Part shown: positions 1 through 46,811 of the stretch, one piece after another
Position numbering within the stretch: position 1 is the stretch's first letter
Layout: each line of letters starts with the position of its first letter
Position numbers and translations under genes: made by a program
Notes under the pieces: generated by a model
What the model was told of the DNA's origin: nothing
Seen by the model: only the letters and a program-made list of their open reading frames with translations
Database searches by the model: none
Origin: a virus
Virus record (IMG/VR): IMGVR_UViG_3300033149_002836
Span: 1-46,811 of that record
Direction: 5' to 3' (one strand)
Length of the DNA stretch: 46,811 nt

Positions 1-68
1 AGAGACTCCTCAAGCCTAGCCAGCCGCTCTTCAAGCCCACGAATCGCATAAGCCCCTTCTAAATCCAC
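1..68 (-). CDS. Small coiled-coil protein, 5' part only (cut by window start)
   Basis: This is the N-terminal part of the 58-residue protein fully present at 46589-46765. The GTG start (66-68) lies behind GGTGAG, just after the stop of the ART-like gene. The reading frame runs off the left edge only because the circle was opened here; the gene itself is intact in the other copy. Confidence 0.62.
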   Translation of the reverse strand, partial: MDLEGAYAIRGLEERLARLEES

Positions 69-114
69 GTCTCACCACTCCCCCACCACAACAATATGCT
101 CCGGCCCAATATCT
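1..114. repeat. Terminal direct repeat, left copy
   Basis: These 114 bases are identical to positions 46698-46811. The repeat runs through the middle of coding sequence: the 5' part of a small coiled-coil gene and the 3' end of the ART-like gene. That is what an assembly overlap of a circular or circularly permuted molecule gives, although a short physical terminal redundancy would look the same. The non-redundant genome is then 46,697 bp. Confidence 0.97.
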
Positions 115-380
115 TCGGTGACAACTCCATCAAGCCATATATCCGGCATCACTTCGGCATCAACCTTCAAGACAACGGGCTGACTCCGATCATATCGAGC
201 CGCTATCTCCGCAAAAGACAACGCCCTCTCGAAATCTCTAGTCACATATATGCGGCCCGGCTCTGAGCATGACCATATACGCGGAGCCGAAACTCTCAAT
301 CCATCCTTAAGAATGCTTGAAAGCCTCTTCCGACTTGTCCCATGAAACCACTTATCCTTCTTACTCCCGCTCCGACTCAT
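72..380 (-). CDS. ADP-ribosyltransferase-like (PARP/Tpt1-fold) small protein
   Basis: This 102-residue protein begins at the ATG at 378-380, behind a GAGG site, overlapping the preceding gene by 20 bp. Near the N-terminus it has FHGTS followed by a helix ending in KDGL, then IYVTRD and an alanine-rich helix, then a VVLKVD strand. This H-x-T ... GL ... Y-x-T order resembles the NAD-binding core of the H-Y-[E] class of ADP-ribosyltransferases and of RNA 2'-phosphotransferase (Tpt1/KptA). It is far shorter than cellular Tpt1 (about 200 residues), so it would be a minimal domain. The fold call is pattern-based; substrate and activity are unknown. A host-modifying or nucleic-acid-modifying role is inference. 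The last 14 codons recur at 46769-46811. Confidence 0.55.
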   Translation of the reverse strand: MSRSGSKKDKWFHGTSRKRLSSILKDGLRVSAPRIWSCSEPGRIYVTRDFERALSFAEIAARYDRSQPVVLKVDAEVMPDIWLDGVVTEDIGPEHIVVVGEW

Positions 381-612
381 CAATCGTCCTCACACCCTTC
401 TTGACAAAGAACACAATATCATATCCGTTATAGCACCGTGGCGACTGAACATGAACCTCAACCGCCTTCCCCTCTCTGACATGCTTCCGCGCATGGCTCC
501 TCGCACCATACGTCCCGTTTCCCACGGCCCATATCCGCCGCCCGCAGATACGGCAAATCGACCACGGCCCGTCATCCACATAGACAAGCCCGTTATAGTC
601 CTTCTCATCCAA
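361..612 (-). CDS. Zinc-finger protein (C2H2-like)
   Basis: This 83-residue protein starts at TTG (610-612) with GGTGAG a few bases upstream. Residues around 20-45 read CRICGR, a glycine-rich turn, then HARKH: two cysteines and two histidines in C2H2 spacing, as expected for one zinc finger. The C-terminal half predicts a beta strand (YDIVFFV) and a basic tail. A TATA box at 645-653 lies 33 bp upstream. The gene overlaps the ART-like gene downstream, so both are probably on one message. A nucleic-acid or protein-binding accessory role is likely; no named family is recognised. Confidence 0.7.
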   Translation of the reverse strand: MDEKDYNGLVYVDDGPWSICRICGRRIWAVGNGTYGARSHARKHVREGKAVEVHVQSPRCYNGYDIVFFVKKGVRTIDESERE

Positions 613-644
613 GCCTTCTCACCAACACTATAAACACAACACCG

Positions 645-660
645 ATATATAAATGTATCG
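645..660 (-). promoter_or_regulatory. TATA/BRE promoter for the zinc-finger and ART-like operon
   Basis: The minus strand reads CGATACATTTATATAT, a close match to the TATA boxes before other operons here. The TTG start at 612 is 33 bp downstream, allowing a short leader with a ribosome site. Confidence 0.7.
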
Positions 661-734
661 TCGAATCGGCAGAACTCCCGCAAAGTTCGGAAAGCCATAG
701 CTTCGCGAACAATCCTTCTCAATCCTTCTCAACC

Positions 735-750
735 GATATAAATAATCGCG
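735..750 (-). promoter_or_regulatory. TATA-like box in control region
   Basis: The minus strand reads CGCGATTATTTATATC. No good gene starts 20-40 bp downstream, so it may supply the operon from 612 with a longer leader or drive a non-coding RNA. Confidence 0.4.
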
Positions 751-930
751 CCCCGATAGTCCCACTCCCGTCATCCCACCGAGACGCATCTCAACAATAA
801 ATCACCGTCCTCATCAACCTTCTTACTACACTCGAAATCACTTACACATCCGACTCAGCGAACCCCGCCCGTGAGATTCGAGCCGCCCGACTCCGGCAGC
901 CGTCACTCACCAACACCGAACACACCGCGC

Positions 931-945
931 CATAAAAATCTTTCC
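931..945 (-). promoter_or_regulatory. TATA-like box in control region
   Basis: The minus strand reads GGAAAGATTTTTATG, with a purine-rich BRE-like element next to an A/T core. A GTG codon at 908-910 lies 21 bp downstream but opens only 22 codons. Confidence 0.4.
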
Positions 946-1107
946 AAAGAATGCGGCAACAGCCACGCAGCCCACACAGCCCACGCAACCACGGCTCCCC
1001 GCATCCCGCATCGCAACCGTCCCCGCACAACAACCAGCACAAGCCCCAACCATCGACAACGACGCTACCTGAAAGCTGTTTTATCTGATAGTCGTTTTAT
1101 CTCTTTC

Positions 1108-1305
1108 TTACTTTCTTGTTCTCTGTTTTTCGCGTCGCGCCCGGTCAATCTCGATTGCTTTTAATTGCATTACCGTCGCCCATTCGAGCCGTCTGACTCC
1201 ATGTCTTATTCTCCGTCGCTTCGGCTCTAGCTCCCGTCTATATGCCGCGTCTTGCTCTGCTTCTCTCCGTATCGCAACATACTCCCAATAGCAATTGTCG
1301 ATCAA
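1108..1305 (-). CDS. Small highly charged hypothetical protein
   Basis: This 65-residue frame opens with TTG (1303-1305) behind GGTGTGATGCGGA. It is rich in Arg and Glu, with repeated RREAEQ- and KRRRIRHG-type stretches predicting one or two helices, and resembles small basic nucleic-acid-binding viral proteins in composition. A weak TATA-like element (CTTTAAAAC) lies at 1329-1340. An alternative overlapping frame starts at the ATG near 1383-1385 and encodes about 48 residues, so the assignment is not certain. No family recognised. Confidence 0.45.
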   Translation of the reverse strand: MIDNCYWEYVAIRREAEQDAAYRRELEPKRRRIRHGVRRLEWATVMQLKAIEIDRARREKQRTRK

Positions 1306-1407
1306 TCCGCATCACACCTGTTTTCCATGTTTTAAAGATTGCCGCGTCTCCCCTAGCAGACAGCCCCACAAAAGCCAAAACCATAGCACCGAAAACCGAA
1401 AATCGTT

Positions 1408-1761
1408 TTAATCACGCCTTTTAGCCGTTTTACGCCTTCTCCTGCCTTTTCTCAACACTAAGAATCCCTCTGATTGTGACCGTAAAAACTCATCTCCGTC
1501 CTCTAATAGCCGTTTAAACTCTCTCTCGGCCTTCTTTGAAAACCGCACATTTGGAATCGTTTGGCCTACCGTATTCGCCCCTATTCTATCGATCTTCGAA
1601 ACAATCCGCTTCCGCAGCCGCTTCAAATCGTCAATCCGAACCTTATAGCTACTAGCCAGCATCCTCATAACCGAATCTATATCCTGAGAATCGTCAGCCT
1701 CACCGATCTGAGCCTCTAGCTCCCGCAACGCCTGAGACAGCCGCTTCTTATAATCACTCAT
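1408..1761 (-). CDS. Hypothetical helical protein downstream of terminase
   Basis: This 117-residue protein starts at the ATG (1759-1761) that forms an ATGA overlap with the stop of the RHH gene, behind GGTGGG; an in-frame codon at 1773 has no such site. The N-terminal half is predicted coiled coil (KRLSQALRELEAQIGEAD), the middle has basic helices, and the C-terminus is very basic (LRKGRRRRKTAKRRD), suggesting contact with DNA. It is the last gene of the terminase group, so a packaging or regulatory accessory is possible. No family recognised. Confidence 0.7.
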   Translation of the reverse strand: MSDYKKRLSQALRELEAQIGEADDSQDIDSVMRMLASSYKVRIDDLKRLRKRIVSKIDRIGANTVGQTIPNVRFSKKAEREFKRLLEDGDEFLRSQSEGFLVLRKGRRRRKTAKRRD

Positions 1762-2069
1762 ACCGAAGCCCACCGAGAATTATCGTTAAAGTCGAATAGA
1801 ATCTTCCGCATAAATCTTTGCTCATCCGTCTCATCTCTTGGCCCCTCATCGCCACGCGGCTCCTCTTCCTTCGGTGGCTCAACCTCTTTCCGCAACCGAC
1901 CAATCCCATAGAGAATGCACTTCTCGATCACCGCGCTCCGAGTCTGGCCCGTCTTTCTAGCAATCTCATCAAGCTCCGCTAACAAGACCGGAGAGATAGT
2001 AATCGCAGTAATCGGACGCTTCCGCCTTCTCTTCTCGCCCGTCTTAGAATCCCTCACCACATAGCTCAT
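1758..2069 (-). CDS. Ribbon-helix-helix (CopG/Arc-type) DNA-binding protein
   Basis: The 103-residue protein has a basic N-terminus, then a strand (ITAITIS) followed by two helices (LLAELDEIARKTG and TRSAVIEKCILYGIG), the usual RHH arrangement at residues about 22-62. RHH proteins dimerise and place the strand in the DNA major groove. The acidic, proline-rich C-terminal tail (about 40 residues) is outside the fold. The ATG at 2067-2069 overlaps the terL stop (ATGA) and follows GAGGGGAG. Likely a transcriptional regulator; its position behind terL also allows a packaging-site-binding role. Confidence 0.8.
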   Translation of the reverse strand: MSYVVRDSKTGEKRRRKRPITAITISPVLLAELDEIARKTGQTRSAVIEKCILYGIGRLRKEVEPPKEEEPRGDEGPRDETDEQRFMRKILFDFNDNSRWASV

Positions 2070-3472
2070 AACCACTCCCCTCTCAAGATCGGCTCAAAAA
2101 TATGAATCTCTCCAGACTTCTCAACCTTCAAGATATAGCAAGCCATCGCTAACGCATCGACAACATCATCCCGAACCCTCGGATTCTTAACAATCTTCAA
2201 CCGACCATCCGACTGATACTCAACCGAAAAGCTCCCCAACTGATACTCAAGCTTATCGTCATTCAAAAGCACAATCCGACTATTCTCAATCATATCAAGA
2301 AGCGACATATAGACATCGACTCTCTCTTGTCCCGCCAGCCGCACCGGACGGATCACATCGCCCAAAGCCTCTTTCAAATGGTCATAGACACCGCTACCGA
2401 GACCCAACTCATCGACCGCAACATATCTAGGCTTCCACTTCTCAATCAGCTTCTTAGCCCAACCGATAACATCCGTCAACGGCCTCTTCGCCCGACAGCT
2501 ATAATAAACCATCTCAGCCGTCGCATCCTCAATTGGAACACCGCTTCGAACCCTAATCACCACAAAAGCCGACTCATCCGAACCGAACCGCGCAACATCA
2601 AGCCCCGCATAGTAATCCCAACCATCTTCCGGCCCCTTCGCCTTCGCACCGATCATAAGCTCTTTCGCCTTCCGCTTATCAAAGAGGCCGCTCTCACCGG
2701 AAGTAAACTCGGCCTCAAACCACATCCGAAACTCCGTCTCAGTCATAACCTTCCGATAATACTCAACCTCATCCTCAGAAAGAATGCCAGCTTTTACACC
2801 GTCACGCCACGTCGCCCGAAACTTCCGAAAATCATCACTCAGCCACGCATCATAAAAATGGTTAACTCGGTGCGGAGTCCCCAACAACACCAAAATCGGC
2901 ATCCTATCCCTAGCAGCCGAACTCGCAGTCATCCTCAAAATCCTAGTCTTAAACGTCGAATCGTCGATCGACCCCGCCTCATCGACAATCAAAGTAGTCG
3001 CACCGAACCCCAACAAGCTTTCGGGATTCGAAGCCGACAAACACCGCAACACACTCCCATTCTTCAATGATATTTCGTCTCTCCGAAAAGTCCGTGACGT
3101 ATCCACAAGCGACATAAGCCTCTTATTAGACTGAAAATAGCTCTTAATTCGCTTAAACATCCTCTCAGCTTGCTTAAACGTCGGAGCCACAATACAAACC
3201 TCTTCCCCGTCATAAAGAATCGCCACCAGAGCCGCTAACACCGCTGAGCTTTCCGTCTTACCGATCCTAGTCGAAGCCAGAAAAATGTATTTCGGAAACT
3301 GCCGCTGCAACACATCCCGAATAAACGCTTCCTGATACGGAGCCAGCACTATCGGATTCCCCGCCTCAGTCTTAAAATGCTCCGAGACGAAGGACTGAAG
3401 ATTCGCAATCACTTTCTCCCGGAACTTGTCTGACTTTGACTGCCGCTCCCCGCTATCACTTTCTCTTCCCAT
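2066..3472 (-). CDS. terL: Terminase large subunit (packaging ATPase/nuclease)
   Basis: The 468-residue protein shows the full TerL layout. The ATPase has Walker A STRIGKTES (residues 67-75), Walker B TTLIVDEAG (159-167) and coupling motif LLGTPH (196-201). The RNase H-like nuclease has GLDVARFGSDES (D292), YVAVDELG (D354) and RVRDDVVDALA (D435/D436, D439). It cuts concatemeric DNA and pumps it into the prohead through the portal. The ATG at 3470-3472 follows GAGGTG, so the gene overlaps its upstream neighbour by 64 bp. Length is typical. The Walker A lacks the usual glycine-rich first half, as in many phage terminases. Confidence 0.96.
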   Translation of the reverse strand: MGRESDSGERQSKSDKFREKVIANLQSFVSEHFKTEAGNPIVLAPYQEAFIRDVLQRQFPKYIFLASTRIGKTESSAVLAALVAILYDGEEVCIVAPTFKQAERMFKRIKSYFQSNKRLMSLVDTSRTFRRDEISLKNGSVLRCLSASNPESLLGFGATTLIVDEAGSIDDSTFKTRILRMTASSAARDRMPILVLLGTPHRVNHFYDAWLSDDFRKFRATWRDGVKAGILSEDEVEYYRKVMTETEFRMWFEAEFTSGESGLFDKRKAKELMIGAKAKGPEDGWDYYAGLDVARFGSDESAFVVIRVRSGVPIEDATAEMVYYSCRAKRPLTDVIGWAKKLIEKWKPRYVAVDELGLGSGVYDHLKEALGDVIRPVRLAGQERVDVYMSLLDMIENSRIVLLNDDKLEYQLGSFSVEYQSDGRLKIVKNPRVRDDVVDALAMACYILKVEKSGEIHIFEPILRGEWL

Positions 3473-3690
3473 TCACGAAACACCTCTTCCTTCAACTCTT
3501 CCGGAGTCGCCTCTCTCCTCTCACGCTCAGCCCGAATCTTCTCCAAAATCACAACCGCCAGAGAAATCAGCTCGCGACACTCCGAATTCGGAATCCCCGA
3601 TTCCTTCTCCAGCCTCTTCAAAACCGCTAGCCGCTCCATAACCTCTTTATAGAGCTTCTCTTTTTCCCTAAGCGTATCAATACGATCCAT
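3409..3690 (-). CDS. Small helical protein before terL; candidate small terminase subunit
   Basis: This 93-residue all-helical protein starts at ATG 3688-3690 behind GGGTGG. It is very rich in Lys, Glu and Arg with heptad-like leucines (MERLAVLKRLEKES and LISLAVVILEKIRAERERRE), so an oligomerising coiled coil is likely. Its place immediately before terL, with a 64-bp overlap, is where small terminase subunits usually lie. No DNA-binding HTH is evident, so the TerS call rests mainly on position. The two-HTH protein at 35640-36056 is an alternative TerS candidate. Confidence 0.5.
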   Translation of the reverse strand: MDRIDTLREKEKLYKEVMERLAVLKRLEKESGIPNSECRELISLAVVILEKIRAERERREATPEELKEEVFREWEEKVIAGSGSQSQTSSGRK

Positions 3691-3738
3691 TGCAACCACC
3701 CAATCTGAAGCATCAACCTCAAAATCGGCCCATCACAA

Positions 3739-4407
3739 TCATACACTTGAACTGCTAGATAGATCATCGTCCCGCTTCGAATCTGAAACATCGCTTCTCG
3801 GAACTCCCAAAACCTCTTTGAGATGCACCGCCTTAGAGCCGATAAGCACATCAAGCTTCTCCGCATTCAAACACACACCATACGGAGATTGAAACGCATC
3901 AATCAACACTTCTGCCGTCTTTATACCGATACCACTCACCGCAGAGAGCATATCAACCCTCTCATCGCGAATCGACCGCTTCTTAGACTTCCGAATCGTC
4001 GGCCTCACATACTCCCGCTTCTGGCCCGCCTTCTTACTGAGCATATCGAGAAGAAACTTCAACTGTTTCTTCCCACTCACCATAATCGTCGCAACTGAAA
4101 AACTAGCAATCCCCGATTGGATGCCGAGCCATTGAGCCAGAGTCATCTTACCGCTCTTCAAATAGCTGTAAACAAGCCCCTCGATCACTACAATCGGAAT
4201 ATAACCGTCTTGCTTCAACAAGACAAGCGACTCCAACTGATCCCAAAGCCGACCATCCCTAACGCTACTGAGCAAATCCATAACCGTCTTTCGCTCAATC
4301 GCATATCTCCGCCTCTCACCATCTATGATATAGTCTATCGGAAGCGAATCCACTCGATCCGCCATCTTCCGATAATCCTCTGGCTCATTAGCATCCGCCA
4401 CAATCAT
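3739..4407 (-). CDS. XPF/ERCC4-family structure-specific nuclease with HhH
   Basis: The 222-residue protein begins MIVADANEPEDY and carries YAIERKTVMDLLSSVRDGRL at about residues 35-54, the ERKxxxD signature of the XPF/Mus81/Hef nuclease core. A helix-hairpin-helix (SAVSGIGIKTAEVLIDAF) follows near residues 155-175. Such enzymes cut branched DNA at flaps and forks. The domain order (nuclease then HhH, no helicase) matches crenarchaeal-type short XPF, which normally needs PCNA; none is seen here, so a host clamp may serve. The C-terminus is a low-complexity Asp/Ser tail. It lies between replication and packaging genes, so recombination-intermediate resolution before packaging is plausible. Confidence 0.9.
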   Translation of the reverse strand: MIVADANEPEDYRKMADRVDSLPIDYIIDGERRRYAIERKTVMDLLSSVRDGRLWDQLESLVLLKQDGYIPIVVIEGLVYSYLKSGKMTLAQWLGIQSGIASFSVATIMVSGKKQLKFLLDMLSKKAGQKREYVRPTIRKSKKRSIRDERVDMLSAVSGIGIKTAEVLIDAFQSPYGVCLNAEKLDVLIGSKAVHLKEVLGVPRSDVSDSKRDDDLSSSSSV

Positions 4408-4413
4408 CTAAGA

Positions 4414-4812
4414 TCACTTCTTAATCTCGAATCGACTATTCTTCCCATCCGAGACGTATCGTCCACCTAGAGCCTTCACCGTCCGCGAAACCTCAGAAAA
4501 CCTAGCCGATCCTAGATACCGCTTCGGCTTGACAATCCATCTATCGCCCGCATCCGTCACTTCGAGATCATCACTCCCCCGAAGCTCGGACAGCGGATCA
4601 GAGTCGCCATTAAGCGTAACTTGTCCACTCGCAGCCCTCTCAGCCTTTTCCTGAAGCATACTTTGGATCGACGCAGACATTGCATCAATCGAATTTTGAA
4701 TCCTCGCTTCCATCTCTGTCAACCGAATATAGAGATCGGCTCTAAACGCTTCGAGCAATTGCTCTAGAGACTTCTCCTCAGAGACCGCTTCATCCCCGTT
4801 CTCTTTTCCCAT
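4414..4812 (-). CDS. Coiled-coil protein with C-terminal GGRYVS-GKxSRF domain
   Basis: The 132-residue protein starts at ATG 4810-4812 behind GGTGGTGATTAG. Residues 10-65 form a long amphipathic coiled coil; after a Gly/Ser/Asp linker, residues about 90-132 make a compact domain with KPKRYLGS, VKALGGRYVS and GKNSRFEI. I recall similar short C-terminal modules in archaeal virus and plasmid replication proteins but cannot name the family. Its neighbours are the ERCC4 nuclease and an RPA/HNH cluster, which suggests DNA metabolism. Confidence 0.65.
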   Translation of the reverse strand: MGKENGDEAVSEEKSLEQLLEAFRADLYIRLTEMEARIQNSIDAMSASIQSMLQEKAERAASGQVTLNGDSDPLSELRGSDDLEVTDAGDRWIVKPKRYLGSARFSEVSRTVKALGGRYVSDGKNSRFEIKK

Positions 4813-4823
4813 CTAATCACCAC

Positions 4824-5252
4824 CTAACCAACATATCCTTCGCCATAGCCAACCCTTCTTGACTCATCCTTCGATTCACTTCTCTCTTCATCATCTAGAG
4901 CCAAAACAATAACCTCTGAGTCATCACCGAAAAGCTCTCTCTGCCGCTTCGCACCGTAAGTCGAAAAACTCAGCGAAGCCCTCGCAATCCGGTTGAAATG
5001 ATTAAAAGCCTCTTCCAGCAATCCGCGAAACTCATCGCTACTCTCAGAAGTCACTCCAGCAATCCTGAAAGACTCTTTCAAAGCTGAGAGAAGCGGAATT
5101 GCCACTCGAAGCGTCTTTTTATAATCGACCCCTCGATCTACACACCGCTTCTCAGTCCTATCGAAAATCGACTTCAACCTCTTGTTAGCCCTATCGATAA
5201 GCTCTCTCTTAAACCGTCGCCTCTTCTCCTCAACCGACAATCTCTTAGACAT
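4824..5252 (-). CDS. Hypothetical basic helical protein
   Basis: This 142-residue protein is placed at ATG 5250-5252, with GAGGAGTGAGTG upstream; a GTG at 5262-5264 is too close to that site. The N-terminus is very basic (EEKRRRFKRELIDRANKRLK), the middle is helical, and the last third is acidic, ending in a glycine-rich tail. One cysteine only, no membrane segment and no recognised motif. It lies in the replication/recombination operon between a membrane peptide and the coiled-coil protein. Confidence 0.65.
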   Translation of the reverse strand: MSKRLSVEEKRRRFKRELIDRANKRLKSIFDRTEKRCVDRGVDYKKTLRVAIPLLSALKESFRIAGVTSESSDEFRGLLEEAFNHFNRIARASLSFSTYGAKRQRELFGDDSEVIVLALDDEERSESKDESRRVGYGEGYVG

Positions 5253-5260
5253 TGAATCAC

Positions 5261-5437
5261 TCACTCCTCATCTCTAAACCTAATCGACTTCTCATGCGTC
5301 GCTAGAAGCTCCGAAACCTTCCAAATCCAATAGAGATTCACGATCGGTATGAGACCCATCACGAATCTCAGAAATACCGATCCACGCTTCGTATGCTCAA
5401 CCGTCTCAACAGCCTCAACAATCTTCTCTCCCTTCAT
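5261..5437 (-). CDS. Small single-TM membrane protein
   Basis: A 58-residue protein not seen with a 60-codon cut-off. Its ATG (5435-5437) overlaps the preceding stop as ATGA and follows GAGGAGAGGAGTG; its stop abuts the next gene. It has a charged N-terminus with EAVETVEHTKRG, one hydrophobic segment (FLRFVMGLIPIVNLYWIWKV, residues 23-41), and a charged tail ending in RFRDEE. A proline-glycine kink lies inside the segment. Role unknown; membrane anchoring of a replication complex or a lysis accessory are possibilities only. Confidence 0.75.
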   Translation of the reverse strand: MKGEKIVEAVETVEHTKRGSVFLRFVMGLIPIVNLYWIWKVSELLATHEKSIRFRDEE

Positions 5438-5700
5438 CCTTCATCACTCCTCTCCTCAACATTTAACTGAGGAGCATGACCAAAGAGAAAATCCACAGCC
5501 CTCTTCAAATCGCCCGCATCGACAACAATCGTAACCAAATCCGTCTCAGAGAAGCGTATATCACACTCCTCTGACTCAACCTCTTCAGACTCCATCTTCG
5601 AAATCGTCACATATACGGAGCCATCCTCATCAGGCTCCGAAATCTTCAACACCTTATCCCCACCGTCCTCATAGATTGCGGCAACAAGATTCATTTTCAC
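5434..5700 (-). CDS. Acidic hypothetical protein
   Basis: An 88-residue acidic beta-rich protein with strands such as VLKISEP and VYVTISKM and an IVVDAGDLKRAVDFLFG helix. The GTG start (5698-5700) forms a GTGA overlap with the preceding small gene and has GAGGAGAGGCT upstream; ATG at 5692-5694 is the alternative. Both ends are coupled to neighbours, which supports translation. No family recognised. Confidence 0.65.
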   Translation of the reverse strand: MKMNLVAAIYEDGGDKVLKISEPDEDGSVYVTISKMESEEVESEECDIRFSETDLVTIVVDAGDLKRAVDFLFGHAPQLNVEERSDEG

Positions 5701-5810
5701 CAGCCTCTCCTCACTCTCAAATTCCTCATCCGTATCCGCTTCAACCTCTTCTCACTTCTCCCCCACAAACCGGGAATCCTTAGCTTAAACTTCCTTCCCT
5801 TTTGCCTCAA
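5697..5810 (-). CDS. Very basic 37-residue peptide
   Basis: This short frame is joined to both neighbours: its TTG start (5808-5810) overlaps the HNH stop as TTGA and its stop overlaps the next GTG as GTGA. The product has 15 Arg/Lys in 37 residues (for example RQKGRKFKLRIPG and KRLKRIRMRNLRVRRGW), suggesting nucleic-acid binding. The overlaps and the lack of any other gene in this gap are the main support. Coding status is unproven. Confidence 0.45.
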   Translation of the reverse strand: MRQKGRKFKLRIPGLWGRSEKRLKRIRMRNLRVRRGW

Positions 5811-6301
5811 CACTCCTCATTCCCCCTTTTAACAACTGATCTCACACCATCCTTAAAGCCCTCAATATAAGCCGAAACAAAGCCCTTCGCCTCTTCAATC
5901 CGTCTAGCCGCCATAATCGACGCTGGCGGAGACTCGATACCCTCATCGAGCTTCGCAATTCTCCTCGAAATCCTAAGACTCAGAGAAATAGCCTCAATCA
6001 GCTTCTCAATCACATTCCCCGCCATCTTCCCTTCAAACGCCTGATCCACAAGCCTATTCAACCGCTCCAAAGCCCGCTTCTCTTGCTCTTCATGCTGCCT
6101 CAACAACTCTCCAAACGTCGCCCGGTGACAAGCCGGACACAACAACTCTAGATTGTCAACCGAATTGTTAGCCGGATTGCCATCCTTATGGTGTCTATGA
6201 AAACCCTTCTCCAGCGTGCTTCCACATCTAGCACACACACCGTCCTGAGCCATATAAACCGCTTCAACTGCAAACTTCGGAAAATCCCGTCGCCTCTTCA
6301 A
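5807..6301 (-). CDS. HNH endonuclease with helical C-terminal extension
   Basis: The 164-residue protein has a canonical HNH domain in its first 62 residues: CARCG (two cysteines), HRHHKDGNPANNSVDNLELL (catalytic histidine pair and the asparagine), then CPACH. The remaining 100 residues are helical and not part of the nuclease. HNH enzymes nick or cut DNA with one metal ion. Found among replication genes rather than beside terL, so it may act in recombination, host DNA degradation or as a homing-type enzyme. Start is TTG 6299-6301, overlapping the previous stop as TTGA. Confidence 0.88.
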   Translation of the reverse strand: MKRRRDFPKFAVEAVYMAQDGVCARCGSTLEKGFHRHHKDGNPANNSVDNLELLCPACHRATFGELLRQHEEQEKRALERLNRLVDQAFEGKMAGNVIEKLIEAISLSLRISRRIAKLDEGIESPPASIMAARRIEEAKGFVSAYIEGFKDGVRSVVKRGNEEC

Positions 6302-6525
6302 GATGAATCATCTCCCGCTGTCAACTTCGGCTTCTTGATAATCGTAGATGAAGTCGAATCCGAATCCCAATCCTCTGGAAGCCGGATCACAAAGCTTCTC
6401 GAATACGTCTGCGAGACAAGCGCACTCAACAACTTCTCAATCCTTTTCAGAGTCGCATCCATCTCTTTAAAATATTTAAACGGACAGCCGACATGCTCAC
6501 GCTCAGACTCCTCTTTCTTACGCAT
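6298..6525 (-). CDS. Hypothetical protein with coiled coil
   Basis: The 75-residue product starts at ATG 6523-6525 behind GGGGATCAAT, overlapping the RPA-like gene by 8 bp. It has a charged N-terminus, a short heptad helix (MDATLKRIEKLLSALV) and a Ser/Thr/Lys tail ending in DDSS. A longer frame reaches 6576 but lacks a ribosome site and overlaps more. No recognised family. Confidence 0.6.
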   Translation of the reverse strand: MRKKEESEREHVGCPFKYFKEMDATLKRIEKLLSALVSQTYSRSFVIRLPEDWDSDSTSSTIIKKPKLTAGDDSS

Positions 6526-7165
6526 ATTGATCCCCCTCTTTAAACCAAACCAATCCATTATCTTCAACAAGACCAAAGCCCTTCAAATCTTCCAGCTTCA
6601 CACCGCGCTCATTACAAATCGCTTCGGCATCCGCCCTCTTCAACACACCGTTCTTCGTATTCGTGATTTCTTGAACCGCATCGAGCAAAGACTCCAAAGA
6701 AACCCCGTTCGTCGTCGCGGCCCGAGTAATCGAAAGCTCTTTCTCGCCATTCCACTCTTTCAACGTCCCCGTAAGCTCCAACTCCATGCCGACCGGAAGC
6801 CTCAGATCAATCGAAATAACCCACATCATATCCGTATCGTCACCAAAAAGATAGCTGCTAAACACATACGTCCGGCGGCCCTCATGATTCGGATTCGAAC
6901 AATTCTTCCGCCTACAAACCGCGCAACCCTCATACCGCGTCTCACGGCCCGCATCCGCAACAATACCGCGAATCGTAACTCTAGAGCCAGCCGGAAGCTT
7001 CTTAGCCTCAGCCACCGTCTTAAGCACAGCAGCCTTCTGACCCTCTCGCACAACACCGCCATGCTCCCGCTGATAGAGAATCCTACCGAGCTTCAGATTC
7101 CCCGCATACTTCGAATACTTTGGATGACTCTTCATCCATTCAACAATCTCTGAGTCCGAAACCAA
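6518..7165 (-). CDS. RPA-like single-stranded DNA-binding protein (OB fold, zinc finger)
   Basis: The 215-residue protein has an N-terminal helical region, then an OB-type barrel starting near residue 48 (TVAEAKKLPAGSRVTIRGIV), with a zinc-binding insert CAVCRRKNCSNPNHEG (C, C, C, H) near residues 80-95 and closing strands (MMWVISIDLRLPVGMELELTG). The inserted zinc finger inside an OB fold is characteristic of replication protein A C-terminal domains. It would coat single strands for the viral polymerase and RadA-like protein. Start is TTG 7163-7165 with GGGGGCGG upstream. One OB domain only, so multimerisation or host RPA partners may be needed. Confidence 0.78.
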   Translation of the reverse strand: MVSDSEIVEWMKSHPKYSKYAGNLKLGRILYQREHGGVVREGQKAAVLKTVAEAKKLPAGSRVTIRGIVADAGRETRYEGCAVCRRKNCSNPNHEGRRTYVFSSYLFGDDTDMMWVISIDLRLPVGMELELTGTLKEWNGEKELSITRAATTNGVSLESLLDAVQEITNTKNGVLKRADAEAICNERGVKLEDLKGFGLVEDNGLVWFKEGDQYA

Positions 7166-7181
7166 AAAACCGCCCCCTTCT

Positions 7182-7415
7182 CTAGAGACCCATCGCTTCT
7201 CTCATCAGAATAAACGCCAACTGCGCTAGCTCTCCCTTCGAAAGCAACACCGCAACCCTATTCTGGCCCTGAGACGCACTCAGCAAAATCTGACCGTTTT
7301 GCTTATGCCTCAGAAGAGCCACATTCTTCGGCTTCCCGCCATCCTTCGGAAACCGAGCAAATTGAATTATCTCTTCCCAAGTATCAGACACATACTTACT
7401 CTTCTCTTCAGGCAT
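7182..7415 (-). CDS. Small beta-rich protein behind a structured leader
   Basis: A 77-residue protein. The ATG at 7413-7415 has GGTGGTTG about 5 nt upstream; the adjacent ATG at 7416-7418 is too close to it. The core (KNVALLRHKQNGQILLSASQ then RVAVLLSKGELAQLAFIL) is a strand-turn-strand plus helix pattern that recalls the PC4-like single-strand-binding fold, but the match is weak. It is the only gene of the replication block with its own promoter and a strongly folded leader, so its expression seems specially regulated. Confidence 0.65.
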   Translation of the reverse strand: MPEEKSKYVSDTWEEIIQFARFPKDGGKPKNVALLRHKQNGQILLSASQGQNRVAVLLSKGELAQLAFILMREAMGL

Positions 7416-7422
7416 CATCAAC

Positions 7423-7503
7423 CACCTTCTTTGGTGAGCCGGGGGATACGGAAAGCTCGGCGACCATACGTCTAGAGGCCCGCATCCGAAAAAATCCCGG
7501 CTC
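7423..7503 (-). promoter_or_regulatory. Structured 5' leader RNA
   Basis: Between the promoter and the ATG at 7415 the minus-strand transcript can fold into a long hairpin. GAGCCGGG (7503-7496) pairs perfectly with CCCGGCUC (7443-7436). GGAUGCGG (7487-7480) pairs with the directly adjacent CCGUAUCC (7451-7444) with one G-U, leaving a one-sided AUUUUUUC bulge. A 3-bp hairpin (7462-7472) sits in the apical loop. A second small hairpin, CACC-AAAGAA-GGUG (7436-7423), covers part of the ribosome site. This suggests translational control, a protein-binding leader or a small RNA; no known riboswitch is recognised. Confidence 0.6.
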
Positions 7504-7524
7504 GCATCTACATCCCAACCGCAG

Positions 7525-7540
7525 CATAAAAATGTTTCCG
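7525..7540 (-). promoter_or_regulatory. TATA/BRE promoter
   Basis: The minus strand reads CGGAAACATTTTTATG immediately before the folded leader. Initiation about 25 nt downstream would place the transcript start near 7500, almost exactly at the base of the hairpin. Confidence 0.65.
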
Positions 7541-7542
7541 TT

Positions 7543-9537
7543 TTACACAAGCACCCTTTGGATGCTGCGGCTCTCAATACTCTTCAACAGCCGCCTAATC
7601 GGTGGCAGAATTTGCCGCTCCCAATACCACCGATAGTCCGGAGCCGAAACCTCTCCCGGATCGGAAACCGCAACCACCTTACGGCCCGCACCGATATAGT
7701 AACTGACCTCTGCGCTATCCTCAGTCGCAATCCCACGCTCCAAAGCCTGCTGATAAGCCTCTCCCTGCGGAGTCTTAACCTTATACTCCCGCCTCACCGA
7801 CTTCGTAATCACAAGAGCCGAATCATACTCGCCTGAAAACAACTTCTGCCTCACTTCCTTCAACATCGATCTAATCGACTTAACCGCTACAACCGGATCA
7901 TCCGACTCGAAAACAATATTCAACGCCCGCCTCAGCACAATCTTCGCCAAGTCGCACCAATCACTCCGCCTCAACTCGATTCCACGAACATTAAGCTTCC
8001 CCGAGTCATCAATCCCGGCATAACGCTTCTTAGCACCGCTACCCTCTTTTCCAAAGATAATCAGCTTAGAGAAGAATTTGTCCAGCTTAACTCTAAACGG
8101 TGCAATATTCGTATTGAGATACTCCTCAAGCCGCTTCAACCCCTCACCGTTTCCAGACACTTCTACAAACACCGAATCCGTATCGCCATAGATCGGCTGG
8201 AGACCAATATCTTCCACAAGACTCATCAACTTCTTAATAATCTCCCGACCCTTAGAAGTGACAAGCTCCGCCTTCGAAGGATCATAAAACCGATACTTCG
8301 GATATGCAAACAGCCCATACATACTATTCGCCCATAGCTTGTAAATCGATCTTCGAACCGAATCGCCCTCTCTCTCAGCCCGCTTCTTTTCTTCCATAAA
8401 TCGCTCTAAGAGATGCGGAACAACCTCGCCATGAAAACCGTCAACATCAATCCGAGCCGCAATAACCACATTCGGATAAAGCGACTCAACATCAAACACC
8501 GCTACATTTCGATAAATCCCCGGAATCGGCTCTTTCACAAATGCGCCCGAATACTGTTTATGCTCAACTCTCTTACTGTTTGGAGCCACATAACCCAATT
8601 GACGCAGCCGCCTCAACACAAGCGTATCGCCCAACTGATAGCGCGTATTCATAGAAAGCGGAAGCCCGGCCTCTTCCATACTCGCAATGTCATTCTGAAC
8701 AAAGCCGTATTTCTTCTCGATTTCCATCAAAAGAGCCACGTCGTTCCGATTATACTCCGTTAATTCTTTCTCATTAAGCTCTGAAAACGGCTTCTCCCGC
8801 TTCTTTTCGCCAATTCCCTCGAATCTAGCAACCTCTGCCAAGCTGTAACTGCTAAGCCCCTTCACCGCAAACTTGTAAGGCTGCCGCAAATCGTATCCAT
8901 AGCAATAATCCAACCAGCCATCTCGAATATGAAGCGTCCTAGCCCGCTCCCGCAGCGCATCAATATCGAAAGAAACATTCCAGCCGACAATCACCGTTTT
9001 CGCAGCCCGACTCAACAAGCCGAGAAGCCCTGCAACAAGCTCCATCTCCGAATCAGTATCAAACTTCGTTCGCGTCACCATCCGCGACCCCCAATTCGGA
9101 GCCGCACAAGTATAAGCAATCATCTCAGACTTCCCGGGCCTAGCAAAACCACCTACATCGCTATACTCCGTATCGAGAAACACAACTCGCGAATCATAAT
9201 TCACACCGAAAACCTCATCCGTAAACACTCTCCGCACATACGGAATATCAGCCTCATACGTCCGGACTCCCTTCCGCTCCAACACTCTCCGCATCTTCCC
9301 AACCTGATATGGATTAAACGTGCTGGCCTTCCAGACCTTCTTACCGTCCACCGACTTCAAATCACAATCCTCAACCTTACAGCCCTCAATCTCCATATCC
9401 TTCTCAACAAAGAAATACGGATCGAGATTCGTCGGAATCACCGAGAGAACACCGTTTACAACACCGCTAAACGCCATCCCCCGGCCCATATCTTGCTCAA
9501 CAGCCTTAACCTCAGACTCGAACATAATCTTCGACAT
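7543..9537 (-). CDS. polB: Family B DNA polymerase with 3'-5' exonuclease
   Basis: A 664-residue replicative polymerase. Exonuclease motifs: FLDTEYSD (D122, E124), GWNVSFDIDAL (N187, D191), YNRNDVALL (Y262, D266). Polymerase motifs: A, FDVESLYPN (D349); B, KLWANSMYG (K400-G408); C, YGDTDSVF (D452, D454); then KKRYAG (503-508). All catalytic residues are present. The spacing from motif A to B is only about 50 residues, shorter than in cellular archaeal PolB, and the whole protein is about 100 residues shorter, so fingers and thumb are reduced. Neighbours are primase, RadA-like and RPA-like genes. No TPR2-like insertion typical of protein-primed PolB was noticed, so RNA/DNA-primed replication is likely. 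Confidence 0.97.
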   Translation of the reverse strand: MSKIMFESEVKAVEQDMGRGMAFSGVVNGVLSVIPTNLDPYFFVEKDMEIEGCKVEDCDLKSVDGKKVWKASTFNPYQVGKMRRVLERKGVRTYEADIPYVRRVFTDEVFGVNYDSRVVFLDTEYSDVGGFARPGKSEMIAYTCAAPNWGSRMVTRTKFDTDSEMELVAGLLGLLSRAAKTVIVGWNVSFDIDALRERARTLHIRDGWLDYCYGYDLRQPYKFAVKGLSSYSLAEVARFEGIGEKKREKPFSELNEKELTEYNRNDVALLMEIEKKYGFVQNDIASMEEAGLPLSMNTRYQLGDTLVLRRLRQLGYVAPNSKRVEHKQYSGAFVKEPIPGIYRNVAVFDVESLYPNVVIAARIDVDGFHGEVVPHLLERFMEEKKRAEREGDSVRRSIYKLWANSMYGLFAYPKYRFYDPSKAELVTSKGREIIKKLMSLVEDIGLQPIYGDTDSVFVEVSGNGEGLKRLEEYLNTNIAPFRVKLDKFFSKLIIFGKEGSGAKKRYAGIDDSGKLNVRGIELRRSDWCDLAKIVLRRALNIVFESDDPVVAVKSIRSMLKEVRQKLFSGEYDSALVITKSVRREYKVKTPQGEAYQQALERGIATEDSAEVSYYIGAGRKVVAVSDPGEVSAPDYRWYWERQILPPIRRLLKSIESRSIQRVLV

Positions 9538-9541
9538 CGAA

Positions 9542-9802
9542 TCACCACTTACAGAGACCTTTAACGCAGCATGGCGGCAGCCCCGTCCATCGCATAACCG
9601 CCTTCTTAGTCAATTGCTCAGCCCTCTCTTCGAGAAACTGCCTCTTCCTATATCGCAACTCATCCTTCCGCAAATCCTTCTCCAGCGAATCCCTATTAAT
9701 CGGAATCCAATCAGAGCAAAGCATGTCAAACGTCTCAAGATGCCACATCGTATCTTCAATCTCTTTCTCAGACAGCATCTCCTCTTCGCCTTCGGATAGC
9801 AT
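9542..9802 (-). CDS. Hypothetical acidic protein between primase and polymerase
   Basis: An 86-residue protein, ATG 9800-9802, behind GGGGG, overlapping the primase 3' end by 35 bp; ATG 9776-9778 is an alternative. It is acidic at the N-terminus, then has a basic helix (LEKDLRKDELRYRKRQFLEERAEQ) and ends PPCCVKGLCKW with three cysteines. Coupled to primase and polymerase, so a replisome accessory is plausible; no family is recognised. Confidence 0.6.
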   Translation of the reverse strand: MLSEGEEEMLSEKEIEDTMWHLETFDMLCSDWIPINRDSLEKDLRKDELRYRKRQFLEERAEQLTKKAVMRWTGLPPCCVKGLCKW

Positions 9803-10712
9803 CCTTATCAACCCCCTTTAGAAACCTACCGATCCACGGATAAAAATCGCACCGCATCGGACACATACCGAAATCAGAAATCGTCTTACAAGAATGCGGA
9901 TAGTAGTCATTATCGATCAGCCACTCCAACTGATACCGCGTAACATCCTCATTAAAATCTTCCATCAAGCGGAAGAAATCCAAAGCCGCATCGAAGCCCC
10001 TAGTCCGCAGCAAAAACGTTCCCACCAATAATCGCGCCTCATGGTCAAGATGATGAGACTCCCTAGCATAATCCATCAGCTTCTCAATGCATGGTGGAAT
10101 CGAATCCACCACAATCGCGCCATCTACATTTGAAACACTCCGCCTCTTCGTCTCAACACCGAGCAACCGCTTCGCAAACTCCGTTCTCTCCGGCTCTCCA
10201 AAGATTGAGACGTAAGGCGGAATCCGAGAAAGCTCATCAATCTCATCTATCGTCGTATCCTTCGTAATCGGAATCATCCACCGCTCTCCCTTCGTATTCC
10301 ACGTCCCGGGAACTCTCCGCATCCGCATAGCATCCCCGAGAACCTTCCGATCAACCAACTCGATAATCCCGATCTCTCTAGCCCATTGCTTAACCCTCTG
10401 AGAATAATCCGGCATATACGTCTCCTCAAAAAAGATATAGCCGTGATACCCCCGACCTGAGAAGAACCACACCGGATCGAATCCATCTTCCCGAATCAAA
10501 ACATCAGCCGCCTGAAACGCCTCATAGCCATCATCAATATCAATCAAAATCGCATCGTATCGCTTCTCCTCTATCTGCCGCTCCGAAAAGAGAGAAACAT
10601 AGCAATCCTTCTTAAGCCTGATACACTCGACAACATAATCCACAAACTCTCTAAGCCCCGACTTCTGACGAAACAATCCAAACCATCGCGGAAAGTCCCA
10701 CGGCCTAATCAT
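9768..10712 (-). CDS. Archaeo-eukaryotic primase (PriS-like) with C-terminal cysteine domain
   Basis: A 314-residue primase starting at ATG 10710-10712 behind GAGGGGAG. Catalytic motifs: AILIDIDDGY (D58, D60), FSGRGYHGYI (S85, H90) and ELVDRKV (D121), followed by RRVPGTWNTKG, all typical of AEP superfamily primases. The C-terminal third has a helical domain and four cysteines (PPC, HSC, GMC, RC) ending MCPMRCDFYP, reminiscent of the iron-sulfur PriL C-terminal or PriCT domain. A single chain would thus combine the roles of PriS and PriL. It makes primers for the viral PolB. Fe-S binding is inferred from cysteine spacing. Confidence 0.9.
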   Translation of the reverse strand: MIRPWDFPRWFGLFRQKSGLREFVDYVVECIRLKKDCYVSLFSERQIEEKRYDAILIDIDDGYEAFQAADVLIREDGFDPVWFFSGRGYHGYIFFEETYMPDYSQRVKQWAREIGIIELVDRKVLGDAMRMRRVPGTWNTKGERWMIPITKDTTIDEIDELSRIPPYVSIFGEPERTEFAKRLLGVETKRRSVSNVDGAIVVDSIPPCIEKLMDYARESHHLDHEARLLVGTFLLRTRGFDAALDFFRLMEDFNEDVTRYQLEWLIDNDYYPHSCKTISDFGMCPMRCDFYPWIGRFLKGVDKDAIRRRRGDAV

Positions 10713-10866
10713 AATCTCCCCTCGCAACCGCATGAGGACAAGTCGCAAACCGAGACTTCGGAAAACCCCTGAAATACCGAACCTTCGTAAACTCCTGAGT
10801 TTTCACAACACAAAAATATCTCCCACGAACACATCTCAGCCTAGCACATCTAGAGCATGGGATCAT
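10705..10866 (-). CDS. Small cysteine-rich (zinc-finger) protein
   Basis: A 53-residue gene in the gap before primase, starting ATG 10864-10866 with GGCGG upstream and overlapping the primase start by 8 bp. The N-terminus reads MIPCSRCARLRC, with another cysteine at 19 and CPH near residue 43, so two metal-binding half-sites can be drawn. Rich in Arg and aromatic residues. Probably a nucleic-acid-binding accessory of the replication operon; no named family. Confidence 0.65.
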   Translation of the reverse strand: MIPCSRCARLRCVRGRYFCVVKTQEFTKVRYFRGFPKSRFATCPHAVARGDYD

Positions 10867-10877
10867 GATACCGCCTT

Positions 10878-11906
10878 CTAATCAACCTTCAGATACTTCG
10901 CCTCAGCATCCGTCAAAAGAGTCGCAACATCGTCATAATCCTCAAACCCAATATCCGAAACCTTCGCACCGACCACCGCTGAGAAACGCGGCTCATCCTC
11001 ACTCCGAACAATCCAAAGCCGCCTATAATCCCGAAGCTCTTTCGTCTCCCTAGCATCAATATAGATCACGCGCTTCGAAAAGTGATGAAGCACCAAACCG
11101 CCCCTCATCCGAACATCCATCGAAGTCGCATACTGATTAGCCGGATTCACCGAAGCATGAGCCGTAACCACCAAAGCCAAACCATACCTATCCTGAAGCT
11201 GAAGCAACCGTCCCAAAATCAAAGACTGAGCCGTCGCCTTAGCCGGATTATTCTGCTGATCGTCACTCATAATTTGCCGAACCGGAGACGAAATCGAATC
11301 GAGAACAATCGCACCGATCTTCTCCGCCTTAATCACATCCTCAATCTCAGAATCCTTCAACGTCTCCAAAATCTGGAAATCCATCTTCCCCTTCGTATCC
11401 TTCGCCTTAGAATGAAACTCAGTCCTAGTCCGAAAACCGACAAACTCCGTAAGATCGGACAGGCTCTTCCGCGTCTCTAGGAAAATCTCCGACACATCGC
11501 CAAACCGCTCTTTGAACACCGGAAACCACTTCTGCGCCATATTCTTCATACCGCCCTCAGCATCGATCCAAAGAACATTCGTATTCAAGAAGCACATATC
11601 TTGAAAGATCAAAAGCGTCTTTCCAATATGATACTTCCCATAGAAAGTCACTAGCGCATCGTCATTATAAAGCGGCCCGCCAAACGCCTTATTCAACCCT
11701 TCTAGGCTCGAAGGAAACGTCCGAACCTTATCCTTCAACTCCGAAACCTTCAACGGCATCTTCAAAACCTCGACTCTATGTTTACAAGTCCCCCGAAACA
11801 CACCTGAAGGACAGCTACAAAACTCCTCATCCGTAACGTAAGTCCCGTGATCGCCACGAATAACCGCCCTCTTCGCACCGCGAATACTGAGATCGGCAAA
11901 GATCAA
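10878..11906 (-). CDS. RadA/RadB-like recombinase ATPase fused to N-terminal SWIM zinc finger
   Basis: A 342-residue protein. Residues 28-45 contain FCSCPSGVFRGTCKHRVEV, the CxC...CxH signature of a SWIM zinc finger (C30, C32, C41, H43). A RecA/RadA-type core follows: Walker A YGKYHIGKTLL (residues 89-99), DAEGG strand-turn, Walker B IGAIVLDSIS, and the ALVVTAHAS strand with a DNA-loop-like region MDVRMRGGLVLHHFSK. It lacks the RadA HhH N-terminal domain. RadA-like proteins load on single strands for strand exchange. The Walker A has YHI in place of the usual small residues. Start is TTG 11904-11906. The SWIM fusion is unusual (see findings). Confidence 0.85.
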   Translation of the reverse strand: MIFADLSIRGAKRAVIRGDHGTYVTDEEFCSCPSGVFRGTCKHRVEVLKMPLKVSELKDKVRTFPSSLEGLNKAFGGPLYNDDALVTFYGKYHIGKTLLIFQDMCFLNTNVLWIDAEGGMKNMAQKWFPVFKERFGDVSEIFLETRKSLSDLTEFVGFRTRTEFHSKAKDTKGKMDFQILETLKDSEIEDVIKAEKIGAIVLDSISSPVRQIMSDDQQNNPAKATAQSLILGRLLQLQDRYGLALVVTAHASVNPANQYATSMDVRMRGGLVLHHFSKRVIYIDARETKELRDYRRLWIVRSEDEPRFSAVVGAKVSDIGFEDYDDVATLLTDAEAKYLKVD

Positions 11907-11908
11907 TC

Positions 11909-12310
11909 CTAGTCGCCCTTAGCCAGCGCATCAAAGACTTGTTCCCCTGACACCGAGTAAATCTCATATCTCCGATTCGTCCTCTCCCAGACAAGAAGCT
12001 TAACCCTAGTCTCATCGACATGCTGAAGAAGCCGCTGCAACACAAGCACCGCATTAATCACCGAGCCGCTGCACATCAGATAAAACGTCGCATCGTCCTT
12101 CGACTTCTTAACAATCTCATCGACCATCTCCCGCATCTCTCTGAAAATTTGCTCGGCCCTCGGACTGCTATAATCCGTAATCACGTCATTCGTAAGAGTA
12201 TATACCTTCAAATCGACATCCGAGAGAAACGTCCTAGCCAGCCCCGCTGATACGGGCTTCCCCGCCAAATCCGACGGGATCAAGACAACCGCCTGATTCT
12301 CCTCATCCAT
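11909..12310 (-). CDS. Hypothetical alpha/beta (Rossmann-like) protein
   Basis: A 133-residue protein starting at ATG 12308-12310 behind GGTGG. Alternating strands and helices are clear: AVVLIPSDL, VDLKVYTLTND, a long helix (EQIFREMREMVDEIVKKS), ATFYLMCSGS, a helix NAVLVLQRLLQHV, and VKLLVWE then YEIYSV. The CSGS turn followed by a helix looks like a ligand-binding loop. No catalytic motif that fixes a family is visible. It has its own promoter at 12351-12367 and opens the replication operon, directly before the RadA-like gene. Confidence 0.65.
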   Translation of the reverse strand: MDEENQAVVLIPSDLAGKPVSAGLARTFLSDVDLKVYTLTNDVITDYSSPRAEQIFREMREMVDEIVKKSKDDATFYLMCSGSVINAVLVLQRLLQHVDETRVKLLVWERTNRRYEIYSVSGEQVFDALAKGD

Positions 12311-12350
12311 ATTCGCCACCTTCTACAACCGAGACAGAAACCACCTGAGA

Positions 12351-12367
12351 CTTAAAAATGTTTTCTA
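12351..12367 (-). promoter_or_regulatory. TATA/BRE promoter for replication operon
   Basis: The minus strand reads TAGAAAACATTTTTAAG; the TAG is the stop codon of the upstream membrane gene. Initiation near 12326 gives a short leader before ATG 12310. Confidence 0.65.
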
Positions 12368-12619
12368 TGACTTGATCCGGTCGATAACCCTCTCTGTCTG
12401 CCTCAGAGAAGCATCCGTCTGAGCCATCGCCTTCCGAATCTCAATCATTTGCTCACTCATAAGCTTTATAACCTGATTAATATCCTCATGCAACCGATCA
12501 TTCGACTTCGTATTCGCATCAATCTTCTTACCGAACACAATCAATAGATAAACCGCGACAAAGACCGGAAACCCATACTGAGAGATGAAATCGCCAACAA
12601 CCGTCTCGATCCCCGTCAT
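12365..12619 (-). CDS. Holin-like small membrane protein (BhlA/UviB type pattern)
   Basis: An 84-residue protein with a short N-terminal lead (MTGIETVVGDFISQYG), one TM segment (FPVFVAVYLLIVFG, about 17-30), then a basic turn and a long amphipathic coiled coil to the end. This single-TM-plus-charged-helix layout recalls BhlA/UviB-like holin-associated proteins. It is the last gene of the structural operon, a common place for lysis genes. No endolysin is seen, so the lysis role is inference. ATG 12617-12619 follows GGTGATAGGCG. Confidence 0.6.
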   Translation of the reverse strand: MTGIETVVGDFISQYGFPVFVAVYLLIVFGKKIDANTKSNDRLHEDINQVIKLMSEQMIEIRKAMAQTDASLRQTERVIDRIKS

Positions 12620-12683
12620 CGCCTATCACCTTAGAGATTATGAATCCTTCTCGGCCTTCTCCCGACAACACCGCCCAAATCAC

Positions 12684-12854
12684 TTAAGCATCGTGAACAA
12701 TCACCGCGATAACCCTATCGTTCCCATAATGCGTAACCGCGATCGCCCGAATCGTCTTAGAGTCATCGATCGAATTGATATAGTTAGCAATCGCCGTATC
12801 AATATCCTCAGTAGAACCGCGAATCACTTTCACCGTCACATTGTAATTCGCCAT
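12684..12854 (-). CDS. Small beta-alpha-beta protein near capsid genes
   Basis: A 56-residue gene, below the usual ORF cut-off, starting ATG 12852-12854 behind GAGTGATGGTGA. It begins MANYNVTVKVIRGSTED, has a helix (IDTAIANYINSI) and two closing strands (IRAIAVTHYG and RVIAVIVHD), a neat single-domain pattern. Codon use and composition match the genes around it. Possibly a minor head protein; function unknown. Confidence 0.75.
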   Translation of the reverse strand: MANYNVTVKVIRGSTEDIDTAIANYINSIDDSKTIRAIAVTHYGNDRVIAVIVHDA

Positions 12855-12860
12855 TCACCA

Positions 12861-13226
12861 TCACTCGCCAAAGACCAAAAGCTTAACAGACTTCGATTGA
12901 ATCGCAGTAGAACCGTTAGACATCTCTCCCAACGCGCCAGCACTCGACCCCGTTCCGAAGAATTGAATCTTCCCATTCGCAGCATCGTAATGCGGCTGAT
13001 AGCCTGAAACCGTATGATCCATAGGAACCGCTGCAATAATACTGTCAAAGTTTAAGGCAGAGAGAATCGCAGAGCTAACCGCGATTCCCCCCGTCGAATA
13101 TGTATCGCTAGCACCAAACGAAATCGTCACAACCCCTAGCTTCGGAATCGTCTTAGAGATCAACTCTAGAAACGATCCACTCCGCACACCGTAACTGCGA
13201 AACACAGATGAAACCGTAGCCGCCAT
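12861..13226 (-). CDS. Probable head decoration protein
   Basis: A 121-residue Gly/Ser/Ala-rich, beta-rich protein directly downstream of the major capsid gene, where capsid-stabilising decoration proteins usually sit. It has strands such as LGVVTISFG and SKSVKLLVFGE and few charged residues, as in virion surface proteins. ATG 13224-13226 follows GGTGGTGACTTCAA. The assignment is by position and composition; no family signature is recognised. Confidence 0.6.
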   Translation of the reverse strand: MAATVSSVFRSYGVRSGSFLELISKTIPKLGVVTISFGASDTYSTGGIAVSSAILSALNFDSIIAAVPMDHTVSGYQPHYDAANGKIQFFGTGSSAGALGEMSNGSTAIQSKSVKLLVFGE

Positions 13227-13261
13227 TTGAAGTCACCACCACAACACCGATCGCCATACGC

Positions 13262-14410
13262 TTACTGAAGGTCTCTCAGCTTACCCTGACCATAGAGGAA
13301 CCTAGCCGTAACCTCACCGACGAATCTGTAAACGCCCCTCACCACGAACTTGTTGAGAAGGACGTAGTCCCGACTCTCAAAGTATTCCACGGGCCTCAGA
13401 ACTGATATGCTCATCCGTGGGAACCCATAGCCCTCGGGATCGCTGCAATCAATCGCATAAATCCTAGATATGCCGTCCGCCGGACAATCAACAGACTGCA
13501 CAACCGGAATTCCATAGAGAGAAGCCACCTGAACTCCGGCCTCAAGCCCCGCAGCCGTTTGAATGCCGTTAACACCGAACTGAGCCTTCGTCTCGCTCAT
13601 CGGGCTGTAACGCACAAACGTCATATAGAGGCCGAGCATCGTGGCATAAGTATCATATCCGGTTAGCAGCACATTCGTATTCGCACCACGGCTCCGAGTA
13701 TTCTGGAGAAGCGTCCTAATCAGATCATCAGTAAGGTCTCTGTTAGAAGTGGAATCGTTCACATAAGCATTCGCCCATGAATTCGCAGAATCCGATCGGT
13801 CAATCCCATAGACATCTTCCCAACCAGCCGTAAAGCCCTGTTCACCAGCCTTAGAGATAATCCTGTCAAGCGAAGTCAAAGTGTTGGCCCTGCTAGACTT
13901 CGCCTCGGCAACTTTGTGCAAAAGCTGCTTGTTAATCAGCTTGACGAACTCCGTTCCGACCTCGGCCCTGACCTGATGAGCCGCGCCCCAAATATCGTCC
14001 GCACTCACACTTGACAGAGCCTCAACCACGTCGGTAACGTCGAACACTTCGGTCTGAATCTTCGGAGTCGCATACACCATATCAATATCGGGATACACCG
14101 CGCTCGGAAGCGTCCCCGTCTCGGTAATCGCAATATCCGTATCGGTGGACGTTCCCATAGCCTTCTTAACACGCCATCCCGACCTGACCCAAGTGGTCTT
14201 AGGCAGCATGCCGAAAGCATTTGCTTCCTGATTAAGCTGCGCCCACACTAGAGAGCCGTAAATCTTGTTAAGAATGCCGCTAGTCGAAGTCGAAATCGTC
14301 CCCGTCGATTTCATAATCTCTAGCAGATCGCCATGGAGAACAAACGGGTGCTGAGTAGCCCCGGTGTAGAACATTTCTATATCTTCAGCCGTTATGAATC
14401 TCGCATCCAT
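13262..14410 (-). CDS. Major capsid protein (HK97 fold)
   Basis: A 382-residue protein following protease and scaffold genes. The helical N-terminal arm leads to an EVFDVTDVVEALSSVSADD spine-helix region, a P-domain with NVLLTGYDTYATMLG, and a C-terminal SLYGIPVVQSVDCPADGISRIYAIDC strand pair typical of HK97-type capsid proteins (nominal-residue-then-name pattern such as G-IPVV-S). Hundreds of copies would form the icosahedral head. No upstream delta domain: scaffolding is provided by the separate gene at 14422-14961. ATG 14408-14410 follows GGTGAGTTGAG. Confidence 0.88.
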   Translation of the reverse strand: MDARFITAEDIEMFYTGATQHPFVLHGDLLEIMKSTGTISTSTSGILNKIYGSLVWAQLNQEANAFGMLPKTTWVRSGWRVKKAMGTSTDTDIAITETGTLPSAVYPDIDMVYATPKIQTEVFDVTDVVEALSSVSADDIWGAAHQVRAEVGTEFVKLINKQLLHKVAEAKSSRANTLTSLDRIISKAGEQGFTAGWEDVYGIDRSDSANSWANAYVNDSTSNRDLTDDLIRTLLQNTRSRGANTNVLLTGYDTYATMLGLYMTFVRYSPMSETKAQFGVNGIQTAAGLEAGVQVASLYGIPVVQSVDCPADGISRIYAIDCSDPEGYGFPRMSISVLRPVEYFESRDYVLLNKFVVRGVYRFVGEVTARFLYGQGKLRDLQ

Positions 14411-14421
14411 CTCAACTCACC

Positions 14422-14961
14422 TCAAAACTTAACATACTTCAATACTTCGCCCGGCTTAAGCTCGCCCGCCAGAATCTTCTTAATAACCTCATTCTCTTTC
14501 GGAGTCTGCCCAACAGCCTCAGCATCCTTCTTAACATCCACAACTCTAGGCGCAGGCTTCCCCGGCTTCCCCTTCTCATAGGGAGCTTCAGCCACGTCCG
14601 AAGTATCCTCAACATTTACCTCTTCGCCAACAGCTTCAGGCTCATCCTCAGCTAGCTTAGCCGTATCGTCGGCTTCCTGATTAGCCTCAGCCGCAGCCTC
14701 AACACCAACATCAACTTGCTTCTCAATCCAACTCTTAACCGCATTAAGAGTCTCGGCAAGACCGCGCTGAGCCTCATTCCCCGCAGAAATCGCAGTAGCC
14801 AAATCCTTAACAGCATCCTGAAGGTCAGCGAGAGCCTTAAATATCGTATCGATCTTCTCCTCAATCCCACCGCCCTCAGCGGGAGCCTCAGACTCTTCCT
14901 CAGCCGGAGCCTCGGCCTCTTCCGCTGGAGCCTCTTCATCTTGCTTCCTAACATCCTTCAT
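14422..14961 (-). CDS. Scaffold-like acidic coiled-coil protein
   Basis: A 179-residue protein with an N-terminal Glu/Ala/Pro repeat tract (EEAEAPAEE-type units), a central coiled coil (KIDTIFKALADLQDAVKDLATAI) and a second acidic tract, ending in a conserved-looking KPGEVLKYVKF. High acidity, coiled coil and position between protease and capsid genes are the usual properties of scaffolding proteins, which guide prohead assembly and are then cleaved or expelled. The YVKF end also occurs inside the protease (see findings). Confidence 0.72.
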   Translation of the reverse strand: MKDVRKQDEEAPAEEAEAPAEEESEAPAEGGGIEEKIDTIFKALADLQDAVKDLATAISAGNEAQRGLAETLNAVKSWIEKQVDVGVEAAAEANQEADDTAKLAEDEPEAVGEEVNVEDTSDVAEAPYEKGKPGKPAPRVVDVKKDAEAVGQTPKENEVIKKILAGELKPGEVLKYVKF

Positions 14962-14992
14962 AAAGCATCACACTCCATATATCGCACCGCAG

Positions 14993-15012
14993 CCTTAAAA
15001 ATATTACCTTAC
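14993..15012 (-). promoter_or_regulatory. Proximal TATA promoter for capsid operon
   Basis: The minus strand reads GTAAGGTAATATTTTTAAGG, 33 bp before ATG 14961. A second box lies at 15026-15041, so the scaffold-capsid genes probably have tandem promoters. Confidence 0.6.
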
Positions 15013-15018
15013 TGTAAG
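15008..15018. promoter_or_regulatory. Palindrome CTTACTGTAAG between tandem promoters
   Basis: A perfect 5+1+5 inverted repeat overlaps the BRE side of the proximal promoter and lies just downstream of the distal one. Its placement fits an operator for a dimeric regulator such as the RHH protein; it is short, so chance occurrence is possible. Confidence 0.35.
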
Positions 15019-15025
15019 CATCCCA

Positions 15026-15041
15026 CCATATAAATCTTTCC
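15026..15041 (-). promoter_or_regulatory. Distal TATA promoter for capsid operon
   Basis: The minus strand reads GGAAAGATTTATATGG, at the extreme 3' end of the protease gene. Initiation near 15003 would read through the palindrome. Confidence 0.55.
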
Positions 15042-15043
15042 AT

Positions 15044-16324
15044 TTACTCACTTTCACCGAGCTTCGCTTGAAGAGAACCACAGATACGCTTAGCAGACTC
15101 ATCGTTATAGCCCTGAGACTTCATATCCCTAACACAATCATCAAAACTCTGCCACTTACCGAAGGGCTTTCGAACATCCCTAAGAGCCTTCTTAAGATCG
15201 ATCCGCGACTTCAAAAACTTGACATAATTAGCAGTCTTTTCAAATTGTTTCCTCACATCGCTCGCCAGCTTCCGAACCTCACTCGAAATCGACTCTGCCT
15301 CAGAACCCTTATCGCCCGGAATCTTCCCGGCCTTCCGACCAATATACGCACAGAGCTTCCTCGCCCTCTCCTCAGAGAGGCCCTTACCGCCAACCTTCGG
15401 AGAAGCCATAGCCCATCTAACACAGCCCTCGAATCCGCCCTTAAACGAGCCGTCCGGATTGATCCACCGCGACCGATCCTTATGAACCTCAAGCTCTTTC
15501 AAAGCCTCTTCAACCTCAGACTCATCGACATAGCCCTTAATCTTTCCAGCCTTCCGACCGATATAGGCGCACAAAGCCCTAGCCCGCTCCTCAGAGTCAA
15601 GACCATAGCCGCCCTCACTCTTCGGAGCCATAGCCCACTCGACACAGCCCTCAAAGCCATTCTTAAACGTTCCATCGGGATTAATCCACTTCGACCGATC
15701 CTTATGCACATCGAGAAGCTCAACCGCTTTCTCGAAATCATCCGGAGTCGAAGCATCTTCAAGCTCTTCAGCCCGCTTCTCCGGAATCTTCTCAGCCTCA
15801 CTCTCAAGCTCATTCATAGCGGCATCCCCCTTCGCAACATAATTCACTTCATCGACAAGAGCTAGAGGATTCGCTGGCTCCTCAACAACACTCACTTCCA
15901 TAAGAGAAAGATCACGGAGAATACCGACCTCTTTAGGCAGCCCCGTCGAATCGTCCTTAAGGACTTTCTTCTCCTCACGCGCAGTCGCACCGATAGAAAA
16001 GCCCGTAAGCTCACCCTTCTTAATCTTCTCCCAAACAATATCATCCACCGGATAATCGCTGAAAATCTTAGCAATGAAATGAATACCGAGAGCCTTCGTA
16101 TCCGGATGCTCTTTCACTTCCCATTGCAAAATCTTACCGACGGGCTTGTTAGAATGACCATAGATGATATGACCGCCCCGATCCATCAACGTCAACATCG
16201 ACCGCTTCAACTCTGAAACCGGAACAATATCACCCTCTTTATCCAAAACGCTAACAGAAGCCCAACCACTAACAAGCCTCTTATCTTCATCCTTAATTTC
16301 AATCTGACGTGGCTTACCGCTCAT
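15044..16324 (-). CDS. Prohead maturation protease (S78-like) with triplicated Cys modules
   Basis: A 426-residue protein. Residues 1-165 are the serine protease: GHIIYGHSNKPVG (H57), ELTGFSIGA (S110) and LMEVSVVEEPANP, the herpesvirus-like/HK97 prohead protease signature. It cleaves scaffold and capsid proteins during maturation. Residues 207-263 and 281-337 are two near-identical modules (HKDRSRWINPDG, GFEGCV-WAM, SEERAR-LCAYIGRKAGKI); a third diverged copy lies at 387-423 (FGKWQSFDDCVRDM, SAKRICG). Each carries a paired cysteine. Cys-pair tails of the third type are known behind phage proteases, but three copies are unusual. ATG 16322-16324 follows GGGGGAG; an upstream TTG is less likely. 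Confidence 0.88.
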   Translation of the reverse strand: MSGKPRQIEIKDEDKRLVSGWASVSVLDKEGDIVPVSELKRSMLTLMDRGGHIIYGHSNKPVGKILQWEVKEHPDTKALGIHFIAKIFSDYPVDDIVWEKIKKGELTGFSIGATAREEKKVLKDDSTGLPKEVGILRDLSLMEVSVVEEPANPLALVDEVNYVAKGDAAMNELESEAEKIPEKRAEELEDASTPDDFEKAVELLDVHKDRSKWINPDGTFKNGFEGCVEWAMAPKSEGGYGLDSEERARALCAYIGRKAGKIKGYVDESEVEEALKELEVHKDRSRWINPDGSFKGGFEGCVRWAMASPKVGGKGLSEERARKLCAYIGRKAGKIPGDKGSEAESISSEVRKLASDVRKQFEKTANYVKFLKSRIDLKKALRDVRKPFGKWQSFDDCVRDMKSQGYNDESAKRICGSLQAKLGESE

Positions 16325-16353
16325 AAACAACTCCCCCAAATCATTACACAGAG

Positions 16354-16370
16354 CTAAATATATATCTTTC
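16354..16370 (-). promoter_or_regulatory. TATA promoter for the protease gene
   Basis: The minus strand reads GAAAGATATATATTTAG, 30 bp before ATG 16324, ending beside the stop codon of the next gene upstream. Confidence 0.6.
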
Positions 16371-16372
16371 GT

Positions 16373-16687
16373 CTAGCCAAACTGAGGCCGAATCACAATC
16401 TTGAAATCTCTATCCTTCGCTGGAAACGTCTGAACCTTCCCATCAGAATACGTCACTTCAAACTCGCCGTAATAAACCCCGGCAGTATCCGTATCGCCCG
16501 ACTGCCAATCATAACGAACCTGACTAGTCGAAGGCAGCACCACACAGACAGCCCGATCAACCTTCTTATTCCCCGAAGAATCAACCATCGTGAAAACCGC
16601 AGAGGCCCCCGTAAGATCGGCAGCATTCACTAGAGTCGCCAGAATACTCGGCCTAGTATCATTCTGCACAATCGTAATACTCGGCAT
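16373..16687 (-). CDS. Beta-sandwich minor virion protein
   Basis: A 104-residue protein starting at ATG 16685-16687 behind GAGGG. The pattern of strands (ITIVQNDTRPSI, ASAVFTMVDSSGN, GVYYGEFEVTY, DFKIVIRP) resembles the Ig-like N-terminal domains of phage baseplate proteins such as BppU, where the DGKVQTFP turn is typical. Likely attached to the repeat fibre or neighbouring 211-residue protein. Confidence 0.65.
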   Translation of the reverse strand: MPSITIVQNDTRPSILATLVNAADLTGASAVFTMVDSSGNKKVDRAVCVVLPSTSQVRYDWQSGDTDTAGVYYGEFEVTYSDGKVQTFPAKDRDFKIVIRPQFG

Positions 16688-16710
16688 AACTGAAGCCCTC
16701 AATCAGCCGC

Positions 16711-17346
16711 TTACGATCCCTGCTTAATTTGAATCTTCCACGTCACCTGAAGAGAGTCACCGCTATCCCAATTAAGATTCAAAGCTGAAAACGTCTGCCG
16801 ACAGAGAAGCGTTCCATCGCTCGAAGCGTTAAGAACACCACTCTCCGTCACCGCACTAGACCCGGTAAGACCGTCACTCGAAGAAAACGTCGCCTGAAGC
16901 TGAGCCGTATCATTTGTTACCGTAGTAGTAACTCTAGACCCCGTTCCAGCCTTCCGCTTAATCTCCGTCTCCAGAGCCGTATCGGAAGCCGAAAACGCAG
17001 TAGTCCCCGTCCCGATAGCAACATAATCAAAAGCCGATCCACCGACATCCGCAAGAAGCAAGCCCGCAACCTCTGCAAAGCCAGCATTAGTAATCCCATT
17101 CTTAGACCAGCCGCTATCCCGCTCTTCAACAACCTCTCCATTCGCATTAAGCTTCTTAATAGTCAGCCTATCATAGATATGCATCGGCTCTTTCTCTCCA
17201 CCACTCATATTTCCACCACCATTCTCAATCAGAGAGATCAACTGAGCATAGCTAACGCCCAATTGACGCGCCTTATCAATCACTTCTAGCACATTTATAC
17301 CGACCTTTGCAAGCCCCGCCTTCAAATCTTTTTCGCTTATCTCCAT
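16711..17346 (-). CDS. Tail/fibre-associated structural protein
   Basis: A 211-residue protein. After a helical N-terminus (50 residues), the body has the pattern ITNAGFAEVAGLLLADVGG, FDYVAIGTGTTAFSASDTAL, many Thr/Ser strands and an NWDSGDSLQVTWKIQI end, which is recurrent in phage minor tail and fibre proteins. Placed behind its own promoter and directly downstream of the repeat fibre, so a fibre tip or chaperone-like role is plausible. ATG 17344-17346. Confidence 0.7.
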   Translation of the reverse strand: MEISEKDLKAGLAKVGINVLEVIDKARQLGVSYAQLISLIENGGGNMSGGEKEPMHIYDRLTIKKLNANGEVVEERDSGWSKNGITNAGFAEVAGLLLADVGGSAFDYVAIGTGTTAFSASDTALETEIKRKAGTGSRVTTTVTNDTAQLQATFSSSDGLTGSSAVTESGVLNASSDGTLLCRQTFSALNLNWDSGDSLQVTWKIQIKQGS

Positions 17347-17375
17347 GGAAACACCATTAAGCTAATGACACCGCC

Positions 17376-17391
17376 AAATTTAAATATTACC
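17376..17391 (-). promoter_or_regulatory. TATA promoter for the 211-residue virion protein
   Basis: The minus strand reads GGTAATATTTAAATTT, 30 bp before ATG 17346 and touching the stop codon of the giant fibre gene. Confidence 0.6.
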
Positions 17392-17392
17392 T

Positions 17393-20300
17393 TTATTCGC
17401 CGAAGAGCCTGACAGAAACCGAAGCCCCCTCAAGCTCAACATCCGTCGAAGCCCCCTCAATATCGACACCGCTCGAAGCCCCCTCAAGCTCAACCAATCC
17501 AAGCGAATACGCTACAACCTCACCGACCGCACCGAGAAGCCGCACCGCAGCAGTAACCATCACCGCAACAATATGAAGCGGAGTAGCCGAATCGAGAAGG
17601 CCGATAATATCGCTCCAAGTAGCCGCAGCACCGCGAGACAACACATCCGAAACACCAATCGAATCCCACCGAGACACAAGCCCCGCCTTCAAGATCGAGT
17701 CAGACGCAGCAAGAAGCTCCGCCAAAACCCGCGACAATCCGCTGAAAGACACATCGCTAAGACCAATCGAATCAGACAGAACACTCCCCGCAGAAAGCCG
17801 CCTAGAATCCGACACACCGATATAATCCACCAGAGAAGCCACACAACCCCTAACAGAAATATCAACCAGCCCAACAGACTCAACAAACTCCCTAACCAGA
17901 GAAACAACACTCCCAAAAGAATCCGCCATAGAAACAGAATCATAAATCCTCTTATCCGCATCCCGAATCTCTAAATCGATTAAATCGATATAATCGGAAA
18001 GAATCGATACCGAACTCTTCGCAATAGAATCAGCAATACCTAGAAGCTCCAGAAGCGACGCAACCCTATTCACAATCCTCGAATAGGCATCCAACAATCC
18101 GACAGAATCAGACAGAAAGACCGAGCCGCCCCTAGACACACCGTCCAGCAAGCCGACCGAATCGACAAAGACCCTCACCGCATCCCAAATCCAACTCAGA
18201 GAATCCGACACCGCGACAAACTCCAACCGCCGCATCTCCGCAATCTTCGAAACAGCATCCGAAGCATCAACCCGATCAACCAGAGACCGAGACAAAAACT
18301 TCGCAAAATAATCCATAGCACCTAGCCTATCAGACAGAAAAATCGATGAAAATGAAACAAGCCCATCTAAAGCTCCAATCGAGTCAAACAAGCTCTCTCC
18401 AGCCTTCTTCAGAACACTATCCGACACTCCAATAGACTCTAACAAAGTCTGAAGATATGTGAAAATCGCCGAAATAGAGTCGGAGAGATCGATATTCTCA
18501 TCCAACAACTTTGATGACGCAGAGAAGGTCGAATCCGCAATCCCAACACTCTCCGAAAAAGCCCGAATAATCGACAGCACCGAGCCAAACGAATCCGACA
18601 ACCCAACAAACTCAGCCCTAAAAACCGCCAAATCCAAGAAAATCGAATCCGACACATCAACCTCATCGCTCAGAAACTTATCCGCCAAAACCGACGAAAC
18701 ATCCGAAACACCAACAGACTCGACAAAACGCCTAAAGATCGAAGAAACCGATCCAAACGAATCAACAACCCCAATATTCTCCCACAAAGACTTCTCCGCC
18801 AAAGCCAAAGACGTATCAGACACACCGATACTCTCACTCAAAAACCTGAAAGCCTCAAAAACCGACCTGAAAGAATCAGCAAGTCCAACACCATCAACCA
18901 AAGCCTTCGCTGCCAAAACCGGAACAACATCCGAAAGCCCAATACTCTCCCCGAAAAGCCTAGACAGCGACACCGAAGAGAAATCAGAAACACCGACGCT
19001 CTCAGCAAACGTCCTGACAAACGATAAGATAGATGAAACCGTATCCGAAACACCAAGACACTCCTCAAAGCCCCTACCCACCGAAGCCGACGGAGAATCC
19101 GAAAGACCGACCTTCTCAAGCAAAGCCCGAACAAACGACAAGATAGACGAAACCGAATCCGAAAGACCAATCTCCTCAGCCAGAGGCTTACCTGACAAAA
19201 CCAACGAAGAATCAGAAACACCGACAGCATCACTCAAAAGCCGAATAATCGCCAAACTCGACAAAACCGAATCAGAAACACCGATACTCTCAACCAAAGC
19301 TCGAACAATCGACAAAACTGACTCAAACGAATCAGAAAGACCAACACACTCAAACTGCAACTTAGCCGCCAAACTCCGAATCGAATCAGAAACCGCAACC
19401 GAATCGCTCCGAACAACCGACCCGCCTAAAGATTGAGAATCCGACAGAGCAAGCAAATTCGACCACACAACAGAAGAGAAAAAGAATCTCATATCGTCTA
19501 AGCCTAAAGCATCCACCTTCATAGCAGACATATACAACCGCCTAGCATCAAGCATCCCCAAAACATCTACCTTAGAAAGAGACGAAAGCGACTGCCTAGA
19601 ATCCGACAAGCCCAAAACATCTGAAAGCGTTAAATATGTCACAGCAACCTCTTCCGACCCCCAACTACCGTGCGAAGGCTCTGGATCAGCATACTTCCGC
19701 ACCGCTACCCAATACCAGCGATCCGTCTCGTAGCCGTCGCCACCGCTACCCGTCCCCCAATGATTATTGAATAGGCGAATAGCATAATCGCTATTAGAAT
19801 CCCACGTCCATCCCTGCGAATATGTGTGAGTCACTTGTCTATGAACATCAGTAACCGTATCATAGAAATCCACATAGAGACTGCCATCAGTAGCCCTCAT
19901 CGTAATCTCATGTAGATTATTCTTATTGAGCAGAAAACCCGTTATCCGCGTATATGCACCAGAACCCTGATACATCTCATAAGCTTGAATCTGATTTGTG
20001 TCAGCATCAATAGGAGTCCCACTTAACCAACTAGTCTCATCTACAAGTTTAATTTGCAATGACAAATAGTTACCCCTATCCCAATGCTGCGTAATCACAG
20101 CTTCAGCCAAAACCTCAACTTCTTGTCCCGCAAATGTATCGAGAGACCTTACAACCTCTTCATAATCCCTAGAACCATCCTCGGTTTGAATCTGCAAATA
20201 GCCATCCGTCTCGGAAACCGAGCCATTAGCAACATCTTCAGTCCAGCGATCGCTCCATGATCCATCTTCAAAATCGTCAAAAACAAGAAACGTATTGAAC

Positions 20301-20638
20301 CCATTGCTAGTAGTAGTAGCATCGCTCTTCCCATAGTAGATATAAATCGTGGTTGAGTCTGGACTAGCCGGGATATTCGGAATCTCAACCCAAAACGTGG
20401 CAGTAGAACCATCGTATTCCTTCAACCAATAATCGAGAAGCGTCTCACCATCCGAAGCTGTAAATCTTATGTCTCCAAAGTCAGTCCTACACTTCGTCCC
20501 GACATAGACATTCTCATCGTCATCCGTCCCCGACGATCTATGAACAACAATCCGCACCTGATAATCACTAACCGCCCCCGCAGTAGAGCCATTAATAGAA
20601 TGAGACTTCCGATATTGCCAGCCGCTTAGCCACGCCAT
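17393..20638 (-). CDS. Giant repeat fibre with DUF2341 and lectin-like domains
   Basis: A 1081-residue protein. Residues 1-110 are a DUF2341-type domain (YQVRIVVH, GDIRFTASDG, LLDYWLKEYDG, IYIYYGKSDAT). Residues 115-325 look like a concanavalin/LamG fold (DDFEDGSWSDRW, LHEITMRATDGSLYVDFYD). Then about 37 tandem units (near residues 335-1025), each starting [VI]G[VL]SDS, run without interruption and are either 18 or 20 residues long. The C-terminus has three 9-residue ELEGASxxV units and ends VRLFGE. This is probably the receptor-binding fibre or spike: lectin-like head plus solenoid shaft. It is not a membrane protein despite hydrophobic repeats. ATG 20636-20638. Confidence 0.82.
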   Translation of the reverse strand: MAWLSGWQYRKSHSINGSTAGAVSDYQVRIVVHRSSGTDDDENVYVGTKCRTDFGDIRFTASDGETLLDYWLKEYDGSTATFWVEIPNIPASPDSTTIYIYYGKSDATTTSNGFNTFLVFDDFEDGSWSDRWTEDVANGSVSETDGYLQIQTEDGSRDYEEVVRSLDTFAGQEVEVLAEAVITQHWDRGNYLSLQIKLVDETSWLSGTPIDADTNQIQAYEMYQGSGAYTRITGFLLNKNNLHEITMRATDGSLYVDFYDTVTDVHRQVTHTYSQGWTWDSNSDYAIRLFNNHWGTGSGGDGYETDRWYWVAVRKYADPEPSHGSWGSEEVAVTYLTLSDVLGLSDSRQSLSSLSKVDVLGMLDARRLYMSAMKVDALGLDDMRFFFSSVVWSNLLALSDSQSLGGSVVRSDSVAVSDSIRSLAAKLQFECVGLSDSFESVLSIVRALVESIGVSDSVLSSLAIIRLLSDAVGVSDSSLVLSGKPLAEEIGLSDSVSSILSFVRALLEKVGLSDSPSASVGRGFEECLGVSDTVSSILSFVRTFAESVGVSDFSSVSLSRLFGESIGLSDVVPVLAAKALVDGVGLADSFRSVFEAFRFLSESIGVSDTSLALAEKSLWENIGVVDSFGSVSSIFRRFVESVGVSDVSSVLADKFLSDEVDVSDSIFLDLAVFRAEFVGLSDSFGSVLSIIRAFSESVGIADSTFSASSKLLDENIDLSDSISAIFTYLQTLLESIGVSDSVLKKAGESLFDSIGALDGLVSFSSIFLSDRLGAMDYFAKFLSRSLVDRVDASDAVSKIAEMRRLEFVAVSDSLSWIWDAVRVFVDSVGLLDGVSRGGSVFLSDSVGLLDAYSRIVNRVASLLELLGIADSIAKSSVSILSDYIDLIDLEIRDADKRIYDSVSMADSFGSVVSLVREFVESVGLVDISVRGCVASLVDYIGVSDSRRLSAGSVLSDSIGLSDVSFSGLSRVLAELLAASDSILKAGLVSRWDSIGVSDVLSRGAAATWSDIIGLLDSATPLHIVAVMVTAAVRLLGAVGEVVAYSLGLVELEGASSGVDIEGASTDVELEGASVSVRLFGE
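17560..19640 (-). repeat. Tandem 54/60-bp coding repeats of the fibre
   Basis: Imperfect DNA repeats, each coding for one LSDS unit. On the plus strand they appear as recurring ATCCGACA/ATCAGAAACACC boxes. Units are 54 or 60 bp; neighbours often share long stretches (for example units with FGSVLSIIRA and SSILSFVRAL), so the array has grown by duplication and is likely to vary in copy number. Confidence 0.85.
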
Positions 20639-20649
20639 TCAATCGACCA

Positions 20650-21066
20650 TCACACAATTTCTCTAGAAGCAATCTTCCCATCCGAATCGAGATACAAAAG
20701 ATAAGACTTCCTAGAGACCGTGCCATCGCCATTATCTACAAAACCTCGAACAACCGCATATTTCCCCGCCCTGATAACATTAATAGACTCTGGAACAAGA
20801 AACAGCGACGCGGCAACCGACTTGACTTGATCCTCTAAAGGGTCAGAAGCCGTCTCCAAGCTCGGCCTAGAATCTTTGAAATAGGCAGCTTCCTGATCTG
20901 TCCCTTCATTCTCAACATATATACAAATCGCCACCTCTCGAATAAAATCATCTTGCTCCCTAATCCTAAGCCTATAAAACTTGTATGGCCCATGCTCCTC
21001 TATCAGAGAAACATCCGCTACCTTCGGATTCGACTGCAAACGTTCAACAAGCTCCGAAAGATTCAA
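20650..21066 (-). CDS. Hypothetical protein upstream of the repeat fibre
   Basis: A 138-residue alpha/beta protein with KVADVSLIEEHGPYKFYRLRI, VAICIYVENEG, a helix (LEDQVKSVAASLFLV) and a terminal strand set (KYAVVRGFVDNGDG, SYLLYLDSDG). Start is TTG 21064-21066 behind GGTGATTC, with a promoter at 21096-21113. It opens the fibre transcription unit. No family recognised; a minor virion protein is likely from location. Confidence 0.65.
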   Translation of the reverse strand: MNLSELVERLQSNPKVADVSLIEEHGPYKFYRLRIREQDDFIREVAICIYVENEGTDQEAAYFKDSRPSLETASDPLEDQVKSVAASLFLVPESINVIRAGKYAVVRGFVDNGDGTVSRKSYLLYLDSDGKIASREIV

Positions 21067-21095
21067 AGAATCACCACCACTAGCTAGCGTTCACA

Positions 21096-21113
21096 CTTAT
21101 TTAACTTTTACCC
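21096..21113 (-). promoter_or_regulatory. TATA-like promoter for the fibre unit
   Basis: The minus strand reads GGGTAAAAGTTAAATAAG, about 30 bp before the TTG start at 21066 and overlapping the stop of the zinc-ribbon gene. Confidence 0.5.
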
Positions 21114-21406
21114 ATCAAAACTCCCTCACGCACCAACCGATCCCCGCATCTCGGACAGACAAGATCGGTGCATGGAATCCCGGCTCGCTTCGCCACTCGA
21201 TAGCCACAACTCATACAAACACAGAAGCCGCCCGGCCCCTCATTATTCCCCGGCTTCGGCTCAGGCTTAGCTCTGCCGAGACCCATCTTCTCTAAATCCT
21301 CATCCCAAACAATCTTCGCCTTCTTTAGACGCTCCCGCCTCTTATGAAGCCAGCTTCCACCGAAGAGAACATCCTCGGTAAGCACCGCACCGTATTCATC
21401 ACTCAT
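21101..21406 (-). CDS. Zinc-ribbon protein
   Basis: A 101-residue protein whose second half reads FCVCMSCGYRVAKRAGIPCTDLVCPRCGDRLVRE: CMSCG and CPRCG form a classic four-cysteine zinc ribbon, with extra cysteines nearby. Similar C-terminal ribbons accompany head-morphogenesis proteins in archaeal proviruses. It overlaps the double-ART gene stop as ATGA (ATG 21404-21406), so both are co-translated. Could be a partner or chaperone of the ART protein; that is inference. Confidence 0.75.
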   Translation of the reverse strand: MSDEYGAVLTEDVLFGGSWLHKRRERLKKAKIVWDEDLEKMGLGRAKPEPKPGNNEGPGGFCVCMSCGYRVAKRAGIPCTDLVCPRCGDRLVREGVLMGKS

Positions 21407-23679
21407 TCTTCATCACCTTTAAACGTAGGTAAATTCCACTTCTTGAGAACCTGATCTACCGCAGCTATAACCTTCTCCCTCTTCTCAAAATCTTGGATCG
21501 AAATCGCAGAATAAACCGCAATCTTCCGAATCTTCTCTGCAAATCTCTTATACTCATCAGCATCATACATAAAAGAAAGATCAGAAAGCTCCGAATCATA
21601 AAACAGCTTATTGACATTGAAAAGCCCGTCTATAAGAGTAACAAAATAATCCGGTTGCTCCTCAGCCAGCCGCCTCAACGTCTGACTAACATTCTGCGGA
21701 ACAATCGCATCTGCACCATACCAATCAAGAAACTTGCTCCATGTCAAAATCACATCGGTCGCACTAATATCTTCAGCCCGCCCCGCCTTAATCTTCTTAA
21801 CCGCCTGACCAATCATCTTAGCCCACGAATAATTCCAAATACCCTTACTCTCAAACGGCTCGACCTCAAGCCCGCCTTCGGGAATTTCAACAACAATCTC
21901 CCGCTCTATCTCATTCCACGGCTGATGCATAAACCACCAGCCCGCTACAACTTGCTTATAGTTAATCTTAGCCCTAATCGCAACACCAAAATGCCGAGCA
22001 ACCTTCGGATCATCAGTAAAACTCATCGCAACACCAAACAACTTCGGCTTAAGCCCCGTCGCCATACAAAGCGCAATCTGATCGGCTCCGAAGCCACCAA
22101 CCCCTCGATAGAGATAATCAGACTCACCATAAAACTCTCTGAAAATCTCCTCAGAGATTGCCTTATGCTTAACAAGTGTAATGAAATCTTCCCGCGTCGC
22201 AGTTTTCAGCTTTCCCTGAGCAAATCGCTTCGGACGCGCCAATCTATGATTACCGCGAAGCTCTTTCAACACATTATCCAAAGTAACCGCAGCAATACCT
22301 TCAGTTTCACCGCTACACCAATCCCGACAAGCCCGCAGCGAAGCCGAAATAACCTTAGCCGCCTTCTCACCGAAAATCCGCGCCAAAAACTCTTCGCTAT
22401 GACCATAAAGCGTCTCAGCCGACCTGAAAATCGAAATCTTATCACCAAAGTTATTGATAAACTTATCCGGAATCTCTAGATAATTAATCTCTAGCGGCTT
22501 ATCCGGCTTCAAATCCTCTTCTGTAATCCCACGCTCCTCTAGCTCTCTCCGATCAATAAACTTCCCGCCTCTAGGCCCCTGATAAACCGTCAAGCCCTTC
22601 GGCAACTTCTCCGGATCAAGCCCCGAAAGATAAACCCTAAACTCCTCTGGAACCTCAGACTGTTTAGCCACGCCCTTCTCCTCACCGACAATCCGAACCG
22701 GAGAAACATTCTTCCCGCTCCAGACTCGCCACTCTTTCTCATACTTGTTGTAAGTATATCGATCCGACATATCCTCATCATAGAGATTGATCTCCGGCCT
22801 GAAACGAAGCTTCGGAGAAGGCCGAGCCTCAACAATCTTAATATCCTCTGGCTTAACCCCCGCCAGATTCGGCTCTCCGACAAAGAGAACAATCTTCCCG
22901 TCATTAGGAGCAAAAGCAAACAAATGCTTAAACACTTCCCAAATAAAACTCGGAGCATTAAACGGCCCGTAATCCATACCCTCTCGCTCGGCCTTCCCCC
23001 GCTCATCCGGATGACTTATAAGATACTGATGCATCGTCATCTCGAAAGACCCTGCAAACGGCCCATCCGTCCCGAGCATCTTCTTAACCCAATCCCGCAA
23101 ATCCGCAAGCTTAGCCGCACCATTCAAAATCCGACAAGCCATCCTCATATTCTCCTGATAAATCCGAGCATTCTCCAAAGTAGTGAAAGATACATAGCTC
23201 CCATGACCGCCAAAGCCCGAAACACCAAGCTCTTTAGCCGTCTTGAACCCCTCTTTCATAATCGCATCCGCATGGGGAGTCGCATGATAAACCTTATCCG
23301 GAATCTTAACAATATCATCCGGCCCAACCACACCGGAAGTAATCCAATCACGATACCTCTCAAGCTCTTCCGCAGTAGCCTCTTCATAAAGCCAATCCGG
23401 AAACCACTCCGGAAAATCGCTCTTCGGTGGCTTGCCATCTCCGCCCTCTTCGCCCTCCTCTTCCGGTGGCGGAAAATTCTCCAACAAATCCGGATCAAGC
23501 CGATTCGCAATGATCTCCCGTCTATCCACATAGAGACCGCCTTTAGGCCCCCGATAAACCTTAATCCCCTTCGGAAGCATACTCGCATCGACATGAGAAA
23601 TATAGATACGATACTCTGGCGGGACATCTTGCTTCTCAATCGTCTTAACAGCTTCATCCGGAAGAATCAAAACCGACAT
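21403..23679 (-). CDS. Double ADP-ribosyltransferase-like protein of the head module
   Basis: A 758-residue protein; ATG 23677-23679 overlaps the portal-MuF stop as TAATG behind GGGGGAG. Order: module 1 (residues 20-56: RIYIS...PKGIKVYRGPKGG, DRRE); an acidic linker; ART-like domain 1 (about 125-285: VYHATPHADAIMKEGF, GSYVSFT, GKIVLFVGEP); module 2 (343-378: RVYLS, PKGLTVYQGPRGG, DRRE); helical region; ART-like domain 2 (about 505-605: YLYRGVGG with R525, MSFTDDPKVARHFG with S553, NEIEREIVVEIP with E592/E594), matching the R-S-ExE motif of arginine-type ADP-ribosyltransferases; then a helical tail. Virion location is inferred from the gene order and the module shared with the portal protein. 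It could be injected to modify host proteins, as T4 Alt is. Confidence 0.75.
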   Translation of the reverse strand: MSVLILPDEAVKTIEKQDVPPEYRIYISHVDASMLPKGIKVYRGPKGGLYVDRREIIANRLDPDLLENFPPPEEEGEEGGDGKPPKSDFPEWFPDWLYEEATAEELERYRDWITSGVVGPDDIVKIPDKVYHATPHADAIMKEGFKTAKELGVSGFGGHGSYVSFTTLENARIYQENMRMACRILNGAAKLADLRDWVKKMLGTDGPFAGSFEMTMHQYLISHPDERGKAEREGMDYGPFNAPSFIWEVFKHLFAFAPNDGKIVLFVGEPNLAGVKPEDIKIVEARPSPKLRFRPEINLYDEDMSDRYTYNKYEKEWRVWSGKNVSPVRIVGEEKGVAKQSEVPEEFRVYLSGLDPEKLPKGLTVYQGPRGGKFIDRRELEERGITEEDLKPDKPLEINYLEIPDKFINNFGDKISIFRSAETLYGHSEEFLARIFGEKAAKVISASLRACRDWCSGETEGIAAVTLDNVLKELRGNHRLARPKRFAQGKLKTATREDFITLVKHKAISEEIFREFYGESDYLYRGVGGFGADQIALCMATGLKPKLFGVAMSFTDDPKVARHFGVAIRAKINYKQVVAGWWFMHQPWNEIEREIVVEIPEGGLEVEPFESKGIWNYSWAKMIGQAVKKIKAGRAEDISATDVILTWSKFLDWYGADAIVPQNVSQTLRRLAEEQPDYFVTLIDGLFNVNKLFYDSELSDLSFMYDADEYKRFAEKIRKIAVYSAISIQDFEKREKVIAAVDQVLKKWNLPTFKGDEE

Positions 23680-26240
23680 TACTCGGACTCCCCCTCTCTC
23701 GGCTTTCGATACGGACACTTCAATTCTCCCTCTCTAAATACCTTCGGAATCCCCTTATAGAACACACCGCAACTCAAGCCGCCAGAATAATACTTACAAG
23801 TCCGGCATTGCTCCGAGACCTTCGCCTCAGCTACTCGTTTCTCATTCAACTCTTCCCGATCCACATAGAAGCCGCCCTTCGGCCCGCGAAAAACTTTCAC
23901 TCCCTTCGGAACTTTGCTAGGATCAGTAATATAGACTCGCCTCTCACTCGGAACAATCTGTTTCTCCGCCTTCCCCTTCTCCCAATACCGCTTCTTTCCA
24001 TAGACCCTGATAAAGCGGCAGCGATCGCCCGGATGCACAAGCCACTCCCGAGCCGAATCACCGCCAACCTCTTTAATCAGCCGCTTCAACTCATCAAGAG
24101 TCACACCGCCCTTAGTCATCTCCGCCAGCTTCCTACACTTCTCACAGACCCTCTGATCCCGAGCCGTATCCCACCGAAACTTAGTCACATACGTCTTATC
24201 TTTGTAGGCAATCTCCCGAGCCTTCTGCGCAATATTCGCCAACTCCGTCCGAACAATAAGATCGGCCTGATCCTTATCAACACTAGTCTTAGAGACAAGC
24301 TCATTCACAATAGCCTCTCGATTGTAATTCTTCTGAAGAACCGCCTTCAAGATGATGCCATTGATCTTCTGCGCCTGACGCTGAGAAAGCCCCGAATACC
24401 GCTTCCAAAACTCGGCCTGATCCAAAGCCGCATATCTCGCATCGCCATAATGCCGAACCGCCTTCGACCAATTCGCCTTAATAACATCGAAATCCTCATC
24501 ATCCGTATATGTAACCCACAACAAGTCCTCTTTCTTAAAATCCGCAACATCGAGATCGGAAGCCTCTCCAGATTGAATCTCCGGCTGATACTCTATCGCA
24601 CCGCCCTCTCCAATCGTCCCGACAACCTGACTCTTCGGCTGCCTAATCCCCGTCTCCTCACCTTCAAACCGCTGATTCTCAGATGACGGCCTCTGATGAA
24701 TCGGCTCGCCCTCAAATCTCTGGAACCGCCTCATAGAGATCGGCCTATTGCGAATCGAGACAAGCTTGTTCGGAATCTCCGCCCCCGTCTCATCGATAAA
24801 GTCAAAGTCAAGACCGTCCTCACCGATAACCGCCCTCGGCTTGTAGCCCAATTGAGCCATAGCAGCCGCATTTTGAATCCGCAATTGCTCCCTCTGAAGC
24901 TTCGCCACAATATCACGGCCCTCATTCGGAATAAGCTCAATCGTCCAATCTTGAATTCCTAGCTGATCCATAAGCCACGGCAAAACCTTCTTATTATAGA
25001 TTTCTTGCTCGATCTCAACCGCCCGATTCGTAACCAAAATCTGGAGACCTTCATTCGCCAGACCGAAGCCGCTCGAAGTATCGCCCGTAAAGATCGGCAT
25101 GACTCCCCAAAGCGCACCGATCGTCCGCCTCATCTCCTCACGGAATTGAATAAAATCAATATCGGTAGATCGGAGAGTCAAGTCAAGCCACTCAACCACA
25201 TTTCGAACATCCTTACCGCCCTCAATAATAAGCGGATAGATCATGTGCGGATTGATCCGAGACTCTTCCTGAAGCCGTCTCCAAGCCTTATCAATCGACT
25301 CTCTATTCCCCTTCAGGATCAGCAATCCCTTCGGTGGCCTCTCAAGATGATAAGCCGTAAGAATGAAGTAATCCTGTTTCATCAAAATCATAACCTTCTG
25401 CCAGACAGAGAAAACAGGCGGCAACCCATAGCCAATCCCCGAAGTAAACTTCTTGAAATGAAGAATCTCCCCATTCGTATAATAGAGATACTTGCCACCG
25501 CTACTCTTCAAAACCCTATAATAAGCCGGATAAAGCTTCTTTCCGCAGACATCGCACCGCGCATCTTCCGCCTTATCCTCTTCCACAAGCTTATACTTGT
25601 CCCGGTGTTCGAGACAGAACAAGACAACCCTACCGTCATCGCTCCGACCGAACCGACCATCCCGATCCATAACAAAGTGAATTCGCTCCGGAGATGCTCG
25701 AAGAACCTCAAGCGGCTTCGCACCGACAACCGCACCATCCTCATCGTAGAAATACTGTTTCACCACCGCGATAAACGCATTGTCAATAATGTTCACATCC
25801 GTATCGACATCCCGCAGCACATCGAGAAGAGACTGATCGTTAAAATTGACATCCTTAACCCAATCCTTCAAGTATTGATACTCTTTGATATTCGGCTCCC
25901 GCAGCTTCTTAGAGCCACAGACCTCGCAATGATCCACCACCGTCGAATACTCTGCGCCACAAATCGTGCATTTAACCGCGAACTTCTTAGAAATCGCCAA
26001 TCCATTCCTAAACGTCTCATGCGTAATCGACCGGACAATCGTCCTGAGAAGATCGGAATACTGATAGAGATCATAACAGAAGCGGAAGCCCATAAACGGA
26101 ATCGTCGGCATCTTAGCTATATCCGAGACCCCGCGCGTCAAGAAATCCGGCCCCGTCGGTCGGAAATACTCCGCAGCCCGATTACTTCCATTAGCCTTTT
26201 TGACTCCAACCACACTCTTAAGCTTATCGACAAATGACAT
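23679..26240 (-). CDS. Portal protein fused to MuF head-morphogenesis domain
   Basis: An 853-residue fusion. Residues 1-520 are a portal (SPP1/HK97-like) with LLRTIVRSITHETFRNG near the start, YLYYTNGEILHFKKFTSGIG, FILTAYHLERPPKGLLIL and GVMPIFTGDTSSG. Two cysteine pairs (CTICG...CEVCG, about 90-110; C...CDVCG, about 220-245) are inserted and should bind zinc. Residues 560-745 are MuF-like (IVRTELANIAQKAREIAY, WDTARDQRVCEKCRKL, HPGDRCRFIRVYG). Residues 755-795 carry the PKGVKVFRGPKGG-DREE module found twice in the next gene; a final cysteine cluster (CRTCKYYSGGLSCG, KCPYRK) follows. The portal is the DNA gate of the capsid. ATG 26238-26240. Confidence 0.9.
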   Translation of the reverse strand: MSFVDKLKSVVGVKKANGSNRAAEYFRPTGPDFLTRGVSDIAKMPTIPFMGFRFCYDLYQYSDLLRTIVRSITHETFRNGLAISKKFAVKCTICGAEYSTVVDHCEVCGSKKLREPNIKEYQYLKDWVKDVNFNDQSLLDVLRDVDTDVNIIDNAFIAVVKQYFYDEDGAVVGAKPLEVLRASPERIHFVMDRDGRFGRSDDGRVVLFCLEHRDKYKLVEEDKAEDARCDVCGKKLYPAYYRVLKSSGGKYLYYTNGEILHFKKFTSGIGYGLPPVFSVWQKVMILMKQDYFILTAYHLERPPKGLLILKGNRESIDKAWRRLQEESRINPHMIYPLIIEGGKDVRNVVEWLDLTLRSTDIDFIQFREEMRRTIGALWGVMPIFTGDTSSGFGLANEGLQILVTNRAVEIEQEIYNKKVLPWLMDQLGIQDWTIELIPNEGRDIVAKLQREQLRIQNAAAMAQLGYKPRAVIGEDGLDFDFIDETGAEIPNKLVSIRNRPISMRRFQRFEGEPIHQRPSSENQRFEGEETGIRQPKSQVVGTIGEGGAIEYQPEIQSGEASDLDVADFKKEDLLWVTYTDDEDFDVIKANWSKAVRHYGDARYAALDQAEFWKRYSGLSQRQAQKINGIILKAVLQKNYNREAIVNELVSKTSVDKDQADLIVRTELANIAQKAREIAYKDKTYVTKFRWDTARDQRVCEKCRKLAEMTKGGVTLDELKRLIKEVGGDSAREWLVHPGDRCRFIRVYGKKRYWEKGKAEKQIVPSERRVYITDPSKVPKGVKVFRGPKGGFYVDREELNEKRVAEAKVSEQCRTCKYYSGGLSCGVFYKGIPKVFREGELKCPYRKPREGESE

Positions 26241-26268
26241 TTCAACCAACCTCTATTTACCCACAGCA

Positions 26269-26284
26269 CTTTTAAATTGTTTCC
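26269..26284 (-). promoter_or_regulatory. TATA promoter for portal operon
   Basis: The minus strand reads GGAAACAATTTAAAAG, 29 bp before ATG 26240; the TAA inside it is the stop of the upstream gene. Confidence 0.6.
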
Positions 26285-26586
26285 ACATCCTCTTTTACCT
26301 TCTCGAAAACCATCGTCGGCCTCTTAACCGTTCCATCCGGATACGTTACCTCTAGCTGAAGCTCAACCACATCAATATCATCCGAGTCTTGAATCCTAGC
26401 CACAGCCCGATCAAGATCAAGCTCAATCGATTTAAGCGACAGCTTCCTAGAATTTGAAAACTCGGATCGATCACCAATCTCCGGAAGATCATGGACAATC
26501 CTCTTCCCAGAATACACCCTAGCCGACTTAACTATAATCTTACTCGGCCTCTGTCTCCGATATGCAACTGCTAAAGGCAACTCCAT
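26272..26586 (-). CDS. Hypothetical beta-rich virion protein
   Basis: A 104-residue protein starting ATG 26584-26586 behind AGGTGG. Alternating strands (SKIIVKSARVYSGKR, KLSLKSIELDLDRAVARI, VVELQLEVTYPDGTVKRP) suggest a beta-sandwich like small tail-associated proteins. It follows the hub/fibre gene by 9 bp and closes the tail operon. No family recognised. Confidence 0.65.
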   Translation of the reverse strand: MELPLAVAYRRQRPSKIIVKSARVYSGKRIVHDLPEIGDRSEFSNSRKLSLKSIELDLDRAVARIQDSDDIDVVELQLEVTYPDGTVKRPTMVFEKVKEDVETI

Positions 26587-26595
26587 AAAACCACC

Positions 26596-29500
26596 TCAGC
26601 TAACCTGATGATAATGTTGACGAATCTCTTTAACATCGCAAGCAAATTGAACTTGAATATCGTTATTGACATCGAGATTCACAATCTTCGCTTGAATCGA
26701 TCCCTGATTACCCGAACTAAGAAAGTCCGTAAAAGTCAGCCCAACCCACTCGCCTGTTGAAATCCAATCCCTAATAACAGTCCTAGCCACCGTTCTAGAA
26801 TTCGATCCATCATGCCAAATCACAAGTAGCTCAGCCGGAGCATCAGTCGCATCATTAGCCGACGCAAGACTGAAACCAACAAACCCTGAGATCACGCGCA
26901 AATATGAAACCGAAGAAATCGTCCAACTGTAACTAGTATAATCATCAGCATAGACTATATAAGTCGAAGTCCAACTGAAAGATTGCGACCGAGTCATCCC
27001 GACACTCTTATCCGACGTATCAACCGGGAACTTTGGAATATACTCAACCGTATCTGAGTCCGTCCTAAATCGCAACTGATTAAGATCGCTCCGCCACCAA
27101 AGCTCCCCGCCATCTCCGCTCGGATCAGAAGTCGTCCTATCGAGATCAAGCTTAGAGGTAGTCACGGCTCCAGCCGCAATTTTGTCTGCGGAAATCGCTC
27201 CAGCAGCAATCTTATCAGCAGAAACCGCCCCTGATGCAATATGATTTGAAAGAATAGAATTTGCAGCAATCACATCAGCTTGAATATTAAGACCCTTCGA
27301 GTAGAATGGTTGAATCGCCACTTCCGTATTTGATCCCAAAACAATCGCTAAAATCCCCCGATCTGGCCCGATAGCCGTCGCATAATTCGAAGTGTAATGT
27401 AAATAGTTATCTCCAACAACAAAATATACAAAGTAAGTCGTTCCCGCTGAAAGATCGCCGCTCGAACTCCCCGCATAGATCGTCTGAGTCGATCCATCCG
27501 CAAATTTAATCGTTCCGGAAGTCCATTCTACATCCGTCGGTGGATCGCTCGGAGAAAACTTAATATTTGAATTGAATGGCTGAACTCCCTTCGCTAAAGC
27601 ACTTGCCGTAATCGCGCCCGTGGCAACCTTATCAGAAGTAATCGCATCATCCGCAATCTTATCGGTTGTCACCGCCAATCCATTGATCTTCTCAGTAGTA
27701 ATAGAATTCGCCACAATCTTATCAGCAGTAACCGAATCAACCGAAAGCTTCTCAGCAGTCACCGCCCCGGCATCGAGCTTATCCGTAGTGATTGCTCCAG
27801 AAGTAATCTTATCTGCCGTAACCGCTCCAGCAGCAATCTTATCAGCCGTAACCGCACCGGAATCGAGCTTATCAGTATTAATCGCACCGGACTTAATATG
27901 ATTCGAAAGAATGGCATTTGCAGCAATCATATCGGCTTGAATATTCATCCCCTTCGAATAGAATGGTTGAATGAATACTTCTTGCTCCGAATCAGAGCCT
28001 CTCCCCACAACCGCGAGAAGGCCCTTATCGTCCCCAATCGCATTCGAATAAGTCGAAGTGTAGCTCAAATCCGCAGAGCCAACCGTGAAATAAATATAGT
28101 AAGTCGTATTCAATGACAAATCAGAAGTCGATCCCGCATTAATCGATTGAGTCGATCCATCCGCAAACTTGATCGTTCCAGAAGTCCATGAAACCCTAGA
28201 AGTCGGATACGTCGAATCTGGAGAAAACCTGATATTCGAGTTAAACGGCTGAACCCCCTTCGCCAAAAGACTCGAAGTATGGATAACAGTCGAATGCCGC
28301 GCATCGTTCAAATATTGAGGATGATCGTCAGCATCAAGATCGTCAAGCTGAGAATGAGACTTCGTAGCAATAAAGACCCAACTCGAACCGTTCCACCGAT
28401 AAAACTTGTTGTCATCCGTATTGAACCATACATCGCCAACCGCAGCCTCAGAGCTAAAAGCATTCATCTCATCGGTCGTTCCCTGATGCGCAATCGTCGC
28501 CAAAGCCTTCCAACTCGAACCGTCATAATAGTAAGACTGCCCCGCATTCACAACATAGACCACATCGCCCTTCTTAGCACTCAGACTAGAAAGATCGGAA
28601 ACACTTGTAACCGACCGGACTCCCCGCAGAACCGCAGTCCAACTCGAACCGTCCCATCGATAAAGCGTCAAAGTATCCGTCGCATAATACCATTCACCAA
28701 CCGTATTCCCCGTTCCTTTATCCGAATCAAGACCAGACCGAGATAGTCGCACAACAACATCCCAATCAGCAGCAGTAGAACAAACATCCTCACGGCAACG
28801 ATACAAAAGACCCCGATCTGACCGATAGAATAATTCTCCCTTCGTCGCATAAGCCGGGAAAGAAGTCCCCGAATTCGTCTGAACAACCAACTCCCACTTG
28901 TCATCCGCAGCATTGTATCGATATAACTTACCCACATCCGACCTAAAAAACAATTGCCCCGAAACGGGATTTGACGGGAAAGAATCTCCAGAAGGTATGG
29001 GAATCTGCGTCACCGAAATCGGATAAATCCCAAAGTCCTCATAATTCTTCGTCTCTTCGAGATATTGCTCCAAAAGTTTTTCCGCCTGATCCACCTCAGC
29101 CTCAGCAATATTCATTTTCTTCGTAATCCGGTAAATCTTGTAAGTCCCATCGAGATTAAGCTCCGGAGCCGAAATCGTAACCGTATCGCCCGGATCAAAA
29201 TTATATGCCTCAGAAATCTTCAGCGAAATCTTAGCACCGCTAGCCGTGGTGTTCAACTTGTTGAGAAGCGCATTTGCCAGCTTTTGAAGCGTCGCCTCAT
29301 CCGAAGCCTTCGTCCCCTCGACCCTAGTCACATAGACATCGCTCCCCGTTCCCGCAGAGACTTCAACCCTATTCCCATCGTTATCCACACCGATAACAAT
29401 CACTTTGTTACGCGCCTTCGACCTATCGATTCCGCGTCTAGCCACCGAGAGAACTGTAACCGATCCGCGAGACGTTCCCCGCGTCCCAATATTGAACCGT

Positions 29501-29967
29501 GGATTATCAGAAGCATCAAAATCGCTCCAGAAATCGTATCCGCCAACCTTCGCCAGATACTTCCCCGCTTCGAGACAATTCGTCTTATCGAACCGCAGAG
29601 ATGCCGAGTCACTCGGAGCCGACCCCGCTGTAACCCCCGCAGCCGTGCAAATATCCGAAAGAATCGTCGAATATGAAGCATCATCATAGCTCGCAGTTAT
29701 AATCCGTCTTTGCATTTGCTCATAGCAAGAATCGTAAATCTTACACTCCAGAAGAGATCGATAATACTCAACACCGACAAGCTTACCCTTAAAGACAAGC
29801 GTCCCGTCCCACGAAATCTCAACCGTCTGATTCGAAGAAACCAAAGACCGATTCGACGAATTATTCTTGATACGGATGATCGCTTCTCTATGACCATTAA
29901 GCTCATCCATAATCGAGACTATCTGCGCTTTCACCGAAGAGCCGCCAATCGTAACGCTCCAACTCAA
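26596..29967 (-). CDS. Tail hub and fibre protein with repeated modules
   Basis: A 1123-residue protein. Residues 1-320 have a tail-hub (gp27/gpD-like) appearance: WSVTIGGSSV, VEISWDGTLVFKGKLVGVE, SYSTILSDICTAAGV, FDPGDTVTISAP. Residues 330-535 hold five degenerate units of the type GDVWFNTDDNKFYRWNGSSW. A module beginning LAKGVQPFNSNI...FSP is duplicated (about 568-689 and 792-905). Between and after lie pentadecapeptide-like units such as AVTADKIAAGAITTDKL (about 700-790 and 910-940), a pattern of trimeric fibre shafts. The C-terminal 150 residues are beta-rich. It likely joins the tail tip to host binding. Start is TTG 29965-29967 behind GGTGATG. Confidence 0.82.
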   Translation of the reverse strand: MSWSVTIGGSSVKAQIVSIMDELNGHREAIIRIKNNSSNRSLVSSNQTVEISWDGTLVFKGKLVGVEYYRSLLECKIYDSCYEQMQRRIITASYDDASYSTILSDICTAAGVTAGSAPSDSASLRFDKTNCLEAGKYLAKVGGYDFWSDFDASDNPRFNIGTRGTSRGSVTVLSVARRGIDRSKARNKVIVIGVDNDGNRVEVSAGTGSDVYVTRVEGTKASDEATLQKLANALLNKLNTTASGAKISLKISEAYNFDPGDTVTISAPELNLDGTYKIYRITKKMNIAEAEVDQAEKLLEQYLEETKNYEDFGIYPISVTQIPIPSGDSFPSNPVSGQLFFRSDVGKLYRYNAADDKWELVVQTNSGTSFPAYATKGELFYRSDRGLLYRCREDVCSTAADWDVVVRLSRSGLDSDKGTGNTVGEWYYATDTLTLYRWDGSSWTAVLRGVRSVTSVSDLSSLSAKKGDVVYVVNAGQSYYYDGSSWKALATIAHQGTTDEMNAFSSEAAVGDVWFNTDDNKFYRWNGSSWVFIATKSHSQLDDLDADDHPQYLNDARHSTVIHTSSLLAKGVQPFNSNIRFSPDSTYPTSRVSWTSGTIKFADGSTQSINAGSTSDLSLNTTYYIYFTVGSADLSYTSTYSNAIGDDKGLLAVVGRGSDSEQEVFIQPFYSKGMNIQADMIAANAILSNHIKSGAINTDKLDSGAVTADKIAAGAVTADKITSGAITTDKLDAGAVTAEKLSVDSVTADKIVANSITTEKINGLAVTTDKIADDAITSDKVATGAITASALAKGVQPFNSNIKFSPSDPPTDVEWTSGTIKFADGSTQTIYAGSSSGDLSAGTTYFVYFVVGDNYLHYTSNYATAIGPDRGILAIVLGSNTEVAIQPFYSKGLNIQADVIAANSILSNHIASGAVSADKIAAGAISADKIAAGAVTTSKLDLDRTTSDPSGDGGELWWRSDLNQLRFRTDSDTVEYIPKFPVDTSDKSVGMTRSQSFSWTSTYIVYADDYTSYSWTISSVSYLRVISGFVGFSLASANDATDAPAELLVIWHDGSNSRTVARTVIRDWISTGEWVGLTFTDFLSSGNQGSIQAKIVNLDVNNDIQVQFACDVKEIRQHYHQVS

Positions 29968-29980
29968 GCCGCATCACCGC

Positions 29981-30370
29981 CTACATAATGATATGGTCGG
30001 AGCCACGGACAAACCGCATCGTAAAAGAAAAAGCATCGACAAGACCACCGATCTCCTGAAAGCGAAACTCCGTCATGATCCACGTCCCGTCATATCGACT
30101 ATCCGGAGCCGTAATCGTAACCTCTTTATACACAAAGCTCTTCAGCTTCGAGATATAATTCGTCTCCAGAGTCGCGGCAGATGACCCCGCCTCATAAATC
30201 CATCCCGAAAGATCGAGAACTTCAGGCCCCTTCCCCAAACTCATAATGAAGGGAAAATCGCCCGGAATATCCATCGCTTCCGTCTTAGCCACCACTTGTA
30301 AACTCACATCCGTCGGATTAATCGGCAACGTTACCGAGTCATCCCCACAAGTAAACGTCCAATCCCCCAT
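29981..30370 (-). CDS. Distal tail / baseplate protein
   Basis: A 129-residue protein, ATG 30368-30370 with GTGAGG about 8 nt upstream (an ATG two codons earlier is also possible). PTDVSLQVVAKTEAMDIPGDFPFIMSLGKGPEVLDLSGWI and a final DAFSFTMRFVRG are the pattern of small siphovirus distal-tail/baseplate proteins that cap the tail tube. It sits between the tape measure and the hub gene as expected. Confidence 0.72.
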   Translation of the reverse strand: MGDWTFTCGDDSVTLPINPTDVSLQVVAKTEAMDIPGDFPFIMSLGKGPEVLDLSGWIYEAGSSAATLETNYISKLKSFVYKEVTITAPDSRYDGTWIMTEFRFQEIGGLVDAFSFTMRFVRGSDHIIM

Positions 30371-30380
30371 ATCCATCGCC

Positions 30381-31760
30381 TCACGGAAGCCGTCGCCTCA
30401 AAGCCTCAGCAATCCCGCGACTAACCTCATCTCGAATCGACGTAAGATTATCCACCGCAACCGACCCCACAGAAATCGGAGCATAGATTTGAACCGTCTG
30501 ACTCATCGCTCTCTGCCCAAGAGCATCGAGAAGCCGATTCGTCTGAGTCGGAGACAGCACCAATTCGTTTCCATGAAGATAATACAAGCCCTCTTCTGGA
30601 ACAAATCCGCCGAACTGCCGATTCTTCCCCCAAAGCCGTCCAACCCATCTAAAGCTGAAAAACTCTTTCAATCCGTCCACCGCATTTTTCACCGCGTCTA
30701 TCGCAGCTTTCACGCCAGCTAGAATCGAATCTAACGCCCATCCGACAATCTTCGACAACGCCCCATAGATGCTAGAGAGGATATTCCAAACATCGCCCAA
30801 TCGTTCTCCAACCCAATTAACCGCGCCTCTCACACCTGAAATCGCAGCATCCAAAGCCCATCCAACCATCTTCGAGAGAAAATCAGTCGCTTTTCCGAGA
30901 AGGTCTGAAACGAAGCTTATCACGCCTTTTACGCCCCGTATAATCGCAATCACAACAACAATCTGACCCACAATAAATCCAATCAGGCCCTTAATCGCGA
31001 AGAGAACACCGCCAGCAAACGCCTTCCCGATATTCTTAATATCCTCTTTCACCGGAGCAATGAAATCCATCAGCCAATCCCAAAGACCTCTAATCTCCTC
31101 GGCAAACTTCGCAACCATCGGCCTCATCCAATCATTAAACCGCTTCGCCAGACTCATCAACTCTTTCGCAATCGGAGCAATCGAGTAGCCCAAAATATCT
31201 CCAATCGGCTTCAAAAACAGATTCATAGCAGTCTCGAAAAGCCGCATCATCGCATTAAGAACCGGAGATGAAGTCCTAAATCGATCAAGAATCATCCGGC
31301 CCACATTGACAAGCGTCTTAAGCGAATAGAGAACTCCAGCCAGCAATACAATCCCCATCGTCATGCCGCCAGCACCGCTCAGAATTCCACCGATACCGCC
31401 AGCCGCAGCCTCACCGCCCGCAGCACCAGCACCAGCACCGCCAGCAGTAGCCGCTTGCATCCCCGCAACCGGAAGCAAAGACGCACCGCCCGTTCCACCG
31501 AAAAGCCCTAACGCCCTCTGAAAACCGCCCGCCAAAGCCGAAATCTCTCTCGGCATCATAGATTGAAGCATGTTAATCGCATCTTTCGGAATCTGAGCCT
31601 GAGCCTTCGCAATCTCCTGAGTCGATCGAACCACATCTTCCTTCATCCGCCTAGATTCTCTGCGAAAAGTATCCGCTACCCTCTGTTGAAGCTCTTGTAA
31701 CGATCGCTCAAGATCGTCGCTCGGAACAAGCCTAACGCTTATCGAGAGATCGGAACTCAT
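30381..31760 (-). CDS. Tape measure protein
   Basis: A 459-residue protein: N-terminal coiled coil (DDLERSLQELQQRVADTFRRES), an Ala/Gly-rich stretch (100-130), hydrophobic helices (GMTMGIVLLAGVLYSLKTLV and FIVGQIVVVIAIIRG), repeated FLSKMVGWALDAAISGVRGAV / KIVGWALDSILAGVKAAI helices, and a C-terminal GGFVPEEGLYYLHGNELVLSP typical of tape measure ends. It sets tail length and helps DNA cross the membrane. At the usual 0.15 nm per residue it implies a tail near 70 nm (inference). ATG 31758-31760 follows GGGGGAG. Confidence 0.85.
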   Translation of the reverse strand: MSSDLSISVRLVPSDDLERSLQELQQRVADTFRRESRRMKEDVVRSTQEIAKAQAQIPKDAINMLQSMMPREISALAGGFQRALGLFGGTGGASLLPVAGMQAATAGGAGAGAAGGEAAAGGIGGILSGAGGMTMGIVLLAGVLYSLKTLVNVGRMILDRFRTSSPVLNAMMRLFETAMNLFLKPIGDILGYSIAPIAKELMSLAKRFNDWMRPMVAKFAEEIRGLWDWLMDFIAPVKEDIKNIGKAFAGGVLFAIKGLIGFIVGQIVVVIAIIRGVKGVISFVSDLLGKATDFLSKMVGWALDAAISGVRGAVNWVGERLGDVWNILSSIYGALSKIVGWALDSILAGVKAAIDAVKNAVDGLKEFFSFRWVGRLWGKNRQFGGFVPEEGLYYLHGNELVLSPTQTNRLLDALGQRAMSQTVQIYAPISVGSVAVDNLTSIRDEVSRGIAEALRRRLP

Positions 31761-31983
31761 CCTTCAACTCCCCCAACTTTCCAAATCCTAGCTCCGAAGC
31801 CAAAACCAACAGCTTTTGAATCAACCCCGCATCTTGTCTGTCAACCTCTTCCGGAGTCCAGCCGAACATCGTCGCACAGATATAATACGGCATCACTTCC
31901 CTCAACTCCGGTGGCACATATCCCCGCTCTAGCTTCGACCTCAACATCTCAAGTCTAAAATATGGCACGAAAAAGATCGTCAT
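31732..31983 (-). CDS. Tail-assembly chaperone, second (T-like) frame
   Basis: An 83-residue frame between tail tube and tape measure, overlapping both neighbours by 29 bp. It has its own ATG (31981-31983) behind GGAGTTGA, so independent initiation is possible. The overlap with the upstream frame contains C-TTTTT-C, where a shift could join the two products as in lambda gpG/gpGT. Contains YYICATMFGWTPEEVDRQD, a motif seen in chaperones of this class (short helix then W-x-x-E-E-V). Confidence 0.72.
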   Translation of the reverse strand: MTIFFVPYFRLEMLRSKLERGYVPPELREVMPYYICATMFGWTPEEVDRQDAGLIQKLLVLASELGFGKLGELKDEFRSLDKR

Positions 31984-32272
31984 TCAACTCCATAGCCGCC
32001 TTATAGATCGTATCGACGATCTCCGGATCAAGACTTCTCAGAACCGCCACGTCAAGCTGAAATGGCGCAGACTTAGTGGCCTTCAAGACAAACGCTTCCA
32101 TAAAGGCTATCTGATCCCACTCGACATTCGGCATATCGCCACCAACCATTCGCAGCTTTCCCATAGCGGCCCTGAGAACCTCATTCCTCTCGCCCCATGT
32201 AAGCCGCTTAATCACAACCTTCGCCTTCTGTCCTTCATACTCAATCTCAATCTCTTTCTCTCTCGGCTTCAA
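31955..32272 (-). CDS. Tail-assembly chaperone, first (G-like) frame
   Basis: A 105-residue protein (TTG start 32270-32272, five bases after GGTGG; GTG 32279-32281 is the alternative). Features IEIEYEGQKAKVVIKRLTWGERNEVLRAA and a C-terminal helix, as in phage tail-assembly chaperones that follow the tube gene. It coats the tape measure before tube polymerisation. Confidence 0.72.
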   Translation of the reverse strand: MKPREKEIEIEYEGQKAKVVIKRLTWGERNEVLRAAMGKLRMVGGDMPNVEWDQIAFMEAFVLKATKSAPFQLDVAVLRSLDPEIVDTIYKAAMELNDDLFRAIF

Positions 32273-32290
32273 ACTAACCACCTTCTATCC

Positions 32291-33211
32291 TTACGGAATC
32301 GTGGACGTATTGTTCACCGCAGTAATCGAAAGATCGCGAATCAGAATCGGCAAATGCTCGATTACAAGCGCATTTGGCTCTAGAGCCGTCGAATGCTCAC
32401 CGAAATAAACATCCGTCCCATTGAAAGTTATCGTCCGTTCATCAGCACCGGACTCGCCATTCGTAATCGTCAGCTTCAAAGATGCGGCAGAGTCACGAAG
32501 CAAATTGATAAACGAAGCGTCTTTCATCGTCACATTAAGACGGCCCGCAGCATCGAAGCCCCTCGGAATTGCAGCCGCCGCATACTCCGAGCCGAGACCC
32601 CAAATCGGATTCGCATTGTTGCCAATCGTAAGCTCAAAGCTCTGAACCTCTGCAATCGTCGTTCCATTCGGAATCTGAAGAGTCGCATGTTGGAAAGAAA
32701 ACGGCTCAAAAGAATCAATCACCGCAGTCCCCAAAGTAGTCGTCGGAGTCGGCTCCTCAAAGAATCGAATGTCGCCACGAACCCTAATCAAATCGTTAAC
32801 CGAAGCTGTAATCGAGACAGAATTGAAAACAGCCCCCTTAAACCGCCTGACAACATTTGCATCTTCCGCCTCGAAGCCAACCTCAATATCCATCGATACA
32901 AAATCCTTAGCCTTCGAAAAAGTATGCGTATAAGGCCCGGCCCCGTCAGTCGAAGCCGACCCCATCACGCCTTTAAAGAACCACGGATTAGCCAGAATCC
33001 ACTCTATTGACAGCGATCCTTCCTGTTGCTTATACATAGCCGACCCCGGCTCTCTCTGATAAAGCTCATAAATCGCCTCGATATTCTCTCTCCGAGAAAT
33101 CCCCGTAATTCTCTGACCACGCCCAAAAACCTTATCGCGAGTAGAAGCACCGCCCCTGAAGGATGACTCCCATCCATAGAGAAGGTATCCATACGCACCC
33201 GTTCTACCCAT
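32291..33211 (-). CDS. Major tail tube protein
   Basis: A 306-residue beta-rich protein beginning GRTGAYGYLLYGWESSFRGG, with SLSIEWILANPWFFKGVMGS, TFSKAKDFVSMDIEVGFEAE, NSVSITASVNDLIRVRGDIRF and SFELTIGNNANPIWGLGS, the usual strand pattern of siphovirus/myovirus tube proteins. It precedes the chaperone and tape measure genes and has its own promoter at 33238-33258, fitting an abundant product. No separate sheath gene is seen, so a non-contractile tail is favoured. Confidence 0.82.
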   Translation of the reverse strand: MGRTGAYGYLLYGWESSFRGGASTRDKVFGRGQRITGISRRENIEAIYELYQREPGSAMYKQQEGSLSIEWILANPWFFKGVMGSASTDGAGPYTHTFSKAKDFVSMDIEVGFEAEDANVVRRFKGAVFNSVSITASVNDLIRVRGDIRFFEEPTPTTTLGTAVIDSFEPFSFQHATLQIPNGTTIAEVQSFELTIGNNANPIWGLGSEYAAAAIPRGFDAAGRLNVTMKDASFINLLRDSAASLKLTITNGESGADERTITFNGTDVYFGEHSTALEPNALVIEHLPILIRDLSITAVNNTSTIP

Positions 33212-33237
33212 CTAATCACCACCTAACCATACGAACC

Positions 33238-33258
33238 ACATTAATTTAAATCTTTCTC
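33238..33258 (-). promoter_or_regulatory. TATA promoter for tail tube operon
   Basis: The minus strand contains GAGAAAGATTTAAATTAATG, 27 bp before ATG 33211. Confidence 0.62.
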
Positions 33259-33661
33259 ACACCGTCTCGATTACAAACGCTGAGATCGTTAAGATATAGC
33301 TGTAAATTTTTCTCTCGCGATCACTCATCCCGGAAATCGACGTGACTAAGACGTTCTCATAGTCTCCCCAATACGATTTCGTCCTCATAATCCGCACAAC
33401 CTCATCCCGCATCTCTTTAGCCCGATCCTTCGACGCAGACTTGATTAGAATCGTCACATTCACATTCCGACGAAACTCAGACGCACCGATACCGAAGAAC
33501 TGATCCGCCATCGGTGCACCGCGAATAAATATGTAGTCCTCATTCGTTACGTCGATCCCGCGATAGTCCCGAATATCCGCAATAGTCGGAATATCCCCGC
33601 CCGTATCGGTATCCCAATTATCCTCAATCATCGACTTGAAATCCGCTCTAGGATCGACCAT
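33257..33661 (-). CDS. Tail terminator/completion protein
   Basis: A 134-residue protein placed between gp10-like and tail tube genes. Its body (NVNVTILIKSASKDRAKEMRDEVVRIM, then YSYILTISAFVIETV) matches the small alpha/beta fold of tail completion proteins that cap the tube and join it to the head. ATG 33659-33661 lies 14 bp inside the preceding gene behind GGTGG. Confidence 0.68.
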   Translation of the reverse strand: MVDPRADFKSMIEDNWDTDTGGDIPTIADIRDYRGIDVTNEDYIFIRGAPMADQFFGIGASEFRRNVNVTILIKSASKDRAKEMRDEVVRIMRTKSYWGDYENVLVTSISGMSDRERKIYSYILTISAFVIETV

Positions 33662-34064
33662 ACCGAGCCACCACCTTCAACACCGCATCTCGAAAGAAGA
33701 AAGTCGCCTTCTGTCCATATCGCGCAATATGATTCGCAATTGCATAAGCCGACTTCTTAGCAGCCGTCCCATACTCGCCTTTTACCTTCTCAACCCACCG
33801 AAGAATCGGCAGAATCGGTGGGAAATGAGGCCGCGCCCCGTATTCGACATAAGCCGCATAGCTCGCCTTCGACCCTACAAGAAGCGAGCCGTCCACATCG
33901 TCCCATCGCTTCTCAAAGCTATCGGAGAGAAGATAGCCCGTCTCGATTAAGTCTTGCTGCGCAATGTTGTGCTGAGCCTCTTCGATAATCTCGTCGCCAA
34001 TCCTCTCTAGAATCCGTCGAATCGACGCATCTAAACTCTGCCTATCGACCTGAACCTCAAACAT
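33648..34064 (-). CDS. HK97 gp10-like head-tail joining protein
   Basis: A 138-residue protein; ATG 34062-34064 overlaps the upstream stop as TAATG. The sequence VGSKASYAAYVEYGARPHFPP is the diagnostic YAxxVEYGtrpHfppp motif of the HK97 gp10 family, which acts in neck or tail-completion assembly. Confidence 0.85.
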   Translation of the reverse strand: MFEVQVDRQSLDASIRRILERIGDEIIEEAQHNIAQQDLIETGYLLSDSFEKRWDDVDGSLLVGSKASYAAYVEYGARPHFPPILPILRWVEKVKGEYGTAAKKSAYAIANHIARYGQKATFFFRDAVLKVVARYGRS

Positions 34065-34453
34065 TATGACCGCCTCAGACAAGATCGGCAGACAAGCCAG
34101 AATTGCTCAGGACTCTTATCGAGCATCCGCAGAATCGCATTGTAGTAGCTGATACCGCTATAACCATACCGCTTCGCCAGAGCTTGAATCTCCTCATTAT
34201 TCGTCTTGATAACAAGATTCTCCGTCGTCCCGCATTCCCGACACTTGCCGCCCAACCGCGCAATGATTTTAGCCCGCTTATGAACTCTAGCTTTCTTCAT
34301 ATACTCACGGAGATACTCGCGCCACTTCTGCCTAGCTTCGGGATGCCTCTCATAGTAACGCCTGATATACTCCCGAGCCTTCTCAGGATTCTTCCGTCTC
34401 CATTCCCTAGCGCGAATCCGGTGCTTCTCTCTCTGCTCCTCAGTCATAGCCAT
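34064..34453 (-). CDS. HNH-like zinc protein lacking the catalytic histidine
   Basis: A 129-residue protein with a very basic N-terminus (repeated REYIRRYYERHPEARQKWREYLREYMKK) and a C-terminal zinc module LGGKCRECGTTENLVI ... WLVCRSCLRRS. The layout is that of phage HNH nucleases, but the position of the D-H pair reads IKTNN, so cleavage is doubtful. It is inserted among head-tail genes, a common site of HNH intron-like or free-standing endonucleases; this one may be decayed or repurposed for DNA binding. ATG 34451-34453 follows GGGGGCGG. Confidence 0.72.
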   Translation of the reverse strand: MAMTEEQREKHRIRAREWRRKNPEKAREYIRRYYERHPEARQKWREYLREYMKKARVHKRAKIIARLGGKCRECGTTENLVIKTNNEEIQALAKRYGYSGISYYNAILRMLDKSPEQFWLVCRSCLRRS

Positions 34454-34454
34454 T

Positions 34455-35126
34455 CTAACCGCCCCCGACAACCCATTCTCTCCAGCGGTCGAGAATATTC
34501 AAAGCGGACTCTCTCCATCGCTGCGCCTTTTCCGGAGCCGAAACCACCTGAGAGCCGCCTTCCGGCAATATGAAAGATCGATCCGTAATCTCAACTAGAT
34601 GAGCCGCAGTCAGATACGTCGCAGCCATCTTAATATCTTCCGGAACATAGCTCATCCCGTAACGATACTTAACCCTCAAGACATATTCCTTCAAGCCGAG
34701 ATAGACCCACAAGCCCCGGAAGTAAATGATACCGTTATCGTAATCAACCCAATAATCCTCACCAATCCCCTCGGTCTTAGTCGCCAGCCAATCTTCCCAC
34801 TCATTGCCATTGAAAACCTCTATCACATCTCCCTTCGACGCATCAAACTGCCTGACAAACCGATACTTCAAGAATGCCGGATAGCCGAGCCAGACAAACC
34901 ACGAACCACGAACACCAATCCGACCCAAAGTATGATACTCATACTGACCGTGACTCGCAGACTTCTCCCGCCAAGCCATGTGAGTCCACTCATCCATATA
35001 ATCTTCAACCTGATTTATAATCGATTCGACCTCACTCCGAGTCGGAGTCGAAGATGCCGAGAAATAGCCAGAGCCGAGACCCATAAACGTCGCAACATCT
35101 TCCGGAGTAGTGTAATATGTAGTCAT
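34455..35126 (-). CDS. Head-tail connector (adaptor) protein
   Basis: A 223-residue protein starting MTTYYTTPEDVATFMGLG, then SEVESIINQVEDYMDEWTHMAWR, and ending in a helical ITDRSFILPEGGSQ tail region. The start helix, early EDV-x-F and the multi-helix N-terminus are typical of gp6/gp15-type adaptors that bind the portal. ATG 35124-35126 overlaps the upstream stop as ATGA. Confidence 0.78.
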   Translation of the reverse strand: MTTYYTTPEDVATFMGLGSGYFSASSTPTRSEVESIINQVEDYMDEWTHMAWREKSASHGQYEYHTLGRIGVRGSWFVWLGYPAFLKYRFVRQFDASKGDVIEVFNGNEWEDWLATKTEGIGEDYWVDYDNGIIYFRGLWVYLGLKEYVLRVKYRYGMSYVPEDIKMAATYLTAAHLVEITDRSFILPEGGSQVVSAPEKAQRWRESALNILDRWREWVVGGG

Positions 35127-35665
35127 CTAGCATCACCTACAAGCTTTAAGGCTTCTCTTCTTATATCTCTTTCTATCAGTAATTGGAGAATCGAAAAGAC
35201 CGGAGAATCCAACTCGCCCTCTTCTGCAAACACAAGATACTTCTCGAAGAAATCCGGATCGAAAATCAGCATCCATGCCGCTGCGCTCGCTGGCCCCTTA
35301 TTCCGCCTAATCAAATCCCGGACAACCGCATAAGCCGCCTTCCGCTTGAATCGAGAAATCGTCCTCTTAATCGAGCCTTCATCCTCGAAATAAGAGATTG
35401 CAGCCATAGCGAGAGATGCCGCAGTCTTAGTTACATCGTCCTCAAACACTCGAATCTCACCGTCTTTCACACTCTCAAGCCACTCTGGAAGCCGAGCATT
35501 CCGAATATCCCACTTCAACTGATACAAAGCCCGAATCCTCAGCTTCTTGCCAACCGCATAAAGCGCACAAAGCGCAGCCGGATACTCCGGACTCCGCTTA
35601 ACATAAAGCTCGCGAACCTTCTGCAAAGCTCTCCCCAATTCATCTTCCCTCAGATTCCTCTTCAT
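35123..35665 (-). CDS. Hypothetical helical protein in head-tail module
   Basis: A 180-residue all-helical protein (RALQKVRELYVKRSPEYPAALCALYAVGKKL, KTAASLAMAAISYFEDEGS, FSILQLLIERDIRREALKL). It is coupled to the connector gene by ATGA and overlaps the HTH gene by 26 bp. No motif fixes a function; a neck or head-completion role is suggested only by location. Confidence 0.65.
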   Translation of the reverse strand: MKRNLREDELGRALQKVRELYVKRSPEYPAALCALYAVGKKLRIRALYQLKWDIRNARLPEWLESVKDGEIRVFEDDVTKTAASLAMAAISYFEDEGSIKRTISRFKRKAAYAVVRDLIRRNKGPASAAAWMLIFDPDFFEKYLVFAEEGELDSPVFSILQLLIERDIRREALKLVGDAR

Positions 35666-36056
35666 CTCTCATCGCCTTCCACTCATAGAAATAATGCTTG
35701 ACAAGATGATACTTCGAAGATCGATACCTGAAACCCATAATCTTACAGACTTCCGAATACGTCTTACCCTGATCGAAATATGCAAACGCCTTCTGCCGCA
35801 GAGAATTCGGATTCGGCAAAGCCCTAAACGGCTGACCCTCTGGAAGAATACCCCGTCTCCGCATCTCAGTCCTAATCCTCTGAACATAATTATAAGTCGC
35901 CCCGGTAAGTCGAACAATCTCTGACGGAGACTTCCCCTCTAAACTATATCTCTCAATAAGCTCTCTCTTCGAAACTGATCTCTTATCAGAATCGATTTCA
36001 ACAGTAATCGAATCTCCATAATCGAAAGTAATCTCTCTAGACAACTTGAACCACAT
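35640..36056 (-). CDS. Double helix-turn-helix protein
   Basis: A 138-residue protein with two HTH-like units: ELIERYSLEGKSPSEIVRLTG-type at residues about 35-65 and KAFAYFDQGKTYSEVCKIMGF-type at about 92-115. Both have the helix-turn-(S/T)-x-x-E-hydrophobic pattern of homeodomain-like or sigma-4-type DNA-binding domains. It lies at the head of the head-tail genes, so it could be a late regulator or a small terminase; TerS proteins often carry such HTHs. ATG 36054-36056 overlaps the phosphoesterase by 20 bp. Confidence 0.7.
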   Translation of the reverse strand: MWFKLSREITFDYGDSITVEIDSDKRSVSKRELIERYSLEGKSPSEIVRLTGATYNYVQRIRTEMRRRGILPEGQPFRALPNPNSLRQKAFAYFDQGKTYSEVCKIMGFRYRSSKYHLVKHYFYEWKAMRDEEESEGR

Positions 36057-36792
36057 CCGGCTTCTTAGGTCTAGCAACAATCTTCTCAAAGATCGAATCG
36101 TCGGGATCAAACGAAATCCTAATGCATCCCAAATCCGGCCTCATCCCGAAGGCCGTAATCTTCGACATATACGGAGTCTGAGCCTGCCAGCATGGAGTAA
36201 CAACACCGTGATGCGTCTTATATTCGACGTGGACAAAGTAATGTGCATGACTCCGAATCGTCCATTCGTAATCCTCTAGGCTCTTCAAGTTATAGAGAAG
36301 CAATGCCAACTCTCTCGCAATCGCAGTAGTCCGATAAATCGTAGATGACACCGAGATATGATGCGCAAAATGAAGCAAATGACCCTCAATGTCTAGGCTA
36401 AGCTGATCGTAAAGCCTATCCGAGCCGACAAGATTCGCTAAAATCTCTTCGTATTTCAGGTTAATCGAACTCGAATGAAAAGCCGTTCCAGACACCAGAT
36501 AGATTCGCCTCGCTCCCCACATCTCGATCAAATCTCTAGCCGCTAAGACTTGATCCATCACGTTTCCCGACCATTGCTCGGTAGGCGACTTGACCCCGTC
36601 GATCGCATCACCATTCACCACTAGCACATCCGGCCTTCCCCACTTCGAAACTGCAATCCGATAAAGATTGAACAAGTCCTTCTGCGTCGCATTCGGAGTA
36701 ACCGTCGTCCCATCAGAAAGCTCGAAAGACGCTGGCATAATTCCAAACTTCGACCCTACATGAAGATCAGAAATCACTACAAGCCGCTTCAA
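36037..36792 (-). CDS. Calcineurin-like metallophosphoesterase
   Basis: A 251-residue protein; the TTG start at 36790-36792 follows GGTGGTGG and gives a family-typical KRLVVISDLHVGS beginning. Metal motifs: SDLHVG, NGDAID, GTAFHS (in place of GNHE), FAHHIS and SHAHYF. These residues bind two metals for phosphodiester or phosphomonoester hydrolysis. The third motif deviates (T-A-F-H for G-N-H), so activity may be altered. Substrate could be DNA ends, cyclic nucleotides or phosphoproteins; nothing fixes it. Promoter at 36828-36846. Confidence 0.85.
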   Translation of the reverse strand: MKRLVVISDLHVGSKFGIMPASFELSDGTTVTPNATQKDLFNLYRIAVSKWGRPDVLVVNGDAIDGVKSPTEQWSGNVMDQVLAARDLIEMWGARRIYLVSGTAFHSSSINLKYEEILANLVGSDRLYDQLSLDIEGHLLHFAHHISVSSTIYRTTAIARELALLLYNLKSLEDYEWTIRSHAHYFVHVEYKTHHGVVTPCWQAQTPYMSKITAFGMRPDLGCIRISFDPDDSIFEKIVARPKKPDVVQVV

Positions 36793-36793
36793 A

Positions 36794-36979
36794 TCAACAA
36801 CCACCACCGAATAGTAGGAAAACCACGAATATAAATATAATCGACCATACCGCTGCGATCATCACAGCTACAAACGGATAGCCCCACAACAGCCGCTCCC
36901 GCATAGCCTCTTCTGGAATAAGCTCGGATAGGTCTCCAAAACGGTCATCTACGCCTTCTCCGCCTCTCTTTCTGCGCAT
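36794..36979 (-). CDS. Small single-TM protein
   Basis: A 61-residue protein; ATG 36977-36979 follows GGTGGTGGTG. After a charged N-terminus (MRRKRGGEGVDDRFGDLSE) there is one long hydrophobic segment (FVAVMIAAVWSIIFIFVVFLLFGGG) at the C-terminal end, predicting a tail-anchored membrane protein. Overlaps the zinc-ribbon gene by 35 bp. Function unknown. Confidence 0.7.
   Translation of the reverse strand: MRRKRGGEGVDDRFGDLSELIPEEAMRERLLWGYPFVAVMIAAVWSIIFIFVVFLLFGGGC
36828..36846 (-). promoter_or_regulatory. TATA promoter for phosphoesterase
   Basis: The minus strand reads GGTCGATTATATTTATATT, inside the membrane-protein coding sequence. TTG 36792 lies about 36 bp downstream; a leaderless GTG at 36805-36807 is also conceivable. 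Confidence 0.55.
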
Positions 36980-37199
36980 CACCACCACCATTTAAGCCCT
37001 CTGAAGAGGGTTGAGGATTTCTAAATCGTCCCCGTTTAACCCTCTTCGCCTTTATTTCATCTGCGGCCTTTTTGAGTCGCTTAAGGTAGTCCATATTCCT
37101 ATTTTCCCGCGCTTTTCGCGCCTTACAGATCGGACACTCGCCCGTCCATACTAGAAACTCCGCACCGCAGACCTCGCATCTATGATTCACTTCATCCAT
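36945..37199 (-). CDS. Zinc-ribbon protein with basic tail
   Basis: An 84-residue protein, ATG 37197-37199 overlapping the VWA gene stop as TGATG. Residues 7-25 read HRCEVCGAEFLVWTGECPIC, a complete C4 zinc ribbon; the rest is helical and basic, ending DAQKERRRRRR. The mRNA for the tail region contains a CCCUC-UUCA-GAGGG hairpin (37004-37017). A nucleic-acid-binding role is likely. Confidence 0.75.
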   Translation of the reverse strand: MDEVNHRCEVCGAEFLVWTGECPICKARKARENRNMDYLKRLKKAADEIKAKRVKRGRFRNPQPSSEGLNGGGDAQKERRRRRR

Positions 37200-38470
37200 C
37201 AATCCACCACCTTTAACACCGCATCGAAGCCCTTAACCTCTTGCCCGGTCGTGACAAGAAGCTTATCCATCCTGAGAGATCGGAGCTTCTCCTCAGCCTC
37301 TCGCGCCCGAATCCAAAAGCCATCCGTAAGCACCACCAACACCGAATTGCGGTCAAACCTGACGTTATCTAGAACACAGTTAAAGTCCGTCCCGCCAAAC
37401 CCCTTAATATCGGCCCTCTTAAGATCGTTAACCGTCTTGACTCGGTGCATCACATAATCCGTATCCCAAAAGATTGCATAGACCGGAGCAATCCTAGCAA
37501 TCGCCAGCATCTCACGGCAGAAATGAGAATACTCTTCCGCGCTGATACTCCCCGACACATCCACACAGCAATAGACCTTCGGCTTCGAAAGCTCCCGCAG
37601 CCCCGGGAAAATCCCCGGAACCTTCCGACTCACATTCCGCCAATCAGAAATCTTACAACGCACCACAATACCCCTTACAAATCTCCTCAGCAAAACCCAC
37701 CACGGCAACGGCCTCGCAGCTAGCAACTCTTCAACAAGCTCTCTCGGAAGATTGCCAACACCGAACCCCGCCATCTTCGCTTTCACAATCGCATCCGAGA
37801 CGATTTTCTTCATCATCTCCTCAACCGTCTCTGATTCCTTCGGCTCACGCCCCCTCTGAAGATACTTGCCACCGCTCTTCGATCCCGACGGTGCACTTTG
37901 CTCGATAGCCGGAAACATATCACCATCAAGCGTCGAATCGCCTTTTCCAGAGATCGCGGCAACCGTATTCGAATGATTCCTCAACAACTTCATAACAAGC
38001 TCTTCCACACTAGCCGACTTCAACTCATCGCGAGAAATCCCCGGAAGCTCCATCACAAAGCCAGACATCGCTCGATACAAACCCATCTCTCGGAGATACT
38101 GATTCACCTTCGCATCCATCACCATATTGATCGCATCCCGAATACACTCTTCATCCGCATCGACCCTAGCCCTAACGAACTGAAGAATCGAACCACCACG
38201 AATCGAATGCCTAAGAATAACGTGAACAAGCTCATGAAGCGTAATCGCAGCAACCGACTGTTTCAAATCCTCTTTAAACGCTCCCTGATAGAAGTATAGC
38301 GAATTCCCGCATGTCACCGCAACCGAGCTAAACCTCTTATCCTTACTGACATACCTCTCTTCCGGAAGCACAATCACATTCATCGAATCAAAAACAAAAT
38401 AGAAGAATGGATACTTCCTCATCAGAAGCATCCGAATCTTCTTAAGCTCCTCTCTCGGATTATAGGCCAT
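37199..38470 (-). CDS. VWA-domain protein with HExxH N-terminal domain (DUF2201-like)
   Basis: A 423-residue protein. Residues 79-88 read HELVHVILRH, a zinc-metallopeptidase-like HExxH-x4-H; the C-terminal 130 residues are a von Willebrand A domain with MIDAS motif DVSGSIS (304-310), FGGTDFN and VLTDGFW. This order is that of the DUF2201 family, which pairs with MoxR AAA+ ATPases. The gene overlaps the MoxR gene by 11 bp. Such MoxR-VWA pairs act as metal-dependent chaperones elsewhere; in a virus the role may be virion assembly or remodelling of host complexes. ATG 38468-38470 follows GGGGGCTGGAGC. Confidence 0.87.
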   Translation of the reverse strand: MAYNPREELKKIRMLLMRKYPFFYFVFDSMNVIVLPEERYVSKDKRFSSVAVTCGNSLYFYQGAFKEDLKQSVAAITLHELVHVILRHSIRGGSILQFVRARVDADEECIRDAINMVMDAKVNQYLREMGLYRAMSGFVMELPGISRDELKSASVEELVMKLLRNHSNTVAAISGKGDSTLDGDMFPAIEQSAPSGSKSGGKYLQRGREPKESETVEEMMKKIVSDAIVKAKMAGFGVGNLPRELVEELLAARPLPWWVLLRRFVRGIVVRCKISDWRNVSRKVPGIFPGLRELSKPKVYCCVDVSGSISAEEYSHFCREMLAIARIAPVYAIFWDTDYVMHRVKTVNDLKRADIKGFGGTDFNCVLDNVRFDRNSVLVVLTDGFWIRAREAEEKLRSLRMDKLLVTTGQEVKGFDAVLKVVD

Positions 38471-39575
38471 GCTCCAGCCCCCTAATCATCTTCGCAACGT
38501 ATATCAGCGCATTAAACACTTCCTTCGAAGCCGTCCGGCTCCGCATCGCAATCTTCGCCCGCTGATCCTTCTCTAAGAGTAGAAACGTCAATATCAGCAT
38601 CTCCCGATCGTTTCGAGCCATAACTTCCATGAATCGCTTATTCTTCCCTAGAAGCTCATCCGGCTCCGAAGCCAACTCTAGAGCCACAAAATACTTTTGC
38701 TCGATCGTAAGACGATCCCAATCCTCTATCCGAAGCTCGGTAAGCTTCGGAATCTTCGTCTCTAGAAACGATCTAAGAAGCGGAGCAACATTCGCGCCTA
38801 GCAGTCCGATCGCTAGATCACCGATCTTCTCCGCATCGATCTTATGACTGATCTTCGCCAGCTTCGTCCATGACCTCGGAGTCGCCCGAACATCGTATCC
38901 ATCCGTCTTTTCCGTCGCATCATAGAAGAACTGCGGAAACCGCTTTAGAAAGAGGAAGATGCGCTTATCCCAATCACCGACCTCTCTATCCATATAGTCA
39001 ACCCACTCCTCTAGCTGAGGCACATCCACATCGAGAAGAATTACTCTCCCCGATCGGACAGGCTCCGGAAAGCTATCCACCGCTAAGCTCGAATGCTCCG
39101 GTCGATTCCCCGCAGCAATCACTCGCACATCGTCCCTCATCTTCGTAAATCCAACCAACTTCTCTAGCAGCAGCTTTAGCATGACTGACTGAACATCCAT
39201 TCTTTGCACATTTGTAATCTCATCGAGAAAGAGAATGCCGCTAGATTTCGCTAGAGCCACCGCCCATCCTAACGGCTTGTATCTGATATGACCGTCCTCA
39301 TCTCTCGGAATCCCTATCAGGTCGCTCGGCTCGCATTGCGTCAGCGAGAAGTCCACCAAAACATGATACTTCTCCGGATTCTTCAAGATCGTATCAAGCT
39401 TCCCATCATCGTATCGAATCGGAGTCTTTCCGAGAAACTTCGCCTCATCTATGAGAAGCTGATAGACCCCCTCGGTCTTTCCAATCCCCGGCGGCCCTAG
39501 AAGCATCACACTATCCGAGCTTCCAGCCATCCGGAGAGCCAACAACAACTCTTTGACATCCTCAATACTCCTCAT
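38460..39575 (-). CDS. MoxR-family AAA+ ATPase
   Basis: A 371-residue ATPase with Walker A LLGPPGIGKTEG (about 25-36), a CEPSDLIGIPRDEDG pore-region loop, Walker B GILFLDEITN (about 113-122), sensor 1 VIAAGNRPEHSS and an arginine-rich sensor 2 region (DVRATPRSWTKLAKI). The DLIG loop and NRPE are the MoxR hallmark. It would form a ring and act on the VWA partner encoded next. ATG 39573-39575 overlaps the upstream stop as ATGA. Confidence 0.93.
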   Translation of the reverse strand: MRSIEDVKELLLALRMAGSSDSVMLLGPPGIGKTEGVYQLLIDEAKFLGKTPIRYDDGKLDTILKNPEKYHVLVDFSLTQCEPSDLIGIPRDEDGHIRYKPLGWAVALAKSSGILFLDEITNVQRMDVQSVMLKLLLEKLVGFTKMRDDVRVIAAGNRPEHSSLAVDSFPEPVRSGRVILLDVDVPQLEEWVDYMDREVGDWDKRIFLFLKRFPQFFYDATEKTDGYDVRATPRSWTKLAKISHKIDAEKIGDLAIGLLGANVAPLLRSFLETKIPKLTELRIEDWDRLTIEQKYFVALELASEPDELLGKNKRFMEVMARNDREMLILTFLLLEKDQRAKIAMRSRTASKEVFNALIYVAKMIRGLEHGL

Positions 39576-39763
39576 TGCTCAGCACCTTCTCGGCTAGCCG
39601 CTTGGCCTACATGCTTATATCTCTTTTCGATCTCTTCCCATGCCATTCCCCACGCCCTCTCAAAGAGGGACATGAGAGCCGCCTCATAGTCGCCACCAAA
39701 GTCATCCGCCTCTCTTTCTAGCAGATGACTCAGCACCGAATCTCGGATTTCAATCCGCGTCAT
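39572..39763 (-). CDS. Small acidic helical protein leading the MoxR operon
   Basis: A 63-residue protein (MTRIEIRDSVLSHLLEREADD ... WGMAWEEIEKRYKHVGQ), all-helical, coupled to MoxR by ATGA. A strong TATA box lies at 39783-39800. No known domain; possible adaptor of the MoxR-VWA pair. Confidence 0.7.
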   Translation of the reverse strand: MTRIEIRDSVLSHLLEREADDFGGDYEAALMSLFERAWGMAWEEIEKRYKHVGQAASREGAEQ

Positions 39764-39782
39764 CGACCCTCACATCGCTTAG

Positions 39783-39800
39783 CCAATATATAAATGTTTC
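39783..39800 (-). promoter_or_regulatory. Strong TATA/BRE promoter of MoxR-VWA operon
   Basis: The minus strand reads GAAACATTTATATATTGG, 20 bp before ATG 39763. It shares a core of about 14 bases with the boxes at 41323, 43641, 45862 and 46577. Confidence 0.78.
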
Positions 39801-40063
39801 TACTCTTCGTAATCCTCTCTCTCCAACACTACCTTAAGACTCCGCTTCCGCCTCTCTTCGCGAGCCTTCTTGAAATCAGGCTTCCCATCCGGCTTCAATG
39901 GAACTCGCCATGCATCGAGAACTCTGCCGTCAAGAGATACAACCAACGCAGCGATCTTCGTCCCCGGTGGAAACGCCCGTCCACGAATCGACCTCGAAAA
40001 TTCTATCTTATAGAACTTGCCATCTTCAACCGGAATCAATGCCTCATATATCTTCTCCGGCAT
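39800..40063 (-). CDS. Hypothetical beta-rich protein
   Basis: An 87-residue protein, ATG 40061-40063 behind GGTGGCTTGA. Strands KIYEALIPVEDGKFYKIEFSRSI and IAALVVSLDGRVLDAWRVPL, then a basic helix (KKAREERRKRSLKVVLER). Compact single domain; no family recognised. It closes the operon that begins at 41323. Confidence 0.68.
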   Translation of the reverse strand: MPEKIYEALIPVEDGKFYKIEFSRSIRGRAFPPGTKIAALVVSLDGRVLDAWRVPLKPDGKPDFKKAREERRKRSLKVVLEREDYEE

Positions 40064-40072
40064 TCAAGCCAC

Positions 40073-40423
40073 CTACACTAATCGGTTTCCCGCTGGCCTC
40101 AAAGCCCGAGTCCTCTTCCCGAGCTTCGTCCACAAACACCGAAAACAAGCCATACCGTATTTGATATAGGCCCCGGCTCCCATAAAATACGTCCCGCAAA
40201 TATCGCAGAAACCGGATCGAACAAGCTGAACCTGACTCGAATCCCATGTCCCTTTTCCGAGACATCTCGGACATAGATGAATTCCCGAAATCGGAGCTAG
40301 AATATCCGTCTTTCCGCAAATATTGCATATCCCGTAATGAGACGTAACCCCGTCCTGAGCCAGCGGAACACCCCGCTTCCTCGGCTTCCAATAGCCTTCC
40401 AACCGCTTACCGACTTCGCCCAT
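40073..40423 (-). CDS. Double zinc-ribbon protein
   Basis: A 116-residue protein with eight cysteines in four CxxC pairs: CNICG, CPRC, CDICG and CFRC. They form two zinc ribbons (about 33-55 and 72-97). Start ATG 40421-40423 directly after the previous stop (TAA ATG) with GGTG inside the stop region. Probably nucleic-acid-binding. Confidence 0.78.
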   Translation of the reverse strand: MGEVGKRLEGYWKPRKRGVPLAQDGVTSHYGICNICGKTDILAPISGIHLCPRCLGKGTWDSSQVQLVRSGFCDICGTYFMGAGAYIKYGMACFRCLWTKLGKRTRALRPAGNRLV

Positions 40424-41152
40424 TTACACCGACCATCCTAGCAATACTACAAGCCATTCATTGAGCTTCTTAAATAAATCTATCCGCCTGACCGTCCGGC
40501 ACTTCCCCTGCCAAATCCGCATCGAAATATCGGAATAGAGATCGAGAAGCGTCCTCTCCCTACCTAGAAGCCCATTCGTAACGAATGCATACCTCACATA
40601 TTTCTGCGGAAGCATCGCCTCTAACGCTTCCCGACTCTCCCGACTGATCTCCGAAACCTTCATCTTCGAAGCCGCATCAGTCAGCCACTCATGATACTCG
40701 CGAACCGCATCGAGAATCGTCCGAACCGACTCATTAAGATCGAGATCATTGATCGAATGTGTATGCTTCCTCAACACAAATCTCGGAACAATCACCCGTG
40801 ACCCCTTATTGATAAAGCCCAACAGCTTCAAAGCTAGCGAGCCGTCCACAGAATTCATCGCCAAAATCCCGAGACCGTCACGATCCTCTAAAATCGCAAA
40901 CATCTGCCACCGCTCATCCCAAACAGAAAACGAAAACTCCATATCCCTAGCAATCCGCTCAAGCTTCTCTTTAAACTCCTCATTCGGCAGCAACCGATAA
41001 CCCCTATGCACAATCGCAACAAGATTGCCGTCTTTCACAATCGCCTTATATGGTGACGGATCGCCATGAAAATTCAAAAACTTCTCGGCATAGCCGTAAG
41101 GCTTCTCAACTGTCCGGTCAACCTCAAATTCCACGGTCAAAGTCTCTCTCAT
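40424..41152 (-). CDS. DUF932-like phage protein
   Basis: A 242-residue protein with YKAIVKDGNLVAIVHRGYRLLPNEEF near residues 34-60, a WQMFAILEDRDG strand pair, SRVIVPRFVLRKHTHS and a helical C-terminal half. This resembles DUF932 (phage/plasmid-like TIGR03299) proteins, common in viruses and of unknown function; the family has been linked to replication or defence modulation only loosely. ATG 41150-41152 overlaps the previous small gene as ATGA. Confidence 0.62.
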   Translation of the reverse strand: MRETLTVEFEVDRTVEKPYGYAEKFLNFHGDPSPYKAIVKDGNLVAIVHRGYRLLPNEEFKEKLERIARDMEFSFSVWDERWQMFAILEDRDGLGILAMNSVDGSLALKLLGFINKGSRVIVPRFVLRKHTHSINDLDLNESVRTILDAVREYHEWLTDAASKMKVSEISRESREALEAMLPQKYVRYAFVTNGLLGRERTLLDLYSDISMRIWQGKCRTVRRIDLFKKLNEWLVVLLGWSV

Positions 41153-41301
41153 TTCCCAACACCTTCTAGATTCACATTTGGCCCTCTATGCTTACATTTC
41201 TTCGCCTCTTCCGGAGTCTCCCAAATCCGGGAGCAAACCCCACATCTCCAAACCTCGCGAATCGCTCCGCGAACCCAAAGCCGCATCTTTCTCGGCTCCA
41301 T
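41149..41301 (-). CDS. 50-residue zinc-ribbon peptide
   Basis: A gene too short for usual tracks: ATG 41299-41301 behind GGGAGTG, stop coupled (ATGA) to the DUF932-like gene. The sequence contains VWRCGVCSRIWETPEEAKKCKHRG: CxxC plus C-x-H, a rubredoxin-like knuckle with a WxTxEEA turn. First gene after the TATA box at 41323. Confidence 0.75.
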   Translation of the reverse strand: MEPRKMRLWVRGAIREVWRCGVCSRIWETPEEAKKCKHRGPNVNLEGVGK

Positions 41302-41322
41302 CACTCCCAACCACACAAAGCC

Positions 41323-41338
41323 CATATATAAATGTTAC
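41323..41338 (-). promoter_or_regulatory. Strong TATA/BRE promoter
   Basis: The minus strand reads GTAACATTTATATATG, 22 bp before ATG 41301; the TAA in it is the stop of the upstream gene. Confidence 0.76.
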
Positions 41339-41904
41339 TTCTTGGTGATTCGGAAAACATACACCGCATCCAACTCCAGCAGCATCGCCAACTCGCTGAA
41401 AACATCGTTACAGTATCTAGCCTGATCCGCCTCTAGAGATTGCGGATCGGCATAATGATCGAGCCAGAACTCCAGAATACTTGAAGCTATATGCAAAGCG
41501 TCAAGTAGCTGATCCCCATCGACCCCATGCACAAACACAAAGTCAGAATCGCTCCTCAAATCCTCTCTCGGTGGAATAGCAATCAAGCATTCCCCTGACA
41601 TAAAGATGATCTGCGACCGATAAAAATCGCGAACCTTAAGCATAACTTTATCTCCATCCTTACGAACCTCTAGATCGCTCATGGGAATCGTCCCATTCGA
41701 CGGAAACTTGAACACCGCTGTCCCCTTCTCCGTCACTCCAAATCGATACGTCCGGTTAATCGTAAACCATTGTCCAAAAACCGGAGAAACCGCGACAATC
41801 GAAAGATCGATAGAATGCCACCGAAGCCTAGTCAGCCAGCCCGGAAGCCCGAATCCTAAGCCAACCTGCCACGAATTCCGCACACCATCTTCATCCAAAC
41901 CCAT
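41335..41904 (-). CDS. Hypothetical protein, paralogue of its upstream neighbour
   Basis: A 189-residue protein starting ATG 41902-41904 behind GGTG, one base after the previous stop. It shares with the 41906-42358 product the order SWQVGLG, WL-RLRWHSID, VSPVFG, TGTAV-like FKFP, VFVHG and a C-terminal ELAMLLELDAVYV helix. It also has an IIFMSGECLIAIPPRED strand. The pair comes from a tandem duplication. Fold is alpha/beta; function unknown. Confidence 0.7.
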   Translation of the reverse strand: MGLDEDGVRNSWQVGLGFGLPGWLTRLRWHSIDLSIVAVSPVFGQWFTINRTYRFGVTEKGTAVFKFPSNGTIPMSDLEVRKDGDKVMLKVRDFYRSQIIFMSGECLIAIPPREDLRSDSDFVFVHGVDGDQLLDALHIASSILEFWLDHYADPQSLEADQARYCNDVFSELAMLLELDAVYVFRITKK

Positions 41905-41905
41905 C

Positions 41906-42358
41906 TTAAACACCGTAAATCCCGAGTGTTGGAGAATGCATAATCTCAAGCGCATCCATTTCAATCAAGACTAAAAGCTCTTCTAATACTCCGCGACACT
42001 TCTCAGCAACATCGTCCTTCCCATGCTTCAGATACTCCAATCCCCTCTCAAGATTGCGCTTTAAAGCCGCCATCGAATATGCATGAACATAAAGCTGAAC
42101 CGCATTATCCTTATCCTTCGGTGGACAGATACTCAGAATCTCTCCCGTCGGAAATTGCAGCATCACCGTCCCCGTTTTCGCCAAATAATATGAGAAGCGA
42201 GCTATGCTTGCCGACCGCTCGATCAGAGGAGAAATAAAATCGATCCGAGTATCGATATGCCGCCACTTAAGCTGTTTAATCCATTTCTTCGAACCGTGAC
42301 CGATATAGACGCGCCATATCTTCTCCTTATCCAATATACTCTTCGACGCTCTTCTCAT
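41906..42358 (-). CDS. Hypothetical protein, shorter paralogue
   Basis: A 150-residue protein starting ATG 42356-42358 behind GGAGAGG, overlapping the upstream gene by 32 bp (TTG 42330-42332 is the alternative). IWRVYIGHGSKKWIKQLKWRHID, TGTVMLQFPTGEILSICPP and LYVHAYS align with the downstream gene; the C-terminal helix ELLVLIEMDALEI is shared. No known domain. Confidence 0.68.
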   Translation of the reverse strand: MRRASKSILDKEKIWRVYIGHGSKKWIKQLKWRHIDTRIDFISPLIERSASIARFSYYLAKTGTVMLQFPTGEILSICPPKDKDNAVQLYVHAYSMAALKRNLERGLEYLKHGKDDVAEKCRGVLEELLVLIEMDALEIMHSPTLGIYGV

Positions 42359-42701
42359 CGAGAATCCTCTCCAACATCTTCTTATTCTCTTCAGATGATC
42401 GCTGCCAGAAATTCTGAAACAGATAGAGACCGAGAGTAACCCATATATAGCCAAGCCCCCTAACCGGAACCTTCTTCTCAGCCAGCGTATTGTAAATCGT
42501 CAATGCAATTTCATGCATCCGCTCCGCTAGCTCTTTGTCTCTCCGAGCCATAAAGACATACGTCAAGATCATAGCTTTAGCCGAGTCCGGAAACAAGCGA
42601 GCAGCCCTGAGAAAATCCTCTTTCGAGATTACAACCTTAGCCGCGTCGCCTTCCCCATTCTCCTCATCGCCAGCCTTCTCAGCCGCCTCTTCCTCAGTCA
42701 T
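42327..42701 (-). CDS. Hypothetical helical protein
   Basis: A 124-residue protein starting ATG 42699-42701, nine bases after GGTGG. Acidic N-terminus (EEEAAEKAGDEENGEGD), then helices (LRAARLFPDSAKAMILTYVFMARRDKELAERMHEIALTIYNTL) and an aromatic GLGYIWVTLGLYLFQNFWQR segment that is amphipathic or membrane-associated. No family recognised. Confidence 0.65.
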   Translation of the reverse strand: MTEEEAAEKAGDEENGEGDAAKVVISKEDFLRAARLFPDSAKAMILTYVFMARRDKELAERMHEIALTIYNTLAEKKVPVRGLGYIWVTLGLYLFQNFWQRSSEENKKMLERILDEKSVEEYIG

Positions 42702-42906
42702 CGCTATCATCCACCTTCAAAAAGATTCTAGGCATAGCATCCACAACAATCTCTGCGCCACAACCCACACAGATATATTCCCGCTTCGCATCCGGCCCAA
42801 ACAACTGCGATCCAATCGAATTCAACTCTCCGCATTGAGGACAGAAAACAAACCCACGATACTCATACGCAACCAGATACCTAAGCGGATCATACTTCTC
42901 GCTCAT
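42694..42906 (-). CDS. Zinc-ribbon protein
   Basis: A 70-residue protein with CPQCGELNS and CVGCGAEI: a four-cysteine zinc ribbon between beta strands (RGFVFCPQCG, REYICVGCG). ATG 42904-42906 overlaps the upstream stop as ATGA. Likely nucleic-acid or protein binding. Confidence 0.77.
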   Translation of the reverse strand: MSEKYDPLRYLVAYEYRGFVFCPQCGELNSIGSQLFGPDAKREYICVGCGAEIVVDAMPRIFLKVDDSDD

Positions 42907-43214
42907 TCAATCACTTCCACTCTCCCACTCTTATAGATATTCACCGTCCGGTTAATCGGAATCGCACAGTCTCTCGGAGTCGGAATATCGACCACAAAAA
43001 TCAGACCGTCCTGAGTCCGAATCTTCAGATATGCCGGATGAGTCCATCCCGACGGAGTTACCTCTAGAATCGTCGCGTTCCGATAGAGAAGAATCTTATT
43101 CTCCCGAGCAATCCCCCACATCCCGATACCTAAAATCAAAAAAGATGCCATGATTGTCGCAGACATAATCAGCCCGAAGGCATGATCCTCTAGAAGCTCC
43201 CTAATCCTTCCCAT
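42903..43214 (-). CDS. Membrane-anchored small protein
   Basis: A 103-residue protein starting ATG 43212-43214 (ATG 43221-43223 possible). One TM segment (FGLIMSATIMASFLILGIGMWGIA, about 13-36) is followed by a beta-rich domain (ILEVTPSGWTHPAYLKIRTQDGLIFVVDI, TVNIYKSGRVEVIE) likely exposed on one face of the membrane. Single cysteine. Reminiscent of small NfeD- or PCP-like OB domains, but no firm family. Confidence 0.65.
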   Translation of the reverse strand: MGRIRELLEDHAFGLIMSATIMASFLILGIGMWGIARENKILLYRNATILEVTPSGWTHPAYLKIRTQDGLIFVVDIPTPRDCAIPINRTVNIYKSGRVEVIE

Positions 43215-43215
43215 C

Positions 43216-43338
43216 TCACTCATCTCCGTAATACTTCTTACACCGCTCGCAGAGATCAAGCCCAATTGTCGGCCTTCCGCATATCCTACAAGTCCGCATC
43301 CTTCTCCGCCTTATGAACCACACCAAAAACCGCATCAT
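43216..43338 (-). CDS. 40-residue TM plus zinc-ribbon peptide
   Basis: Starts at ATG 43336-43338, which overlaps the upstream stop as ATGA. The sequence is a short hydrophobic segment (MMRFLVWFI), a basic RRRRMR stop-transfer, then CRICGRPTIGLDLCERCKKY with four cysteines. Much longer upstream extensions of this frame run antiparallel to the real neighbour gene and are rejected. A shorter start at 43297-43299 with GGCGGAGAAGG is possible. Confidence 0.6.
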   Translation of the reverse strand: MMRFLVWFIRRRRMRTCRICGRPTIGLDLCERCKKYYGDE

Positions 43339-43619
43339 AGCGATAACAACTCCCGCAGCAATCCTTCGCGCCAATTGTCTAGCATCTTGCAATATCCGTC
43401 GATTGGTGCGTTTGCAATTCGCGGCAGATATGGAGATATGAACTCCTCTCCGCAAACCAGACACTTCCACTCCCACCGATTCTCTTTGTTCCGCTTCCCT
43501 GTCAATGCTTTCTTGCCGCATTGCGGACAGATAAACGGTGGCCGGAGACTCCGACGCACCGCCTCATTCATCGCGGCGATTGCTCGCCGCCTAGCTTCTT
43601 GCAGTCTGTTGCGCCTCAT
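43335..43619 (-). CDS. Zinc-ribbon protein
   Basis: A 94-residue protein: basic N-terminal helix (RRNRLQEARRRAIAAMNEAVRR), then ICPQCGKKALTGKRNKENRW and CLVCGEEF, a four-cysteine ribbon, and a short C-terminal helix. First gene after the TATA box at 43641. Likely nucleic-acid-binding. Confidence 0.76.
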   Translation of the reverse strand: MRRNRLQEARRRAIAAMNEAVRRSLRPPFICPQCGKKALTGKRNKENRWEWKCLVCGEEFISPYLPRIANAPIDGYCKMLDNWREGLLRELLSL

Positions 43620-43640
43620 CGCAGGCCCCTATCCCTTACT

Positions 43641-43658
43641 GATATATAAATGTTTACC
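43641..43658 (-). promoter_or_regulatory. Strong TATA/BRE promoter
   Basis: The minus strand reads GGTAAACATTTATATATC, 22 bp before ATG 43619; the TAA is the stop of the upstream peptide gene. Confidence 0.76.
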
Positions 43659-43770
43659 TTCGTATCATCACCGGAACCGTAAGAATCTTGTAAGCCACAC
43701 TCCCGACAAACAGCATAATCGCTATCGCTAGAAAGATCGTCGCAAATCTATCCAACGCCTCTATATCCAA
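43654..43770 (-). CDS. 38-residue single-TM peptide
   Basis: TTG 43768-43770 opens a frame one base after the previous stop: a short acidic lead (DIEALDRFA), one hydrophobic span (TIFLAIAIMLFVGSVAYKILTV) and a VMIRR end. It fills the only gap between two genes and ends exactly at the next promoter. Small lysis or membrane-associated peptides of this size are common in viruses; role unknown. Confidence 0.6.
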   Translation of the reverse strand: MDIEALDRFATIFLAIAIMLFVGSVAYKILTVPVMIRR

Positions 43771-43771
43771 C

Positions 43772-44005
43772 TCAATGCACCGTCCGCTTATCCCGGAAAT
43801 AGAAGCCTATCACGGTTGCAACCGCCATCTTCAGCCAATCCGGAAACTCCGTAATCCCTAGCCACTTCTGGAAGAGCCAGCCCGCAACTAGCCCGCCAAT
43901 CAATAGAAAAGCGAGAACCGTCTTTGGGTCTAGCGTCGCCCAAAGCGGGACATATTCATATCCGTTTCCGCTCCCGTTTCCAGAGATATAGCCATTCGCA
44001 GACAT
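43772..44005 (-). CDS. Holin-like membrane protein
   Basis: A 77-residue protein. ATG 44003-44005 follows GGGGGCGATGAG; ATG 44030-44032 is an alternative leaderless start. A Gly/Ser/Asn-rich N-terminus precedes a TM helix (VLAFLLIGGLVAGWLFQKWLG) and a second shorter hydrophobic helix (WLKMAVATVIGFYF) ending in charged RDKRTVH. Two hydrophobic helices, small size and charged C-terminus fit class II holins, but no endolysin is seen nearby. Confidence 0.58.
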   Translation of the reverse strand: MSANGYISGNGSGNGYEYVPLWATLDPKTVLAFLLIGGLVAGWLFQKWLGITEFPDWLKMAVATVIGFYFRDKRTVH

Positions 44006-44050
44006 CTCATCGCCCCCATTGACTTTCTCCATAGCTTCATCATCGCCTAG

Positions 44051-44068
44051 AGATTAAAATGTATTGCC
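44051..44068 (-). promoter_or_regulatory. TATA promoter
   Basis: The minus strand reads GGCAATACATTTTAATCT; initiation near 44030 would serve the holin-like gene. Confidence 0.58.
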
Positions 44069-44099
44069 GCTTCTCCAAAATACCATCAAGCGATCTCAG

Positions 44100-44315
44100 T
44101 CATCTCCTCATCCCCCATTTATCATCACTCTCAACTCTTCTATATCGCCTAGAGATCAAGAAGCCGACAATCAGCATGATGAAGCCGTAAGTCCCGTGAC
44201 ATGGCCCCGGCTCCGAGCTATAACCATAAGCCAACAAGTGTTGAGCCATAAAACCGCCACCGATCAGCATCAAAACTCCGCCTATCCATCTCCGCCACTT
44301 CGGAATCTCAGCCAT
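44100..44315 (-). CDS. Two-TM small membrane protein
   Basis: A 71-residue protein; ATG 44313-44315 two bases from the upstream stop behind GGGGGCGAGTAGG. TM 1 (WIGGVLMLIGGGFMAQHLLA), a short loop with GPCHG, TM 2 (YGFIMLIVGFLISRR) and a charged tail. Function unknown; candidate lysis or superinfection-exclusion protein. Confidence 0.65.
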   Translation of the reverse strand: MAEIPKWRRWIGGVLMLIGGGFMAQHLLAYGYSSEPGPCHGTYGFIMLIVGFLISRRYRRVESDDKWGMRR

Positions 44316-44316
44316 C

Positions 44317-44601
44317 CTACTCGCCCCCGACCGCATAGACCACATCCTCAAGATCGAAAAGCCGCTTCTTAAAAGCCATAAGCTTCTTTCTGCAATCCTT
44401 CAAGCATTCAATATCCTCATCGACAATCCCATCGAGCTTCTTAACCCTCTTCATCAAGCCCTCAATCTCGCCTATCAGAAAATCGACGAAAAAGATTGCA
44501 TCCGCCCTAATCCTAGATTGCTCTTGACGATACACCCCTTCTCTAAACGTCCTCAAAATCTCTCTATTCCACTTGTTTACCGCTTCATACCTATTGTCCA
44601 T
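44317..44601 (-). CDS. Coiled-coil protein
   Basis: A 94-residue all-helical protein (ATG 44599-44601) with long heptad stretches (FLIGEIEGLMKRVKKLDGIVDEDIECLKDCRKKLMAFKKRLFDL). Cys-x3-Cys in the helix could crosslink. Overlaps the upstream membrane gene by 11 bp. No family recognised. Confidence 0.68.
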   Translation of the reverse strand: MDNRYEAVNKWNREILRTFREGVYRQEQSRIRADAIFFVDFLIGEIEGLMKRVKKLDGIVDEDIECLKDCRKKLMAFKKRLFDLEDVVYAVGGE

Positions 44602-44866
44602 CAGCACCACTACTCCAGCGATTCTCGGCCTCTAGCCTCTCATACTCCCGCTTAACCTTCCAGACCTTATATAGATTTACAGACATCCAAAGCACAGAAA
44701 CCGTCGTCACACCGAGACCAAACTCATACGTCCGCTCGCTGAGAAGCATCAGAGCCATCCCTAACAAGCCTGATAAAAGAAGCTCGATTAGCGCATCTAA
44801 TAGCTCTCTCCATCTTGCTAAGACTACAAGTCGCTCAGCCAGATTCCGAAGCTCAGCCCTATTCAT
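44591..44866 (-). CDS. Membrane protein with two hydrophobic segments
   Basis: A 91-residue protein, ATG 44864-44866 behind GGTGTAG. N-terminal amphipathic helix, TM 1 (LLLSGLLGMALMLLS), TM 2 (FGLGVTTVSVLWMSVNLYKVW) and a charged tail (KREYERLEAENRW). Overlaps the zinc-ribbon gene stop by 8 bp. Unknown role. Confidence 0.66.
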   Translation of the reverse strand: MNRAELRNLAERLVVLARWRELLDALIELLLSGLLGMALMLLSERTYEFGLGVTTVSVLWMSVNLYKVWKVKREYERLEAENRWSSGADGQ

Positions 44867-45065
44867 CTACACCGCTTCTCCAAATCTTTTTCATCCGCTC
44901 AATATCCCTCTCCAGAGATACCTTACAGCCGTGACAGAGATCAAGCCGCTTAAGCCGCCTAACAGCCCGAGACTCCATCGGCAAAACCCGAGAAATCTCA
45001 ACCACATACCGCTCAGGCCCAATCTCAACACCACACACATCACAAATCCAAATCTCACGCCTCAA
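44859..45065 (-). CDS. Zinc-ribbon protein
   Basis: A 68-residue protein with ICDVCGVEIGPERYVVEIS and LDLCHGCKVSLERD: a four-cysteine ribbon like those near the C-terminus of small archaeal transcription-associated proteins. Start TTG 45063-45065 after GGTGGTGGTTGT. Confidence 0.75.
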   Translation of the reverse strand: MRREIWICDVCGVEIGPERYVVEISRVLPMESRAVRRLKRLDLCHGCKVSLERDIERMKKIWRSGVDE

Positions 45066-45080
45066 ACAACCACCACCACA

Positions 45081-45560
45081 TCAACCCCTCTCATCGACAA
45101 CAGCCGAAACAGCATCATGAAGCTCTTTCAACCGCCTCTTAACCTCATCAATCCCCTCAATCGCATGATCCAAAATCCTAATCTCCTCAGAGAAAGAAAC
45201 ATCCATAGAATCAAGCTTCCTCTCAATCTCAGAAAGCTTCGAAGCAATCATATCAACCCAATCCGAGCTATAATCCAAAAAAGAAGCCAACTGCCTCATA
45301 GCCATAAACGGATCATCCGAAATCACATCCGAAACCAGCTTCCAGACATCACGCCTATCATCATCCACCACAACATCAACCCCATGAAACCAAGCATCAA
45401 GCCTCTCCCACATCTCGGCCTCTTCCTCTTGACCAACCGGAAACTCGCCAATCCTCAAAGCAATCCGAATAGCCGCCCAAAAAAGAAGCCACCTCGGACT
45501 CGGCTGCGACAAATCCGGTGTCCAAACCGCACTCGACAAACACACCGACCCCCTCTTCAA
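45081..45560 (-). CDS. Hypothetical acidic protein with C-terminal coiled coil
   Basis: A protein of up to 159 residues. TTG 45558-45560 gives a TTGA overlap; GTG 45543-45545 or TTG 45537-45539, behind GAGGGGG, are alternatives, so the N-terminus is uncertain. Residues 20-80 are aromatic-rich (RWLLFWAAIRIALRIGEF, MWERLDAWFHG); the rest is a helical coiled coil (MIASKLSEIERKLDSMD, IDEVKRRLKELHDAVSAV). No family recognised. Confidence 0.62.
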   Translation of the reverse strand: MKRGSVCLSSAVWTPDLSQPSPRWLLFWAAIRIALRIGEFPVGQEEEAEMWERLDAWFHGVDVVVDDDRRDVWKLVSDVISDDPFMAMRQLASFLDYSSDWVDMIASKLSEIERKLDSMDVSFSEEIRILDHAIEGIDEVKRRLKELHDAVSAVVDERG

Positions 45561-45838
45561 AGCTCAGTAAAAATACACTCCGACTGCATCCTAGCAATCG
45601 ACATACAATCATCGTTAAACTCATAGACCAAAAGATTAGGCGGCCCGCGATACCGAAACTCCTCAACACCACCAACCTTCCGCCACGAATCCTCAAGACC
45701 CACAGAAGAAGTCAGCAAACGCGGCCTAAACGTAAACTCCCGACCATCCGGCAACAAAACACGGACAGCAATATGATCCGCATAAATCCTAGCCGACACA
45801 AACGCCGCCTCATACACCGCCACAACATCCCGCCGCAT
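45557..45838 (-). CDS. Hypothetical beta-rich small protein
   Basis: A 93-residue protein starting ATG 45836-45838 behind GTGGGGGTTGTT. Strands AAFVSARIYADHIAVRVLLPDGREFTFRPRLL and a C-terminal NLLVYEFNDDCMSIARM. It is the first gene after a strong TATA box at 45862. No family recognised. Confidence 0.66.
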   Translation of the reverse strand: MRRDVVAVYEAAFVSARIYADHIAVRVLLPDGREFTFRPRLLTSSVGLEDSWRKVGGVEEFRYRGPPNLLVYEFNDDCMSIARMQSECIFTEL

Positions 45839-45861
45839 AACAACCCCCACAAAGAACAGCC

Positions 45862-45880
45862 GACATATAAATGTTTCCCG
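45862..45880 (-). promoter_or_regulatory. Strong TATA/BRE promoter
   Basis: The minus strand reads CGGGAAACATTTATATGTC, 24 bp before ATG 45838, starting the small-gene operon that runs toward 44.1 kb. Confidence 0.76.
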
Positions 45881-45919
45881 CAAAACCGCTAAAACACCAC
45901 ACAAAACCACCACGCATCG

Positions 45920-45943
45920 AAAAAAGGATAGCCCAACCTTTTT
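45920..45943. terminator. Hairpin-T-run terminator, symmetric
   Basis: AAAAAAGG (45920-45927) and CCTTTTT (45937-45943) form a stem with a nine-base loop; read on the minus strand the stem is followed by CCTTTTTTCG. It lies between the end of the 46.5-46.0 kb operon and the next promoter. Archaeal termination depends mainly on T-runs, which this supplies in both directions. Confidence 0.55.
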
Positions 45944-46012
45944 GTTGTTTTCGCTGCGTAATCAGGTCGTCCGTCTCTCTGTCTCTCTCTGTCCTTCTTG
46001 TCTCTTATCGTT
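45944..46012. other. Non-coding spacer with CT-rich simple sequence
   Basis: A short pyrimidine tract (CCGTCTCTCTGTCTCTCTCT at 45971-45990) lies in this spacer. No gene on either strand is supported; it would be the 3' untranslated part of the upstream message. Confidence 0.5.
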
Positions 46013-46141
46013 CTAGCTCTTCTTAGAGATGCGGCTCGGCCTCTCTCTGCGCGGCTCCTCTAGATGCCAGACACCGCCTCTTCTCCGCTTCTCACCGAAG
46101 ATCAACAGAAGCACAAGCACTACAGCTAGCAATCCGCTCAT
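46013..46141 (-). CDS. 42-residue signal-anchor peptide
   Basis: ATG 46139-46141 overlaps the upstream stop as TGATG. The peptide starts MSGLLAVVLVLLLIFG, a typical N-terminal signal anchor, followed by a basic hydrophilic tail (EKRRRGG ... PSRISKKS). Missed by usual size cut-offs. Membrane peptide of unknown role. Confidence 0.66.
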   Translation of the reverse strand: MSGLLAVVLVLLLIFGEKRRRGGVWHLEEPRRERPSRISKKS

Positions 46142-46374
46142 CAATGTAGCCACGCCTCTTCGTCCCCGGCTCCATCGGCTCTATCCGCTTCGTCGCTCTC
46201 CTCAACTCCGAGAGCCTCTTCAACCAGCCCTTCTAGATAGTCGATTGCCTCAAGTGTCGCGAGAGCCGTCTCTTCAAGTCGGCTCCCCTTCGACAGCCAC
46301 ATATCTACAATCGTCGCCATCGCGTTCATCGCTTCCCTAACCTTCGAATACGTCTCTCTATCCATCACGCCCAT
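46141..46374 (-). CDS. Small acidic helical protein
   Basis: A 77-residue protein, ATG 46372-46374 behind GAGGCGA. Two helices (YSKVREAMNAMATIVDMWLS and ETALATLEAIDYLEGLVEEALG) then an acidic tail (EESDEADRADGAGDEEAWLH). Acidic helical proteins of this size can be DNA mimics or regulators, but nothing specific is visible. Confidence 0.66.
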   Translation of the reverse strand: MGVMDRETYSKVREAMNAMATIVDMWLSKGSRLEETALATLEAIDYLEGLVEEALGVEESDEADRADGAGDEEAWLH

Positions 46375-46384
46375 ATCCGTCGCC

Positions 46385-46546
46385 TCACATCAAGATTCTG
46401 CCGCATACCGGGCAGGCCGCCCCCGGAGCATCACCGTTCAAGCTCCAACCGTCGCAATAATAGCAGCCTTCATCCGCAAAGTCCTCTTCGACTTCGGCTT
46501 CGTCCCGGTCATGCATCTCGTCCTCAAATCCTTCTATCCGTTCCAT
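46385..46546 (-). CDS. 53-residue zinc-ribbon peptide
   Basis: ATG 46544-46546 behind GGTGAGAAGG. Acidic first half (EDEMHDRDEAEVEEDFADE), then CYYCDGWSLNGDAPGAACPVCG: four cysteines in two CxxC pairs, a zinc ribbon. First gene after the TATA box at 46577. Missed by length cut-offs. Confidence 0.74.
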   Translation of the reverse strand: MERIEGFEDEMHDRDEAEVEEDFADEGCYYCDGWSLNGDAPGAACPVCGRILM

Positions 46547-46576
46547 TCCTTCTCACCGATACTACAACCGCATACT

Positions 46577-46593
46577 GATATATAAATGTTATG
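46577..46593 (-). promoter_or_regulatory. Strong TATA/BRE promoter
   Basis: The minus strand reads CATAACATTTATATATC, 31 bp before ATG 46546; the TAA is the stop of the coiled-coil gene. Confidence 0.74.
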
Positions 46594-46765
46594 TCTGCCG
46601 CCTCTCACACTCCGCATCGAAATCGAAATCCGGCCCGACTGCCTCTAGCATCCGCACCGACTCCTCTAGAGAATCAAGCCTCTCAAGAATCCTCTGGAGA
46701 GACTCCTCAAGCCTAGCCAGCCGCTCTTCAAGCCCACGAATCGCATAAGCCCCTTCTAAATCCAC
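46589..46765 (-). CDS. Small coiled-coil protein
   Basis: A 58-residue protein, GTG start 46763-46765 behind GGTGAG. Nearly the whole chain is heptad-like (IRGLEERLARLEESLQRILERLDSLEESVRMLEA), so it should form a parallel coiled-coil oligomer, with a short C-terminal acidic FDFDAE segment. In the circular genome it directly follows the ART-like gene. Confidence 0.72.
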   Translation of the reverse strand: MDLEGAYAIRGLEERLARLEESLQRILERLDSLEESVRMLEAVGPDFDFDAECERRQT

Positions 46766-46811
46766 GTCTCACCACTCCCCCACCACAACAATATGCTCCG
46801 GCCCAATATCT
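46698..46811. repeat. Terminal direct repeat, right copy
   Basis: Identical to positions 1-114 over the full 114 bases, with no mismatch. It lets the two broken ends of the coiled-coil and ART-like genes be rejoined into intact frames. Confidence 0.97.
46769..46811 (-). CDS. ART-like protein, C-terminal 14 codons (second copy)
   Basis: This is the end of the gene fully present at 72-380 (DIGPEHIVVVGEW, stop at 46769-46771). It is a partial copy created by the overlap, not a separate gene. Confidence 0.8.
   Translation of the reverse strand, partial: DIGPEHIVVVGEW

What the first reader, a model, noticed from the sequence alone, without database searches (positions are those of the whole stretch)
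21403..23679. A head-module protein with two ADP-ribosyltransferase-like domains
Seen: directly behind the portal-MuF gene, coupled by TAATG, lies a 758-residue protein with two separate ART-like cores. The second keeps R525, S553 (SFT) and E592/E594 (ERE), the R-S-ExE triad. Known: T4 packs Alt-type ARTs and injects them to modify host RNA polymerase; MuF proteins of other phages carry toxin domains. Inference: this virus may package or inject a double ART effector into an archaeon. The first domain has the H-type signature (VYHATPH), so the two halves could have different targets.
Basis: partly seen in the sequence, partly recalled or inferred. Interest (0 to 1): 0.85.

Follow-up and report, generated by a model that had tools for sequence, protein, structure and literature searches.

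The report
Archaeal virus effector with basic adaptors
Next to its DNA-entry gate gene, a tailed virus that probably infects archaea carries a protein with one likely enzyme domain that tags host proteins with ADP-ribose, a second possible one, and two copies of a small positively charged tag that also ends the neighbouring head protein and is joined to other enzyme-like modules in related viruses, as if it were a loading tag for cargo carried in the virus head.

Summary
The gene is real: minus strand, 758 aa, joined by TAATG to a portal-MuF fusion. The C-terminal ART-like core (R525, S553, E592-R-E594) is supported. Two related uncultured viruses carry a counterpart beside the portal: between portal and MuF in L010, just before the portal in G001. 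L010's protein keeps R, S and ExE and hits Pfam DRAT (E 2.5e-4). Haloarchaeal virus HCTV-5 has an annotated ART in the same portal-MuF interval, and a fold search independently picked HCTV-1 gp107 from that interval. Fold confidence is low, so catalysis stays inferred. The N-terminal "H-type ART" rests on motifs only: no profile, homologue or usable model supports it.

In relatives the same element joins an ART, HExxH proteins, a portal and other enzyme-like modules. In chlorovirus PBCV-1, adaptor-kinase proteins are packaged with DNA. Best reading: a virion-packaged modular effector loaded through its adaptors. ARTs at this position are known; the shared adaptor appears not to have been noted. 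New variant of a known kind.

The parts
21403..23679 (-). Effector gene, 758 aa: adaptor 1 - putative domain 1 - adaptor 2 - ART-like domain 2 - helical tail
   Evidence: TAATG junction
23512..23625 (-). Basic adaptor copy 1 (aa 19-56, VPPEYRIYISHVDASMLPKGIKVYRGPKGGLYVDRREI; pI 9.6)
   Evidence: PF08789 21.4 bits, over the 20.4 cut-off; leave-one-virus-out iE 2.9e-17
22660..23430 (-). Putative domain 1 (aa 84-340) with H-type ART-like motif VYHATPH (aa 130-136); unproven
   Evidence: motif only; no match in any library; fold pLDDT 44
22540..22653 (-). Basic adaptor copy 2 (aa 343-380, VPEEFRVYLSGLDPEKLPKGLTVYQGPRGGKFIDRREL; pI 8.3)
   Evidence: leave-one-virus-out iE 7.4e-14
21862..22176 (-). 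ART-like core 2 (aa 502-606): R525 (22107-22105), S553 (22023-22021), E592 (21906-21904), E594 (21900-21898)
21406..21759 (-). C-terminal tail (aa 641-758), loosely alignable with L010 P0009
   Evidence: MAFFT alignment
23679..26249 (-). Portal-MuF fusion (856 aa), translationally coupled to the effector gene
   Evidence: 58% identity to the L010 portal over aa 1-527
23847..23954 (-). Third basic adaptor, near the C-terminus of the portal-MuF protein
   Evidence: leave-one-virus-out E 7.6e-11; PF08789 E 0.028, below its cut-off
15044..16339 (-). Prohead protease
   Evidence: 58% identity to the L010 counterpart in the protease domain; head maturation protease PHROG E 1.3e-21
13262..14410 (-). 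Major capsid protein
   Evidence: 64% identity to L010, 57% to L015; phrog_24667 E 6e-32

Best explanation
The gene encodes a modular effector that is packaged in the virus head and enters the host with the DNA. Short basic adaptors precede each effector domain and hold the protein to the head interior, to the portal-MuF complex (which ends in the same adaptor) or to the packaged DNA. After delivery the C-terminal R-S-E-type domain uses NAD+ to ADP-ribosylate host proteins early in infection, as T4 Alt does; the N-terminal domain is a second effector module of unproven chemistry. Shown: gene position and coupling, adaptors, conservation of the catalytic positions, and ART-like proteins beside the portal in relatives. 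Inferred: packaging, delivery, enzymatic activity, targets.
For: ART2: DRAT match over the R-S-E stretch; L010 counterpart DRAT E 2.5e-4 with R, S and ExE identical in the pairwise alignment; best non-self match among 3360 ORFs is that counterpart (phmmer E 4e-4); secondary structure around R525-E594 in ART order at pLDDT about 60-70; BFVD fold search hits an uncultured archaeal virus protein (E 4.4e-5) and HCTV-1 gp107 (E 9e-3), which lies between portal and MuF. Position: L010 has portal - adaptor/ART - MuF; the 89.7-kb virus G001 has adaptor/ART just before the portal; HCTV-5 has an annotated ART between portal and MuF, PF03496 E 5e-10 and an Alt-like PHROG match. Adaptor. Packaging: PBCV-1 A278L and A282L (kinase + basic adaptor) are virion, DNA-associated proteins with an estimated 397 and 533 copies (PMC3281028). 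Genomic surveys infer that head-gene-linked phage ARTs are packaged (PMC9503650).
Against: No virion proteomics for this virus or its close relatives. ART2 fold confidence is low overall (pLDDT 46.6, pTM 0.43) and no ART scored significantly in the PDB fold search. Pairwise sequence similarity of the cores alone is weak: 7 of 500 shuffles score as high in BLAST. The adaptor might be a general protein-interaction element rather than a packaging tag.
Confidence: 0.55

Rival explanations
1. The protein is a late-expressed ART that acts inside the infected cell (on host transcription or on virion assembly) and is not packaged; the adaptors only bring it to the portal-MuF complex or to viral DNA.
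For: TAATG coupling to the portal-MuF gene fits late co-expression; nothing tested here shows packaging.
Against: Adaptor proteins of PBCV-1 are found in virions (PMC3281028); head-gene-linked ARTs are generally inferred to be packaged (PMC9503650).
Confidence: 0.2
2. MuF-type polymorphic toxin: the protein is delivered to kill or inhibit competing cells or viruses and is paired with an immunity gene (the 101- and 138-aa genes just downstream are candidates).
For: MuF-linked toxins, including ARTs, are an established class (PMC5576092 and PMC3482391); small unknown genes follow directly (21101-21406 and 20650-21066).
Against: The ART is not fused to MuF and no known family is detected in the two downstream genes (PHROGs only); in HCTV-5 and L010 the ART gene runs straight into the MuF gene, leaving no room for an immunity gene directly behind it.
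Confidence: 0.1
3. A structural or internal head protein: the ART-like folds are inactive relics and the adaptors are head-assembly elements.
For: Adaptors also sit on the portal of L010 and on the MuF end in the window; an ART-like region in HCTV-1 gp107 lacks the ExE motif by eye.
Against: R525, S553 and ExE are kept in the window and in L010 despite low overall identity; the adaptor partners in relatives look enzymatic and are swapped between viruses.
Confidence: 0.13

Closest known systems
HCTV-5 gene 109 (M200_gp117, YP_008059150.1), annotated ADP-ribosyltransferase; also the ART domain of HVTV-1 gp115 (Druskaviridae)
   Same: ART in the portal-MuF-protease segment of an archaeal tailed virus, with diverged adaptor-like N-terminal repeats
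   Different: Clear PF03496 member; the window ART2 does not match PF03496. HVTV-1 gp115 also carries a zeta-toxin domain.
Bacteriophage T4 Alt and other packaged phage ARTs
   Same: R-S-E-type ART inferred to be carried in the head and delivered with the DNA
   Different: No detectable sequence membership for the window protein; Alt lacks this adaptor as far as I know (from memory)
Dinitrogenase reductase ADP-ribosyltransferase (DRAT, PF07357)
   Same: Best profile match of ART2 and of its L010 homologue over the R-S(-E) stretch
   Different: Below Pfam's cut-off (14.3 and 20.9 bits vs 25); no nitrogenase context
PBCV-1 A278L/A282L, kinase + PBCV-specific basic adaptor (PF08789)
   Same: Same adaptor family fused to an enzyme; proteins packaged with the viral DNA (PMC3281028)
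   Different: Eukaryotic algal virus, kinase instead of ART
Polyvalent proteins of phages (PMC5512222)
   Same: Multi-domain, head-linked, inferred to be injected
   Different: Here the domains are separated by one repeated basic adaptor, which a text search of that paper does not find ('PBCV' and 'basic adaptor': 0 hits)

Membership tests
ART superfamily, R-S-E clade (domain 2) | Conserved R, S(-x-S/T) and ExE at the three catalytic motifs | tested here: met
   R525, S553 (SFT), E592-R-E594; identical residues aligned in L010; R and the second E also in G001
ART superfamily, R-S-E clade (domain 2) | Profile match to an ART family above its cut-off | tested here: not met
   DRAT 14.3 bits vs 25; L010 homologue 20.9 bits, E 2.3e-4
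ART superfamily, R-S-E clade (domain 2) | Split beta-sandwich NAD fold | tested here: inconclusive
   ART-like order of elements at pLDDT 60-70 in the core, whole model low; PDB search not significant, best ART C3larvin E 2.7
ART superfamily, R-S-E clade (domain 2) | NAD+-dependent transferase activity | not testable with these tools
   bench assay needed
ART superfamily, H-Y-E clade (domain 1) | H, Y and E motifs with profile or fold support | tested here: inconclusive
   motif VYHATPH only; no profile hits; fold pLDDT 44
DRAT (PF07357) | Score over the curated cut-off | tested here: not met
PBCV basic adaptor (PF08789) | Score over the curated cut-off | tested here: met
   21.4 vs 20.4 bits for P0001 as a whole, best stretch aa 37-51, so only just over; the MuF copy is below the cut-off (15.0 bits)
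PBCV basic adaptor (PF08789) | Short basic repeat fused to different enzymes | tested here: met
   repeat and basic charge; different partner proteins: (partner chemistry partly by eye)
MuF-fused toxin / polyvalent effector | MuF or portal fusion or adjacency in the head module | tested here: met
MuF-fused toxin / polyvalent effector | Presence in virions | not testable with these tools
   no proteomics available here

The most novel reading that the evidence does not exclude
The basic adaptor is a cargo-loading tag used across unrelated double-stranded DNA viruses, from tailed viruses of archaea to chloroviruses, that fastens interchangeable enzymes (ARTs, kinases, proteases, zeta kinases) to the packaged DNA or portal-MuF complex for delivery into the host.
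Probability: 0.3. Interest if true: 0.82.

Novelty: new variant of a known kind. Interest (0 to 1): 0.6.

Why it matters
How tailed viruses choose which proteins to carry in the head is poorly known, and for archaeal viruses almost nothing is known (my own knowledge). A short element shared by the portal or MuF end and by swappable effector proteins gives a concrete, testable candidate for a loading tag, and it points to isolates (HVTV-1, HCTV-5) in which it can be tested. It would also give archaeal viruses an Alt-like early takeover step.

Tried and rejected
Direct searches for relatives of P0001 in viral contigs, genome contigs, phages and plasmids found none; relatives came only through degenerate DNA patterns for the adaptor. 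Portal alignment searches added no further relatives. PDB sequence searches gave nothing of note. The idea that the two halves of P0001 are duplicates of each other was rejected: beyond the adaptors no similarity is found. The fold of domain 1 and its fold search are uninformative. Reading the partner domains in relatives as kinase-like (L009) and amidoligase-like (L015) is by eye only; Pfam does not confirm it, and the protease reading rests on HExxH motifs only. The Pfam adaptor model alone does not find the haloarchaeal copies; only a profile built from the other viruses' copies does, and it weakens when the window copies are left out (E 0.02-0.4). A paper that I recalled as the HVTV-1 virion-protein study (PubMed 23283946) is not held, so any mass-spectrometry data could not be checked.

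Full report
Observation. The window is an IMG/VR virus record of 46.8 kb. On the minus strand a 758-aa gene (23679-21403) overlaps the stop of a portal-MuF fusion as TAATG.

Context. The upstream gene is a portal (phrog_18178 E 3.5e-42) fused to MuF, 58% identical over the portal part to an uncultured virus fragment L010. Downstream lie the prohead protease and major capsid protein, so the gene sits in the head module. Among named viruses the portal is closest to those of haloarchaeal and Methanomassiliicoccales viruses; the window also has an archaeal-type primase large subunit and a family B polymerase. An archaeal host is likely.

The adaptor. Pfam finds the PBCV-specific basic adaptor (PF08789) in the protein just above its cut-off. 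A second copy lies at aa 343-380 and a third near the end of the portal-MuF protein. Profiles built without any window sequence recover the two effector copies at E 1.4e-30 and the MuF copy at 7.6e-11 among 3360 ORFs. The adaptors are basic (pI 9.6 and 8.3) while the domains between them are acidic (5.5 and 5.7). A degenerate DNA pattern for the adaptor, scanned over all viral contigs, found related viruses: L010, with an adaptor on a portal that also carries an HExxH motif and another on an ART-like protein; L013/L015, with an adaptor on a large protein encoded just upstream of the portal; and L009 (genome G001), with two adaptors in one large protein near the terminase, one in an ART-like protein next to the portal, and one in an HExxH protein. 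Diverged copies flank the zeta/ART proteins of HVTV-1 and HCTV-5.

The second domain. Evidence that it is an ART: (i) DRAT profile match across the R-S-E stretch, weak for the window (E 0.024) and better for L010 (E 2.5e-4); (ii) R, S and ExE identical in the window-L010 alignment at 26% identity; (iii) a third homologue in G001 with the R and second E aligned; (iv) a profile comparison with the HVTV-1 gp115 middle region in the correct R/S register (single-comparison E 0.0017, but HHalign probability only 15%); (v) an AlphaFold core with the ART order of elements at pLDDT 60-70; (vi) a BFVD fold match to HCTV-1 gp107, the protein between portal and MuF in that virus. Against: no score above a curated cut-off, no significant PDB fold match, and 7 of 500 shuffles reach the pairwise BLAST score of the cores. 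I put the ART assignment at about 0.8.

The first domain. Only the motif speaks for an H-type ART; every library search, both tblastn searches and the fold model are negative or uninformative. I put it at about 0.35.

Known background. HCTV-5 gene 109, between portal and MuF, is annotated as an ART and scores PF03496 5e-10; HVTV-1 gp115 has zeta and ART domains; ARTs in HVTV-1 and HCTV-5 are mentioned in PMC8651126. PMC9503650 infers that ARTs near head genes or fused to MuF are packaged. PBCV-1 A278L and A282L, kinases with the basic adaptor, are DNA-associated virion proteins (PMC3281028). A full-text search found the phrase 'basic adaptor domain' together with 'virion' in that one paper only, so the link between the adaptor and tailed-virus head effectors appears not to have been made in the papers held here.

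Mechanism, with steps marked. Shown: gene coupling to portal-MuF, repeated adaptors, catalytic residues. Inferred: adaptors load the protein into the head, on DNA or on the portal-MuF complex; the protein enters with the DNA; ART2 modifies host proteins; domain 1 is a second effector.

Verdict. The finding is real but half of its central claim is unproven and the stronger feature was missed. New variant of a known kind, interest 0.6.

Noticed in passing
L016:4423-8364 (HVTV-1 gp115) and L018:8312-12193 (HCTV-5 gene 114): Zeta-toxin proteins in the head module with adaptor-like repeats; HVTV-1 gp115 also ends in a PF03496 ART (E 1.4e-8), and HCTV-5 114 is annotated with a ParB-type nuclease instead.
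   Followed up: partly
L003:6766-9912 (HVTV-1 gp113), L010:1349-4561, L036:1203-2252: HExxH (metallopeptidase-like) motifs in adaptor-bearing or adaptor-like proteins; no Pfam match.
   Followed up: partly
L015:11146-13524 and L009:3341-5689: Large adaptor-bearing proteins near portal or terminase that look amidoligase-like and kinase-like by eye; not confirmed by Pfam.
   Followed up: partly
window 37199-39575: A DUF2201 metallopeptidase/VWA-like protein next to an AAA ATPase, a MoxR-VWA-like pair in a virus.
   Followed up: no
window 17393-20638: 1081-aa protein with an N-terminal DUF2341 domain and many VGVSDS-like repeats, probably a fibre.
   Followed up: no
window 23679-26249: Portal with Cys-pair (zinc-ribbon-like) motifs, and Cys pairs after the MuF adaptor.
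   Followed up: no
window 26272-35126: Tail genes lie upstream of the portal gene in transcription order, an unusual order that may reflect circular permutation of the record.
   Followed up: no
window 3739-4407 and 9768-10748: ERCC4-type nuclease and archaeal-type primase large subunit.
   Followed up: no
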